A stretch of DNA of 64,000 nt from Microthrixaceae bacterium (GTDB taxonomy: Bacteria > Actinomycetota > Acidimicrobiia > Acidimicrobiales > Acidimicrobilacustridaceae), in the NCBI GenBank assembly GCA_947446975.1, contig CANFHM010000002.1:40428-104427 (forward strand), read 5' to 3'. A program made the position numbers and the translations under genes. Numbering within the stretch: position 1 is the stretch's first letter; each line of letters begins with the position of its first letter. The notes under the pieces were generated by a model. The model made no database searches and was not told the DNA's origin. It saw only the letters and a list, made by a program, of their open reading frames with translations. This document shows, piece after piece, positions 1 to 64,000 of this stretch.

Positions 1-1318
1 GCACCAGCACGCACAGCACGGCCACCAACGAGGCCGTGCCCCAGCCCTGCAGCAGCCGGCGGTTCCGGGCCCGGGCCTCGGGGGAACCCGGGATGGGGTC
101 GCGTGCGCCGCGTGGGCGACGCAGTGGTCGCTCGATCAGGACGAAGGAGGCCGTGGTGGCTGCTGCGGTGACGACGACCCGCAGGAGGAACAGCGCCGGC
201 CCGTCGAGCCCGGTGCGCTGCTGATCGAGGAACACCAGCACTGGCCAGTGCCAGAGATAGAGCCCGTAGGAGACCTCGCCGAGTCGTCGCATCGGGGTGC
301 TCTCGAGGATGCGGTTGGTGATCGGGGAGCGGTGGCGGGCGAGCACCCAGATGAGTGCAGCGACGCCGATGGCGATGACCGTGAAGCCACCCCGGTAGAG
401 CCAGTCGCTGTGGAAATCAGCAAGGGCGATGGCCGCCACCAGCGCCAGCAGCAGAGCGACACCGGCGGCACGGGCACCGCGGTTCGACCCGGCGGTGCTC
501 GACCGGGGCAGCAGGTACCAGATGCAGGCGAGCGCGACGCCGATCAGGATCGTCTGCACCCTCGTGTCGGTGCCGAGGTACTCCCGTGACGGATCGGTGC
601 CCGGGGTGTGGATCACGATCATGGTGATGGCCGAGGCGACCGCTCCCGTCACGGCGACGATGAGGAGACCGATCGAGAGGCGATGCAGTTCCGGACGGCC
701 GAGTCCGCGCCGGCGGATGACCCCGACCACGGCGACGACCCCGAGCACGAGGAACGGGAACAGCAGATAGAACTGCTCCTCCACGGCCAGCGACCAGAAA
801 TGCGCCACCGGCGACTTCGGCCCGAACGACGAGGCATAGGACTGACCGTGACCGATCGTCCACCAGTTGGCGACATAGGTGATGGCCGACAGCGCCTCGC
901 CCCGGAGGGTGCCACGGGTGTAGTCGGGCTCGAGCACGAAGGCGATGGCCACGCTGACCACGACGGTGGCGAGCGCCGCCGGCAGCAGGCGGCGGATCCG
1001 GCGGTTCCAGAACCCGCTCAGCGAGAGCGTCGAAGTGGACTGGTGCTCGACGAGGATGAGCGAGGTGAGCAGGAATCCGCTGAGCACGAAGAAGACATCG
1101 ACCCCGAGGAAGCCGCCGGGAACCTGATCCGGAGCGAAGTGGAACAGCACCACGGCGGCCACGGCGAGACCCCGGAGACCGTCGAGGACCGGCAGATGCT
1201 CGAAGGTGCGTCGCCGGGAGGTCCGGTCGCGTCGACGGCGCTGCGAGCGGACGGTGTCGTCGGATGCGTCATCGGAGGAGGACGCGGAAGTCGACGTCCA
1301 TCGATCGCTCGCATCCAC
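1..1318 (-). CDS. acyltransferase 3 family membrane protein (OafA/YrhL-like), 3' end off window
   Basis: Not in ORF track because no stop lies in the window. Reverse strand from GTG 1318 reads VDASDRWTS...RTFEHLPVLDGLRGLAVAAVVLFHFAPDQVPGGFLGVDVFFVLSGFLLTSLILVEHQ...GFWNRRIRRLLPAALATV, classic acyltransferase-3 N-terminus. Confidence 0.9.
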   Translation of the reverse strand, partial: MDASDRWTSTSASSSDDASDDTVRSQRRRRDRTSRRRTFEHLPVLDGLRGLAVAAVVLFHFAPDQVPGGFLGVDVFFVLSGFLLTSLILVEHQSTSTLSLSGFWNRRIRRLLPAALATVVVSVAIAFVLEPDYTRGTLRGEALSAITYVANWWTIGHGQSYASSFGPKSPVAHFWSLAVEEQFYLLFPFLVLGVVAVVGVIRRRGLGRPELHRLSIGLLIVAVTGAVASAITMIVIHTPGTDPSREYLGTDTRVQTILIGVALACIWYLLPRSSTAGSNRGARAAGVALLLALVAAIALADFHSDWLYRGGFTVIAIGVAALIWVLARHRSPITNRILESTPMRRLGEVSYGLYLWHWPVLVFLDQQRTGLDGPALFLLRVVVTAAATTASFVLIERPLRRPRGARDPIPGSPEARARNRRLLQGWGTASLVAVLCVLV

Positions 1319-1324
1319 GGGGTC

Positions 1325-1330
1325 AAGGTA
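1325..1330 (-). promoter_or_regulatory. -10-like hexamer TACCTT (TGATACCTT), 6 nt before GTG 1318
   Basis: position consistent with leaderless start. Confidence 0.5.
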
Positions 1331-1376
1331 TCAGCGGCCCAGAACCCGCTGACATCGGCCCCAGCCGGGTGACCAG

Positions 1377-1382
1377 TACATT
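1377..1382 (+). promoter_or_regulatory. -10-like hexamer TACATT, 7 nt before GTG 1390
   Basis: position consistent with leaderless start. Confidence 0.5.
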
Positions 1383-1389
1383 TCGACGG

Positions 1390-3384
1390 GTGACGAGCGT
1401 GGGGGTGGGGGAGCAGCAGTCGACCGGCCCGACCCGTCTGCGCGGTCTCGACGGCCTGCGGGGCCTGGCGCTCATCCCGGTGCTGGTGTTCCATCTCTGG
1501 CCGGACTTCCTGCCCGGCGGACTCGTCGGTCTTCCCATCTTCTTCGCCCTCTCGGGCTTCGTCATCACCCGTGGTCTGCTCGGCGAGATCGCCAAGCACC
1601 GCACCGTCGATCTCCGGGCGTTCTTCGCCCGCCGGTTCCGTCGACTGTGGCCCGCCTCGACCGCCGTGCTGGCCGGCGTCACGGTGGTCTGGCTGGGATT
1701 CGTCTGGATGACCAGATCCATCGCCATCGACATCCTGGCGTCGTTCTTCGAGGTGGCGAACTGGCGCTTCCTGCTGACCGGCACCACCTACGGGGCCCAT
1801 GAGGGTTCGCCGGTCGCGCACTTCTGGTCGCTCGGCATCGAGGAGCAGGTGTACCTGGTCGTCCCGTTGGTCGTGTGGTTCCTGCGGCGACGTCCGCAGC
1901 TGCTCGCCGTGGCCTTCGCCCTGTTCATCGCCGGATCCTTCATGGTCACTCTGGCCAACGCCGGTGATGCCACGGTCATCTACTACTCGACCTTCACGCG
2001 ATCGGCTGAGTTCTTCATCGGTGCGCTCGTCGCCGTCGTCGTGGGATCCCGTTCCACCACCCTGCGCCACGATCTCCTCGGTCGTCTCACCGGGGTGGTC
2101 GGCTTCCTCGCCCTCGGATCGCTCGCGTGGCTGGCGTTCCGCAGCTCACTCGGTACCGAGGCCTACTACCGCGGTGGCCTCACGGGTCTGGCGGTGCTCG
2201 CCGCGCTCGTGATCATCGCCGCGATCTGGTCGCCATCGATGTTCCGGACGCTGTCGATCCGGCCGCTGGTCTGGATCGGCTCGATCTCCTACGGGGTGTA
2301 TCTCATCCACTGGCCGCTGCACATCGCCCTGCTCCACACGGGCCTTCCCACGTGGCTCCAGCCATGGTTGGTGCTCGCAGTGTCGTTCACGGTGGCACCG
2401 ATCTCGCTGCGGCTGTTCGAGGAGCCGATCCGGGTGCGTCGGATCACGCTGCGACGATTCGCACCGTGGGCCACGGCGCTCACCGTGGCCGTGCTGGTCG
2501 GCTCGATCTACGGCACGACCGTGCCCGCTCCCGCCTCCGAGATCGATTTCGCAGCAGCCCAGCGTCGTTTCGAGGCCGGAGCTGCCAAGGTGGCGCCGGT
2601 GGTGCCCGCCGACCCCACTGCCCCGAAGGGCACCGCCGCCAACCCGGTGTCGGTCGCCGTGTTCGGTGATTCCACGGCCGTGATGCTGGCCTCGTCGATC
2701 GGTGCCGGTGATCCGCGCATCCGGGATGCCGGCGGCTGGTCGAGGGTGTGGTGTCCGCTGGGGCGTGGGGGACTCGTCCGCGGGGATTCCGGCAGCGGCG
2801 ACAACCCCACGATGCCGTCGATGCCGGCGTTCGACTTCTGTGACTGGACGACGAACTGGCCCGATGCGGTGCGTGCCGCCGGTGGGGTCGATGTGGCGGT
2901 GGTGCTCACCGGCAACTGGGACGCCGCCGGTCGGAAGGTGCCGGCCCTCGGCGACGGCTATCACACGGTGGGCGAGCCGCTCTATGACGACTGGCTCCGC
3001 GGCGAGATCAGCGGGGCGGCCGATGCGCTGCATGAGGCCGGTGCTGCACATGTGGCCTGGCTCACCCTGCCGCCGAAGATCGATCGAGGGCCCAATCCTC
3101 GCTTCGAGCGCTACACGCAGCTGCTCGAGGAGGTGGCGGCCACCCGGCCGTGGATGACGATCGTCGACTACGCAGGACACATGGCGACGGAACCCGACAA
3201 TCGTCGGATGCGACCGGACGGCAGTCACCTCGACGAGAACGGCTCGGCCGAGCTCTGGAGGACCTGGCTCACCGAGGAGATCCTCGGCATCGGCACCTCT
3301 GCGGTGCCGACGTCGGCCGCAGCCATCCCGAACACCGGTGCCGCGGCCGGGGGCACACCATCGGGGCAGGGGACCCTCTCCTAG
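1390..3384 (+). CDS. acyltransferase 3 with C-terminal SGNH hydrolase-like domain
   Basis: RLRGLDGLRGLALIPVLVFHLWPDFLPGGLVGLPIFFALSGFVITRGL; C-terminal VAVFGDSTAVML and DGSHLDENG SGNH motifs. GTG 1390 preferred over ORF-track 1264. Confidence 0.92.
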   Translation: MTSVGVGEQQSTGPTRLRGLDGLRGLALIPVLVFHLWPDFLPGGLVGLPIFFALSGFVITRGLLGEIAKHRTVDLRAFFARRFRRLWPASTAVLAGVTVVWLGFVWMTRSIAIDILASFFEVANWRFLLTGTTYGAHEGSPVAHFWSLGIEEQVYLVVPLVVWFLRRRPQLLAVAFALFIAGSFMVTLANAGDATVIYYSTFTRSAEFFIGALVAVVVGSRSTTLRHDLLGRLTGVVGFLALGSLAWLAFRSSLGTEAYYRGGLTGLAVLAALVIIAAIWSPSMFRTLSIRPLVWIGSISYGVYLIHWPLHIALLHTGLPTWLQPWLVLAVSFTVAPISLRLFEEPIRVRRITLRRFAPWATALTVAVLVGSIYGTTVPAPASEIDFAAAQRRFEAGAAKVAPVVPADPTAPKGTAANPVSVAVFGDSTAVMLASSIGAGDPRIRDAGGWSRVWCPLGRGGLVRGDSGSGDNPTMPSMPAFDFCDWTTNWPDAVRAAGGVDVAVVLTGNWDAAGRKVPALGDGYHTVGEPLYDDWLRGEISGAADALHEAGAAHVAWLTLPPKIDRGPNPRFERYTQLLEEVAATRPWMTIVDYAGHMATEPDNRRMRPDGSHLDENGSAELWRTWLTEEILGIGTSAVPTSAAAIPNTGAAAGGTPSGQGTLS

Positions 3385-3387
3385 ACT
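3382..3387 (+). promoter_or_regulatory. -10-like hexamer TAGACT, 7 nt before ATG 3395
   Basis: TAG is also the stop codon of the upstream gene. Confidence 0.45.
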
Positions 3388-3394
3388 CTCGGCG

Positions 3395-4273
3395 ATGGCC
3401 CCACCGGTGACGTTCACCCTCGATTTCGAAGACCTCCGCACGTCGCCGACCCAGGAATCCCGCGTCGAGTACGCCACGTCGCTCGTCCTCGACCGGCTGG
3501 CCGAGAAGGACATCAGGGGCACGATCTTCTGCGTCGCCGACGTGGCGGCCCGGGAACCCCGCCTCATGCGCCGCATCACCGAACTGGGACATGAGGTCGC
3601 CGTGCACGGCTACCAGCACACGCCCATCGATCTGCTCGGCGAGACCCGCTTCCATGAGCAGACGATCCGCGCCAAGGAGATCCTGGAGGAGCTCACCGGT
3701 CAGGAGATCTCCGGGTTCCGTGCGCCGCAGTTCTCGATCATCCCGGAGACCAGCTGGGCCCTCGACGTGCTCGCCGACATCGGCTTCACCTACTCCTCGA
3801 GCATCCTCCCCGTGGCCACGCTCATGTACGGCTGGCCGGGCACACCCATGACCCCGTTCCGCTGGCCCCAGGGCCTCGTGGAGATCCCGTGTCCGGTGGT
3901 GTCCCTGCTCGGGATGCATATCCCCTACCTCGGCGGTGCCTACATGCGGGTGCTTCCCTCCTATGTCCGCCGTCGCGGGGTGCGCGACGCCCCCGAGGGT
4001 TCCGTGCTCTGGACCTACTGCCATCCATGGGAGTTCGACCCCGACGAGGAGTTCTACGTCTATGAGCACGGGGGCTGGCTCGTGAGCCGGATCGGCTGGA
4101 TCAACCGCGCCGGGATGCTCAAACGGGTCGAGCATTCGCTGCGCGACGCTGTCGGTCCGCCGCTGCGAGAGGTCGTGGCCTCGTTGACCGACCTCCCGGT
4201 GTTCGAGCCGGCGGCTGATCCCGGGCAGCGGGCGCCGCTGCAGGGTCGCCTGCGCCGTCGGGCCGACGTATGA
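3395..4273 (+). CDS. polysaccharide deacetylase family protein (DUF3473/XrtA-associated-like)
   Basis: MAPPVTFTLDFEDLRTSP...RGTIFCVADVAAREPRLMRRITELGHEVAVHGYQHTPI...SGFRAPQFSI; NodB-like fold motifs. Confidence 0.85.
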   Translation: MAPPVTFTLDFEDLRTSPTQESRVEYATSLVLDRLAEKDIRGTIFCVADVAAREPRLMRRITELGHEVAVHGYQHTPIDLLGETRFHEQTIRAKEILEELTGQEISGFRAPQFSIIPETSWALDVLADIGFTYSSSILPVATLMYGWPGTPMTPFRWPQGLVEIPCPVVSLLGMHIPYLGGAYMRVLPSYVRRRGVRDAPEGSVLWTYCHPWEFDPDEEFYVYEHGGWLVSRIGWINRAGMLKRVEHSLRDAVGPPLREVVASLTDLPVFEPAADPGQRAPLQGRLRRRADV

Positions 4274-5637
4274 CCGCTCGCCGACCCTCGCGCTTCGCGC
4301 TCCTGCTCGCCCTCATCTGTCTGCTCGGATTCGGGATCCGGATCGGGTTCATCATCGCCGAGCAGGACTCCAAGCTCGGCGGCGACGCGATCTACTACCA
4401 CAAGGCAGCCAACCTCCTCGCCGATGGCAAGGGGTTCATCGATCCGTTCCGGTACCTCTACGGCAGTGAGGAGACCATCACCCTCGCCGACGGACAGACC
4501 AGGACAGTCACCGTCCCGGTCGGACATGTCGAGCCCACCGCCGGTCATCCGCCGGTCTATGTGCTGTATCTCGCCGCATTCTCGAAGCTCGGCATGCGCT
4601 CGGCCACATCGCACAAGGTGGCGTCGGCGTTGCTGGGCGTCTGCGCCATCGTGCTGGCTGGTCTGCTCGGACGGGAACTGCGCAGCGAACGGCTGGGGCT
4701 CATCGCCGCATTCATCACCGCGGTGTACGCGAACGTCTGGGTCAACGACATCGTCCTGATGTCGGAGACCGCAGCGATCGTGATGGCCTTCGCCGCCACA
4801 TTGTTCGGGTTGCGGTTCTGGCGATCTCCGACGATGCGCAACGGGGTGTGGTTCGCGCTCGCCGGTGCACTCGCCGCCCTGTCGAGGGCCGAGCTGCTGC
4901 TGTTCATGCCCATCATCGGTGCGGTGGCGCTGCTTCGGTCGGGCATCCCCTGGACCCGCCGATTCACCACGTACGGCGTGATGGGTCTGGTGTGCATCGC
5001 TGCACTCGCCCCGTGGGTCATCCGGAACAATCTCGTGATGAAGGAGCATCTCACCCTGTCCGATGGGGCCGGCACCGTGCTCGTACAGGCCAACTGCGAC
5101 CTCACGTACTACGGCGACGAGCACGGTGATCACATCGGTGGGTGGTACCTGTACTGCGGCAGCCGCACGCAGCCCTACGGTCCCAACGGCGAACTGCTCG
5201 ATGAATCCCAGCGCGACAAGGTGGTGCGCGAACAGGCGCTCCAGTACATCCGCAGTCATACGACCCGACTCATCACCGTCGTGGTGCCGGCCCGGATCGG
5301 CCGGATGTGGGGCGTGTATCAGCCGATCGACCAGATGCGCACCGAGATCGTCGAGCGTCGACCCGCCGTGCCGGCCTGGATCGGCTTCTGGCAGTACGTG
5401 GTCCTGATGCCCTTCGTGCTGGCCGGTGTGGTCATCCAGTGGCGCCGTCGTGAGCCGGTGCTGGTCCTCGCCCTGTGGGCCGGCCTCGTCACCTTCACCG
5501 CCGCCACCACCTTCGGCAACATCCGCTATCGCACGGCGGCGGAGATCTCCATCGTGATGTTCTCGGCGATCGCCTTCGATGCGATCTGGGATGCCATCTC
5601 CCGACGCCGACGATCCTCCGACGGGGTCGTGGTGTGA
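4270..5637 (+). CDS. GT-C/GT39-like integral membrane glycosyltransferase
   Basis: multi-TM protein, N-terminal GDAIYYHKAANLLADGKGFIDPFRY; 4-bp overlap with upstream gene. Confidence 0.8.
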   Translation: MTARRPSRFALLLALICLLGFGIRIGFIIAEQDSKLGGDAIYYHKAANLLADGKGFIDPFRYLYGSEETITLADGQTRTVTVPVGHVEPTAGHPPVYVLYLAAFSKLGMRSATSHKVASALLGVCAIVLAGLLGRELRSERLGLIAAFITAVYANVWVNDIVLMSETAAIVMAFAATLFGLRFWRSPTMRNGVWFALAGALAALSRAELLLFMPIIGAVALLRSGIPWTRRFTTYGVMGLVCIAALAPWVIRNNLVMKEHLTLSDGAGTVLVQANCDLTYYGDEHGDHIGGWYLYCGSRTQPYGPNGELLDESQRDKVVREQALQYIRSHTTRLITVVVPARIGRMWGVYQPIDQMRTEIVERRPAVPAWIGFWQYVVLMPFVLAGVVIQWRRREPVLVLALWAGLVTFTAATTFGNIRYRTAAEISIVMFSAIAFDAIWDAISRRRRSSDGVVV

Positions 5638-6566
5638 GCTTCGGCGACGCAGAGCTCGCCCGCACCGCGGCACTCCTCAACGAGGTGTTCGGCCACGAGC
5701 ATCCGCTCACCGTGGACTCGCTCCGCTGGTACTACGAGGCCAACCCGGTGGGGCCGGCCGCTGTCGGCAACGTCGAGGACGGCGATCGGCGGCTCGGCAA
5801 CTATGCGCTCGTGCCCCAGCGGTTCGAGTCCGGCGACGGACGCAGTGCGGTGCTCGGCGTGGGCGTCGATCTCGCCGTCTCGCCATCGGCCCGCGGTGGC
5901 GGTGTGTTCCGGCGCACGGTCGAGGACTCCTACGCCCGCGCCATCGAACTCGGGCACGACGGGATCCTCGGGGTGGCCAACGCCAACTCGGCTCCCCGGA
6001 TGGTCTCGACCCTCGGCTGGCGAGCACTGGATCCGCTGCCTGTCACCCTGTGCTTCCCCGGCGCATCGGGCGGCGGGTTCACAGCTGCGGAGACGGACAC
6101 CGCGTACCTCGAGGGTCCTGCGCTCGACGAGATCGCCCCGCAGGGGTTCATCCGACCAGCTGCACCGGGCTTCGCGCCGCTGTGGACCCCGGAACTCCTG
6201 CGCTGGCGGCTGGCTCGCCCCGAGTTCCGGTACTGGGTGCATGTCGCACCGGACCTGGTGGTCATCTCCACCCGGACCCGCGTGGCCGGAACGCCCTTCG
6301 GCGTCGTGCTCAAGACCCTCGCCCGTCGCCCCATCACCCGACCGGTGTCGGGCCGACGCGTCGCCGCCACGGTGGCCCGGACCCATCGGACCCCGTTCGT
6401 GATCCATTGGGGTCGCACCCCATGGGTCCGGTACCGGGGCCTCCCGCTGCCGCAGTCACGGATGCCGTCGCCGCTGTCGCTGGTGCTCCATCGCCATCAC
6501 GATGGGTTCGTCGAACAGCACTTCGAACTGAGCGCGTTCGAGTTCCTCGACTTCGACGCCTACTGA
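5634..6566 (+). CDS. GNAT family N-acetyltransferase
   Basis: GTG 5634 overlaps upstream stop (GTGA); LAVSPSARGGGVFRRTVEDSYARAIELGHDGILGVANANSAPRMVSTLGW is GNAT-like. Confidence 0.75.
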   Translation: MSFGDAELARTAALLNEVFGHEHPLTVDSLRWYYEANPVGPAAVGNVEDGDRRLGNYALVPQRFESGDGRSAVLGVGVDLAVSPSARGGGVFRRTVEDSYARAIELGHDGILGVANANSAPRMVSTLGWRALDPLPVTLCFPGASGGGFTAAETDTAYLEGPALDEIAPQGFIRPAAPGFAPLWTPELLRWRLARPEFRYWVHVAPDLVVISTRTRVAGTPFGVVLKTLARRPITRPVSGRRVAATVARTHRTPFVIHWGRTPWVRYRGLPLPQSRMPSPLSLVLHRHHDGFVEQHFELSAFEFLDFDAY

Positions 6567-6640
6567 CCGGTCCGGTCCTGCCGTCGATGCGGTGGCGCCC
6601 AGCAGGCCGGGCGCTCCGGACGGGGTGGTCCACGGCGTCC

Positions 6641-6646
6641 TAGTCT
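6641..6646 (+). promoter_or_regulatory. -10-like hexamer TAGTCT, 8 nt before GTG 6655
   Basis: position consistent with leaderless start. Confidence 0.45.
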
Positions 6647-6654
6647 GCGCATCT

Positions 6655-8070
6655 GTGTCAGCCATCGTCCGCCCCGAACCGAGACCCATGGATCGGCGGC
6701 GCTTCTGGCTGATCCTCGGGCTCATCGTCATGGTGGCCTTCGGTGCCCGCCTGACCAACCTCGCCCTCACCCAGTGGGATCGTCCGCCCACCGGTGATGC
6801 CCTGTTCTATTCGGAGACGGCGACGCTGATGGCCGAGGGACATGGCTACATCGACCCGTTCCGCTACCTCGAGGGCTACCCGGACCGCACCGAGCGGCGC
6901 GAGCTCGAGCATTTCGGCCAGCAGATCACCGTCGAGCTGCCGCCGGGCCTCGAGCAGCCCACGATGTCGCATCCGCCCGCATGGACGGTCGTGCTCGCCG
7001 GTGCACGGTTCCTCGGCGTGGACACCCCGAACCAGCAGCGACTGCTCGGCGTGCTTCTCGGGGCCCTCGGTGTGGGTCTCATCGGGTTGGCGGGTCGCGA
7101 ACTCTTCGGCTCCTCCGAGGGACTCATCGCCGCGGCGATCGGTGCGATCTACGGCTTCCTGATCCTCAACGACGCCTCGTTGATGAGTGAGAGCCTCGTG
7201 GTGGTGTTCGTGCCGATCGCCACGATCGTCGCCGTCCGCTGGTGGCGTCGTCCGACCCTCCCGCTCGCCGTGCTCCTCGGGGTGCTGGCCGGCGTCGGGG
7301 GTCTGCTGCGGGCGGAGCTCATCATCTACACCCCGCTGGTGCTGCTCGGGGCCCTCGTCGTGCGGCGGTTCCCATGTCGGCGCACGCTCGGCCATGGGGC
7401 GCTCGCAGCACTGGTGATGGCGGTCGTGCTGGCGCCGTGGATCGCCCGCAACCTCACCGCCTTCGCCGAGCCGATGATCCTGAGCCAGACCGGCACGACC
7501 CTCGCCCAGACGAACTGTGACGCCACCTACTACGGCGACAAGCTCGGGTACTGGGAGCTCTACTGCGGCGGCATCGAGCCCGCCACCTCGGTCGATGCGA
7601 TCCCCGATGAATCACAGCGTGATGTCCTCCGACGCCACCAGGCGTTCGACTACATCTCCTCCCATCGCACCCGGTTCCTCACGGTCGCCGTGCCGGTGCG
7701 GGTGCTGCGGATGTTCAACCTCTTCGGCCCCATCCAGACCGCGAAGTACGACGTCGTCGTCGAGGGTCGCGATCTGAATGCCTCGCTGGTGTCGCTGGGG
7801 GAGTACTACGTGGTCGCAGTGCTCGCAGTGGTCGGGCTCGTGCTCGCCGTCCGCCGCCGCCTCACGCTCTATGTGGTGCTGCTGTGGCCGGCGCTCGTGG
7901 TGATGGTCGCGGTGCTGGGCTTCGGCAACAACCGTTACCGGGTGACCTGTGAACCGGCGTTGTTCTGGTTGGCGGCGCTGGCGCTCGTGTGGCTCTTCGG
8001 CCGGATCCGAGACGCAAGGCGCAGCAGCGATTCGGCCACCACACAGAACACGGCGATCAGCGTCAGCTGA
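6655..8070 (+). CDS. GT-C/GT39-like integral membrane glycosyltransferase (paralogue of 4270-5637)
   Basis: GDALFYSETATLMAEGHGYIDPFRYLEGY...TNCDATYYGDKLGYWELYCGG, aligns along its length to the 4270-5637 product. Confidence 0.8.
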   Translation: MSAIVRPEPRPMDRRRFWLILGLIVMVAFGARLTNLALTQWDRPPTGDALFYSETATLMAEGHGYIDPFRYLEGYPDRTERRELEHFGQQITVELPPGLEQPTMSHPPAWTVVLAGARFLGVDTPNQQRLLGVLLGALGVGLIGLAGRELFGSSEGLIAAAIGAIYGFLILNDASLMSESLVVVFVPIATIVAVRWWRRPTLPLAVLLGVLAGVGGLLRAELIIYTPLVLLGALVVRRFPCRRTLGHGALAALVMAVVLAPWIARNLTAFAEPMILSQTGTTLAQTNCDATYYGDKLGYWELYCGGIEPATSVDAIPDESQRDVLRRHQAFDYISSHRTRFLTVAVPVRVLRMFNLFGPIQTAKYDVVVEGRDLNASLVSLGEYYVVAVLAVVGLVLAVRRRLTLYVVLLWPALVVMVAVLGFGNNRYRVTCEPALFWLAALALVWLFGRIRDARRSSDSATTQNTAISVS

Positions 8071-11000
8071 GGGGCGAACATGAACCCGGACACCCACTCC
8101 ACTCCGGAGGGGATGTGCCGACGCAGCTGCAGCACGATGTAGAGCCCGACCACACCGACCATCGACAGCAGCGTCGCTGCCACCAGCACGGCACGGGCGC
8201 CGGGACGCGAGGCGGCGACCGCCGCGAGGACGGTGACGGCAGCCCCGACGGCGAACCCGCCGATGAATGCGGCGAGCGCACCACTGACGACGACGGCGCT
8301 GACGGTGGCGACCGTCGAGCCGCGTGCTGACCAGCGGAGGTGATCGGCGACCGGCTCGGGAGCATCGGAGACGGTGACGCTGTGCTCGCGTCGACGGGCT
8401 CGTCGAAGCTGCGACCAGCCGGCGACGAGGAGCAGGAGCATCAGCCAGAACGCCGAGATCAGCAGCGCCATCGTGACCGAGCTCTGGGGCTTCCATTCGA
8501 GGTCGATCACGACGGAGGATCCCACGACAGCGGGATCGATGACCCAGCCGTTGGCGAACCCATCGATGAGCGTGGGTGCGCCGAGCGAGGCGCCGCCACG
8601 GAGACGGGCGGTCCATCCATCGGAGAGGGACTGACCGAGGACGAGGAAGTAGGGGGTGAGGCCATCGGTGCTCGTGACCCGGTAGGAGAGCCTCCCGGTG
8701 GGGTCGGACTCGATGATCGGCAGCGAGGAGGACGCAGCTGCTGTTGGGCCGGCGCTCGCCGGGATCGTGCTGCCGGGCACCACTGAGCGAAGGGAGGTCT
8801 GGTCGATGTCGATCCCGGTGTCGAGTCCGTTGGTGGAACTGAAGGTGTGGTCACCGGTGTCGAGAGCGAGGACGCCGTCGCCGCAGGGCACGGCCTCGAG
8901 GGGCTGTCGGGCGAGGGCGTCGGCGGTGCTGCCGACGATGCGGACGGGTACATCGCCGCCATCGACCGACATGATCCCCGAGCGGCAGATCGATGGGAGC
9001 TGCGCGGGCACAGGGCCGACGACATGGGGCAGGCCGAGTTCGGCGATCGCGATCGGGAGCGCATGGGGACGGGCCGTGAAGGGGTCCTTGGTGTCGACGT
9101 ACCGCTCGGCGGCGATGGCGACGTCGAGGGATGTCGCGGTGAAGGGCTCGACTGGGATGTCGACCGTGGCGATTGTTCCGGGTTCGGCTGAGTCGGAGAT
9201 CGCCGGCACATCGACCAGATGCACGGAACCGTCATCGGCGGTGAGGCGCAGCGAGGTCGGGATCGAGTGGCGACCATCGGCGATCACGCTGAGCCGGAGG
9301 TGATCGATGGGCGTGGGCGAGGGTTGGTGGATGGTGAAGCTGCTGCCGATCTGGGGGCCGAAGGGCGTGACCCATGCGGTCGCGAGGTCGCCGTCGAGGG
9401 CGCTGGAGGGTCGGGCGCCGAGGTCGCCGAAGAGATAGAGGTCGCCGTCGACGGCGGCGTATCCCTGGTCGGTCCCGGGACGACCGATGAAGGCATCGAT
9501 CCGTTGCGACGGGGCGGTGCCCGAGACGCGGGCCGTCGAACGCAGCAGATAGCCCGAGGCACGAGGCGAGGTGAAGATGCGGGCGATGTGGAGTTCGGGA
9601 TCCTGTCGGTACCCCTCGAGCGGATTGGCCCGGAGCCTCGTGAACAGGAAACTGACTGGACTCGTGGGGCTGCCGAACGTTGCGACACCTGCGGAGGGGA
9701 CACGGATCCACTCGGTGGCTGTCACCCCCGGCACGGTGACCTCCTTGAATCCCACATCGGACACACCCGAGAAGGACACGAGATGGGTGACGCTCGCGTC
9801 ATCGATGCGCAACGAGAGTGTGCTGAAGGTGCGCATGCCGCCGAGGTCGATGCGCTGTCCCGGCGTCACGAAGGAGGAGTCGTCGAGGCGGACGGTGGTG
9901 TCCACGGCGCCGTCGAGCAGGACGCTGAGCCGGGTGATGAAGCGATTGCCCTGGAGCTGGGCGACGTCGATGTGATCGGCGGTGATGGGATGTCGGTAGT
10001 CGATGCGGAGGTAGTCGCCGACGACCTCCTTGGAGTCGCCCACGATCCAGGCGGTGCGCGGATCACCGTCGATGGCGTTGGCCGGACGGGCGCCGATCGA
10101 ATAGGCCCCGTCGACCCCGTAGCGGGTGGCGCGGATGTCGGCGACATCGGGGCCGTACTCGGCCACGGAGTGGAAGGAGTCATCCGTTCCCGGGAAGGTG
10201 GCGAGTCTGGTGTCGCGGGGATCGACCCTCAGCGGGACCGACCCAGCTGCCTCGGTGGCGCCGGTGTTCTCCCGGGTGGTTCCCCAGCGCGAACCCTGAC
10301 GACGGTTCGTGTCGGTGATCAGCAGCGATGGCTGTCCGGCGCGCAGGAACGGCAGCAGCGTCGGATGCGTGTCGATCGTCGAGGCGTAGACGATGGCTCC
10401 GCTGGTGTCGAGCAGACCTGCTCCGGCGGCGTTGACGAGTCCGGAGCCGTCACCCCAGACGAGCAGGGACCCGGCCGTGGGTTCGGCCCTGACCATCGAG
10501 CGGGCCCCCGACACCGGGTACAGCGCGAGCGGAGGGTTGGGAGAGGCGGTCGTGGAACGGGCGAGTTCGTACTCGTCGACGGTCGGTTGCCGGGGATCGG
10601 GGAGGAACGGTGTGGGATGGCCGAAGGTGCGCGGAGCGGCGAGACCGAGCGCCGGGAGTCCCTTGTCGCCCCCGAACTGCGCCCACAGATCAGCGGGTCG
10701 AGGGGCGTGGTAGCGCTCGTACTGGGTGTCCATGCGCAGCAGCACATCCGAGGCGCCGAGCAGTCTGGCGATCGGCGCCACCGAGCCGGGCTGGAACACG
10801 CTCTCCTGGATGGGGGTGTCGAGCGCCCGGATGAGATCGACCCCCGGCGGGGTGCCGTACGCCGTCAGTTCACGACCGACCCATGGACGGTCGGTGATGC
10901 CGGGAGTGATGGGATCCTGGGTCAGGCCCCAGCGATAGGCGTAGAAATCGGTGCCGGGGAGTTCGAGCACCCGCGAACCATCGGTGGTGGCATCGATGGC

Positions 11001-12428
11001 CTTCGCGGCGTCGGTCCAGTACTGGGGGAGCGGATCGGGGAACTGGAGATCGGACTGGATGAGGCCACCCGTCCAGAGCGGGGGGAGGGCGAGAGCCGCG
11101 ATCAGGATCAGCGCCGCGGCGAGCACTGGTCCGACCTGTGAGCGACGGGGCTGCGGCAGTCGGGCGGCGATGGCCGTGGTGGCGGGTCCGACGGCGGCGG
11201 CGAGGAGCGCCGCCAGTCCGAGCACGAGCAGTGGGAGGGCCCGCGACGAGTTGCGCAGGGCGAGGCCAGCTGCGGTCTTCGTGGTCTCCTTGATGATCGA
11301 TCCGAACGGGGTGGGATCGTCGTAGGGGTAGGTGCCGAGTCCGGCGACGAGTCCGACCACGATGAGCACGAGGAAATAGGCGCGATAGCGCCAGCGCACG
11401 AGCATCGCGCCGAGCAGCCCGAGCGTGGGGAGGATGAACCCGACGACGAACATCAGCACGTTCTGCGTGTAGAGCGTGCTCGAACCCGTCCACTGCGACA
11501 GACCGTCGCGTCCGTAGAAGTACCAGTACCCGAGTCCGCGCAGCAGTTCGGATCCGGTGGAGGTCTCGGCGACGGTCTTCACCGTCTCGGTCAGCTGCAG
11601 GATCGGGAGCCCGAACCGGCCCTGGACGCTGAGGCCGGCGACCCACCACAGCTGGGCGGGGATGGTGGCCACGCCCACCCGGACCACGGTGCGCAGGGCG
11701 TCGCGCAGACGGACCTCATGGGTCACCCAGATCATGTACGGCACGAGCAGCGCCGGTGCCACCAGCACGAACACCACGGAACTGGCGTTGGTGCCCGACA
11801 TCACCGTGATGATGAGGGCGATGAGGACCGGGGCCCTCCAGGTGCGTTCCTTCAGCGCCACGAACAGCAGGCCGATGATCCACGGGAGCGCCGACCAGGG
11901 CTGCAGGATGACCGAGGTGCGACCGAAGTAGGCGAGGATGTACGGGCTCAGCATGTAGACGAAGCCGCCCACCGCCACGCCCGGGCCTCGCAGGCCGAGG
12001 CGGCGCAGCATCCAGACCGTGCCGTACCCGGCGGCGAACAGGATGGTGCCGAACATGAGGCGCTCGGCGATCCATGTGGGCACCCCGACGAATCGCATCA
12101 GCCAGTAGTAGGGACCGAGCGGGAACATGTAGCCGATGTTCTGGTGGACGACGGTGCCGCCGTTGACATGGGTGTTCCACATGAGCCAGGCACGGTCGAG
12201 CAGTCGTCCCGGATCGAGGTACAGGTAGGCCTTGGTGTCCGCCGAGATCCGGCCCGGTGATGACAGCAGCAGCGGGATGTACGCGACAGCTGCGAGGGTC
12301 AGGCCCAGCCAGCATCGACGGGCCCACCGGACGGTCCGCATGAGGCCTCCGTTGTCGTGATGGGTCGGGGATCCCGTTCCGGAGGGGGAGCCGTCCGCGT
12401 CGGCCGTCGATGGGTCGGTGGTGGTCAT
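7935..12428 (-). CDS. aftD: alpha-(1->3)-arabinofuranosyltransferase AftD-like (DUF3367) with discoidin/CBM-like domains
   Basis: SSPGRISADTKAYLYLDPGRLLDRAWLMWNTHVNGGTVVHQNIGYMFPLGPYYWLMRFVGVPTWIAERL matches the AftD N-terminal signature; two NAIDGDPRTAW / SALDGDLATAW F5/8C-like modules. ATG 12428 preferred over TTG 12488. Confidence 0.8.
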   Translation of the reverse strand: MTTTDPSTADADGSPSGTGSPTHHDNGGLMRTVRWARRCWLGLTLAAVAYIPLLLSSPGRISADTKAYLYLDPGRLLDRAWLMWNTHVNGGTVVHQNIGYMFPLGPYYWLMRFVGVPTWIAERLMFGTILFAAGYGTVWMLRRLGLRGPGVAVGGFVYMLSPYILAYFGRTSVILQPWSALPWIIGLLFVALKERTWRAPVLIALIITVMSGTNASSVVFVLVAPALLVPYMIWVTHEVRLRDALRTVVRVGVATIPAQLWWVAGLSVQGRFGLPILQLTETVKTVAETSTGSELLRGLGYWYFYGRDGLSQWTGSSTLYTQNVLMFVVGFILPTLGLLGAMLVRWRYRAYFLVLIVVGLVAGLGTYPYDDPTPFGSIIKETTKTAAGLALRNSSRALPLLVLGLAALLAAAVGPATTAIAARLPQPRRSQVGPVLAAALILIAALALPPLWTGGLIQSDLQFPDPLPQYWTDAAKAIDATTDGSRVLELPGTDFYAYRWGLTQDPITPGITDRPWVGRELTAYGTPPGVDLIRALDTPIQESVFQPGSVAPIARLLGASDVLLRMDTQYERYHAPRPADLWAQFGGDKGLPALGLAAPRTFGHPTPFLPDPRQPTVDEYELARSTTASPNPPLALYPVSGARSMVRAEPTAGSLLVWGDGSGLVNAAGAGLLDTSGAIVYASTIDTHPTLLPFLRAGQPSLLITDTNRRQGSRWGTTRENTGATEAAGSVPLRVDPRDTRLATFPGTDDSFHSVAEYGPDVADIRATRYGVDGAYSIGARPANAIDGDPRTAWIVGDSKEVVGDYLRIDYRHPITADHIDVAQLQGNRFITRLSVLLDGAVDTTVRLDDSSFVTPGQRIDLGGMRTFSTLSLRIDDASVTHLVSFSGVSDVGFKEVTVPGVTATEWIRVPSAGVATFGSPTSPVSFLFTRLRANPLEGYRQDPELHIARIFTSPRASGYLLRSTARVSGTAPSQRIDAFIGRPGTDQGYAAVDGDLYLFGDLGARPSSALDGDLATAWVTPFGPQIGSSFTIHQPSPTPIDHLRLSVIADGRHSIPTSLRLTADDGSVHLVDVPAISDSAEPGTIATVDIPVEPFTATSLDVAIAAERYVDTKDPFTARPHALPIAIAELGLPHVVGPVPAQLPSICRSGIMSVDGGDVPVRIVGSTADALARQPLEAVPCGDGVLALDTGDHTFSSTNGLDTGIDIDQTSLRSVVPGSTIPASAGPTAAASSSLPIIESDPTGRLSYRVTSTDGLTPYFLVLGQSLSDGWTARLRGGASLGAPTLIDGFANGWVIDPAVVGSSVVIDLEWKPQSSVTMALLISAFWLMLLLLVAGWSQLRRARRREHSVTVSDAPEPVADHLRWSARGSTVATVSAVVVSGALAAFIGGFAVGAAVTVLAAVAASRPGARAVLVAATLLSMVGVVGLYIVLQLRRHIPSGVEWVSGFMFAPQLTLIAVFCVVAESLLRLASRIRPKSHTSASAANQNNAGSQVTR

Positions 12429-12484
12429 GCGGCTCGCGGAGTTCCTAACGGAGGTGATCCGCGACGGGGCGGATCGAAGGGGAT

Positions 12485-14440
12485 TCAACGTGGACAGGCG
12501 CCGTGCGGATCATCGAAGTTGGCGGCGGATCTCCAGTCGCCATCTTTCCATGGCGACGATGCGGGCGGGGAGAGTCCCAGCTCCACCGAGGCGTCCAGGA
12601 TCGCCTGCGCCAGTCGGGCAGCACCCTCCTGGCACAGATGCCAGCCCTCGGGTTTGCGCAGCAGGACGGTGTGCCCCGAGTCGTCCACATAACTGCGTCC
12701 GTAGGTTCCATCGGGGAGCATGAGTGATCCGGTGACATCGGGGGCGTAGACCACGCCGGGATGGAGCGCCGGGAGTGATGCGATGAGTTCGTCGACCTTG
12801 TGGTCGTCGACGGTCTTCCAGACATGGGTGCCGCCGGGCAGCATCGGGAGCCAGAGGATCTTCGCTCCGCGGGCCGAGAGGATGTCGACGGCCTCACCGA
12901 TGAGCCCGAGATAGGCGGCATCACCGTTCTCGTAGATGTATCGCATGTCCCATCCGCCGAGCATGACCACCACGATCTGGGGGTCGACCCGGTCGATGAG
13001 ACCCTTCCAGTCCTCGCGCCAGGCGAGGGGGAGGCTCAGGCCCACACCGGGGCCGGCGGCTCGTTCGATATGGCCGGTGCCCGCCGCATGGAAGGCCGCC
13101 TCGAGAGCGACCTGCTCATCGACCATGCCGGAATCCCCGAGCACCACGACTGCTCGCGGCGCCCCGGCCGCCGGGGTCTGGTCGGGGACGCCCTGGCCGG
13201 AGAATGCGCTGGTGTCGCCGATGGTGACATCGGCGAACGCCAGCTTCCCGGCCGGGGGACTGAGCGTGAGCACGACCGCCAGCAGGATGGTGCAGAGGGC
13301 GAACGAGACTCCGGCGGTGAGCGCCGATCGACCGGTGGTGAACATGCGCCCCCGACGAACCGGCATCTCGAGCAGGCGGTACGAAAGGAGTGCGATGGCG
13401 ATGGTGACGACCATCCGAAGGCCGAACAGCGGCCACGGGGACCAGCCGATCCGCTTCCGGTCGAGCACCAGGAACACCGGCCAGTGGTAGAGGTACAGGC
13501 CGTACGAGATGAGCCCGGCCCATCGCAGCACCCGGTTCGAGAGCAGTGCGGTGACCACACCTCTTCTCGTGCCGGCGTAGATGATCACAGCGGTGCACAG
13601 TGCGTAGAGCGGGAACCCTCCTCGTGCCAGCCACTGGGAGGTCTCGCTCACCCGGTACCAGGCGAAGAACATGGCCCCGAGCGCGAGGAGCCCGACGAGG
13701 TCCACCGCCGCCGAGCGTGATGTGGTGTCGGAGCGGAGTCCGTCGTCCGACGCCGATCTGCGTCCCGACCACCAGATCGCCAGCAGGACACCGATGAGGA
13801 GCTCCGCGGCACGGGTGTCGGTGCCGTAGTACACACGGTCGGGCCCGTGGCGCAGCAGGATGCAGAGCCCGACCGAGCAGACCGTCGCGATCGCGACGAC
13901 CGAGGCGAGCAGGCGACGACCCCCGAAGCGCGTCAGCACGATGACGATCGGCGGGAAGAACAGGTAGAACTGCTCCTCGATGGCGAGACTCCAGAAATGC
14001 TGCAGGGGACTCGGCGCTGCGAACAGCGAGCCGTAGCTCGTGCCGGCGAAGTGGAAGCGCCAGTTGGCGACGTAACCGAGGGCCCCCAGCATGTCGAGAC
14101 GCAGGTTCTGCACCTGTTCGGGGGTGCCGAGCCGCCAGAACACGACTCCAGTGATGGCGATCGTGACCACGGCGGCGGGGAGGAGTCGGCGGAACCGTCG
14201 GGTCCAGAACCCGCCGAGTCGGATCGAGCCTGCGGTGTCCCATTCGCGCACCAGCAGGTTCGTGATGAGGAAACCCGACAGCGTGAAGAAGGTCGAGACG
14301 CCGAGGTACCCGCCCTTGGCCCAGTCGAACCCGGAGTGGAACAACAGCACGCCGATGACGGCGAGACCGCGGAGTCCGTCGAGCGCGGGAAGATGCGGCA
14401 TCCGATGACGCTCGGCGGTGGTCGCAGCGGGCTCGAGCAC
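12485..14440 (-). CDS. acyltransferase 3 with C-terminal SGNH-like domain
   Basis: MPHLPALDGLRGLAVIGVLLFHSGFDWAKGGYLGVSTFFTLSGFLITNLL; C-terminal VVVLGDSGMVDEQ. GTG 14440 chosen because TGGTACCGT lies 6 nt upstream (ORF track uses 14473). Confidence 0.9.
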   Translation of the reverse strand: MLEPAATTAERHRMPHLPALDGLRGLAVIGVLLFHSGFDWAKGGYLGVSTFFTLSGFLITNLLVREWDTAGSIRLGGFWTRRFRRLLPAAVVTIAITGVVFWRLGTPEQVQNLRLDMLGALGYVANWRFHFAGTSYGSLFAAPSPLQHFWSLAIEEQFYLFFPPIVIVLTRFGGRRLLASVVAIATVCSVGLCILLRHGPDRVYYGTDTRAAELLIGVLLAIWWSGRRSASDDGLRSDTTSRSAAVDLVGLLALGAMFFAWYRVSETSQWLARGGFPLYALCTAVIIYAGTRRGVVTALLSNRVLRWAGLISYGLYLYHWPVFLVLDRKRIGWSPWPLFGLRMVVTIAIALLSYRLLEMPVRRGRMFTTGRSALTAGVSFALCTILLAVVLTLSPPAGKLAFADVTIGDTSAFSGQGVPDQTPAAGAPRAVVVLGDSGMVDEQVALEAAFHAAGTGHIERAAGPGVGLSLPLAWREDWKGLIDRVDPQIVVVMLGGWDMRYIYENGDAAYLGLIGEAVDILSARGAKILWLPMLPGGTHVWKTVDDHKVDELIASLPALHPGVVYAPDVTGSLMLPDGTYGRSYVDDSGHTVLLRKPEGWHLCQEGAARLAQAILDASVELGLSPPASSPWKDGDWRSAANFDDPHGACPR

Positions 14441-14446
14441 GGCCCG

Positions 14447-14452
14447 ACGGTA
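14447..14452 (-). promoter_or_regulatory. -10-like hexamer TACCGT (TGGTACCGT), 6 nt before GTG 14440
   Basis: extended -10 form. Confidence 0.45.
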
Positions 14453-14520
14453 CCAGTGGGCGTTCGGGGCCACGGGTCACGCCCTCCTGCAGGCAGGACA
14501 CGCCCACCGAGGGCGCAACG

Positions 14521-14526
14521 TACGAT
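14521..14526 (+). promoter_or_regulatory. -10-like hexamer TACGAT, 6 nt before ATG 14533
   Basis: position consistent with leaderless start. Confidence 0.5.
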
Positions 14527-14532
14527 CTCGCC

Positions 14533-15747
14533 ATGGCATCGGCATCGGATGGGACGAACTCGGGCGACATGCACTCGCTGCTGCTGCCGGATCCGGAACC
14601 CGCCGAGCAGCGGTTCACCATCATCAGCGTCGACGACCATCTCGTCGAGCCTCCCGCCATGTTCGAGGGCCGACTGCCCGCTGCGCTCCAGAGCCGGGCG
14701 CCGAAGGTGATCGTCGATGATCGCGGGTTCGAGGTGTGGGAGTTCGAGGGACGTCGGTTCACCCAGGTCGGGATGAACGCCGTGGCCGGGCGACAACAGT
14801 CGATGCGGAACCTCGAGCCGACCCGTTTCGCCGACATGCGTCGGGGCTGCTGGGACATCGAGGCGCGCATCGGCGATATGGATCTGAACGGGGTATGGGC
14901 CTCGCTCAACTTCCCGTCGATGATCACCGGCTTCTGCGGTCGGGTCTTCGCCGAGATTGACGACCGTGAGCTCGGCCTCGCCACGACCCGGGCCTGGAAC
15001 GACTGGATGCACGACGAATGGTGGGGGCCGCATCCCGATCGGATCATCCCGATGGGCATCACCTATCTGGCCGATCCGGAGCTCGCCGCCGCCGAGATCC
15101 GGCGGAACGCAGCGCGAGGTTTCGTCGCCGTGACGCTCCCCGAACGACCCCATCGTCTCGGGCTCCCGTCGCTGTTCACCGGGTACTGGGATCCCATCAT
15201 CGAGGCCTGTGTCGAGACCGATACGGTCATCGCCCTCCATGTCGGGTCCTCGGGCGGCTACGAGAGCCCCGAAGCCGCTCCGGCGCTGCAGCTCGGCGCC
15301 ACCATGTTCGGACAGCTCTCGCTGGCGGCCTGCGCCGAATGGTTGTGGTCCGGCTACCCGTTGCGGTATCCGACGCTGAAGATCGCCATGTCCGAGGGTG
15401 GTATCGGTTGGGTGGCGATGCTGCTCGACCGCTTGGACAACCTCGTGGATCGATCCGGGTACGGGCTCGGCTGGGAGACCCGCCCCGCAGAGGTGCTGCA
15501 GCGGAACTTCTGGTTCTGCACCCTCGACGATCCCTCCACGATCACCACGCGCCATCGCATCGGGGTGGAGAACATCATGTTCGAGACCGACTATCCCCAC
15601 GGTGACGGCACCTGGCCACACACCCAGCAGCTGGTGGCGGAGGTCTATGGTCATCTGCCGGTCGACGAGCTCCGGGCGATCCTGTGTGAGAACGCCGCCC
15701 GGGTGTTCCGTCACCCGCTCCCTCCCGTCGTGCTCCCCGCGTCGTGA
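14533..15747 (+). CDS. amidohydrolase family protein (PF04909-type)
   Basis: RFTIISVDDHLVEPPAMFEGRL...IALHVGSSGG...MSEGGIGWVAMLLDRLD...IMFETDYPHGDGTWPHTQ. Confidence 0.85.
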   Translation: MASASDGTNSGDMHSLLLPDPEPAEQRFTIISVDDHLVEPPAMFEGRLPAALQSRAPKVIVDDRGFEVWEFEGRRFTQVGMNAVAGRQQSMRNLEPTRFADMRRGCWDIEARIGDMDLNGVWASLNFPSMITGFCGRVFAEIDDRELGLATTRAWNDWMHDEWWGPHPDRIIPMGITYLADPELAAAEIRRNAARGFVAVTLPERPHRLGLPSLFTGYWDPIIEACVETDTVIALHVGSSGGYESPEAAPALQLGATMFGQLSLAACAEWLWSGYPLRYPTLKIAMSEGGIGWVAMLLDRLDNLVDRSGYGLGWETRPAEVLQRNFWFCTLDDPSTITTRHRIGVENIMFETDYPHGDGTWPHTQQLVAEVYGHLPVDELRAILCENAARVFRHPLPPVVLPAS

Positions 15748-15790
15748 ACGAGACACCCCCGGTGGAACCGGGAACCGAAAGGCCCTGAAC

Positions 15791-17425
15791 GTGTCGAACT
15801 GGAACTTCGCCGATGTGTGGGATGCGATCACCGCACTGCAGCCCGACCTGCCCGCACTCGTGCGCGGCGAGGCCGTCACCAGCTGGCGGGAGTTCGAGCG
15901 GCGGAGCGCCTCGCTGGCCTCGGTGCTGCTGGCCTCCGGTCTGCAGCGGCAGGCGAGCGTCGCCTGCTACCTCCACAACAGCGCCGAGTACATGGAGACC
16001 CTCTACGCCTGCTTCAAGGCTTCACTCGTGCCGGTCAACACCAACTACCGCTATGTGTCCGATGAGCTGCGCTATCTCTGGGTCGACGCCGAGGCCGAGG
16101 CGGTGGTGTTCCACGGCACGTTCGCCGATCGCATCGAGGAGCTGCGCGCAGCTGTCCCGGCGGTCCGTCTGTGGCTCTGGGTCGACGACGCCTCCGGGCC
16201 ATGCCCCGGATGGGCGGTGCCCTATGAGCAGGCCCTCGCCGCCGCTGGTCCCGTGCCCGAGGTCGATCGCTCGGGCGACGATCTCTTCATGCTCTACACC
16301 GGCGGGACCACCGGACATCCCAAGGGCGTCATGTGGCGTCAGGACGATCTCTTCGCCGTCCTGAACCGCACCGCTTCTGTCCGCTACCCCGAGGAGGGCG
16401 GTGTGGACGACGTGGCCGCGACCCTTCCTCCCGTGGGCGAGTTGCGGGGAAGTGTCATCCCGGCTGCACCGCTCATGCACGGAACCGCGGCCTTCTCGGC
16501 CTTCGGCATGCTCGGCACCGGTGGCGTCGTGGTCCTGTGCGAGGGCACCCGGTTCGATGTCGTCGAACTGCTCGACACCATCTCCCGCCATCGGGTCACC
16601 GACCTCTCGATCGTCGGTGATGCCTTCGCCCGGCCGCTCCTCGATGCGCTCGACGCAGAGCCGACCCGCTGGGACGTCTCGACGCTGCGGGTGATCCTCT
16701 CCTCGGGAGTCATGTGGTCGGCCCCGGTGAAGGAGGGTCTCATCGCCCATATGCCCGAGGCCCTGTGCGTCGACACGCTCGGATCCTCCGAGGCCGTGGG
16801 CCTCGCCCGTTCGATCTCCTCATCGAAGCGCACCGCATCCACGGCCGGATTCAAGCTCGGTCCGGACGCCCGGGTCATCCGGGACGACGGCACCCCGGTG
16901 GAGCCGGGCTCCGGTGAGATCGGGCTCGTCGCCATCGGCGGACGCGGCCCGATCGGGTACCGCGGCGATCCCGAGAAGACCGCCCGGACCTTCCGCGTCA
17001 TCGGCGATCGGCGCTGGATCACCCCCGGTGACAACGCCACGGTCGATGCCGACGGCACCATCCGGCTCCTCGGTCGGGGTTCGAGCTGCATCAACACCGG
17101 CGGCGAGAAGGTGTTCCCCGAGGAGGTCGAGGAGGGGTTGAAGCTCGATCCGTCCGTCGCCGATGCTGTGGTGGTCGGCGTACCCCATCCGCGTTTCGGG
17201 GAGATGGTGGTGGCCGTGGTGGAACCGAGTTGGGGTTCCGAGCCGTCCGAGGGTGCGCTCCTGGCGGCGCTGGGCGACCGTCTCGCGGCCTACAAGGTGC
17301 CACGGCACATCTTCGTGGTCCCGTCGCTGGGGCGCGGTCCGAACGGCAAGATCGATCAGCGTCGCTGGCGCACCGAAGCCGCCGAGCGTGTGGCGGAGCG
17401 GACTGAGGCCTCCGATGGCCGCTGA
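15791..17425 (+). CDS. acyl-CoA synthetase (AMP-dependent synthetase/ligase)
   Basis: FMLYTGGTTGHPKGVMWRQDD; GRGSSCINTGGEKVFPEEVEE; GRGPNGKID. GTG 15791 preferred over 15398. Confidence 0.92.
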   Translation: MSNWNFADVWDAITALQPDLPALVRGEAVTSWREFERRSASLASVLLASGLQRQASVACYLHNSAEYMETLYACFKASLVPVNTNYRYVSDELRYLWVDAEAEAVVFHGTFADRIEELRAAVPAVRLWLWVDDASGPCPGWAVPYEQALAAAGPVPEVDRSGDDLFMLYTGGTTGHPKGVMWRQDDLFAVLNRTASVRYPEEGGVDDVAATLPPVGELRGSVIPAAPLMHGTAAFSAFGMLGTGGVVVLCEGTRFDVVELLDTISRHRVTDLSIVGDAFARPLLDALDAEPTRWDVSTLRVILSSGVMWSAPVKEGLIAHMPEALCVDTLGSSEAVGLARSISSSKRTASTAGFKLGPDARVIRDDGTPVEPGSGEIGLVAIGGRGPIGYRGDPEKTARTFRVIGDRRWITPGDNATVDADGTIRLLGRGSSCINTGGEKVFPEEVEEGLKLDPSVADAVVVGVPHPRFGEMVVAVVEPSWGSEPSEGALLAALGDRLAAYKVPRHIFVVPSLGRGPNGKIDQRRWRTEAAERVAERTEASDGR

Positions 17426-17446
17426 TCCGACAGCCGGGGCGATCGG

Positions 17447-18307
17447 ATGGTGCGAGACATGATGACCCGTCGTCGTTCCGAGCCCGATGTGTGGAACCCG
17501 CGCGTCGACCGTTGGACGGCCCGCACACAGCTCCCGCTCGATCTCTTTGCGTTGTCCACGATCTGGCTGAGCTTCGTGCCGATCACGGCGATGCTGAGGT
17601 TCAGTTCGTACCGCGGACTCTGGATCTCTGCCCGCATCGGTCTCTCGGTCGTCTTCGCCCTCGACATCGGCATCCGGTCGTGGCTGTCCGGTCGACCCGG
17701 TCGGTATCTCATCACCCATCCGTTCGGGGTGCTGGCAGCGCTCGTCCCTCCCTTCCGCCTGGTGTTCAGTCTCCGACTGCTGCGATCGATGTTCCGTCGG
17801 GGGAGCCTCGGGAGATTCCTCGCAGTGGCGCTCCTGCTCGTCATCAACGGGGCCCTTCTCGTGGTGGTGTTCGAGAGCGGCGCCAAGGGGGCCAGCATCA
17901 CGAGCTTCCCGATCGCCCTGTGGTGGACCGCCTGCACCGTCTCCACCGTCGGCTACGGCGATTACACGCCGGTCACCGTCGCCGGTCGGATCGTGGCGGT
18001 CTGCATCATGGCGGTCGGACTCACCACGGTCGCGGTGGTCACCGCCCAGATCGCGGCGAGCTTCTCCGAGCAGGCGGCCGCTCGACGCTCGGCAGCGTCT
18101 GAGGGCGACTCCACGGCTGGGGACGCGGCGGGCGGTGCCGGCTCCGGTCCGGACGCCGCTGCGGCCGGGGAGACGTCCGGTGACTCCTCCGCCAGCTCGT
18201 TCGGTGACGCACCCGGCGACACCGGCACCGCCCATGAGCGCCATCTCGCCCTGGTCGATCGACTGCAGCGGATCGAGGCGATGCTCCTGTCCCAGGAGCG
18301 CACCTGA
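17447..18307 (+). CDS. potassium channel family protein
   Basis: selectivity filter WWTACTVSTVGYGDYTPVTVAGR with flanking TM helices. Confidence 0.9.
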   Translation: MVRDMMTRRRSEPDVWNPRVDRWTARTQLPLDLFALSTIWLSFVPITAMLRFSSYRGLWISARIGLSVVFALDIGIRSWLSGRPGRYLITHPFGVLAALVPPFRLVFSLRLLRSMFRRGSLGRFLAVALLLVINGALLVVVFESGAKGASITSFPIALWWTACTVSTVGYGDYTPVTVAGRIVAVCIMAVGLTTVAVVTAQIAASFSEQAAARRSAASEGDSTAGDAAGGAGSGPDAAAAGETSGDSSASSFGDAPGDTGTAHERHLALVDRLQRIEAMLLSQERT

Positions 18308-18325
18308 GCAGTCGGTGGGTGTGGC

Positions 18326-20710
18326 TCAGATGTAATCGTGGCGATGCATCCACTGCATGGCCACCCAGCCCCACGCCGGTGGGAGGTAGGCCGTGAACAT
18401 GCGGGCGGTGAACGTGGCCGCCACCGCCGCCTGATCAGGAACGCCCGCCGCGGTGAACCCGGCGATCAGGCCGGCCTCGATCACGCCCATGCCGCCGGGC
18501 ACCGGAGCGATCCCGCCGATGACCGAGGCGATCGAGTTGATCACGATCAGCTGCATGAGCCCGAGGGACTGTCCGTAGGCATGCAGGGCGGCCCAGAGCA
18601 CGAGGGCGTAGCAGACCTGTGCGATGAAGTTCCCGGCGAACAGCTGCACCGCCTTGCGCGGCTCGGAGACGACGGACGCGAAGTTCGACCGTGCGGCCGC
18701 CAGATGGGGTCCGACGAGCGTGGTGAGACGATGCCGGAACTTCGGGATGGCCAGCAGGATGAGGCCGATCACGATGACTGCGCCGAGTGCGATCGCCAGC
18801 TTCTCGGTGAGGTCTCCCGATCCGCTGCCGTGGTGGAGGTGGAAGGTGGTGTCGCCGAGCAGCAGACCCAGCGAGACGACGACGACCTGCACGATCCCCG
18901 AGGAGAACGAGGTCATCAGGCTCGAGCTGACCGCGACCGCCGGTGAGAGTCCCTGCTTCTGGAAGAACCGGACGGTCATGGCCATGGTGGCCACACCGCC
19001 GCCGACGAGCCCGGTGAACTTGTCGGCGAACTGCAGGATCAGCACCGGACGCATCGGCAGGGGCCGACTCACCGCTCCCAGCAGCGCCATCGCGGTGCCG
19101 AGCAGCGGCAGCTGGGCGATGAGCACCACTGCTGCGACCCACACCCACTTCGCATCGTTGAACGTGGTGGCGAAGTCGATCTTCGTGAACTGTCCGACGA
19201 GGAGGTAGAACCCGAGGAGTGTGGCCGCGGAGAGCAGGATGTTCGCCGGCGAGACCCGGCGCAGTTCCGTGAGCTTCGGCGGAGTGGAACCGGTGGTGGT
19301 GGCGGCGGCATCGCGGAGCTGCTGCACGATCTTCTTGGGCGAGTCGATCCCTCGCCGGGTGGGGCGGGGGAGGGCGGCCACCTCGAGCAGCGGCTGGAGG
19401 GCGATGAGCCCGGGGTCGCCGAGGGCGGAGGTGGCACTGGCCACCGCCCGTTCCGCCGAGGTGAGTGCTCCAAGGGTGACGAGCATCGAGACCTGGTCGA
19501 GGAGGAGTGCGTCGTCGGAGGGTCGTCCGTCGGCATCGGCGAGATCGGTGAACGACACGACGCCGGTGGTGTCGAGCAGGAGACGATCGGCGCCGATCGC
19601 CCCGTGCGCCACGCCGATCGCGTGCAAGGAGGCCAGTGAACCCCATGCCGAGGCGAGGACGGAGTCGTCGAGCTCGGCGGCTGTGAGTTCGGTGAGCCGG
19701 CGACCGACACGGTCGCGCATCACGAGCACGACATCGCCGCGGTCGCCGACGAGGCCGCTGTCGATCACCGTCGGCGTCGGCACCGACCCTCGTTCGGCCA
19801 GCATGAGCAGATAGGCGCGATGCTCGATCTGCTGCTCGCGTGTGGCGGCCACCGTCGGCCCGGAGTCCTTCATCCACACGAAGCGGATCACCTTGGCCAG
19901 GAACTGGGCGTTGGTGGCATCCCGGCCGATGACCGCGACGCGGATCGGGCCGGTGTCGTCGTTGCCGAGGAAGGCGTTCTCACCCCAGCTCTGGTCGGGA
20001 GCGGCGGCGAGGTCGGTGACGCTGATGCCCAGCGAGGCCAGATCGGAGCGCACGGCGTCCGGGGACGGGGCACCATCGGGTGAGCCGAGGATGAGATGGA
20101 CGACGGCGGCGAGGAACCAGGCCAGCCCGAGGGCGCCGGCCACGCCGGTGGGATAGCCGTAGGTCACCGAGGCGAGGCTGATGGAGATCAGCACCAGCAG
20201 GAACATGGCCATCCGACGCGCCGGTCTCGTGAGTTCCGGACTGGCGACGAAGAAGATGGCGGCCACGGTCGACAGTCGGAGGTTCGGATACACCGGGTAG
20301 TGCCCGACGGACTGTCCCACCGCGGCGGGTGCGTCGATCAGCGCATCGAGGGCTCGTCCGGCGGCCCATGTGAGCGCGAACACGAGCAGGACGCCGCCGA
20401 TGAACCGGGGTCGGCGGGCCAGCAGGGCGGCGATGACGATCAACCCGATCGCGGCGATCGCACCGGTGGTGTTGAGCCAGCGCAACGAGGTGGTGAGCGG
20501 CGAGGGCAGTGCGACGACGAGATCGTGCACCGATCGTTCGAAGGAGGACACGCGTCGCGCCGTGATCGTGCCGAGCCCGAGGAGCAGCAGGCCCACGAAC
20601 ATCCTGATGATCTCGGTGGGGCGACGATGCAGTCCCTTGTCGGGGACCACGCCGAACAGGCTCGTCCAGGAGGATCGGACCCGCTGGCGACGGGTGCGCG
20701 TCGTGGTCAT
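18326..20710 (-). CDS. lysylphosphatidylglycerol synthase TM domain/flippase-like protein fused to PAP2-like and kinase-like regions
   Basis: C-terminal APVPGGMGVIEAGLIAGFTAAGVP signature of the LPG_synthase_TM (TIGR00374) family; central kinase-like region SLHAIGVAHGAIGADRLLLDTTGVVSFTDLADA. ATG 20710 preferred over 20890. Confidence 0.8.
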   Translation of the reverse strand: MTTTRTRRQRVRSSWTSLFGVVPDKGLHRRPTEIIRMFVGLLLLGLGTITARRVSSFERSVHDLVVALPSPLTTSLRWLNTTGAIAAIGLIVIAALLARRPRFIGGVLLVFALTWAAGRALDALIDAPAAVGQSVGHYPVYPNLRLSTVAAIFFVASPELTRPARRMAMFLLVLISISLASVTYGYPTGVAGALGLAWFLAAVVHLILGSPDGAPSPDAVRSDLASLGISVTDLAAAPDQSWGENAFLGNDDTGPIRVAVIGRDATNAQFLAKVIRFVWMKDSGPTVAATREQQIEHRAYLLMLAERGSVPTPTVIDSGLVGDRGDVVLVMRDRVGRRLTELTAAELDDSVLASAWGSLASLHAIGVAHGAIGADRLLLDTTGVVSFTDLADADGRPSDDALLLDQVSMLVTLGALTSAERAVASATSALGDPGLIALQPLLEVAALPRPTRRGIDSPKKIVQQLRDAAATTTGSTPPKLTELRRVSPANILLSAATLLGFYLLVGQFTKIDFATTFNDAKWVWVAAVVLIAQLPLLGTAMALLGAVSRPLPMRPVLILQFADKFTGLVGGGVATMAMTVRFFQKQGLSPAVAVSSSLMTSFSSGIVQVVVVSLGLLLGDTTFHLHHGSGSGDLTEKLAIALGAVIVIGLILLAIPKFRHRLTTLVGPHLAAARSNFASVVSEPRKAVQLFAGNFIAQVCYALVLWAALHAYGQSLGLMQLIVINSIASVIGGIAPVPGGMGVIEAGLIAGFTAAGVPDQAAVAATFTARMFTAYLPPAWGWVAMQWMHRHDYI

Positions 20711-20717
20711 CGGCCGA

Positions 20718-21710
20718 TCATCGGATGGTCGCCGCCGCGAACGCCCGCATCTCTCGCTCCACATCAGGCCCGGCCGGCGTGTAGAGCAGCTCGGTGACCC
20801 CACGTTGCGCCGATGCCGCAGCGCGACGAGCGATCTCGTCGGCGTCGCCCACCCAACCGGCGGCGAGGATCGCGTCGTCGGGTGCGACATCGAGGATCAC
20901 GCGGTCGCGGGTGCTCACATCGGTGACATGACCCTCGTGCACGATCAGATGACGTTCCCCCTCGGGGCGATCCGCCTCCACCCCGGCGAGCCATTCGGTG
21001 CCGGCGGGCATCCCGGGAAGGACCTCCGGGAACTGCTGCCACACGTAGTGGTGTCCGACGACGAACCAGGGTCCGACGGCATCGCGCACCCGGGCGCTCG
21101 AGCCGTCCTCGCCGCGATCCAGCACCGTGCCCGACACCATCTGGACGCGCCGCCCGAAGGGTCCGTCGGCGCCCTCGGTGTCGATGAGTCCGTCGATGGT
21201 TCCGGCGGCGACCATCTCCGCCGTGATCGCCAGCCCCTTGGGTCCGAGCGCCGACATGAGCAGCGGCGTGGAGATCGGCCTCGGTGCGGCCAGATGCGGA
21301 AGATGGATCATCTGGGCCCGGGCTCCGGCCACGGTGACGGTCTCTCCCTGCAGCAGGCCATGGAGCTGTTCGACGTAGGTGCGCAGTGTGGCCCAGGAGA
21401 GTGCTGATTTCCCGAGGACCCACCGGGCGGTGAGGCCGGTGCCGAAAGCAGCGGTGAGACGACCCGGCGCCATGCGTTCGAGCGTGGCGATCGCCGAGGC
21501 CGTGGTCATGACATGGCGGAGGTTCGGCACCAGCACGGCGGTGCCGACGTCGATGGAGGTGTTGGCGACGATGGCCGTGAGGTGCATCCAGATGTCCTCG
21601 TAGATGGCCGCCGAGTCGTAGAGCCAGACCCGGGCGAAGCCGAGCTCCTCGGCGAGCTGCGCTCGTCGAACTGCATCCGGACCGGGAACGACGCCGATTG
21701 AGATCTCCAT
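20718..21710 (-). CDS. LLM class F420-dependent oxidoreductase
   Basis: MEISIGVVPGPDAVRRAQLAEELGFARVWLYDSAAIYEDIWMHLTAIVANTSIDVGTAVLVPNLRHVMTTASAIATLERMAPGRL; ORF track over-extends to 22520. Confidence 0.88.
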   Translation of the reverse strand: MEISIGVVPGPDAVRRAQLAEELGFARVWLYDSAAIYEDIWMHLTAIVANTSIDVGTAVLVPNLRHVMTTASAIATLERMAPGRLTAAFGTGLTARWVLGKSALSWATLRTYVEQLHGLLQGETVTVAGARAQMIHLPHLAAPRPISTPLLMSALGPKGLAITAEMVAAGTIDGLIDTEGADGPFGRRVQMVSGTVLDRGEDGSSARVRDAVGPWFVVGHHYVWQQFPEVLPGMPAGTEWLAGVEADRPEGERHLIVHEGHVTDVSTRDRVILDVAPDDAILAAGWVGDADEIARRAAASAQRGVTELLYTPAGPDVEREMRAFAAATIR

Positions 21711-21827
21711 CCCCGAATCCTGCCACGGTTCGCCGTTCGACCTCCTCGACCGCTCCTCATCCGACCCCCTCGTTCCGTGCCGATGCTCCGCCTGCGAGAC
21801 TGCGGACCCGACACCGAAGGAGTCACC

Positions 21828-22256
21828 GTGCCGAACCGTCATCCAGATCCGGGTCTGTCCAGCGCCGACGAGCTCGCCGTGCGCTCGCTCATCGTGCGCC
21901 TCGCCCAGTACGCCGACGGGTTGGGCAGCGTCGATCAGTACGCAGACCTGTTCACCGAGGACGCCGAATGGCTGATGCCCGGTTCTCCGCGGTTCGGTCG
22001 CGAGGACATCCGGGCAGGCAGTGCGCAGCGGCGGGCCGAGGGCGGTGTCGGCCCGGGCAGCAACTCGCGTCACATGATCGCCGGCACGGCGATGGAGTTC
22101 CCCACTCCGGATGAGGCGATCGCGGACTCCTACTGGATGTACTTCGTCAACACCGACACGCAGGCCGAGCTGCGGCTCGTCGGTCATTACCGAGACACCG
22201 CCGTGCGCACCGATGAGGGATGGCGCATCTCCCGACGCGAGATAACTTTCGGATGA
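21828..22256 (+). CDS. nuclear transport factor 2/SnoaL-like domain protein
   Basis: LIVRLAQYADGLGSVDQYADLFTEDAEWLMPG...ADSYWMYFVNTD; AAGGAG SD before GTG 21828. Confidence 0.75.
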   Translation: MPNRHPDPGLSSADELAVRSLIVRLAQYADGLGSVDQYADLFTEDAEWLMPGSPRFGREDIRAGSAQRRAEGGVGPGSNSRHMIAGTAMEFPTPDEAIADSYWMYFVNTDTQAELRLVGHYRDTAVRTDEGWRISRREITFG

Positions 22257-22281
22257 CACCCCCCAGCGAGCAGAGGAACAG

Positions 22282-23238
22282 ATGAGCGCAGCGATCGAGG
22301 CCCACGGTCTCGTCAAGACCTTCGGGAGCGACGTCCGCGCCCTCGACGGCGTGAGTCTGTCGGTCGAGCGGGGCACGGTCCTCGGACTGCTCGGTCCCAA
22401 CGGCGCCGGTAAGACCACGACCGTGCGCGTGCTCACCACGACACTGGTGCCCGACGCTGGTTCGGCGACGGTCAACGGTTTCGATGTCGTGCGTGAGGCC
22501 GACAAGGTGCGGGCGAGCATCGGTCTGGCCGGTCAGTACGCCGCGGTCGACGAGAACCTCACCGGTCGCGAGAACCTTCGGATGGTCGGTCAGCTGTTCC
22601 AGATGTCACGACGCGACGCCAGCCGTATCGCCGGCGAGCTGCTCGAACATTTCGAACTGACCGAGGCCGCCGACCGGCCCTCGAAGACCTACTCGGGTGG
22701 CATGCGTCGTCGTCTCGACATCGCTGCTGCGCTGGTGCATCGACCGCCGGTGCTCTTCCTCGATGAACCCACCACCGGCCTCGATCCCAAGAGTCGCAAC
22801 GCCGTGTGGTCGGTGGTCGAGGAGCTGGTCGCCGATGGCACGACGGTCCTGCTCACCACGCAGTACCTCGAGGAGGCCGATCGGCTCGCTGATCGCATCG
22901 TGGTCGTCGATCGCGGCGCCGTGATCGCCGAGGGCACCTCGGCCGAGCTCAAGGCTGATCTCGGCGAGACCGTGCTGGATCTCGGCTTCCCCGATCCGGA
23001 CACCGCAGAGCGGGCCGCTGGACTGTTCCGCGGTTCCTGGCCCGGTGGTGTCGTCGTCGACGGCTCACTGCTCGAACTCAGTGTCGACAGTGGTCCGTCG
23101 CAGGTCATGCTGGCCCTCCGCGATCTCGAGAGCGCAGGGATCGCTGCCAATCGAATGGCACTTCGCGAGCCGAGTCTCGACGATGTGTTCCTGAGCCTCA
23201 CCGGACGCAGGGCCGAGATCACCGAGGAGGAGTCATGA
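22282..23238 (+). CDS. ABC transporter ATP-binding protein (DrrA-type)
   Basis: Walker A GPNGAGKTTT, signature YSGGMRRRLDIAAALV, Walker B VLFLDEPTTGLD. Confidence 0.95.
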   Translation: MSAAIEAHGLVKTFGSDVRALDGVSLSVERGTVLGLLGPNGAGKTTTVRVLTTTLVPDAGSATVNGFDVVREADKVRASIGLAGQYAAVDENLTGRENLRMVGQLFQMSRRDASRIAGELLEHFELTEAADRPSKTYSGGMRRRLDIAAALVHRPPVLFLDEPTTGLDPKSRNAVWSVVEELVADGTTVLLTTQYLEEADRLADRIVVVDRGAVIAEGTSAELKADLGETVLDLGFPDPDTAERAAGLFRGSWPGGVVVDGSLLELSVDSGPSQVMLALRDLESAGIAANRMALREPSLDDVFLSLTGRRAEITEEES

Positions 23239-24044
23239 CCGCATCAGTGCTGCCCGAGGCGGCGGTCCCGATGAAGCGATCCCGACTCCGCCGATCGTTC
23301 GGTGATGCCATGGTGGTCACCGAACGGAACCTGATCAGCTACGTCCGCATCCCCGAGTCATTGTTCTTCTCCAGCGTGCAGCCGATCATGTTCGTGCTGC
23401 TGTTCCGGTACGTCTTCGGCGGCGCCATCGCCACGCCGGGGATGAACTACGTCGACTACCTGATGGCCGGCATCTTCGTGCAGACCGTGATGTTCGGTTC
23501 GATCAACACCAGCATCGGTCTGGCCGAGGATCTCCAGAAGGGTCTCATCGAGCGGTTCCGCTCCCTCCCGATGGCCCGCTCGGCGGTGCTCGCCGGTCGC
23601 ACCACCTCGGATCTCCTCCGGAACATCGTCGTCATCGTCATCATCACGCTCGTCGGATTCGCGGTCGGTTTCCGCATCCACACGAACGCCATCGCGTTCC
23701 TCGGTGCGGTGCTGCTGATGCTCTACTTCGCCTACGCCATCTCCTGGGGCTTCGCCTACATCGGACTGTCGGCCCCGAACAGCGAGGTGGCGCAGCTGAT
23801 GGCGTTCCCGATCCTGTTCCCCCTGACCTTCGCCTCGACGGCGTTCGTCCCGTCCTCCACCATGCCGCCGTGGCTGCGGGCGTTCGCCGAGCATCAGCCG
23901 GTGAGCCTCGTGATCAACTCGGTACGGGCACTCTCGGAGGGTGGACCCACGGCGCGGTGGGTCATCCCGGCGCTCATCTGGTGCACCGTCCTGCTCGCAC
24001 TGTTCGTGCCGCTCGCCGTGTGGCGGTACCGTCGCACCGCCTGA
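23235..24044 (+). CDS. ABC-2 type transporter permease (DrrB-type)
   Basis: 4-bp overlap with ATPase gene; SLFFSSVQPIMFVLLFRYVFGGAI, FASTAFVPSSTMPPWLRAFAEHQPVS. Confidence 0.92.
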   Translation: MTASVLPEAAVPMKRSRLRRSFGDAMVVTERNLISYVRIPESLFFSSVQPIMFVLLFRYVFGGAIATPGMNYVDYLMAGIFVQTVMFGSINTSIGLAEDLQKGLIERFRSLPMARSAVLAGRTTSDLLRNIVVIVIITLVGFAVGFRIHTNAIAFLGAVLLMLYFAYAISWGFAYIGLSAPNSEVAQLMAFPILFPLTFASTAFVPSSTMPPWLRAFAEHQPVSLVINSVRALSEGGPTARWVIPALIWCTVLLALFVPLAVWRYRRTA

Positions 24045-24076
24045 GCCCGGAGCTCAGCTCGACCGAGGGGGGTCCA

Positions 24077-25264
24077 ATGCCCGGTGCACTCGACGGCATC
24101 CGCATCATCGACTGTTCCACCGCCCTGACCGGGCCCTATCCGGCGGCGCTGCTCGCCGACCAGGGGGCCGAGGTCATCAAGATCGAGCGGATCGGTCTGG
24201 GAGATCTCGCCCGGTGGGTCGGTGTGGCCGTCAACGGAGTCTCGGCGCTGTTCCAGGCCTGCAACCGGGGAAAGCGGTCGATCGCTCTCGATCTCACGAC
24301 CCCCGAGGGCGCGTCCATCGTGCGCGAGCTCGTGGCCGGTGCCGACGTGTTCATCCAGAACTTCCGTCCGGGAGCGCTGGATCGTGCGGGTCTCGGCCAC
24401 GCCGATCTCTCCGCCGGACGGGACGACCTCATCTACGTGTCGTTGTCCGGCTTCGGCTCGGTCGGTCCCTATGCCCACAAGGGCGCCTACGACACCGTGA
24501 TCCAGGCCTACGCGGGTCTCGCCAGCAACCAGGCCGACCCCGACGTCGGCGATCCCGTGTTCCTGCGCCAGACCGCGGCCGACAAGATCACTGCGATGTA
24601 TGCGGTCCAGGCGATCACTGCAGCGCTGCTGGCCCGTGAGCGCGGGCACGGCGGGCAGCATGTCGAGCTGTCCATGACCGATGCCGTGGTGTCGTTCCTG
24701 TGGGCCGACTCGGCCGGCAACGAGGTCATGCTCGACAGCGACCGAACCATGAACTCCAGCTTCACGCAGGGTTCGCGTCCGTTCCGCTTCGCCGATGGCT
24801 GGGGGATCGCCACGCCGACCTCCGACGCCGACTTCCATGGCATGTGCGAGGCCCTCGGCGTCGAGGGGCACGACGACCCCCGGGTCGCCACGATCGGCGA
24901 ACGACGCAAGCACACGCAGCTCACCGCGGACATCATGCGGGCCTGCCATGCGGCCACACCCTCGATCACCTGTGCCGAGGCGCTGCAGCGCATGGACGAG
25001 CTCAACGTGCCGTTCGCGCTCGTCGTGCCGCCATCGGAGATGCATGAGGACCCCCATGCGATCGCCATGGGCCTCTTCGAGGAATCGGTCCACCCGGTCG
25101 GTGGTCGTCTCCGGCAGCCCCGTCACCCGGCGAGGTTCAGTGCCACCCCGGCAGAGCTGGGCGGACCATCACCCGCACTCGGGGAGCACACCGACGAGAT
25201 CCTCACCGAACTGGGTCTCGCCGATCGGATCGACGACCTGCGCAGCGCCGGGATCGTCCGATGA
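24077..25264 (+). CDS. CaiB/BaiF CoA-transferase family protein
   Basis: MPGALDGIRIIDCSTALTGPYPAALLADQGAEVIKIE; CNRGKRSIALDLTTPEG; ATG 24077 preferred over 23870. Confidence 0.92.
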   Translation: MPGALDGIRIIDCSTALTGPYPAALLADQGAEVIKIERIGLGDLARWVGVAVNGVSALFQACNRGKRSIALDLTTPEGASIVRELVAGADVFIQNFRPGALDRAGLGHADLSAGRDDLIYVSLSGFGSVGPYAHKGAYDTVIQAYAGLASNQADPDVGDPVFLRQTAADKITAMYAVQAITAALLARERGHGGQHVELSMTDAVVSFLWADSAGNEVMLDSDRTMNSSFTQGSRPFRFADGWGIATPTSDADFHGMCEALGVEGHDDPRVATIGERRKHTQLTADIMRACHAATPSITCAEALQRMDELNVPFALVVPPSEMHEDPHAIAMGLFEESVHPVGGRLRQPRHPARFSATPAELGGPSPALGEHTDEILTELGLADRIDDLRSAGIVR

Positions 25265-25659
25265 CCGCCCCGCGCATCTCGGGGTTCTCCCATCTGGCGA
25301 TCGTCGTCACCGATCTCGACGCCGCGCGGAGCTTCTACTGCGATCTCCTGGGGTTCAGTGAGCTGCCTCGTCCGGACCTCGGCATCCCGGGCATGTGGTT
25401 GCGGGTCGGGGACCTGCAGCTCCATTTCATCGAGAGCGACACCATGCCGATCCCCGGACCGGGGTTCCCGCATTTCGCCCTCCACATCGCATCCGACCGC
25501 TGGGATGCGGTCATCGAGGAGCTGCGGTCCTCGGGGGCGTCGTTCCTCGGTGAGCCCTCCACCCGGTTCGACTTCGGCGTGGCGGTGCGTGCCGCCTTCC
25601 TGCGCGATCCAGCCGGCAACACCGTCGAGCTCACGGATGTGGGGCCGTTACCCGGCTGA
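25261..25659 (+). CDS. VOC family (glyoxalase-like) protein
   Basis: FSHLAIVVTDLDAARSFYCDLLGFSELPRP...DPAGNTVELTDVGP. Confidence 0.88.
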   Translation: MTAPRISGFSHLAIVVTDLDAARSFYCDLLGFSELPRPDLGIPGMWLRVGDLQLHFIESDTMPIPGPGFPHFALHIASDRWDAVIEELRSSGASFLGEPSTRFDFGVAVRAAFLRDPAGNTVELTDVGPLPG

Positions 25660-25681
25660 GTTCCGGCTGAGCATCTGCTGA

Positions 25682-25708
25682 GCGCCGGCGGGATGACCCC
25701 ACCGGCGC
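25682..25708. terminator. candidate bidirectional hairpin between convergent VOC and AKR genes
   Basis: GCGCCGGCGG...CCACCGGCGC inverted repeat (one mismatch, G.U-compatible on minus transcript); no U-tract. Confidence 0.4.
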
Positions 25709-25720
25709 CGCTCGGGAGAT

Positions 25721-26671
25721 TCAGGCGAGCAGTGCTCGCAGCGCCGTGAGGTCCTCGTCGGAGGGAGTCCACAGACCGGCGGCGGCGTTGGCCCTGACCT
25801 GCTCCGGTGTGGTGGCCCCGGCGATGACCGACGCCACGGTGGACTGGGCGGCGAGTCCACCCATGGCGACATCGAGCAGGGTGCAGCCCCGCTCCGACGC
25901 GTAGGTCTGGAGCGATTCGACGAGATCGAAGTTGCGGTCGTTGAGCATGCCGGTCATGCCCCACGCGGTGATCCGACCATCGGCAGGGGGCTCCTGCCCG
26001 CGTACGTACTTGCCGGTGAGGAGCCCGCTGGCGAGGGGGAAGTAGGGGAGCATGCCGACGCCGTGCGCCGCACAGGCCGGGATCACCTCGGTCTCGACAT
26101 CGCGTTCGATGAAGCTGTAGAGGTTCTGGGCGCTGATGAACCGCTCGAACCCCGAGGTGCGGGCGATCCAGTCGGCCTCGGTGATCTGCCAGCCGGCGAG
26201 GTTCGAGGATCCGATGTAGCGCACGAGACCATCCCGCACCAGCTCCGTGAGAGCGGCGAGCGTCTCCTCCAGGGGGGTGTTCGGATCCGGCTTGTGCAGT
26301 TGGTAGAGATCGATGTGATCGGTGCCGAGACGCCGCAGGGATCGCTCCACTGCCCTTCGGATGTATCGACGGGACCCCCGTGCGTTCCAGTCGGGCCCGT
26401 TGGTGCCGCGGAGGTCGCTGCCGAACTTCGTGGCGATGACGACCTGATCCCGTCGGGACCCGAGGGCCTTCGCCAGGAACAGTTCGGAGTCGCCGTAGGA
26501 ATCGCTGGTGTCGAACAGGGTGATCCCTGCCTCGATCGCGGCGTCGACCACCTCCTGGGTGGCGTCGGCATCGATGCGCATGCCGAAGTTGTTGCACCCG
26601 AGACCCACGGTCGAGACCATGAGGCCGGAACGGCCGAGGGTGCGGTAGGTCATGTCAGTTGTCGTGGTCAT
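25721..26671 (-). CDS. aldo/keto reductase
   Basis: YRTLGRSGLMVSTVGLGCNNFG...FDTSDSYGDSELFLAKALG...DHIDLYQLHKPD. Confidence 0.93.
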   Translation of the reverse strand: MTTTTDMTYRTLGRSGLMVSTVGLGCNNFGMRIDADATQEVVDAAIEAGITLFDTSDSYGDSELFLAKALGSRRDQVVIATKFGSDLRGTNGPDWNARGSRRYIRRAVERSLRRLGTDHIDLYQLHKPDPNTPLEETLAALTELVRDGLVRYIGSSNLAGWQITEADWIARTSGFERFISAQNLYSFIERDVETEVIPACAAHGVGMLPYFPLASGLLTGKYVRGQEPPADGRITAWGMTGMLNDRNFDLVESLQTYASERGCTLLDVAMGGLAAQSTVASVIAGATTPEQVRANAAAGLWTPSDEDLTALRALLA

Positions 26672-26672
26672 G

Positions 26673-27554
26673 TCAGATCCCCAGTGCGTCGCGGGTGCGG
26701 TCGAGTTCGGTGACGTCGGCGGTGGTCGGGACGAGGAAGAGCTCGTCGCAGCCGAGGCCCTCGAGGGTCTCGACGGCATGGCGGAGCGACTCCGGGGTGC
26801 TGGTGCCGAGCATCCCGGCCATCACGCCGGCGAGGTCCTCGCCGAAGATCTTCATGTACGAGTACCCGTAGTCGTGGAGGCGGGTCTCGGCATCGTCGCC
26901 GAGCGCGTACCAGAGGCTGGCGGAGATATGGGGTGCGTCCGCGCGCCCGGCCTCGGCCCAGGCGGACCGGATTCGATCGAACGCCTCGGCTGTTGCGGCC
27001 GGGTCGATGCCGAACACGGTGGACCCATCATCCACGCCGACGGCCCAGCGGGCGGCACGGGCCAGCGCCTTGGGTCCCATGACACCGGCGACGAAGGGAG
27101 GGCCGCCGTCCTGCACCGGCGGGGGACCGACCGGATCGGCCCCCTCGAACGGGGGCTCGCCCTGCCAGATGCGCTTCATCGTGGCGACCTGCTCGTCCAT
27201 CCGGGCCCAGCGGCGCTCGTAGGAGCCGCCGATCGCCCGGTAGTCGTGCTCGCGACCTCCCACGCCGACGCCGACGGTCAGCCGACCGGCGCTGAGCTGA
27301 TCGACCGATGCCAGCTGCTTCGCGACATCGACGGCGTCGTGGGCGGGGAGCACGATGATCGTCGTCCAGAGGCGCACGCGCTCGGTGAGCGCGGCGGCCG
27401 CCGAGAGCTCGACGCACCAGGCATGACTCGGATACGTGACCCGTTCGGGGATGGCCAGTGATGCCCACGGGCCCTCGTCCACCGTGCGACACCAGGCGAG
27501 GGTGTCACTGCGTCCGTGCGCCACCATGGTCGGCATCGTCATCGAGATCTCCAT
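26673..27554 (-). CDS. LLM class F420-dependent oxidoreductase
   Basis: RVRLWTTIIVLPAHDAVDVAKQLASVDQLSAGRLTVGVGVGGREHDYRAIG; ATG 27554 preferred over 27860. Confidence 0.9.
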   Translation of the reverse strand: MEISMTMPTMVAHGRSDTLAWCRTVDEGPWASLAIPERVTYPSHAWCVELSAAAALTERVRLWTTIIVLPAHDAVDVAKQLASVDQLSAGRLTVGVGVGGREHDYRAIGGSYERRWARMDEQVATMKRIWQGEPPFEGADPVGPPPVQDGGPPFVAGVMGPKALARAARWAVGVDDGSTVFGIDPAATAEAFDRIRSAWAEAGRADAPHISASLWYALGDDAETRLHDYGYSYMKIFGEDLAGVMAGMLGTSTPESLRHAVETLEGLGCDELFLVPTTADVTELDRTRDALGI

Positions 27555-27675
27555 GGCGAGATCATGGCGCAGATCGCGCAGCGGTCCGTTCCACATCGGA
27601 CGATCCTCTCCATGCATCGATCCCTGCACGGCGATTGTGGGAGGCTGGAGGCAACGGATCAGTCCTGGGGGAGCC

Positions 27676-29421
27676 ATGTTCGATCTCATCATCCGCAACG
27701 GCACCATCGTCGACGGCACCGGTCGTGCCCGCTTCGTCGGCGACATCGCCATCAGCGACGGGATCCTCGCCCAGGTCGGCGGCACCGTCACCGCCGACGC
27801 CCACCGCGAGATCGACGCCACCGGCATGATCGTCACCCCGGGTTTCGTCGACACGCACACACACTTCGATGGTCAGGTCACGTGGGACGACGTGCTCGAG
27901 CCCTCGGCATCGCATGGAGTGACCACGATCGTCGCTGGGAACTGCGGCGTCGGATTCGCTCCCGTCCTGCCGGAGCGCCGCGAGCAGCTCGTCTCACTCA
28001 TGGAGGGTGTCGAGGACATCCCCGGTGTGGCCATGACCGAGGGGATGACCTGGGACTGGGTCACGTTCCCGGAGTACCTCGACGCGCTCGCCACCCGGCA
28101 GTGGTCGATGGATGTCGGCACCCAGATCACCCACGGCGCCCTGCGGGTCTGGGTCATGGGCGATCGGGCGATCGGCGACACCACACCGTCGCAGGCCGAG
28201 GTCGATCAGATGGCTGCGCTCGTCGCAGAGGCGGTCACCGCCGGCGCCCTCGGTTTCTCGACCTCCCGCACCTTCAGCCACAAGGCTCCGGACGGAAACT
28301 ACGTGCCCGGCACGTTCGCCGGACCCGAGGAGCTGTGGCCGATCGCAGCAGCTGCGGCCGGTGCCGGACGGGTGGTGTTCCAGCTCGCACCGCTCGGCAC
28401 CACGAGCCAGGACCCGGAGGAGGTGCTGAAGGAACTCGACTGGATGCGCCGACTCTCGCTGGACCACGGCATCACCGTCTCGCCGGTGCTGGCCCAGATC
28501 CCCACCAACCCCGGTCTCGCCCGTGAGGTGCTCGACGCCGCGCTCGCCGCCCGGGCCGATGGCGCGATGGTCATCCCGCAGGTCTCGGCGAAGTCGCAGG
28601 GGCTGCTCCTCGGGCTGCAGACCTCCCACGCCTTCATGCGCCGACCCAGTTTCGTGGAACTCGCCGAACAGTTCTCCGATGATCTCCCCGGGCTCGTCGC
28701 CCGACTGCGAGATCCCGACGTCCGTCGGACCATCCTCGACGAAGCGGATCTGCCGCCCTCGGGAGCGTTGTTCGAGGGCATCGCCGTCTTCGCCCAGCAC
28801 GCTGCAGCGATCATCTTCCCGATCGACGCTGCAGTCGATCAGGAGCCCACCGCCGATCGCAGTGTGGCGGGGTTGGCCGTCGCGCAGGGTGTCGATCCCC
28901 TCGAGGTCATGTACGACCTGATGCTGACCGACGATGGGCGCGCGCTGCTCATGGCGGCCATCAACAACTACGACGGCGGCTCGCTCGACCGGGTGCACGA
29001 CATGCTCACCCATCCGGCTTCAGTGATCGGCCTGTCCGACGCCGGGGCGCACTGCGGCCTCCTCGTCGATGCATCCATGCCCACGATGCTGCTCACCCAC
29101 TGGGTGCGCGACCGCACCCGTGGTCCGCGCATCGCTCTGGAGTCGGCGGTCCGGATGCAGACCGCCGACACCGCCGATCTCTACGGTCTCGGCGATCGCG
29201 GTCGACTCATCGCCGGGCTGCGGGCCGATCTCAACATCATCGATCTCGAGAACCTCCGCCTGCTTCCGCCCGAGGTGCTCCATGATCTCCCGGCCGGCTC
29301 GCGCCGTCTCGTGCAGCGGGCGGTCGGGTACCGCGCCACCATCGTCGCCGGAACAGTCACGAGGGAGCATGACGCCGACACCGGCGCACGCCCCGGACGA
29401 CTCATCCGCGGCGCCCGCTGA
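27676..29421 (+). CDS. N-acyl-D-amino-acid deacylase family amidohydrolase
   Basis: MFDLIIRNGTIVDGTGRARFVGDIAISDG...VTPGFVDTHTHFDGQVTWD...VIGLSDAGAHC. Confidence 0.88.
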   Translation: MFDLIIRNGTIVDGTGRARFVGDIAISDGILAQVGGTVTADAHREIDATGMIVTPGFVDTHTHFDGQVTWDDVLEPSASHGVTTIVAGNCGVGFAPVLPERREQLVSLMEGVEDIPGVAMTEGMTWDWVTFPEYLDALATRQWSMDVGTQITHGALRVWVMGDRAIGDTTPSQAEVDQMAALVAEAVTAGALGFSTSRTFSHKAPDGNYVPGTFAGPEELWPIAAAAAGAGRVVFQLAPLGTTSQDPEEVLKELDWMRRLSLDHGITVSPVLAQIPTNPGLAREVLDAALAARADGAMVIPQVSAKSQGLLLGLQTSHAFMRRPSFVELAEQFSDDLPGLVARLRDPDVRRTILDEADLPPSGALFEGIAVFAQHAAAIIFPIDAAVDQEPTADRSVAGLAVAQGVDPLEVMYDLMLTDDGRALLMAAINNYDGGSLDRVHDMLTHPASVIGLSDAGAHCGLLVDASMPTMLLTHWVRDRTRGPRIALESAVRMQTADTADLYGLGDRGRLIAGLRADLNIIDLENLRLLPPEVLHDLPAGSRRLVQRAVGYRATIVAGTVTREHDADTGARPGRLIRGAR

Positions 29422-29440
29422 CCCCGGAACCTCCGGGCCC

Positions 29441-29470
29441 ATCCGAACCGACAGCATCCGAACCGACAGC
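29441..29470. repeat. 15-bp perfect tandem repeat x2 plus degenerate partial third copy
   Basis: ATCCGAACCGACAGC ATCCGAACCGACAGC then ATCTGAATCG. Confidence 0.9.
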
Positions 29471-29505
29471 ATCTGAATCGCATCCATCATCACCTGAGGA
29501 GAATC

Positions 29506-29967
29506 ATGGCCATCACCGAGTCGAACATGCAGGAAGCCACCCACCTCTCGACCGAGCAGATCCCCTTCGTGGAACTCGGAGGCGGCAACAAGCTGCGGGT
29601 GCTGCAGGTGAAGGAGCAGGAGGGGCTCTGGATCATCGAGAACATCTTCCAGGCCGGCTTCGAGGTGCAGGCCCATCGCCACACCGGACCGGTGTGGGGC
29701 TACACGACGAGCGGTGCGTGGAAGTACAAGGAGTACGACTACGTGAACCGTGCCGGATCGTTCCTGTACGAACCGGCCGGTTCGGTACACACGCTGCAGT
29801 GTGTGGAGGACGACACCCGGGTGTGGTTCCACATGACCGGCTGCAACCTCAACCTCGACGCCGACGGCAACGTGGAGTCCGTCACCGACGGCGCGCTCAC
29901 GCTCATGGGCTATCTCGCCATGGCCGAGGCCCAGGGTCTCGGCCGTCCTCCGGTGCTCATCGGCTGA
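29506..29967 (+). CDS. cupin domain protein (2,4'-dihydroxyacetophenone dioxygenase-like)
   Basis: FQAGFEVQAHRHTGPVWGYTTSGAWKYKEYDYVNRAGSFLYEPAGSVHTL; GAGGAG SD. Confidence 0.82.
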   Translation: MAITESNMQEATHLSTEQIPFVELGGGNKLRVLQVKEQEGLWIIENIFQAGFEVQAHRHTGPVWGYTTSGAWKYKEYDYVNRAGSFLYEPAGSVHTLQCVEDDTRVWFHMTGCNLNLDADGNVESVTDGALTLMGYLAMAEAQGLGRPPVLIG

Positions 29968-29969
29968 TC

Positions 29970-29990
29970 ACCGGCCACCGGCCACCGGCC
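29970..29990. repeat. 7-bp perfect tandem repeat x3 (ACCGGCC)
   Basis: read directly; flanked by GCTGATC (29963) and GATCAGC (30000) inverted arms. Confidence 0.9.
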
Positions 29991-30001
29991 ACGATCACCG
30001 A

Positions 30002-30904
30002 TCAGCGGAGATGTTCCCCGAGGAAGTCGATCATCAGGCTGATGGAGTGGTCGCGGACGTCTCCGTCGTAGTCGCTGAAATGGTGGCCCTCGAACACCGA
30101 GAGTCGTTTCGGCTCGCGCGCCCGCTCGAAGGCGGCGAGCGCGGTCGCGGTGGGGGCGACCCGGTCCTCGGCGGCGACGTTCATCATCAGCGCCCGTGGG
30201 GAGATGCGGGCAGCGCACACCATCGGATCGAAGCTCGGATCCCCGGTGAACGAGGCGGTGAAGAGGTTCTCCCAACCGGTGCCGGGACCCTCGCGCAGGA
30301 ACCACTCGGAGGACTCCGGCTGATCGAGGAACGCCGGTTCCTCGTCGCCGGGTTCGCGCACCACCGGCATGGGGCCGATCACGATCCGCTCCGGGATCGG
30401 CGACTCTCCCCGGATGATCGCGGCGATGCGTTCGAACGCCACCTCGTCCGCAGCGGGGTCGAGAGGTGATTCCGTGCCGGCGAACGGTGCATTGGCGATC
30501 ACTGCCCGCACCCGGTGATCAACTGCGCCGAGAACGATGGATTCACCGCCGCTGAAGCTCGAACCCCACAGGGCGAGACGATCGGGATCGATCCCGGGCT
30601 GCTGCTCGAGCCAGTCGAGGACACGACGCATGTCCATGGTCTGGAGCCACGGATCGATCGCCAGTCGTGGTGTTCCCCCGGACGCTCCGAGGCAGCGATG
30701 GTCGTAGAGCGCAACAGCGAATCCGGCGTCGGCGAACGCCTCGGCGAACGCCGGGAGCCCCATCCGACGCGTGGCGGAGAACCCATGGCTCATCACGACC
30801 CCGGGGACGGGTCCCGGGTGCAGCGCCGGATCAGGGAGGTGGAGATCACCCTCGAGGGTGAATCCATCGACGGAGACGGAGAAGGAGGTGACGGTGGAGG
30901 ACAT
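30002..30904 (-). CDS. alpha/beta hydrolase
   Basis: GVVMSHGFSATRRMGLPAFAEAFADAGFAVALYDHRCLGASGG...LALWGSSFSGGESIV. Confidence 0.88.
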   Translation of the reverse strand: MSSTVTSFSVSVDGFTLEGDLHLPDPALHPGPVPGVVMSHGFSATRRMGLPAFAEAFADAGFAVALYDHRCLGASGGTPRLAIDPWLQTMDMRRVLDWLEQQPGIDPDRLALWGSSFSGGESIVLGAVDHRVRAVIANAPFAGTESPLDPAADEVAFERIAAIIRGESPIPERIVIGPMPVVREPGDEEPAFLDQPESSEWFLREGPGTGWENLFTASFTGDPSFDPMVCAARISPRALMMNVAAEDRVAPTATALAAFERAREPKRLSVFEGHHFSDYDGDVRDHSISLMIDFLGEHLR

Positions 30905-30910
30905 CGTCAG

Positions 30911-30916
30911 ATGCTA
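30911..30916 (-). promoter_or_regulatory. -10-like hexamer TAGCAT, 6 nt before ATG 30904
   Basis: position consistent with leaderless start. Confidence 0.5.
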
Positions 30917-30959
30917 GGAACATCGGCGTGAAGGTGTCGCCATACGGGGGGAGCAGGTC

Positions 30960-32126
30960 ATGACACAGCGCTCGCTCCACGATGTCGTGATCGTCGGCGT
31001 CAACAACACGCCCCAGGCCAAGCTGCTCGAGGGGCATGATTCCCGGAGCGTCTCGCTCGCCGCCGCACTCGGTGCCGTCGCCGATGCCGGGCTCTCTCCG
31101 CTCGACATCGACGGTGTCGTCGGGCCGTTCGGCAACGACTTCATCCATCAGCACCGCATCGGCCCGGTCTGGCGGTCGCTCTCACCGCTCGGCATCCCCG
31201 CGGTCCTCGAGGCGGCGATGGCCATCGCCTGTGGTCTGGCCACCACCGTGCTGATCACCACCGGTGAGGCCGGTTCGCATCGCCACCGCACATCGACCGC
31301 ACCCTGGACCCGTCCGACCAACGAGTTCGTGGCCCCCTACGGGATGTTCACCGCCGCGGAGTTCGCGCTCATGGCTCGACGTCATATGCATCTGTACGGC
31401 ACGACGCAGGAGTCTCTCGCCCATGTCGCCGCCGTCATCAGGAACAACGGGCACGTCCACCCGGAGGCGGTCTTCCACGGTCGTGGCCCGTTCACCGCTT
31501 CCGATGTGCTCGCCAGTCGCATGGTGGCCGATCCGTTCCATCTCCTCGACTGCGCCATGACCTCCGAGGGTGGCGCGGCGCTGGTGCTCACCTCGGCCGA
31601 TCGCGCCGCCGGTCGCGTGCATCCCGTGCACATCCTCGGTGGTGGGATCGACCATTTCGGTCCGGCGTATCAGAACCCGCCGGTCTGGGAGTCCGGAGGT
31701 CGACGCCGACCGGATCTCATCGTCGGCACAGTCGGCCGCCGGGCGTCAGAGCTGGCCTTCGCGGCGGCCGGTCTGGGACCCCAGGACGTCGATGTGTGCG
31801 AGTTCTACGACCCGTTCTCCTTCGAGATCATCCGGCAGTTCGAGGCCTACGGGTTCTGCGGTGTGGGGGAGGGGGGTGACTTCGTGCTCTCCGGGGTCAT
31901 CGAGCCGGGGGGTCGGTTCCCGATCACCACCGATGGGGGCACCATGTCGTTCAGTCACGGGGGCGCCGCCGTGCAGCTCCTGCAGCGCGTCATCAGGGGG
32001 GTGCAGCAGCTGCGTGGAACCTGTTCGACGATGCAGGTCGCCGGCGCGGAGGTCGCCATGTGCACCGGCGGCGGCTCGGGGGCCATGTTCACCGATGTGC
32101 TCCTGCTCGGGACCTCGAAGCCATGA
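30960..32126 (+). CDS. thiolase-like/lipid-transfer protein
   Basis: DVVIVGVNNTPQAKLLEGHDSRSVSLAAALGAVADAGLSPLDIDGVVG...DVDVCEFYDPFSFEIIRQFEAYGFC; followed by DUF35 gene. Confidence 0.85.
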   Translation: MTQRSLHDVVIVGVNNTPQAKLLEGHDSRSVSLAAALGAVADAGLSPLDIDGVVGPFGNDFIHQHRIGPVWRSLSPLGIPAVLEAAMAIACGLATTVLITTGEAGSHRHRTSTAPWTRPTNEFVAPYGMFTAAEFALMARRHMHLYGTTQESLAHVAAVIRNNGHVHPEAVFHGRGPFTASDVLASRMVADPFHLLDCAMTSEGGAALVLTSADRAAGRVHPVHILGGGIDHFGPAYQNPPVWESGGRRRPDLIVGTVGRRASELAFAAAGLGPQDVDVCEFYDPFSFEIIRQFEAYGFCGVGEGGDFVLSGVIEPGGRFPITTDGGTMSFSHGGAAVQLLQRVIRGVQQLRGTCSTMQVAGAEVAMCTGGGSGAMFTDVLLLGTSKP

Positions 32127-32545
32127 CCCTGCTGCGACCCCAAGTCGGACCGATCACCGGCCCTGATCCCTCGGTGTTCTCGCAGCACTACTGGGACGGC
32201 TGTGCCGCCGGTGAGCTGCGCTTCCAGCGTTGTGCGGTCTGCGACACCGCGGTGCACACACCTGCCGCCGTGTGTCCCTCATGCGGATCGGAGGAGCTGC
32301 GATGGGAGTCCAGCAGCGGCCGGGGGGTGATCCACAGCGTCACGATCGTATGGCGACCGGTGACACCTGCGTTCGAGGCGCCGTACGCCCCGGCGATCAT
32401 CGAGCTCGAGGAGGGCTGGTTCCTGCTGACCTCGGTCATCGACTGCGACACCGACGGCGAGGAACTCGCCATCGGGGCTCCTGTCGAGATCGTGTTCCAT
32501 CCGCTCGCCGACGGCTTCGTGATCCCCTACGCCCGTCCGCGTTGA
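32123..32545 (+). CDS. Zn-ribbon domain-containing OB-fold (DUF35) protein
   Basis: ATGA overlap with thiolase-like gene; LRFQRCAVCDTAVHTPAAVCPSCGSEELRW rubredoxin-like Cys4. Confidence 0.9.
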   Translation: MTLLRPQVGPITGPDPSVFSQHYWDGCAAGELRFQRCAVCDTAVHTPAAVCPSCGSEELRWESSSGRGVIHSVTIVWRPVTPAFEAPYAPAIIELEEGWFLLTSVIDCDTDGEELAIGAPVEIVFHPLADGFVIPYARPR

Positions 32546-32712
32546 GCTCCGCTCGGCCGCATCACCGCCATGGCGCCGGCCGGTTCCGAGTGCCCTCGTC
32601 GCGACCGGAGACCGATGTCACAGCGCAGAGTTGATCGAGTCAAGACTGAGCGGTGTACCTTGCCGACGTGGGCCCGACCGGTGCCCGCATCGTCCATCTC
32701 CGAGGAGTCCCC

Positions 32713-33909
32713 ATGGCAGCTGACGACCGCTACACGATCATCTCCGCCGACGGCCATGCCGGCGGCAGTCATGCGCAGTACCGCGAGTACCTCACCGCCG
32801 AGATGCAGGTGGAGTTCGACAACTGGCGCGGTGGGTACAAGAACCCGTTCCGCGATCTCCAGGACGACGGACGCACCCGCAACTGGGACACCGAGCGTCG
32901 CAACGGCGATCTCGATGCCGAGGGCGTCGCCGCCGAGGTGCTGTTCCCCAACACCGTCCCGCCGTTCTTCCCGACCGGTGTGGTCATCGCACCGGCACCC
33001 TCGCCGGAGGATTTCCCCCGTCGTCTCGCCGGTCTGCGTGCCCACAACCGCTGGCTGGTGGATTTCGTCGCCGAGTCGCCCGAGCGTCGGGCCGGTCTCG
33101 CCCAGATCGCGCTGAACGATGTCGACGAGGCGATCGCCGATGTGAAGTGGGCCCGTGAGCAGGGTCTGCGCGGCATCCTCCTCCCCGGTGTCTCACCCGA
33201 CACCCCCTGGATCGACCCCCTGTTCTCGGCCATCTACGACCCGCTGTGGGCGGTCTGCCAGGACCTCGACATGTCGATCACGCATCACGCCGGCGGCAGC
33301 GGCATCCCCAACTACGGCAAGCACGACTCCGCCATCACGATGTTCGTGCTGGAGTCCGGCTTCTTCGCCAACCGGGCACTGTGGCACCTCATCATGTCCG
33401 GTGTGTTCGAACGCTTCCCGGGTCTGAAGTTCGTCATGACCGAGCAGGGCACCTCATGGCTCCCGCCGGCGCTCACCCGCATGGACGACATCCACAACTC
33501 CATGGTCAACGGTCGTATCGGTGAGATCGGCATGCCCAAGTCCGGTGCGCTGCCGCATCGTCCGAGCGACTACTTCCGTCGCAACTGCTTCCTCGGAGCG
33601 AGCTTCCCCTCCCCGGGCGAGGCGGCGACCTTCCACGACATCGGCATCGACAAGATCATGTGGGGCAGTGATTACCCCCACAACGAAGCCTGCTCGCCGC
33701 TGTCACGTGAGTCGCTGCGTCACAGCTTCAAGGGCTGGAGCGAGGCCGACATGCGCAAGATCCTCTCCGAGAACGCTGCGGCGGTCTACGGCTTCGATCT
33801 CGACGCCCTGGCCCCGATCGCCGCGAAGATCGGACCCACGGTCGCCGAACTGGCCGAGCCCCTCACCGAGGTCCCGGACCACCAGAGTCCGGCCTTCCAG
33901 CGGGCCTGA
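32713..33909 (+). CDS. amidohydrolase family protein (PF04909-type)
   Basis: MAADDRYTIISADGHAGGSHAQYREYL...GSDYPHNEACSPLSRESL; GAGGAG SD upstream of ATG 32713. Confidence 0.88.
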   Translation: MAADDRYTIISADGHAGGSHAQYREYLTAEMQVEFDNWRGGYKNPFRDLQDDGRTRNWDTERRNGDLDAEGVAAEVLFPNTVPPFFPTGVVIAPAPSPEDFPRRLAGLRAHNRWLVDFVAESPERRAGLAQIALNDVDEAIADVKWAREQGLRGILLPGVSPDTPWIDPLFSAIYDPLWAVCQDLDMSITHHAGGSGIPNYGKHDSAITMFVLESGFFANRALWHLIMSGVFERFPGLKFVMTEQGTSWLPPALTRMDDIHNSMVNGRIGEIGMPKSGALPHRPSDYFRRNCFLGASFPSPGEAATFHDIGIDKIMWGSDYPHNEACSPLSRESLRHSFKGWSEADMRKILSENAAAVYGFDLDALAPIAAKIGPTVAELAEPLTEVPDHQSPAFQRA

Positions 33910-33938
33910 GCCCGAACGCCGCGAGCTGATCCCCGAAT

Positions 33939-34424
33939 ATGGCCGGGACATCGAAGATCGAGGATCAGCTCGTGGCTGTGCGGCTCGGCATCACCCGACT
34001 CGGTCGGCTGCTGTCGAGCCGCCGGGTGCATGTCGGCATGGCGGGAGCGGCGGGGGTCGAGCTCTCCGAGCAGGCGATGAACGTCCTGCGGGCGCTCGGC
34101 GATCGCGAACCGCTGCCGGTCGGCGATCTGGCGAGGGCGGCTCGTATGGACACCGGTGCGGTGAGCCGACAGATCAAGGCGCTCGAGGCCGAGGGTCTCG
34201 TCGTGCGCGAGACCAGTCCGCAGCACCGAAGCATCGTGCTGGTCGAGGCCACCGAGCGGGGCCGGGATGTCGCCCGGCGGTTCGAACGGGTGCGTCACGC
34301 GCAGCTCAGCAGGGCATTGGCCTCCTGGACCGATGAGGAGCGCGAGCAGCTCGGTGTGCTGCTGGTGCGTCTCGTCGACGACCTGCAGGCGACCCCGTAT
34401 CTCCGATCGGATCGGGAGGGCTGA
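33939..34424 (+). CDS. MarR family transcriptional regulator
   Basis: LSEQAMNVLRALGDREPLPVGDLARAARMDTGAVSRQIKALEAEGLVVRETSPQHRSIVLVEATERG. Confidence 0.93.
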   Translation: MAGTSKIEDQLVAVRLGITRLGRLLSSRRVHVGMAGAAGVELSEQAMNVLRALGDREPLPVGDLARAARMDTGAVSRQIKALEAEGLVVRETSPQHRSIVLVEATERGRDVARRFERVRHAQLSRALASWTDEEREQLGVLLVRLVDDLQATPYLRSDREG

Positions 34425-34427
34425 GAG

Positions 34428-35480
34428 TCAGTCGGGGACGACCACGGCGCGTCCGCGGAGTTCCCCGGCCTCCATCAGTTCATAGGCCTCGGCCACCCGG
34501 TCGAGGGGGAACACATCGATGTCGATCTGGAGCCGCCCGGCGTTGGCGAGCGCGAACACATCGAGAGCATCGGCGATGTTCGACGCCTGGAACGAGAACA
34601 CCTCGCCATCCTTGGGCAGCGAACTGAACCAGTCGGCGCCCCGCAGGGTGCCGTTCGCCGCGCCGATGAGCGCATAGGCGCCGCCGCGTCCGGTGCTGCG
34701 CAGACCCTGGGCGATGGTCTCGTCGATCCCGACGAAGTCGAACACCGCGTCGGCACCGCCACCGGTGAGTCGCAGGATGTCGCCGGCGGTGTCGCCGTTG
34801 ACCCCCTCCATCGTGGTGGAGGCTCCGAGTTCGGCGGCATAGGCCAGACGCTTGGGTGACATGTCGACGGCGATGATGTTCGCACTGGTGAGTTCCCGCA
34901 GGAACTGGATGGCGAACGCACCGAGGCCACCGGCACCGATGACGACGACATCGCCACCGGGACTGATGCGCGGGAGCGCCCGCTTCACGGCGTGCATCGA
35001 GGTGGAACCGGCGTCGGTGAGCGGTCCGGCGTGCAGCGGATCGAGGCCGTCGAGGGCGATGAGTTCACGGGTGGAGGAGACCAGGACGTAACGGGCGAGA
35101 CCGCCGTCGATGCCGTAGCCCCGCCCCACGATGGAGTCGTCGCAGAGGCAGTCACGACCGCTCACGCACCATCGGCAGGTGCCGCAGGAGTGGGGGGAGA
35201 TGACCGCCACGGCATCGCCCTCGGCGAAGGAGGTGACTCCTGCGCCGACCATGGCCACATGACCGCCCACCTCATGACCGAGCGTGAACGGGACCTTCCA
35301 CCCGATCAGGTCGGCGATGGCGCCGGGCATCTGGGCCATGCCCACGTCGGAATGGCACAGTCCGTTGCCCGCCACGCGCACCACGACCTGGCCCGGACCG
35401 GGCTCGGGGATCGGTGCTTCGGTGAGCTCCGGAGCGTGCTCCCACTCGACGATCCGATAGGCCTTCATCATCTCGGTCAT
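34428..35480 (-). CDS. zinc-dependent alcohol dehydrogenase family protein
   Basis: MKAYRIVEWEHAPELTEAPIPEPGPGQVVVRVAGNGLCHSDVGM...LGHEVGGHVAMVGAGV...GTCRWCVSGRDCLC. Confidence 0.93.
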   Translation of the reverse strand: MTEMMKAYRIVEWEHAPELTEAPIPEPGPGQVVVRVAGNGLCHSDVGMAQMPGAIADLIGWKVPFTLGHEVGGHVAMVGAGVTSFAEGDAVAVISPHSCGTCRWCVSGRDCLCDDSIVGRGYGIDGGLARYVLVSSTRELIALDGLDPLHAGPLTDAGSTSMHAVKRALPRISPGGDVVVIGAGGLGAFAIQFLRELTSANIIAVDMSPKRLAYAAELGASTTMEGVNGDTAGDILRLTGGGADAVFDFVGIDETIAQGLRSTGRGGAYALIGAANGTLRGADWFSSLPKDGEVFSFQASNIADALDVFALANAGRLQIDIDVFPLDRVAEAYELMEAGELRGRAVVVPD

Positions 35481-35563
35481 CGGGCAATCCTGACACGACC
35501 GCCGGAGTGCGCCGAGCCAGTGGCGACGCGCCATGATGTACGAGTTCGATCACAGGAGGAATC

Positions 35564-37141
35564 GTGGGTACACAGGAAACGATGCTGCAGGCCACCACCA
35601 TGTGGGAACTTCTGGAGGCCCGTGCGGCAGCTTCGCCCGATGTGGTCGTCCTCATCGATCAGGACGATCGCGAGATCACCTTCGGCGCCCTGCGCGATCT
35701 CGCCGAGCGCACCGCCGCCGGCCTCCATGATCTCGGCGTGAGCGCCGGCACCCATGTCACCTGGCAGCTCCCCACCCGCATCGAGACCGTCGCCCTCTCG
35801 CTGGCGCTGGCCCGTCTCGGCGCCGTGCAGAACCCGATCATCCCGATCTATCGGGATCGTGAGGTCGGGTTCGTGGTCGCCCAGACCGAGGCGGAGTTCC
35901 TGTGCGTCCCCGGCGACTGGAACGGCTTCGACTTCGTCGCCATGGCTGAGCGCATCGCCTCCGAGCATGGCGTCGCCCCCACCGTGCTGGTCACCTATGA
36001 CTCCCTGCCCAGCGGTGATCCCGCCACACTTCCCCCGGCCCCCACCGACGGCGAGGGCGTCCGCTGGATCTATTACACCTCCGGCACCACGTCTGCCCCC
36101 AAGGGTGTGAAGCACAGCGACAGCACGCTCATGGCCGGTGGTCTCGGCCTGGCCGATGCCATCGAGCTCACCACCGACGATGTCGGCTCCATCGCCTTCC
36201 CCTACGCGCATATCGCCGGTCCCGACTATCTGATGATGCTGCTGTACCGCGGCTGCGGAGCCGTGATCGTGGAGGCCTTCCAGCTCGAGGCCGCCGTGGA
36301 CCTCTTCAGCCGCAAGGGCGCCACGATGGCCGGAGGCGGCCCCGCGTTCTACCAGATGTACCTCGCCAAGCAGCGCACGCAGCCCGGGGTCCCGATCATC
36401 CCGTCGCTCCGACTGCTGTCGGGCGGTGGCGCCCCCAAGCCGCCCGAGATGTTCGTGGAGGTCCTCGAGGAGATGGGGATCCCCGTCTGTCACGGCTACG
36501 GCATGACCGAGTGTCCGATGATCGCCCAGGGCGGCCCCACCGACACCCATGAGCAGCTGATGTTCACCGATGGTGCGCCCGTCACCGGAATCAGCATCCG
36601 CATGGTCGATGCCGAGGGCCGCGAATGCGGCCCCGGCGAGGACGGTGAGGTCCGTCTCAAGGGTCCGATGGTCTTCAAGGGCTACACCGACCCGGCCCTC
36701 GACGCCGACGCATTCGACAGCGAGGGCTGGTTCCGCACCGGCGATCTCGGCCATATCGACGAGACCGGACACGTCGTGCTCACCGGGCGGCTCAAGGACG
36801 TCATCATCCGCAAGGGCGAGAACATCTCGGCGAAGGAGATCGAGGACCTCCTCTACCAGCATCCCCTCGTGAACGATGTCGCCGTCGTCGGGCTCCCGGA
36901 CCGTGAGCGGGGCGAGCGGGTGTGCGCGGTCGTCGAGCGGGTCCCAGGTGCCGAGGACCTCACGCTCGAGGAGATGGTCACGTATCTCCGCTCGGCGGAT
37001 CTCATGTTCCAGAAGGTCCCCGAGCAGCTCGAGATCCTCGACGAACTGCCCCGCAACCAGACCCTGCGCAAGGTGCTCAAGCAGGACATCCGCGAGATGT
37101 TCCGCGACAAGCCCTGGAGTCCTCCGCCCCGTCGCAGCTGA
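35564..37141 (+). CDS. acyl-CoA synthetase (AMP-dependent synthetase/ligase)
   Basis: WIYYTSGTTSAPKGVKHSD; CHGYGMTECPM; GRLKDVIIRKGENISAKEIED; AGGAGG SD before GTG. Confidence 0.93.
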   Translation: MGTQETMLQATTMWELLEARAAASPDVVVLIDQDDREITFGALRDLAERTAAGLHDLGVSAGTHVTWQLPTRIETVALSLALARLGAVQNPIIPIYRDREVGFVVAQTEAEFLCVPGDWNGFDFVAMAERIASEHGVAPTVLVTYDSLPSGDPATLPPAPTDGEGVRWIYYTSGTTSAPKGVKHSDSTLMAGGLGLADAIELTTDDVGSIAFPYAHIAGPDYLMMLLYRGCGAVIVEAFQLEAAVDLFSRKGATMAGGGPAFYQMYLAKQRTQPGVPIIPSLRLLSGGGAPKPPEMFVEVLEEMGIPVCHGYGMTECPMIAQGGPTDTHEQLMFTDGAPVTGISIRMVDAEGRECGPGEDGEVRLKGPMVFKGYTDPALDADAFDSEGWFRTGDLGHIDETGHVVLTGRLKDVIIRKGENISAKEIEDLLYQHPLVNDVAVVGLPDRERGERVCAVVERVPGAEDLTLEEMVTYLRSADLMFQKVPEQLEILDELPRNQTLRKVLKQDIREMFRDKPWSPPPRRS

Positions 37142-37150
37142 GCTTTGAGT

Positions 37151-37174
37151 CCCCAGCCTGGATCCAGGCCGGGG
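37151..37174. terminator. candidate bidirectional hairpin between convergent acyl-CoA ligase and NlpC genes
   Basis: CCCCAGCCTGG-AT-CCAGGCCGGGG, 11-bp arms with one mismatch; no U-tract. Confidence 0.4.
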
Positions 37175-37187
37175 TTCGGTTCGGCGT

Positions 37188-38609
37188 TCAGGCCGGTGAG
37201 GTCAGACGCACGATGGCGAAGGTGCGTTCGCGCACCCAGGTCGGCAGTGGTTCCACCACGAGCCCGTCGGCCGATGCGTGCATGATCCGCCCGCCGTCCA
37301 CCACGATGCCCGTGTGACCCTCCATGAGGAAGATGTCTCCCGGTCTCGCTCCATCGTCGAACCCGGTGGAAACGGTGTGGGAGAGGAACTCCTCGTCGAA
37401 CTGCATGGCCGTCGTCGTGGTGGGTGTGTCGACGCCGATCGACGCGAACGCAGCGTGCACGAACCCCGAACAGTCGAAGAATCCGTCGCCGAATCGATCA
37501 GTGCCGGGTGGGCACACCGGATCGGAGGGCCGACTCGCGCCGAGGCACTGCGAGTACGGCGTGCCGAGCCGTTGCGTCCCCCAGGAGATGAGATCGGCGA
37601 CCTCCTGTGTGGAGGCTCCCGGTCCGTCGCCGCCGGTCGCCGCTCGTTCGGGCCCTGGTGCGGTTCGAATGGTGGAGAGCGCAGGGGTGTCGGTCGGTGC
37701 GAGACCGAGCCCGAGGACGGGGTTGCGGGCGTAGCGACGTGCGGAGGCGAGGACCACCTGCGGGCCGTCCTGCAGATCGGCCGTGCGCTCGTTGCCGAGA
37801 GGGCCCGCCTTCGGGATCGCGGCGATGATCCGTGCATCGAGGTCCGTCGGGGTGTCCTGTGCCTGCGACGCATCGCAGATCGCGCGGGCATCGGTCCGGG
37901 CCCAGATCCCGGCCAGCTCGTGCAGCAGCACCGGGTCGACCGGTGTCCCGCTCCGTCCGATGGCCGCCACACGCGACCGACCGAGCGCGCTCAGTGCCGC
38001 GCCCGGGAGACCGCACTGCGGCATGAGCGCTGTGGCAGCGGAGACGACCTCCCGTTGGGCGAGCAGGACCTCCGCCGGGAGGTCCTCGGTGCCGGATGCT
38101 GCGATCAGTTCGGTGGCCGCACCGGCCTCGACGCGCACGGCCTCCTGTGCCGCCGACAGCTGCAGAAGGGTGAGTGCCGTGACCTGTTCAGCATCGTGGA
38201 GGCTCTGCTCGAGCCGGTCACGCCTGTTCGTCCAGCTGGCCTCCTGCGCCGAGCCCGCAGTGGTCGAGGCCAGTGAGCGGCGTGCCGCACCGAGGCGGGC
38301 TGCGGTGTCGATCCGGTCGGCGTCGGCGGTGTCCCAGACCGATCGGATGTCCTGATGGGCGTCGAGGGCCAGACGGAGTTGCTCCAGTGCGGCGTCGAGT
38401 TCCTCCTTGTCCACCGCCGGCGCAGCTCCCGGCTCTCCGGTGACCGTCGTCGGGACCGGAGCCTCGGCGGCAGTCGCCGCAGCAGCGGGCGAAGCGCTCA
38501 GCGAGGCGCCCGCCGAGCCGAGCAGCAGTGACCCGACGAGGATTGCACCGGCCATCGCGCGTCGCAACGGCACTGGCCGTGATGTTCGTCGGAGATGCGG
38601 CAACAGCAT
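37188..38609 (-). CDS. NlpC/P60 family peptidoglycan hydrolase
   Basis: signal peptide, coiled-coil-like middle, C-terminal FFDCSGFVHAAFASIGV...GDIFLMEGHTGIVVDGGRIMHAS. Confidence 0.9.
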   Translation of the reverse strand: MLLPHLRRTSRPVPLRRAMAGAILVGSLLLGSAGASLSASPAAAATAAEAPVPTTVTGEPGAAPAVDKEELDAALEQLRLALDAHQDIRSVWDTADADRIDTAARLGAARRSLASTTAGSAQEASWTNRRDRLEQSLHDAEQVTALTLLQLSAAQEAVRVEAGAATELIAASGTEDLPAEVLLAQREVVSAATALMPQCGLPGAALSALGRSRVAAIGRSGTPVDPVLLHELAGIWARTDARAICDASQAQDTPTDLDARIIAAIPKAGPLGNERTADLQDGPQVVLASARRYARNPVLGLGLAPTDTPALSTIRTAPGPERAATGGDGPGASTQEVADLISWGTQRLGTPYSQCLGASRPSDPVCPPGTDRFGDGFFDCSGFVHAAFASIGVDTPTTTTAMQFDEEFLSHTVSTGFDDGARPGDIFLMEGHTGIVVDGGRIMHASADGLVVEPLPTWVRERTFAIVRLTSPA

Positions 38610-38684
38610 GGTGGGTCGACCCGGTGACGGCGGATGGGGACGCGTCGGAGGGAGATCCCCCCGGACGTCGGGACCCTAGCGAAC

Positions 38685-40322
38685 TCAGCCGAGGGTCACC
38701 GGTCGGCTGGCGATGACCTCCTGGAAGAAGTCGTTCCCCTTGTCATCGACGACGACGAATGCCGGGAAGTTCTCGACCTCGATCTTCCAGACCGCCTCCA
38801 TGCCGAGTTCGGGATACTCGAGCACCTCCACCGACCGGATGCAGTCCTGGGCGAGTCGGGCCGCCGGGCCGCCGATCGAGCCGAGGTAGAACCCGCCGTG
38901 CCGGTTGCAGGCGTCGGTGACGGCTTTCGAGCGGTTGCCCTTGGCCAGCATGACGTAGCTGCCCCCGTGCTCCTGGAACAGGTCGACGTAGGAGTCCATG
39001 CGTCCTGCGGTGGTGGGGCCGAACGATCCAGACGCGTAGCCCTCGGGTGTCTTGGCCGGGCCGGCGTAGTACACGCAGTGGTCCTTCATGTACTGCGGCA
39101 GACCCTCCCCGGCGTCGATGCGTTCCTTGAGCTTTGCGTGGGCGATGTCACGGGCCACCACGAGCGGACCGGTGAGCGACAGGCGCGTCTTGATCGGGAG
39201 GGTGGCGAGCGTGGCCCGGATCTCACTCATGGGGCGGTTGAGGTCGATGTTCACCACCGCATCGTCGAGATGGGAGTCGGTGACCTCGGGCAGGAACTGG
39301 GCCGGATCGCGCTCGAGGTTCTCGAGGAAGATGCCGTCGGCGGTGATCTTCCCGAGCGCCTGTCGATCGGCGGAACAGGACACGGCGATCGCGACCGGGC
39401 AGGAGGCCCCGTGACGCGGCAGGCGGATCACCCGCACGTCGTGGCAGAAGTACTTGCCGCCGAACTGGGCGCCGATCCCGGACTGGCGAGACACCTCGAG
39501 GAACGCCGCCTCGAGTTCGAGGTCACGGAAGCCCCGGCCGAGTTCGTTCCCGGTGAACGGGAGTGCATCGAGATAGCGGGCCGACGCCATCTTCGCCGTC
39601 TTGAGGGCGAACTCCGCCGAGGTGCCGCCGATGACGACCGCGAGATGGTATGGCGGGCAGGCGGAGGTGCCGAGGAGGTCCATCTTCTGGGCGATGAAGT
39701 CGAGCAGGGAGGCCGGGTTGAGCAGCGCCTTGGTCTCCTGGAACAGGTAGCTCTTGTTCGCCGAGCCGCCGCCCTTGGCCATGAAGAAGAACTTGTAGGC
39801 CGCGCCATCGATCGCCGAGATCTCGATCTCCGCCGGCAGGTTCGTGCCGGTGTTGACCTCGCGGTACATGTCGAGCGGCGCCATCTGCGAGTACCGCAGG
39901 TTGTCGTGGAGGTAGGTGTCGTGCACGCCACGGGCGAGGTGGGCCTCATCGCCGCCCTCGGTGAGCACGAACTGTCCGCGCTTGGCCTTGATGATGGCGG
40001 TGCCGGTGTCCTGACAGGAGGGCAGGATGCCGCCGGCTGCGATGTTGGCGTTCTGCAGCAGGTCGTAGGCGACGAAACGGTCGTTGCCCGATGCCTCCGG
40101 GTCGTCGAGGATCGAACGCAGCTGCGCCAGATGGCTGGTGCGCAGGAAGTGGTTGATGTCGAACATCGCCTCCGCACTGAGCAGGCGCAGTGCCTCGGGC
40201 TCCACCCTGAGGAACTCGCCGACCGGGGTGTCGACGGTGCTGACTCCGTCGGTGGTGATGAGTCGGTAGTCGGTCTCGTCGGGTCCGAGGGGGAGGAGGT
40301 CCTGGTACTGGAAGTCGGCCAT
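38685..40322 (-). CDS. class I fumarate hydratase
   Basis: [82 protein letters not shown] 40322. Confidence 0.93.
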
Positions 40323-40328
40323 TCCCGA

Positions 40329-40334
40329 ACCGTA
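40329..40334 (-). promoter_or_regulatory. -10-like hexamer TACGGT, 6 nt before ATG 40322 (fumarase)
   Basis: position consistent with leaderless start. Confidence 0.5.
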
Positions 40335-40366
40335 CCGCCGCCGCATGGGGACCGACGAACGGTGGA

Positions 40367-41170
40367 TCAGCGGGCGATGGGGCCAGCGGTGATCGATCCC
40401 GAGGCGATGAGATCGCGGACCTCCACGAGCGGTGCGTTCGACACCCGCTGGGATCCACTGAACGGTCCGGCGAGGATCAGCAGGACGGCGAGATCGATCG
40501 CCACGACCATCAGGATCGAGAACGTCACCCGACGGGAACGGGAGTCACCCGCCATGGCGACGATGAGGGAGTTGACGCACAGAGCGAGGCCGGAGACGAC
40601 GAGAGCGACGAAGAGCGGCAGCGGCATCGAGCTCTTCGCCGATCCGAACCGGGCCGACCGCTGGATCGACAGCTGGTCGACCGCCGCGATCATCGCCGCA
40701 GCGTCGGCCTGACCGATCGACGGGTCCGATGCCGAGGATCGGACCAGTTGTTCGAGATGGGTGAGTTCCGTGCTGGGTCGCACCAGGTTCGGGGTCGCAT
40801 CGTCCTGGCGGGGCCATTCGGTGTCGAGCACGGCGTCGAGGTGCGCCAGGAGCGCCGACTGGATGGCGGCGGTGTCGACATGATCGGCGGTGGCGGCCCA
40901 GGCCAGCTGCTCGCTGGCGGTCGCCTCCCGGCTCACATTCGCCTCCGCGGTGGTGTGGGCGCTCCACATCGCGGTGATCGCGAACCCGGAGAGGAAGGCG
41001 AACAGGACGCCGAGCGCCGGCATCAGCGGTGCTGCGAACGATGCCGCCTGCGTGCGTGACGCTCCGAGGAGGCGGTCGAGGAGCGCCCGAAGCAGCAACG
41101 ACACCCCACCGACGACGAGCAAAGCGATCGGCACGAGCAGCCACCATGGCAGTGTCGTCAGGAGGTTCAC
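40367..41170 (-). CDS. DUF4239/bestrophin-like membrane protein
   Basis: [37 protein letters not shown]...[31 protein letters not shown]. Confidence 0.75.
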
Positions 41171-41283
41171 GGGTCGAAGTGTGTCATCACCGGGCGCCGG
41201 GCATCGGCGGAGGCGCCACAGGCACCCGGCGGGTCATGACGCCGGGTACGATCCGGAGGCCCGATCTCAAGGAGTCGTCCCCC

Positions 41284-41706
41284 ATGAACGCTGTCGTGAT
41301 CCACGAGAGTCTCACCGGCAACACCGAGAAGGCAGCACTGCTCATCGCCGAGCGGCTCGTCGCCGCCGGTGTCGATGCCGTCGTCTGCTCCACCGCCAAG
41401 GTCGACTTCCAGGCGCTGGCCGATGCCGATCTCGTGATCGTGGGCAGCTGGACCGACGGACTGTTCCTGTTCGGCCAGAAGCCGGCCCGCAGCGGTCGGC
41501 TCGCCAAACTCCCGTTCATGACCGGCAAGCGCTGCGCGGTGTTCTGCACCTACGCGATCGAGACCGGGAAGACCCTCGAGAAGCTCACCGAGATCATGGA
41601 GGGCCGAGGCGCCGACGTCGTCGGTGGGTATGCGATCAAGCGCTCGGCGCTCGGCGAGGGTGCTCAGGAGTTCGTGGATCGTCTGCTGGGCGTGCTGGCG
41701 GTCTGA
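41284..41706 (+). CDS. flavodoxin family protein
   Basis: MNAVVIHESLTGNTEKAALLIAERLVAAGVDAVV FMN-binding loop; SD AAGGAG. Confidence 0.85.
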   Translation: MNAVVIHESLTGNTEKAALLIAERLVAAGVDAVVCSTAKVDFQALADADLVIVGSWTDGLFLFGQKPARSGRLAKLPFMTGKRCAVFCTYAIETGKTLEKLTEIMEGRGADVVGGYAIKRSALGEGAQEFVDRLLGVLAV

Positions 41707-42941
41707 TCCACCAGCTGCGGGTCATCGGGATCCTCGCCTGCGACTCCGCTGCGACCCGGACGGATCGGCAGCGCCATCACCACGAGGATCATCAGCATCA
41801 TCCGCACCATCGACATGACCGTGTCATCGCCGAGGTGTCCGGGGTCGATGATGGCGATCACCAGGACGACGAACAGCGAGCGCAGCCGTACTGACCCACG
41901 CGTGATCGGATGGATGGCGGCGAGGGCCAGCACCAGGTAGCCGAGGTGATGGGTCCAGGAGATCGGACTGAGCAGGGCCGACAGACAGCCGACGATGGTG
42001 ACCGCGGCGAGCAGGTCGTCCTGCCGACCGGCCCGGAGCGCTCGTCGGAATCCGACCACGAGGAGGAACCCGACGAGGGCGAGCCACAGCAGGGTCCGGC
42101 CGGGCCCGGCGTCGAGGAGATGGGCCAGACCGCCGAGCACCGAGTTGTTGCGGGCGTCGTCGAGTCGACCCACCCGCTCGGAGTGCCACAGCAGATCGGT
42201 CCAGTAGTTGCGTGAGTCACTGGGGGCGAGGATCCACCCGAGGGCGGTCATCGCGAGCGCAGTGATCGCGGCGCGTACAGCAGGACGGCGCCACCCGGCC
42301 AGCAGCAGCCACAGGATGAACAGGCCGGGGACGAGCTTGATCGAGGTGGCGACACCGATCGCCACACCCGCCCATCGTGACCGGCGGTGGACGAGCACGA
42401 CATCTCCGAGCACCAGAGCCCACAGGAGTGCGTTCACCTGACCCTGTCGCAGCGTGAGCCAGACCGGCACGGTGACGATCGCGATCGCCAGGGCCCAGAG
42501 AATCCAGTCGGTGCGGCGCTCCCTCGGGATCCCTGCGAGCACCGCGGCACAGCGGGCGGCGACGGCGATCGCCGCAAGGCTCACGAGGGTGTGGAGCACC
42601 TCCCGCACCTGCATCGGCAGCGGAGCGAGGAGACCGAAGGGGATGACCCCGATCGGCGGGTACGTCGCCGAGAGGTTGAACACGGGGGAGTGATAGCTGA
42701 ACAGGGACTGACCATGGAGCCAGGCGTTCGCTGCGCCCGTGTAGATGGTGAGATCGAGCAGGCCGTTGGGCGGACCGATGGCCCATGCCTTCCAGATCGC
42801 GATCGACACAGCTGTCCCTGCGGCAGCGATCGCCAGCGGCCGACCCCGCACACGCAGGAGGGCGAGCGCCCCGACGATGATGATCCACAGCAGCGCCGGC
42901 GTCGTCCAGGGATCGAGGTACGGGACGAGCCGATCGGACAC
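41664..42941 (-). CDS. GT87/DUF2029 family integral membrane glycosyltransferase
   Basis: DLTIYTGAANAWLHGQSLFSYHSPVFNLSATYPPIGVIPFGLLAPLP, multi-TM. Confidence 0.85.
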   Translation of the reverse strand: MSDRLVPYLDPWTTPALLWIIIVGALALLRVRGRPLAIAAAGTAVSIAIWKAWAIGPPNGLLDLTIYTGAANAWLHGQSLFSYHSPVFNLSATYPPIGVIPFGLLAPLPMQVREVLHTLVSLAAIAVAARCAAVLAGIPRERRTDWILWALAIAIVTVPVWLTLRQGQVNALLWALVLGDVVLVHRRSRWAGVAIGVATSIKLVPGLFILWLLLAGWRRPAVRAAITALAMTALGWILAPSDSRNYWTDLLWHSERVGRLDDARNNSVLGGLAHLLDAGPGRTLLWLALVGFLLVVGFRRALRAGRQDDLLAAVTIVGCLSALLSPISWTHHLGYLVLALAAIHPITRGSVRLRSLFVVLVIAIIDPGHLGDDTVMSMVRMMLMILVVMALPIRPGRSGVAGEDPDDPQLVDQTASTPSRRSTNS

Positions 42942-42947
42942 GTTTCG

Positions 42948-42953
42948 ACCCTA
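42948..42953 (-). promoter_or_regulatory. -10-like hexamer TAGGGT, 6 nt before GTG 42941 (GT87)
   Basis: CTAGGGTC context, shared with 38673-38678. Confidence 0.5.
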
Positions 42954-43143
42954 GCGGTCCCGCCCGAGTGGTGGCTCGGGTCCGACCGGCGGGCCCCGGT
43001 GTGGTGGGTGGGCGGCGGCTCCCGTCCCGCGGACCCCGCAACACAGCGTTCACGGTTCTGATCACCGTGGGGATCCTCCGGATGCGGTAACTTCAGCGCT
43101 TCCGGGTCGTCCGCGAGGGACGATCGTGGCCAACGAGGAGATC

Positions 43144-44331
43144 ATGGTTCCACACGCCAGCGTTTCACAGGGCAGCAGCTCCCCCCGGCGCACCGCCCGC
43201 AGGGCCGGTTTCGCCACTCTTGCACTGCTCGCGGTGCTCGGTCTGTTCACTGCAGCCTGCAGCAGCTCCAAGTCATCCGATTCCGCCAAGCCCAGCGGCC
43301 CCACCAAGGCTGCCTGGATCTACGTCGGTCCGATCAACGACGGTGGTTGGACCCAGACCCACAACGACGGTCGTGAGGCCGCAGCGAAGGCTCTCGGCGA
43401 CAATCTCGTCTCCACCTACAAGGAGAACGTCCCCGAGGGTCCCGAGACCGCCCAGGTCATCGATGACCTCGTGAAGGACGGCAACACGGTGATCTTCGGC
43501 ACGTCCTACGGCTTCAAGGACGCCATGCAGGCCGCCGCCAAGAAGTACCCGGACGTGAAGTTCGTGCAGGCCACCGGTGACGACATCACCATCAACGGTG
43601 CCAGCTCCGTCTCGTCGAACTATGACGAGTACTGGGGCGCAGGTGAGGACACGCTGTACCTGGCTGGTGTCGCCGCTGGCTCCGCCACCAAGAACAACGT
43701 GATCGGCGTCGAGGCTCCGTTCCCGATCCCGGAGATCATCCGTCAGATCAACGGCTTCGCCCTCGGTGCCCAGTCGGTCAACCCCGCCGCCACCGTGAAG
43801 GTCGTCTGGACCAAGACCTGGTTCGATCCGGCAGCGGAGCGTCAGGCTGCCGAGTCGCTCGTCGCCAGTGGCGTCGATGTGATCTTCTCGCATCAGGACA
43901 GCCCCACCGCCGGTGAGGTCGCCAAGGCCAACAACCTCCCGTGGGTCGGCTATGACTCGGATCAGTCTGCTGCGTACCCGAGTGTGTGGCTCACCACCGC
44001 CACCTACAACTGGGGCCCCTACTACACCGCGAAGATCAACTCGATCCGTGACGGCAAGTGGCAACAGCAGAACTACTACGGCACCATCGGTGATGAGTTC
44101 ACCACCGTCGCTCCGTTCGGTTCGCTCGTGAGCGCCGAGACCAAGAGCACCATCCAGGCCGAGCAGGCCAAGGCTGCTGCCACGAAGTCGTTCGGCTGGT
44201 ACTGGGGTCTCGCCGACCGTGAGGATCAGGACGGCAAGGTCCAGATCAAGAAGGGTCAGACCCTCACCCAGAAGGACCTCTACACCATGAGCTACTTCGT
44301 GAAGGGAATCGACGGCAGCCCGAAGGGCTGA
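43144..44331 (+). CDS. BMP family ABC transporter substrate-binding lipoprotein
   Basis: lipobox FTAACSSS; AAWIYVGPINDGGWTQTHNDGREAAAKALG...GTSYGFKDAM. GAGGAG SD favours ATG 43144 over GTG 43126. Confidence 0.93.
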   Translation: MVPHASVSQGSSSPRRTARRAGFATLALLAVLGLFTAACSSSKSSDSAKPSGPTKAAWIYVGPINDGGWTQTHNDGREAAAKALGDNLVSTYKENVPEGPETAQVIDDLVKDGNTVIFGTSYGFKDAMQAAAKKYPDVKFVQATGDDITINGASSVSSNYDEYWGAGEDTLYLAGVAAGSATKNNVIGVEAPFPIPEIIRQINGFALGAQSVNPAATVKVVWTKTWFDPAAERQAAESLVASGVDVIFSHQDSPTAGEVAKANNLPWVGYDSDQSAAYPSVWLTTATYNWGPYYTAKINSIRDGKWQQQNYYGTIGDEFTTVAPFGSLVSAETKSTIQAEQAKAAATKSFGWYWGLADREDQDGKVQIKKGQTLTQKDLYTMSYFVKGIDGSPKG

Positions 44332-44348
44332 TCGTTCCCCGCACTGCA

Positions 44349-45908
44349 ATGACGACAGACGTCGACTCGAAGGCGGTCACCGCTCCGGCGGTGGCCGCCT
44401 TCGGCGTCTCCAAGCGGTTCCCCGGTGTCATCGCCAATGACGACGTGCACTTCGATGTGCGCGTCGGCGAGGTGCATGCGCTCCTCGGCGAGAACGGCGC
44501 CGGCAAGACCACGCTCTCCAACATCCTCACCGGGTTGTACCGACCCGACGCCGGTCATCTCGAGATGGGCGGGGTGCGTGTCTCCTTCGACACCCCGCGC
44601 GATGCCATCGATGCCGGCATCGGCATGGTGCATCAGCATTTCCGCCTCATCCCGACCTTCACCGTGGCCGAGAACATCGCCCTCGGTGCACCGCAGCCCG
44701 GCGAACGCGTCAGGCTCGACATGGCCGCAGTCGAGCGTCGCATCACCGAACTCGGCGAGCAGTTCGAACTCCGGGTCGATCCCCGGGCCCGCATCTGGCA
44801 GCTCTCGGTCGGTGAGCAGCAACGGGTCGAGATCCTCAAGGTCCTGTACCGGGAGGCCCGCATCCTCATCATGGACGAGCCGACCGCGGTGCTCACCCCG
44901 ATCGAGGCTGATGCCCTCTCACAGACGCTCACCTCGCTCACCAGCCAGGGTCGTTCCGTCATCTTCATCTCGCACAAGCTCGGCGAGGTCATCTCCGTCG
45001 CCGACCGGATCACCGTGCTGCGGCAGGGTCGCTCCATCGAGACTCTCGACGCCACCGGCTCCACCCGCGAATCGCTCGCCACGGTCATGGTCGGTCGTGA
45101 GGTGGAGAGGGTCGAACGTCGTGGGGTCGGCGCCCTCCCCGGGGCGCCCGTGGTGCTTTCGGTCAGCGAGCTCGATGCCGACGGCGACCGCGGCCTTCCC
45201 GCGCTGCGTTCGGTGTCGCTCGACGTTCGTGGGGGCGAGATCGTCGCCGTCGCCGGTGTGGCCGGCAACGGTCAACGCGAGCTCGTGGAGGTCCTCGCCG
45301 GTCTCCGTCCCCGCACCTCCGGCCGCATCGTGGTCGACGGCGAGATCATGGATCGCGCCGATGCCCGCCATCCCATCCGCATGGGTGTGGCCTACGTCCC
45401 CCAGGATCGTCTCGGCACCGGACTCGCCCCGGATCTCTCCATCGCCGAGAATCTCGTGCTCAAGCGCTACCGACGACCCCCGGTCGCCCGCCCGCCGTTC
45501 CTGCGTTCCTCGGTGATCGATGCCGAGGCCCAGTCGCTCATGGAGCAGTTCGACGTGCGTGCTCCATCCAGTCAGACCCCGACCCGCCGTCTCTCCGGCG
45601 GCAACGTCCAGAAGGTGCTGCTCGCCCGCGAGATGTCCGGTCGCCCGAAGGTGCTGGTCGTGTCCACCCCGACCCAGGGTCTCGACATCGGGGCGGTCGC
45701 CACGGTGCACCAACTCCTGCTCGACGCCGCTGCCGAGGGCGTGGGCGTGCTCCTCGTGAGCGAGGATCTCGACGAGGTTCTCGCCCTCGCCGATCGGGTC
45801 GTGGTCATGTACGAGGGTTCCGTCACCGGTGTCGTCGATGCCGCCGATGCCACCGTCGCGTCGATCGGCGTGCTCATGGGCGGCGGACGCTCCGAGGAGG
45901 TCGCATGA
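44349..45908 (+). CDS. ABC transporter ATP-binding protein, two ATPase domains (nucleoside/sugar type)
   Basis: GENGAGKTTLSNILTGLY; LIMDEPTAVLTP; second domain VAGVAGNGQRELVEVLAGL, LSGGNVQKVLLAREM. Confidence 0.95.
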   Translation: MTTDVDSKAVTAPAVAAFGVSKRFPGVIANDDVHFDVRVGEVHALLGENGAGKTTLSNILTGLYRPDAGHLEMGGVRVSFDTPRDAIDAGIGMVHQHFRLIPTFTVAENIALGAPQPGERVRLDMAAVERRITELGEQFELRVDPRARIWQLSVGEQQRVEILKVLYREARILIMDEPTAVLTPIEADALSQTLTSLTSQGRSVIFISHKLGEVISVADRITVLRQGRSIETLDATGSTRESLATVMVGREVERVERRGVGALPGAPVVLSVSELDADGDRGLPALRSVSLDVRGGEIVAVAGVAGNGQRELVEVLAGLRPRTSGRIVVDGEIMDRADARHPIRMGVAYVPQDRLGTGLAPDLSIAENLVLKRYRRPPVARPPFLRSSVIDAEAQSLMEQFDVRAPSSQTPTRRLSGGNVQKVLLAREMSGRPKVLVVSTPTQGLDIGAVATVHQLLLDAAAEGVGVLLVSEDLDEVLALADRVVVMYEGSVTGVVDAADATVASIGVLMGGGRSEEVA

Positions 45909-47023
45909 GCATCGCCACCCGGGTCGGACTCCGACTCGAACCGCGGGTCGACACGCCCCGTTGGATGAACTGGGCAGTGCCCGTCGGTTCGTTCCTCTCC
46001 GCGCTGCTCGTGGGGTCGCTGGTCCTGCTCATCACCAGCCAGAACCCCATCTCCGTCTACCAGCGCATCCTCGAGCGCGGGTTCCTCGACACGGGCTCCC
46101 TCAGCGGAACCTTCATCTCCGCCACGCCGCTGCTCTTCACCGGGTTGTGCGCAGCGGTCGCGTTCCGCGTCGGGTTCTTCAACATCGGCGGTGAGGGGCA
46201 GTTCTACGTCGGGGCCATCTTCGCCTCGGGAATCGCCCTCGCGCTCGGCGCCGATGCCCAGTCCTGGATCGCCGTCGGCGCCATGGTGCTGGCCGGTGCG
46301 CTCGGTGGTGCCATCTGGGCGTTCATCCCCGGCATCCTCAAGGCCTGTTTCCGCACCAACGAGATCATCACCTCTCTGATGCTGAACTACGTCGCCGGTA
46401 TCGGCGCCACGTATCTCATCTTCGAGAGCGACTCCTTCTGGCGCGAGCTCGGCGGCACCGGTGCGGTGTTCCCGAAGGGCAAGATCATCCCGCTCAGTGC
46501 CCAGTGGCCCTCGTTCGAGCTCGGCACCCTCGTGGTGCCCTTCGGGCTCCTCCTGGGCGCCATCGTCGCCGTCTGGCTGCACACCCTGCAGCGCCGCACC
46601 CGGTTCGGGTACGAGATGCGCGTGGTGGGTGGGGCTCCCAGCACCGCCCGGTATGCGGGCATGCGTCCTGCTCGGGTCATCGTGTCGGTGGCGATGCTCT
46701 CGGGTGCACTCGCCGGACTCGGCGGCGCCGCCGATGTCGGCAACTTCCGCCATGTGCTCGATCCGAAGGGTCTGCAGCAGTCGGGTTTCGGCTACGCCGG
46801 CATCGTGGTGGCTGCTCTGGCCCGACTCAACCCGATCGCTGTGGTGTTCGTCGCCATCATCCTCGGCGGGATCACCAATGCCGGATACGCACTGCAGGGT
46901 CCTGACTTCCCGGCAGGCCTCGTCGGCACCCTCGAGGGGCTCATCCTGTTCTGCACCCTCGGGGGCGAGGTGCTCGTGCGGTACCGCATCGTCAGCACCC
47001 GTCGACAGGCGGTCACGGTATGA
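45905..47023 (+). CDS. ABC transporter permease (BMP-type)
   Basis: FRVGFFNIGGEGQFYVGAIFASGIAL...CFRTNEIITSLMLNYVAGI. Confidence 0.93.
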   Translation: MSIATRVGLRLEPRVDTPRWMNWAVPVGSFLSALLVGSLVLLITSQNPISVYQRILERGFLDTGSLSGTFISATPLLFTGLCAAVAFRVGFFNIGGEGQFYVGAIFASGIALALGADAQSWIAVGAMVLAGALGGAIWAFIPGILKACFRTNEIITSLMLNYVAGIGATYLIFESDSFWRELGGTGAVFPKGKIIPLSAQWPSFELGTLVVPFGLLLGAIVAVWLHTLQRRTRFGYEMRVVGGAPSTARYAGMRPARVIVSVAMLSGALAGLGGAADVGNFRHVLDPKGLQQSGFGYAGIVVAALARLNPIAVVFVAIILGGITNAGYALQGPDFPAGLVGTLEGLILFCTLGGEVLVRYRIVSTRRQAVTV

Positions 47024-47985
47024 GCGTCAACAGCAACCTCTTCGTCATCATCTTCGCCTCGGCCATCTTCTACGGCACCCCGTTGGTGTTCGCTGCGGTC
47101 GGTGAACTCCTCGCGGAGCGGTCCGGAGTCATCAACCTCGGGGTCGAGGGCATGATGCTGCTCGGCGCGGTGAGCGCAGCGATGGTCGCTGCGAACGTGG
47201 ATGGTCCGGCCGCGCTGGTCCTGCCGCTCGCTCTCCTCGCCGCCATGGTGGCCGCCGGTCTCGGCGCCTCGATCCACGCCTTCCTGGTCATCACCCTGCG
47301 GGTCAACCAGATCATCTCCGGGCTGGCGCTCACCATCTTCGCCGGGGCGGCGGGGCTCTCGTCCTACCTCGCCAACGTGTGGGGGCTCGGGAAGCATCCG
47401 GCTCTCAACCAGTTCGGACGGATGGATCTCTTCGGGCTGAAGAAGTTCCCGGTGCTCGGCCCCATCCTGTTCGACCAGACCCTCCTCACCTACCTGTCCT
47501 GGGTGCTCGTCGTGGCCGTGATGGTGTACCTGTTCCGCACCCGGATGGGTCTCCATCTGCGGGCGGTGGGGGAGTCCCCGCAGACCGCTGATTCGGTCGG
47601 CATCTCCGTCACCCGCTACCGCTACGGACACGTCATCGTGGGCGGCATGCTCGCCGGAGTCGCCGGCGCCTGCTTCTCGCTCACGATCGTGCCCACCTGG
47701 GCCAACGGTCTCACCGCGGGCGAGGGATGGATCGCACTGGCACTCGTGATCTTCGGGTTCTGGCGGCCCGATCTCACGCTGGTCGGCGCCTATCTCTTCG
47801 GGGCATTGTCGAGCCTCAGCTACACGCTGCAGGCCCGCGGCATCGACGTGCCGACGGCACTGCTCGATGCGCTGCCATATGTGGCCACCATCGTGGTGCT
47901 GGTGATCGTGTCGAACTCCCGGATCAGCCGACGCCTCGGCTCACCGGCGGCGCTCGGACGTCCCTACGAGCGCGAGGAACGCTGA
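47020..47985 (+). CDS. ABC transporter permease (BMP-type)
   Basis: GELLAERSGVINLGVEGMMLLGAVSAAM...LRVNQIISGLALTIFAGAAGLSSYL. Confidence 0.93.
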   Translation: MSVNSNLFVIIFASAIFYGTPLVFAAVGELLAERSGVINLGVEGMMLLGAVSAAMVAANVDGPAALVLPLALLAAMVAAGLGASIHAFLVITLRVNQIISGLALTIFAGAAGLSSYLANVWGLGKHPALNQFGRMDLFGLKKFPVLGPILFDQTLLTYLSWVLVVAVMVYLFRTRMGLHLRAVGESPQTADSVGISVTRYRYGHVIVGGMLAGVAGACFSLTIVPTWANGLTAGEGWIALALVIFGFWRPDLTLVGAYLFGALSSLSYTLQARGIDVPTALLDALPYVATIVVLVIVSNSRISRRLGSPAALGRPYEREER

Positions 47986-48005
47986 CGCAGTATCCCGGCG
48001 GCGCA

Positions 48006-48022
48006 CCCGATCGTCGATCGGG
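48006..48022. terminator. candidate bidirectional hairpin between convergent permease and phosphoribosyltransferase genes
   Basis: CCCGATC-GTC-GATCGGG perfect 7-bp stem. Confidence 0.35.
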
Positions 48023-48025
48023 GCG

Positions 48026-48523
48026 TCATTCCGACCGGCGGTCCGAGGCGTGGGGATCGACCAGCGCGGCGCTCGTGGACCACGGGAAGTCGATCCAGAG
48101 ATCGGTGTGGCGCCAGACGTAGTCGCACTTCATCGTGGAGATCGTCTTCTGGTAGAGCACGGCGGTGCGGATCTCGGCGACCTGTGGGCTCACGTATTCA
48201 CGCACCATCTCGAGCGTGGCGCCGGTGTCGGCCACATCGTCGGCGATCAGCACCTTCGCGTGCTCGAGGTCGACGAGAGTGAGCGGCGGCGGGAGGATCA
48301 CCGGGAACTCGAGACGCTCGCCCTGGCCGGTGTAGTACTCGACGTTCATCACATGGAGGTTCTTCACACCGAGTGCGTAGGCCAGCGAACCGGCGATGAG
48401 CAGACCACCGCGGGCGATCGACAGGATGAGGTCCGGGCGGAAGCCGTCCTCTGCCACCTGATCGGCCAGTGACTTGCAGGCCTCGCCGTACAGGGGCCAG
48501 GTGAGGATCTCGAGTTCAGCCAT
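48026..48523 (-). CDS. phosphoribosyltransferase family protein
   Basis: PRPP-binding motif AKVLIADDVADTGATLEMV; LILSIARGGLLIAGSLAYALGV. Confidence 0.9.
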   Translation of the reverse strand: MAELEILTWPLYGEACKSLADQVAEDGFRPDLILSIARGGLLIAGSLAYALGVKNLHVMNVEYYTGQGERLEFPVILPPPLTLVDLEHAKVLIADDVADTGATLEMVREYVSPQVAEIRTAVLYQKTISTMKCDYVWRHTDLWIDFPWSTSAALVDPHASDRRSE

Positions 48524-48531
48524 GGACGCTG

Positions 48532-48537
48532 AAACTA
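48532..48537 (-). promoter_or_regulatory. -10-like hexamer TAGTTT, 8 nt before ATG 48523
   Basis: position consistent with leaderless start. Confidence 0.45.
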
Positions 48538-48576
48538 CACAACCCCGGCCACCACCACGATCGGGTCAGGACTGGC

Positions 48577-48582
48577 TACGGT
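48577..48582 (+). promoter_or_regulatory. -10-like hexamer TACGGT, 7 nt before ATG 48590
   Basis: position consistent with leaderless start. Confidence 0.5.
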
Positions 48583-48589
48583 CTCGGGC

Positions 48590-50032
48590 ATGCCCGATCT
48601 CCCCGTGACGATGGCCACCAACACCACGATCGACGGGAGCGACCCCGAACTCGGCAATCCGCTCCGTCCTGCGATCCATCACACCGGGCTGCTGCTGTCG
48701 CGAACCGAGCGTGCCATCCGTGGCCGGGAACGTCGTCAGGTGGCCCGTCGCTCGTCGCATGGCGTCTGGACGCCGGGAGCGGATCGACCCGACCCGCTCC
48801 GGATCCTCAAGGCGCAGAACCGCAATCGGTATCCCGAACTGGTTCCGCTGCGCTGGGGTCGGATGGTGGCCTCGCCGTTCACCTTCTTCCGAGGCGCAGC
48901 GGCGGTGATGGCCAGCGATCTCTCGTCCACCCCGGTCACCGGTCTCACCGTGCAGGCCTGCGGCGACGCCCATCTGCAGAACTTCGGTCTCTTCGCCTCA
49001 CCGGAACGCAATCTGCTGTTCGATGTCAACGACTTCGACGAGACCATCCCGGGCCCGTGGGAATGGGATGTCAAGCGGCTGGCGGCCAGCATCGTCCTGG
49101 CCGGACGTGATGCCGGACTCAGCGAGGCGGCCTGTGCCGAGGCGGTCATGCAGGGTGTCGGCGTGTACCGGATGATGATGGGCCGCTATGCACAGATGTC
49201 GCAGCTCGACATCTGGTACTCGCGGGTCGACATCGACACCATCCTCGGTCTGCTTCCCCCCGAGATCCGCCCCACAGGCGTCAAGATCGCAGAGAAGGCC
49301 CGTCGCCGCGACACCGTGCAGGCCATGGCCAAGATGACCGAGGTCATCGACGGCCGACGCAGGATCCTCGACGATCCGCCGCTCATCGAACACCTCGAGT
49401 CGACCACCGCAGGCAACACGGTGCAGGTGATCGTGGACCGGTACCGCCAGACCCTCACCGATGAGCGTCGTCTCCTGTTCGAACGGTTCGAGCTCGTCGA
49501 TGTGGCCCGCAAGGCCGTGGGGGTCGGCAGCGTCGGCACCCACTGCCACATCGCACTGTGCACCGCCGATGCCGAGGACGACGATCCGCTGTTCCTCCAG
49601 ATCAAGGAGGCGAACCGCTCGGTGCTCGAGCCGTATGTGCAGAGATCGCTCTTCGTCAATCAGGGACAGCGGGTGGTGGTCGGTCAGCGATACATGCAGG
49701 CGGCGAGCGATCTCTTCCTCGGCTGGACGAAGTATCGCAACCGCGATTTCTACGTGCGCCAGCTCCGCGACATGAAGAGCTCGATCGATCTCACCGGTGT
49801 GCGGTCCGCAGGACTCGACGCGTACTCCGGACTCTGCGGTTGGACCCTCGCCCGGGCCCATGCCCGCTCAGGCGATCCGGTGGCGATCAGCGCCTATCTC
49901 GGGGCCGGTGATTCCTTCGACCGGGCGATCGTGTCGTTCAGCACCCGCTATGCCGATCAGACCGAAGCCGATCACGCACTCCTGCGAGCGGCGGTCGACT
50001 CCGGTTCCATCGAGGCGATCGAGGGTCGGTAG
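48590..50032 (+). CDS. DUF2252 domain-containing protein
   Basis: PELVPLRWGRMVASPFTFFRGAAAVMASDL...VQACGDAHLQNFGLFASPERNLLFDVNDFDETIPGPWEWDVKRLAAS. Confidence 0.92.
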   Translation: MPDLPVTMATNTTIDGSDPELGNPLRPAIHHTGLLLSRTERAIRGRERRQVARRSSHGVWTPGADRPDPLRILKAQNRNRYPELVPLRWGRMVASPFTFFRGAAAVMASDLSSTPVTGLTVQACGDAHLQNFGLFASPERNLLFDVNDFDETIPGPWEWDVKRLAASIVLAGRDAGLSEAACAEAVMQGVGVYRMMMGRYAQMSQLDIWYSRVDIDTILGLLPPEIRPTGVKIAEKARRRDTVQAMAKMTEVIDGRRRILDDPPLIEHLESTTAGNTVQVIVDRYRQTLTDERRLLFERFELVDVARKAVGVGSVGTHCHIALCTADAEDDDPLFLQIKEANRSVLEPYVQRSLFVNQGQRVVVGQRYMQAASDLFLGWTKYRNRDFYVRQLRDMKSSIDLTGVRSAGLDAYSGLCGWTLARAHARSGDPVAISAYLGAGDSFDRAIVSFSTRYADQTEADHALLRAAVDSGSIEAIEGR

Positions 50033-50043
50033 CGGCTGGGGCG

Positions 50044-51297
50044 TCAGCGGCCGGAAGCAGTGCTGTCGAGGCTGGTCAGCACGGCCTCTGCGGTCCGGCG
50101 GCCGGAGAAGAGGGCTCCCTGCAGCGATGCGGTGTCGCGGTGGTCGCCACAGACCAAGGTGCTGTCGCCGATCCTGACGGACTGTCTCGGGTGGAACGGG
50201 GGTCGTTGCAGTGGCTGACCATGGTGGATGACGTCGATGCGCAGGGTCGACCATTCGCCGACCCCACCGCCGAACCAGCCCGTGAGCTGCCGGCGCACGT
50301 CGGCGTCGAGCGAGGAGCCGAGGGCATCCGGACCGGGCACGGCGGCGACGACGAGGGCCTGCCCATCGGTGGCATAGGAGGGTGCCACCTCGGTCATGAT
50401 CGCCACATTGCGGGCCGGGCCACTTCCAGCGCCGTCGAGGAGGATATGGCGACCCCGAACAGGGGCCTCGGGCATGGAGAACCACACCGCCGCCACGGGA
50501 CGTGACCCCGGATCGGGCACGGCGCCCAGCAGACGCGACGCCGTGGGACCATCGGTCGCGACCACCACGGTCCGAGCCGAGAGAGACCTCCCGTCGGCGA
50601 GACCGACTGAACCGGCGCCAACGGCGTGCACCGGCGTGTCGTAGGCGATGGAGCCGTCGGCGAGACCGCCGGCGAGCACCTCCGGGAGGTGCCCCATCCC
50701 CCTCGATGGAACGGCCGAGTCGCCGACTGCGAGCATGCGCATGATCATCTCGAACCGACGCGAGGAGACCTCCAGCCCAGGATCCAACTGGATGCCGGCG
50801 AAGAGCGGTCGGAGGAAGGTGTCGATGAATCGCGGGCTGAATCCGGCCTCGACGAGGCGTTGCGCCGTGGTCATGTCGCGGCGACGGAGGAGATCGGCGG
50901 GCCGACCGGTGCGGACCGAGGCGATGAGACGCAGCAGCCGGAGCTTGTCGCCGACCGATCCGATCGGGGCGAGGACCGTCGGGAGCAGATCGAGGGGCCG
51001 TCGCAGCGGATCGCCGACGGTGTGGAACCTCGAGCCGTTCCAGACCCGGGCGCCGGGGGCGAACCTCCGGAGATCCAACGAGTCGAGGTCGAACCAGCGG
51101 GTGAGCTCCGGATACGCGGTGAGGAGGATCTGGAAGCCCCGGTCGAGTCGGAAGCCGTCCACCAGATCGGTGCGGACCCGACCACCGGGGCCATCGGAGG
51201 ACTCGAGCACCATGACATCGAGTCCGGCGTCCTGCAGGCTGCGCGCACAGGCCAGACCGGCCATCCCCGCGCCGACGACGATCACGTCATGATCCAT
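50044..51297 (-). CDS. NAD(P)/FAD-dependent oxidoreductase (amine oxidase/desaturase-like)
   Basis: DHDVIVVGAGMAGLACARSLQDAGLDVMVLESSDGPGGRVRTDLVDGFRLDRGFQIL. Confidence 0.92.
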   Translation of the reverse strand: MDHDVIVVGAGMAGLACARSLQDAGLDVMVLESSDGPGGRVRTDLVDGFRLDRGFQILLTAYPELTRWFDLDSLDLRRFAPGARVWNGSRFHTVGDPLRRPLDLLPTVLAPIGSVGDKLRLLRLIASVRTGRPADLLRRRDMTTAQRLVEAGFSPRFIDTFLRPLFAGIQLDPGLEVSSRRFEMIMRMLAVGDSAVPSRGMGHLPEVLAGGLADGSIAYDTPVHAVGAGSVGLADGRSLSARTVVVATDGPTASRLLGAVPDPGSRPVAAVWFSMPEAPVRGRHILLDGAGSGPARNVAIMTEVAPSYATDGQALVVAAVPGPDALGSSLDADVRRQLTGWFGGGVGEWSTLRIDVIHHGQPLQRPPFHPRQSVRIGDSTLVCGDHRDTASLQGALFSGRRTAEAVLTSLDSTASGR

Positions 51298-51303
51298 CCG
51301 GCC

Positions 51304-51309
51304 AATCTA
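51304..51309 (-). promoter_or_regulatory. -10-like hexamer TAGATT, 6 nt before ATG 51297
   Basis: position consistent with leaderless start. Confidence 0.5.
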
Positions 51310-51345
51310 GCGACGGGTCGCCGATCGGCTCGGGGTCGGCTGCCA

Positions 51346-51351
51346 TACGAT
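51346..51351 (+). promoter_or_regulatory. -10-like hexamer TACGAT, 6 nt before GTG 51358
   Basis: position consistent with leaderless start. Confidence 0.5.
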
Positions 51352-51357
51352 CCAAGG

Positions 51358-52386
51358 GTGGACATCAGCCGGGCACACCAGCAGGGTCGCGGCGTGCGGA
51401 GTGCCCCACAGGACCCATCTCCTGTCGCCCGGCGGGGTCGGCGTCGGTCCGCCCGCCGGTTCCGGCTGGTTCTCGTCCTCCTGCTGGTCGTGGTGGTCGT
51501 GACACCGGTGCTCCTCATCGGGAATGCGCTCTGGAACGTCACGAGACTCGACCGGGTCCATCTCGGTCCGGCGCTGTCGGCCTCCGGCTCCCGCAGCGGA
51601 CGGAACATCCTGCTCGTCGGCACCGACTCCCGGGCGGGGATCGACCCGTCGGATCCGAACGCCGCAGCGTTCCTCGGCGAGACGGTCACCGGCGCCCGCA
51701 CCGACACGATCATCGTCATGCATCTCGAGCATGGGACGGTGGAGCTGGTCTCGATCCCACGCGATCTCTGGGTCACCGATCCGGCCACCGGGGCCAAGGG
51801 GCGCATCAACTCCACGTTCTCGTCGGGTCCGGCCGATCTCGTCGCCGCGGTCATTGCGCTGGGGATCCCCATCGACCATTACGTGGAGGTCGACTTCGGC
51901 GGATTCGCCGACATCGTCGACGCACTCGGCGGCATCACCATCGACTTCCCGGCTCCGGCGAAGGATGATCACTCGGGGCTCTCGGTACCGAAGGCGGGCG
52001 CCGTGCACCTCGACGGCACCCAGGCACTGGCCTATGTGCGGAGCCGCTACTACAGCGAGCTCGTCAACGGCACCTGGCGGGTCGACGGCACCGCCGATCT
52101 CGGACGCACCACCCGGCAGCGGGCCTTCTTCACCGCACTCGTGTCCGCCATCACCGACACCCGGTCGCCGATCACGATGGCACGGCTCCCCGGTTCGGTC
52201 CGGTCGGGTCTGCGTCTCGACGACCGCTTCGGCGTCACCGACATGGTGGGTGTGGCCTCGGCTCTGCGGGGGGCGCATCCCACGAGCGATCTGCTTCCGG
52301 TGGTGCCCCGGGTGACCTCCGGTGGCGCCGACGTGCTGGAACTCGGCCCCGGGGCCCCGCAGGCGATCAGCCGTCTGGCCTCGTGA
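51358..52386 (+). CDS. LytR-CpsA-Psr (LCP) family protein
   Basis: TM segment; NILLVGTDSRAG...GARTDTIIVMHLEHGTVELVSIPRDLWV...GGITIDFPAPAKDDHSGL...LDGTQALAYVRSRY; GTG 51358 preferred over 50626. Confidence 0.92.
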   Translation: MDISRAHQQGRGVRSAPQDPSPVARRGRRRSARRFRLVLVLLLVVVVVTPVLLIGNALWNVTRLDRVHLGPALSASGSRSGRNILLVGTDSRAGIDPSDPNAAAFLGETVTGARTDTIIVMHLEHGTVELVSIPRDLWVTDPATGAKGRINSTFSSGPADLVAAVIALGIPIDHYVEVDFGGFADIVDALGGITIDFPAPAKDDHSGLSVPKAGAVHLDGTQALAYVRSRYYSELVNGTWRVDGTADLGRTTRQRAFFTALVSAITDTRSPITMARLPGSVRSGLRLDDRFGVTDMVGVASALRGAHPTSDLLPVVPRVTSGGADVLELGPGAPQAISRLAS

Positions 52387-52448
52387 CCATCGCGACCCGG
52401 GATCCGAGCACCGGGGCCGGAGAAGTGCGAGCTGAGACCTGCGGGTGG

Positions 52449-53123
52449 TCAGTGGGGGAGCGTCAGCAGCACGTGATCGGGTTTGCGCGTCGCCGACTCG
52501 AAGACCTCGAAGGCGTCCTCGATGACCGGGACGAGGTCCTGGCAGTCACGGAACGACTGACGATCGAGTGATCGCATCTTGGTGATGGCGGAGGCGAGAT
52601 CCTCCTGGGAGAGCCATCCCTTGTGTCCCCAGCCGAATCTCGGCAGCAGGCGCTCGATGGAGCTGCTGGCGAGATGTCGTTCGGCGAGGGTGAGCAGTTC
52701 CCGGCCGCGGGCGAGACGACGCGCCTCGGTGGCATGCCAACCGAGCGCCGGAAGGCCACGCCGCAGTGTGGCCGGAGCCCGCAGGGATCTGGTCGGTGTG
52801 AGGTGGGGGGCCATGAGCACCCGGTACCAGTCGACGAGGTTGCTGTCGTCGCAGGCGTAGGACCATTCGTCGGGCCCGGCGACCGACAGCAGACCGAGGT
52901 ACTCACGGGTGAGCTGGTCGCGAGAATCCCAGACGGCGACGGCTCGGTCGCGGAGTGGGACCAGACCGTTGGGTGCGTCGAGCAGCGCTTCGAACTCATG
53001 ATGGAAGCCGATGGCATCGAGCATCCAGGAGCTGGTCTCACCGAGGGCACCAGCGCGCAGATTCGGCTCCTCGGTGACGCCGTGTCCCGGCTCCGTCGCC
53101 ATCACTGGCCGCTCCTCATGCAC
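52449..53123 (-). CDS. hypothetical protein, unrecognised family
   Basis: 224-aa frame with normal-looking composition, co-oriented behind the J-domain gene (42-bp gap). Confidence 0.65.
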   Translation of the reverse strand: MHEERPVMATEPGHGVTEEPNLRAGALGETSSWMLDAIGFHHEFEALLDAPNGLVPLRDRAVAVWDSRDQLTREYLGLLSVAGPDEWSYACDDSNLVDWYRVLMAPHLTPTRSLRAPATLRRGLPALGWHATEARRLARGRELLTLAERHLASSSIERLLPRFGWGHKGWLSQEDLASAITKMRSLDRQSFRDCQDLVPVIEDAFEVFESATRKPDHVLLTLPH

Positions 53124-53165
53124 CTCTCCAGTCTTTCCGGCGCGGACCGACGGGTGGCGGATACC

Positions 53166-53789
53166 TCAGAGGGAGTGGAGGTCGGCGAGCTCCTCCAGCA
53201 GGGCTTCCATCACCGGGGCCAGCGCCGGTGTCGGATCGGCCTCGATGGACTCCATCGTGATGAAGGCGTCGGTGCCGAACGCCCGGCCCTGCATGGTGAT
53301 GAGCACCGAGCAGGACGGCCCGCCCTCGAACCGTACGATCAGTTCCAGCAGACCGAGGTTCCGATCGACGTATCCGATGCCCCCGATGCGGGAACCGGCG
53401 TCGAGCAGCAGTGCGAACGCCTCGGCCGGGGGCGCCGTGATGAACAGCGTGTCGTCATCGGCGCGTATCTCGATCGTGTCGAACGGTCCCTGCCACTCCT
53501 GACGGTGACGACAGGTGCCGCTCTCGGAGTTGGAGTGCTGGGGTGGAGTCGGGGGTTCCTCCGGCTCGGGGATATGCGAACCATCACCCTCCGACACGGC
53601 CTGTCGGATGACCTCGAACGCGCGGGTGACGGCGATCGTCTCGGTCGTCGCCCGTGACTCGCCGAGTTCCTCGGTGGCGAGATCGGGGTGGGTGACCATC
53701 AGCAGTTCCCGGTACCGCAGACGAGCATCGTGGAGGCTCTGGCCCGGTTCGAGTCCGAGGATGTGAAGCGCCTCCGCCAGGGTCGTCAT
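53166..53789 (-). CDS. J-domain-containing protein with uncharacterised C-terminal domain
   Basis: EALHILGLEPGQSLHDARLRYRELLMVTHPDLATEE..TIAVTRAFEVIRQA contains HPD; 4-bp overlap with upstream gene. Confidence 0.75.
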   Translation of the reverse strand: MTTLAEALHILGLEPGQSLHDARLRYRELLMVTHPDLATEELGESRATTETIAVTRAFEVIRQAVSEGDGSHIPEPEEPPTPPQHSNSESGTCRHRQEWQGPFDTIEIRADDDTLFITAPPAEAFALLLDAGSRIGGIGYVDRNLGLLELIVRFEGGPSCSVLITMQGRAFGTDAFITMESIEADPTPALAPVMEALLEELADLHSL

Positions 53790-54271
53790 GGCATCAGCAC
53801 GGCACGGGCGCGGGTGACGCTGCTCCCGTCGGCTCCGGTGATGACGAGCAGGACCGTATGGGCGGCGCCGTCGCAGCGGATCCCCTCGATCTGCAGTTCG
53901 GAACCGGGATCGCGGAGCCGCTCGCTGACCTGCCTGCCGTCCACGATCGCGGTGAGGAGTTCGTCACCGCTGCCGAGGACCGGATGCGTCACGGTGATGG
54001 TCCCGAGCCCGTCGGTGCACCGATCGGACACCGAGAGCACCGCTGCATCGAGGATGGCCTGTGGTCGCGTCTCGGGGCGATCGGTGGCCGGGGTGGTGCC
54101 GGCGGTGGTGCTGGGACTCACCGGTTGGGTCGTCGATGACGGGTTCGGCACCGTGAGCGGGGAGAACGAGGTGGTGCTGGATCCGGCGGTGGACGCACCG
54201 CTGCCGCAGGCCGGGCTCAGCAGCGCCGTTCCACAGATCAGCAGCAGGAGCCAGCCCCGTGCGCGTCGCAT
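53786..54271 (-). CDS. putative secreted lipoprotein
   Basis: MRRARGWLLLLICGTALLSPACGSGAS signal/lipobox-like; Ser/Thr/Pro linker. Confidence 0.65.
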   Translation of the reverse strand: MRRARGWLLLLICGTALLSPACGSGASTAGSSTTSFSPLTVPNPSSTTQPVSPSTTAGTTPATDRPETRPQAILDAAVLSVSDRCTDGLGTITVTHPVLGSGDELLTAIVDGRQVSERLRDPGSELQIEGIRCDGAAHTVLLVITGADGSSVTRARAVLMP

Positions 54272-55599
54272 CAGCGTCCCGGCAGCGGTGAGGAGGTCAG
54301 GATCTGTCCGAGCAGACGGCGCAGCAGCAGCGGGTCGGTGGCCGAGCAGAGTTCACGAGCCGAGTGCATGGAGAGCTGGGCGACACCGAGATCGACGGTG
54401 CGAACACCGAGACGAGCGGCCGTGACCGGCCCGATGGTGGAACCGCAGGGCATATCACCGCGGCTCGAGAACTGCTGCAGTGCGACGTCAGTCTCTCTCG
54501 CAGCCTCGACGACGACCGCCACACCCAGGGGATCAGTGGCGTAGCGCCGCGACTCGTTGTGCTTGAGCACGGGTCCGGCACCGAGGAGGATCTGGTGGCC
54601 GGGTTCATGACGTTCGGCGTAGTTCGGGTGCGTGGCATGGGCACCATCGGCGCTCACGCACAGCGAGCCGGCGAGGGCGGCGAGATGGTCGTCCCGATCG
54701 AGACCCGCGGCGATGGAGATCCGTTCGAGTATCGACACCAGGATCGAGCCGGCTGCACCCGAGGCGGACTCGCTGCCCACCTCCTCATGGTCGAACAGGC
54801 AGATCACCGGAACCGTGGTGTCGGCGTCGGCGCCACGTCCCACCGCATCGATCAATGCGCCGACCGCTGCCTCGCAGGACACCAGGTTGTCGATCCGCGG
54901 TGCGGCGAGCAGTGAGTGATCGGCTCCCAGCACCGCCGGTGGGCACAGATCATGGAGCATGAGCTCCCAAGAGACGATCGAGGAGCTCGGAACATCGAGG
55001 CGTTCGGCGAGGAAGCCGGAGATGCTGAGGGAGGGATCGAGTCCCCAGACGGGGGAGAGGTGCGTCTGGGGGTTCAGCACCAGCCCCTCGGCGGAGACCC
55101 CGCGATCCAGGTGGATGGCGAGCTGCGGGATCCGCAGGAGTGGTTCATCGACCCGCACCAGTTCGATCGTTGGCGCTGATCGGTCATGGGTGACAGCGAC
55201 TCGACCCGAGAGTCCGAGATCCCGGTCGAGCCAGGAGTTCAGCAGCGGTGCGCCGTAGACCTCGACCGCCAGCTGGGCGAACCCGACGGAACGGCGGTCC
55301 GGCCTGGGTCGGATCCGCAGGTTGGGGGAGTCGGTATGGGCACCGATGAGACGGAAGCCCGCCGACGGAGAACGACCCTCCGTGGACCAGGCCACGATCG
55401 ACCCATCGCGGACCAGGAAGTGACGGCCGGGTGCAGTGGGCCACGGGAGATGCTCGAGGACCTGCTCGAACCCTTCGGCCTGCAGTCGTGCGGCGGCTTC
55501 GGCGACGGCATGGAACGGCGAGGGGGCAGCCTCGACGAACGAGATCAGCGAGCTCGGTGGGTCGGATGCGGGCGTGCCGGGGGCGGGATGTCGGTCCAC
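54271..55599 (-). CDS. M18 family aminopeptidase
   Basis: FRLIGAHTDSPNLRIRPRP; VICLFDHEEVGSESASGA; HATHPNYAERHEPGHQ; GMRTVDLGVAQLSMHSARE-like C-terminal motif; GTG 55599. Confidence 0.92.
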   Translation of the reverse strand: MDRHPAPGTPASDPPSSLISFVEAAPSPFHAVAEAAARLQAEGFEQVLEHLPWPTAPGRHFLVRDGSIVAWSTEGRSPSAGFRLIGAHTDSPNLRIRPRPDRRSVGFAQLAVEVYGAPLLNSWLDRDLGLSGRVAVTHDRSAPTIELVRVDEPLLRIPQLAIHLDRGVSAEGLVLNPQTHLSPVWGLDPSLSISGFLAERLDVPSSSIVSWELMLHDLCPPAVLGADHSLLAAPRIDNLVSCEAAVGALIDAVGRGADADTTVPVICLFDHEEVGSESASGAAGSILVSILERISIAAGLDRDDHLAALAGSLCVSADGAHATHPNYAERHEPGHQILLGAGPVLKHNESRRYATDPLGVAVVVEAARETDVALQQFSSRGDMPCGSTIGPVTAARLGVRTVDLGVAQLSMHSARELCSATDPLLLRRLLGQILTSSPLPGR

Positions 55600-55606
55600 C
55601 TCGCCG

Positions 55607-55612
55607 ACCCTA
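55607..55612 (-). promoter_or_regulatory. -10-like hexamer TAGGGT, 7 nt before GTG 55599 (M18 operon)
   Basis: position consistent with leaderless start. Confidence 0.5.
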
Positions 55613-55751
55613 TCGGCCCGTGACCTCGGTATTCGGCTTGGCCCCATGCCCGGACCCGGTTGTACGATCATCACTCGCCTGCGGGGCCAGCGTCGTCCCC
55701 GTCGGTACCTGTTCATCCCGGGCCACTGTGCCCTGATCGTTGGGGAACCTC

Positions 55752-60314
<4,563 letters not shown>

Positions 60315-60325
60315 AGGAGCACATC

Positions 60326-61789
60326 ATGGGTGACAGCAGCGGATTCCTGAAGCATGGTCGTGAGCTTCCGACCCGTCGAGAGGTGCCGGTCCGCCTCATG
60401 GACTGGAAGGAGGTCTACACCGACTTCCCGATCGCCAAGGTCCGCGAGCAGGCCAGTCGATGCATGGACTGCGGCATCCCGTTCTGCAACAACGGCTGCC
60501 CGCTCGGCAACCTGATCCCGGACTGGAACGACCTCGTCTACCGCGATCACTGGCATGAGGCGATCGATCGTCTCCATGCCACCAACAACTTCCCCGAGTT
60601 CACCGGACGTCTCTGCCCGGCGCCCTGTGAGGCGGCGTGCGTCCTCGGCATCAACGCCGACCCCGTCACCATCAAGCAGGTCGAGGTCGAGATCATCGAC
60701 CGTGCCTGGTCGGAGGGCTGGGTCACCCCCGAGCTCCCTGCGGTGCGCACCGGCCGCAGCGTGGCCGTCATCGGTTCCGGTCCCGCTGGTCTCGCCGCCG
60801 CGCAGCAGCTCACGCGCGCCGGGCACGATGTCGTCGTGTTCGAACGGGCGGACCGCCCGGGTGGCCTGCTGCGCTACGGGATCCCCGAGTTCAAGATGGA
60901 GAAGCGCCATCTCGACCGTCGTCTCGACCAGATGCGAGCCGAGGGCACCGAGTTCCGCTGCAACGTGAATGTCGGTGTCGACATCAGCGCCGAGCAGATC
61001 CGCGCCGATTTCGACGCCGTGATCCTCGCCGGTGGCGCCACCGCCTGGCGTGATCTCAACATCCCGGGTCGTGAGTTCAACGGCATCCATCAGGCGATGG
61101 AGTTCCTGCCGTACGCGAACCGCGTCGTGGAGGGCGATCTCGATCGCAGTCCGATCCACGCCGGCGGCAAGCGCGTGATCATCATCGGCGGCGGCGATAC
61201 CGGAGCCGACTGCCTCGGCACCTCGCATCGCCAGGGTGCACTGTCGGTCCACCAGTTCGAGATCATGCCCCGCCCGTCAGACTCCCGTCCTCCCGAGAAC
61301 CCCTGGCCCACCTGGCCGATGATGTTCCGGACCTCCTCTGCGCATGAGGAGGGCGGCGAGCGTGTCTACGCGGTGAACACCATCGAGTTCCTCGGTGACG
61401 CCGACGGCAACCTCAGGGCTCTGCGTGCTGTCGAGGTGCGCTCGGAGATCGTCGACGGTCGTCCGTCGTTCGTCCCGGTGGAGGGCTCGGAGTTCGAGCT
61501 CCCCTGTGATCTCGTGTTCCTCGCCATGGGATTCGTCGGTCCCGACCAGGGCGGCATGCTCGACCAGTTCGGGGTGTCCCTCGACGCCCGCGGCAATGTC
61601 GCTCGCGATGGTTCATGGGCCACCGATGTCGATGGCGTCTTCGTCGCCGGCGACATGGGTCGTGGCCAGAGCCTCATCGTCTGGGCCATCGCCGAGGGAC
61701 GGGCCGCCGCAGCTGCGGTCGACGCACATCTCATGGGCGAGACCCTGCTGCCCGCACCGATCGCACCGGAGGCGGCGCCGCTGCGCTGA
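60326..61789 (+). CDS. gltD: glutamate synthase small subunit
   Basis: [77 protein letters not shown]. Confidence 0.97.
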
Positions 61790-61828
61790 CCCGGCCCAGC
61801 GACACGCAGCTGGACCGGTGGGCGGTCC

Positions 61829-62554
61829 TCAGAGGACGGGATCCCCGTTCAGCTGGCGGTAGGCGTAGCCGATCGAGATCTCTGTGACGCCGATCGCCAA
61901 TCCGCAGGTGAGCAGGTTCACCACGGTGATCACGATGGCGAAGAGCACCACGCTGCCAGCGTTGCCGCTCACGAGATCGAATGACTTCTTGATCGAGTCG
62001 GCCGGCTCCAGCTTCCGTTGCGGATCGAGGACGTAGAACCCGTAGAACAGCACGAAGATCCGTACGACGATGAACCCGATGCAGCAGACGATCAGACCCA
62101 CGAAGCTCAGGAGGGCCACGAGCAGCGAGGCGATGATGTACGGAGCGATCCGGTCGGTGGAGAACATCATGTTCGGATCGGGACGCTCACCAGCGGTGAC
62201 GGCGAGCGCAGCCCGGATGAGACCAGCTTCGACGACCATGGCGATGAACACACCGACGGCCACCAGGGCGAACGAGAACAGGATCGTGGTGAGTCCGTTG
62301 CCGAAGCGCAGGAAGTTGCCGAGCAGGTTGAACACCAGCGTGACCCCGAAGTAGATGGCCACGATCGCCACCATCGAACCGAGGTTCTCGGTGAACTTCG
62401 CCCATCCGTACCCGAGCGCCAGACCGACATCGAGCTGGGGAACACCCTGGGGTGCGGGTGATGCGGGTGGAGGGGTACCCGGCTTCTGCTCCGGTGAATA
62501 CCACTTGCCATCGCTCGCCTGCCACCAGCCATCGCCCTGCGGGGTATCACTCAT
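61829..62554 (-). CDS. multi-TM protein with N-terminal GWWQASDGKWYSPE motif (DUF2510-like)
   Basis: MSDTPQGDGWWQASDGKWYSPEQKPGTPPPAS then several TM helices; ATG 62554. Confidence 0.8.
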   Translation of the reverse strand: MSDTPQGDGWWQASDGKWYSPEQKPGTPPPASPAPQGVPQLDVGLALGYGWAKFTENLGSMVAIVAIYFGVTLVFNLLGNFLRFGNGLTTILFSFALVAVGVFIAMVVEAGLIRAALAVTAGERPDPNMMFSTDRIAPYIIASLLVALLSFVGLIVCCIGFIVVRIFVLFYGFYVLDPQRKLEPADSIKKSFDLVSGNAGSVVLFAIVITVVNLLTCGLAIGVTEISIGYAYRQLNGDPVL

Positions 62555-62632
62555 ACCTGCTCCATTCGCTGTTCGAATCCCGGCTCGGATCCTCGGCTCC
62601 ACAGCCGATGATCCCGATCTCTCAGGGGCACG

Positions 62633-63316
62633 CTAGTGCCCGGAGTCGGTGTCGTAGCCGAGTTCACCCCCATGGGCGAGGGGGCTGCCGAGACGCGAGA
62701 TCGGGTCGGTGGAGAGCTGCAGTGGTGCAGCCACGCTGCGTCCGGTGTGGAGGATCTCGTCCAGCACCCACTGCTCGGCATCGACCCAGCCCTGCGCCCG
62801 GGGCCCCTCCACCTCGAGGTTGTAGGGCTGCGAGAACGTGAGCACGGAGGCTCCCACTGACCGGAGCGCCCTCACGTTGTGCGGTGCGTCGTCGATGTAG
62901 GCATGCGCGGCAACGTCGGCCTTCTCACCCATGAAGCACAGATCCCGGTAGGGGATCGAGTTCGCATCGAGCCATTCGACGGTGTCGGACACCGCCACCG
63001 AATGTCCCCAGTTCGTGTAGAGGCGATGGGTGATGATGCGGATCGAGACACCGGCATCCGAGAGACGCCACAGCGATTCGGCGCATCCGGTGATGACGGG
63101 CATCGATCGGAACATCCGGTGCTCGAGCACAGCACGTCTGTGAAGTTCCTCGAACCCGGCACGGTCGAGTCCCCATTCGGTGAAGTCCCAGGTCTGCTGA
63201 TCGGGGATGGAACCCGGATCGACTCCGCGCTCTGCTGCCACCACGTACTTGAAGGCGGTGGCGTGGTCCCCGCACACGCCGTCGAGATCGACGCCGAGGA
63301 TGAACTCCCGGGTCAT
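62633..63316 (-). CDS. 5' nucleotidase, NT5C-type HAD family
   Basis: FILGVDLDGVCGDHATAFKYVVAAERGV...MPVITGCAESLWRLSDAGVSIRIITHR...AYIDDAPHNVRALRS. Confidence 0.85.
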   Translation of the reverse strand: MTREFILGVDLDGVCGDHATAFKYVVAAERGVDPGSIPDQQTWDFTEWGLDRAGFEELHRRAVLEHRMFRSMPVITGCAESLWRLSDAGVSIRIITHRLYTNWGHSVAVSDTVEWLDANSIPYRDLCFMGEKADVAAHAYIDDAPHNVRALRSVGASVLTFSQPYNLEVEGPRAQGWVDAEQWVLDEILHTGRSVAAPLQLSTDPISRLGSPLAHGGELGYDTDSGH

Positions 63317-64000
63317 GAGCGTCGGCGGATGGCGTCGTGTGCGAGGGGGGCGAAGGTTCCGAAGGCGGTCGAGGACCAGCGGAGCGTCGCGGCGTGGGCG
63401 AGGGCACCGTCGGAGAGGCGGGCGCGCAGCGCATCGTCGGTGAGCACCGCGCTGAGCTGCTCCCGCAGTTCACGAGGATCTGCGCCGAGGAGGCCCGAAC
63501 GGCCGACATCGATGGAGTCGCGGTGTCCGGCGATGTCGGTGGCCACCGCCGGGGTGCCGCAGGCAGCCGCCTCGGTGAGGGTCATGCCCCAGCCCTCGGC
63601 CAACGATGCACTGGTGACCACCCAGGCCCGTCGATAGAGGGTGCGGAGCTCCTCATCGGAGACACGCCCTGCGAGTCGGATCCAGCTGCTCGCGTCGAGC
63701 TGGGCGATCTGCGCCTCGAGCATCGGCTTCTGATACCCCTCTCCGGCGATCACCAGCTGCAGCTGCGGCACCTCGGCCTTGAGATCGCTGGCGATACGGA
63801 TGAGCTGGTCGAAGGCCTTGGACGGCATGAGTCGACCCACTGCCAGCATCAACGGGGTGGCGGACCGCTGCTCCCCGGGTGCGAAGAAATCGTCGATACC
63901 GGGGTGCACGACCGAGATGTTCTCGGCGGGAAGACCGAGGTAGTCCACGATCTCGGACTGGGAGGAGTTGGAGAGGGTGACGATCGGCGTGCGTCGGTAG
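63313..64000 (-). CDS. GT4-type glycosyltransferase, 5' end off window
   Basis: frame stays open to window end: TPIVTLSNSSQSEIVDYLGLPAENISVVHPGIDDFFAPG...MLAVGRLMPSKAFDQLIR...LAEGWGMTLTEAAACGTPAVATDIAGHRDSI. Confidence 0.92.
   Translation of the reverse strand, partial: YRRTPIVTLSNSSQSEIVDYLGLPAENISVVHPGIDDFFAPGEQRSATPLMLAVGRLMPSKAFDQLIRIASDLKAEVPQLQLVIAGEGYQKPMLEAQIAQLDASSWIRLAGRVSDEELRTLYRRAWVVTSASLAEGWGMTLTEAAACGTPAVATDIAGHRDSIDVGRSGLLGADPRELREQLSAVLTDDALRARLSDGALAHAATLRWSSTAFGTFAPLAHDAIRRRS

Follow-up and report, generated by a model that had tools for sequence, protein, structure and literature searches.

Most of what is known about how arabinan is built and decorated with acyl groups comes from mycobacteria and related bacteria. 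SucT succinylates mycobacterial arabinan (PMC10503756), and AT3-SGNH proteins as a group carry acyl groups over the membrane to extracytoplasmic envelope sugars, which become O-acylated; the same group includes peptidoglycan acetyltransferases (PMC9558356). We analyzed a 64,000-nucleotide stretch of genomic DNA (the window) from a freshwater actinobacterium of the Acidimicrobiales, in which eight adjoining genes at positions 1–14473 combine enzymes of these kinds. There is good support for a role of this locus in the assembly and acyl decoration of an envelope glycan, centered on an AftD-type enzyme. Its chemistry is drawn from known families (AftD and SucT-like AT3-SGNH); the combination and the host range are new.

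Genes were called from open frames and codon-position GC and then compared with Pfam and NCBIfam. All eight had family matches, with that of the GNAT just under its cut-off. Their order is AT3a (minus strand); AT3b, deacetylase, GTC1, GNAT, and GTC2 (all plus strand); and the AftD-like gene and AT3c (both minus strand). The family matches confirmed the set of eight glycan genes listed in the first-pass annotation (three AT3 genes, a deacetylase, a GNAT, two GT-Cs, and an AftD-like gene), with corrections for the SGNH fusion of every AT3, the truncation of AT3a, a further AT3 gene upstream, and the frame of the GNAT gene. The plus-strand genes are closely packed head to tail, neighbors overlapping or being separated by about 25 bp at most, and this operon and the minus-strand AT3c-AftD pair are separate transcription units. 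GTC2 and the AftD-like gene face each other tail to tail, their 3' ends overlapping by 136 nt (7935–8070). This overlap was also found in the orthologous loci L037, L038, and L113 with both stops in place and was shortened in L033–L035 by earlier AftD stops.

The AftD-like gene (7935–12488, minus strand) encodes a GT-C glycosyltransferase of 1517 aa. Its PF11847 (GT-C_AftD) match reached 282 bits against a cut-off of 26 and covered profile positions 6–651 of 661, corresponding to the GT-C domain, and a CBM_AftD match of 23.2 bits was below the 27-bit cut-off. The topology consists of the N-terminal GT-C domain followed by a long extracytoplasmic loop containing the CBM, with an estimated seven N-terminal and four C-terminal transmembrane (TM) segments, and the protein could be aligned with the mycobacterial AftD structures 6wbx and 6w98. 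In the alignment, D84 was kept in 96% of the 51 window-type rows and in 15/18 canonical rows, and E301 in every one of the 69 rows, of which 51 are window-type and 18 canonical; further polar residues were also conserved. GT-C(A) enzymes carry an essential aspartate in a given region (PMC12041299), to which the position of D84, judged from the alignment, appears to correspond, and we regard D84 and E301 as candidate catalytic residues. In the tree, a 57-row window-type clade and a 12-row canonical AftD clade each received 100 SH-aLRT, and the AftD-like protein grouped apart from canonical AftD, including the second copy of its own host genome, which encodes one window-type and one canonical enzyme (490 bits; L134, G000:C36). 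The canonical gene adjoins a GT4 gene and a sulfotransferase gene, which suggests a separate, perhaps sulfated, glycan. One other genome carries four PF11847 genes of three clades within 45 kb (G005:C13:274–318 kb).

The three AT3-SGNH acyltransferases of the window, AT3a, AT3b, and AT3c, gave Acyl_transf_3 scores of 112, 102, and 105 bits, respectively (Pfam cut-off 31). AT3a (1–1318, minus strand) crosses the window edge, which cuts off its 3' part; the full gene in the contig encodes 730 aa (L133:13554–15746), and the full-length protein contains the SGNH domain PF19040. AT3b (AT3 plus DUF459/SGNH; 1264–3384, plus strand) probably starts downstream of its ORF start at 1264, because that ORF overlaps AT3a head to head. 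AT3c (12485–14473, minus strand; DUF459, 52 bits) lies directly upstream of the AftD-like gene and overlaps it by 4 nt, and this adjacency is kept in L033–L035, L037, L038, and L113. A fourth gene, AT3d (771 aa), was found directly upstream, outside the window. The AT3 domain is fused to SGNH/DUF459 in these proteins, with the DUF459 match of AT3d being weak (21 bits, below the cut-off of 27.2). GDS and D/E-G-x-H motifs were present in all four (GDS and DGVH in AT3d), and R-x10-H in three, its spacing being shifted in AT3d. AT3a carries R-x10-H, GDS, and DGxH; AT3c keeps GDS and has EGWH instead of the usual DGxH. SucT was the best NCBIfam match of all four, at 84–138 bits against an equivalog cut-off of 1275. 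When AT3c was used to query the collection, numerous staphylococcal AT3 proteins (about 35% identity) also came up, and a search against PDB sequences returned no match.

The deacetylase (3395–4273, plus strand) matched DUF3473 (83 bits) and Polysacc_deac_1 (57 bits) in Pfam and TIGR03006 at 193 bits, below the cut-off of 276. It carries DFED and HGYQH motifs resembling a metal site. Neither the deacetylase nor the GNAT has TM segments, and the former is probably cytoplasmic. An exosortase (PF09721) was searched for in the host genome and not found. The GNAT-type N-acyltransferase (5631–6566, plus strand) scored 24.3 bits for Acetyltransf_9 against a cut-off of 25, and a low-confidence structural model matched the Eis-like tandem GNAT fold; its orthologues are 58–75% identical within the genus and 38% identical in G005. 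A high-GC ORF at 5579–6643 was considered for the GNAT and rejected as a shadow frame; the gene lies in the stop-to-stop frame 5475–6566 and starts at about 5631. GTC1 (4270–5637, plus strand), a GT-C glycosyltransferase of the kind that depends on polyprenyl-phosphosugars, and GTC2 (6592–8070, plus strand), a second GT-C glycosyltransferase, had PMT_2 scores of 40 and 32 bits, respectively (Pfam cut-off 26). An AF2 model of GTC1 (pLDDT 86) gave generic GT-C fold matches (STT3, ArnT, and PMT) that point to no specific donor. Orthologues of GTC2 occur in L033–L035, L037, L038, and L113. GTC1, GTC2, and the GNAT had no match among PDB sequences.

We then examined how widely the locus is conserved. 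The plus-strand operon, the AftD-like gene, and AT3c share about 70–80% identity with those of the near relatives L034 and L035, where the available sequence stops within AT3b (in L033 it stops past the GNAT), and AT3c-AftD-GTC2 is kept in L037, L038, and L113. Flanking metabolic genes unrelated to glycans are likewise collinear within the genus, and genus-level synteny was therefore dropped as functional proof; the order-wide test is the stronger one. Of the genomes searched, 53/99 in the order and 35/37 in the family carry the AftD-like gene; in a phylum-wide sample (E ≤ 1e-60) it was present in 33/397 genomes, of which 22 belong to the order and 1 more to the class, the other 10 giving distant matches elsewhere. 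About 8 kb around 20 divergent AftD-like genes of the order was searched by tblastn with window queries and compared with 16 random regions of the same number of bases, picked by hand from some of these genomes. AT3 homologues turned up in 14/20 loci vs 0/16 random regions (p = 1.3e-5), and GT-C homologues in 12/20 vs 0/16 (p = 1.7e-4). In an independent Pfam tally of 109 neighbors and 109 random proteins, AT3 was the commonest neighbor, followed by GT2, GT4, methyltransferases, and PMT_2; no member of this list was among the 25 commonest families of the random set. The deacetylase-GNAT-GT-C cluster also recurs next to an AftD-like gene in G005. The arrangement is neither strain-specific nor due to chance, and it recurs across the order. 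Restriction of the block to this strain, which the first-pass annotation had named as a refutation of its reading, was not borne out.

Next, the donor pathway was sought in the host genome. DprE2, DPPR synthase, and DprE1 are encoded in one operon (contig C11, L142:6957–10078), which is unlinked to the envelope locus. Because all three pass the NCBIfam equivalog cut-offs, the host very likely synthesizes the arabinofuranose donor decaprenyl-phospho-arabinose (DPA). DprE1 was present in 35/37 genomes of the family and above the cut-off in 41/99 of the order, and all 22 good-quality family genomes contain both the AftD-like gene and DprE1. In the order-level search, two family members, G053 and G095, combined the DPA genes with PF11847 proteins of the window type only. 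Over the order as a whole, the association is loose: 33 genomes have both, 20 AftD only, 17 DPPR synthase only, and 29 neither. Co-occurrence of DPPR synthase with window-type AftD gave an odds ratio of 2.8 (p = 0.016; 99 genomes, uncorrected for relatedness). Genomes with and without DPA genes were mixed on the AftD tree (16 changes vs 19.2 when shuffled), and families f35, f40, f45, and f54, each sampled by two genomes, one of them a single contig, carry the AftD-like gene but neither DPPR synthase nor DprE1. Since the clade persists in these four families, the donor of the window-type AftD is uncertain, and co-occurrence with DPA was dropped as proof of it. A cultured Acidimicrobiia strain, a different organism, was reported to contain rhamnose, ribose, mannose, and galactose and no arabinose (PMC12263773), and our literature search found nothing direct on arabinan or cell-wall arabinose in Acidimicrobiia. 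Arabinose is the best single guess for the sugar added by AftD here, and the arabinan label proposed in the first-pass annotation is about evenly balanced, with the complete donor operon and family-wide DprE1 on one side and the same AftD clade in order members without DPA on the other.

Taking these data together, we consider it fairly probable that the locus directs the building of an AftD-type envelope glycan outside the cytoplasm as well as its O-acylation, a glycan for which arabinofuranose is the leading but unproven sugar. We infer the substrates, the order of steps, and the sugar and acyl identities as follows. On the cytoplasmic side, the deacetylase would probably act on a lipid-linked intermediate, stripping one of its amino sugars of an N-acetyl group, after which the GNAT would attach another acyl group to that sugar. 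Outside the membrane, GTC1 and GTC2 would add sugars from polyprenyl-phosphate donors, and the AftD-like GT-C would extend or branch the chain, which its CBM loop may hold, as judged from AftD. The AT3-SGNH proteins, three in the window and the fourth upstream, would bring acyl groups across the membrane for O-acylation of the chain; of these, AT3c, with its gene overlapping that of the AftD-like enzyme, is the foremost candidate for modifying the product of that enzyme. Within this family, the AftD-like enzyme most likely draws on decaprenyl-phosphoryl-arabinofuranose, which would give an arabinofuranose-containing polymer that is not of the mycobacterial type.

The strongest competitor, to which we assign an appreciable but less than even probability, is that the AftD-like clade uses another polyprenyl-phosphate sugar such as a hexose, that the locus makes an acylated polysaccharide other than arabinan, and that DPA serves the canonical AftD on C36 or other enzymes. 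The full separation of the two AftD clades, the scatter of DPA genes over the tree, the four DPA-less families, and the canonical copy in the host, which could itself be the DPA user, are consistent with this possibility; the 22 family genomes with both genes, the retained AftD hallmark residues, and G053 and G095, with DPA genes and only window-type PF11847 proteins in the order-level search, argue against it. A more far-reaching reading, less likely than not, is that a deep sister clade of AftD, independent of DPA and common in Acidimicrobiia, builds a hitherto undescribed acylated envelope polysaccharide with dedicated, physically linked AT3-SGNH enzymes.

It is rather unlikely that the genes are mere neighbors, with the AT3s acylating peptidoglycan or other surface sugars in the manner of OatA and the deacetylase-GNAT-GT-C operon making an unrelated glycan or glycolipid. 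The known peptidoglycan acetyltransferases among AT3-SGNH proteins, the staphylococcal matches of AT3c, and the two transcription units would fit such a division, but the 4-nt overlap and kept adjacency of AT3c and AftD, the recurrence of AT3 and GT-C genes beside AftD-like genes in divergent genera, and the second deacetylase-GNAT-GT-C cluster in G005 speak against it. A mycobacterial-type arabinogalactan or lipoarabinomannan (LAM) pathway is very improbable, even with an AftD family enzyme, a DPA operon, and SucT-related AT3s in the genome. Emb (PF04602) was absent from the host genome and represented by one weak fragment among 99 genomes of the order, and UDP-galactopyranose mutase Glf (PF03275) was also absent from the host, which makes mycobacterial arabinogalactan unlikely, although single absences are not proof because the metagenome-assembled genome is 89% complete. 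In a search covering PimE as an example of the PI-mannan core enzymes, the LAM-like polymer suggested initially found no support: the GT87 of the window scored 125 bits, far below the PimE cut-off of 413. Under the preferred reading of an acylated AftD-type glycan, the recurring AftD-AT3 linkage and the presence of DprE1 in 41/99 genomes suggest that the use of DPA-type glycans goes back further and extends more widely, to organisms outside the mycolic-acid bacteria, and the genomes with an AftD-like gene and no DPA pathway raise the testable question of which sugar the clade transfers.

Other features of the window were also noted. The GT4 (63.3 kb), GT87 (41.7 kb), and LCP genes that had been associated with the block are real; however, they are 27–50 kb distant from it, and we found nothing to link them with it. 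The LCP (LytR_CpsA_Psr) domain protein (50626–52386) is a possible glycan-to-peptidoglycan ligase. At 18326–20890, an 854-aa protein has an MprF-like flippase domain (LPG_synthase_TM) at its C terminus only, with no family match for the preceding about 550 residues; it is conserved in L033–L036 and L038.

Finally, we compared the locus with the described systems. Like mycobacterial and corynebacterial AftD (PF11847; 6w98, 6wbx, and 6wby), the AftD-like protein has a GT-C domain, a long CBM-type loop, four C-terminal TM helices, and the core Asp and Glu. Unlike these enzymes, it falls in a separate clade, scores only 145 bits (phmmer) against the solved AftDs, is encoded by a gene overlapping an AT3-SGNH gene, has no Emb partners, and belongs to a clade that also occurs without DPA synthesis. 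The AT3s share with SucT (Rv1565c, MSMEG_3187), which succinylates the arabinan of arabinogalactan and LAM, the AT3 domain and, as proposed here, an AftD-dependent glycan as acceptor; by contrast, their low-scoring SucT matches cover the AT3 half only, and four paralogues lie beside the AftD-like gene. The deacetylase resembles the XrtA-associated EPS deacetylase (TIGR03006) in joining a deacetylase domain to DUF3473 but differs in its sub-threshold score and in a host genome in which no exosortase was found. The DPA enzymes correspond to DprE1-DprE2-Rv3806c, with all three genes adjoining on contig C11, whereas the envelope locus that may draw on their product lies on a different contig.
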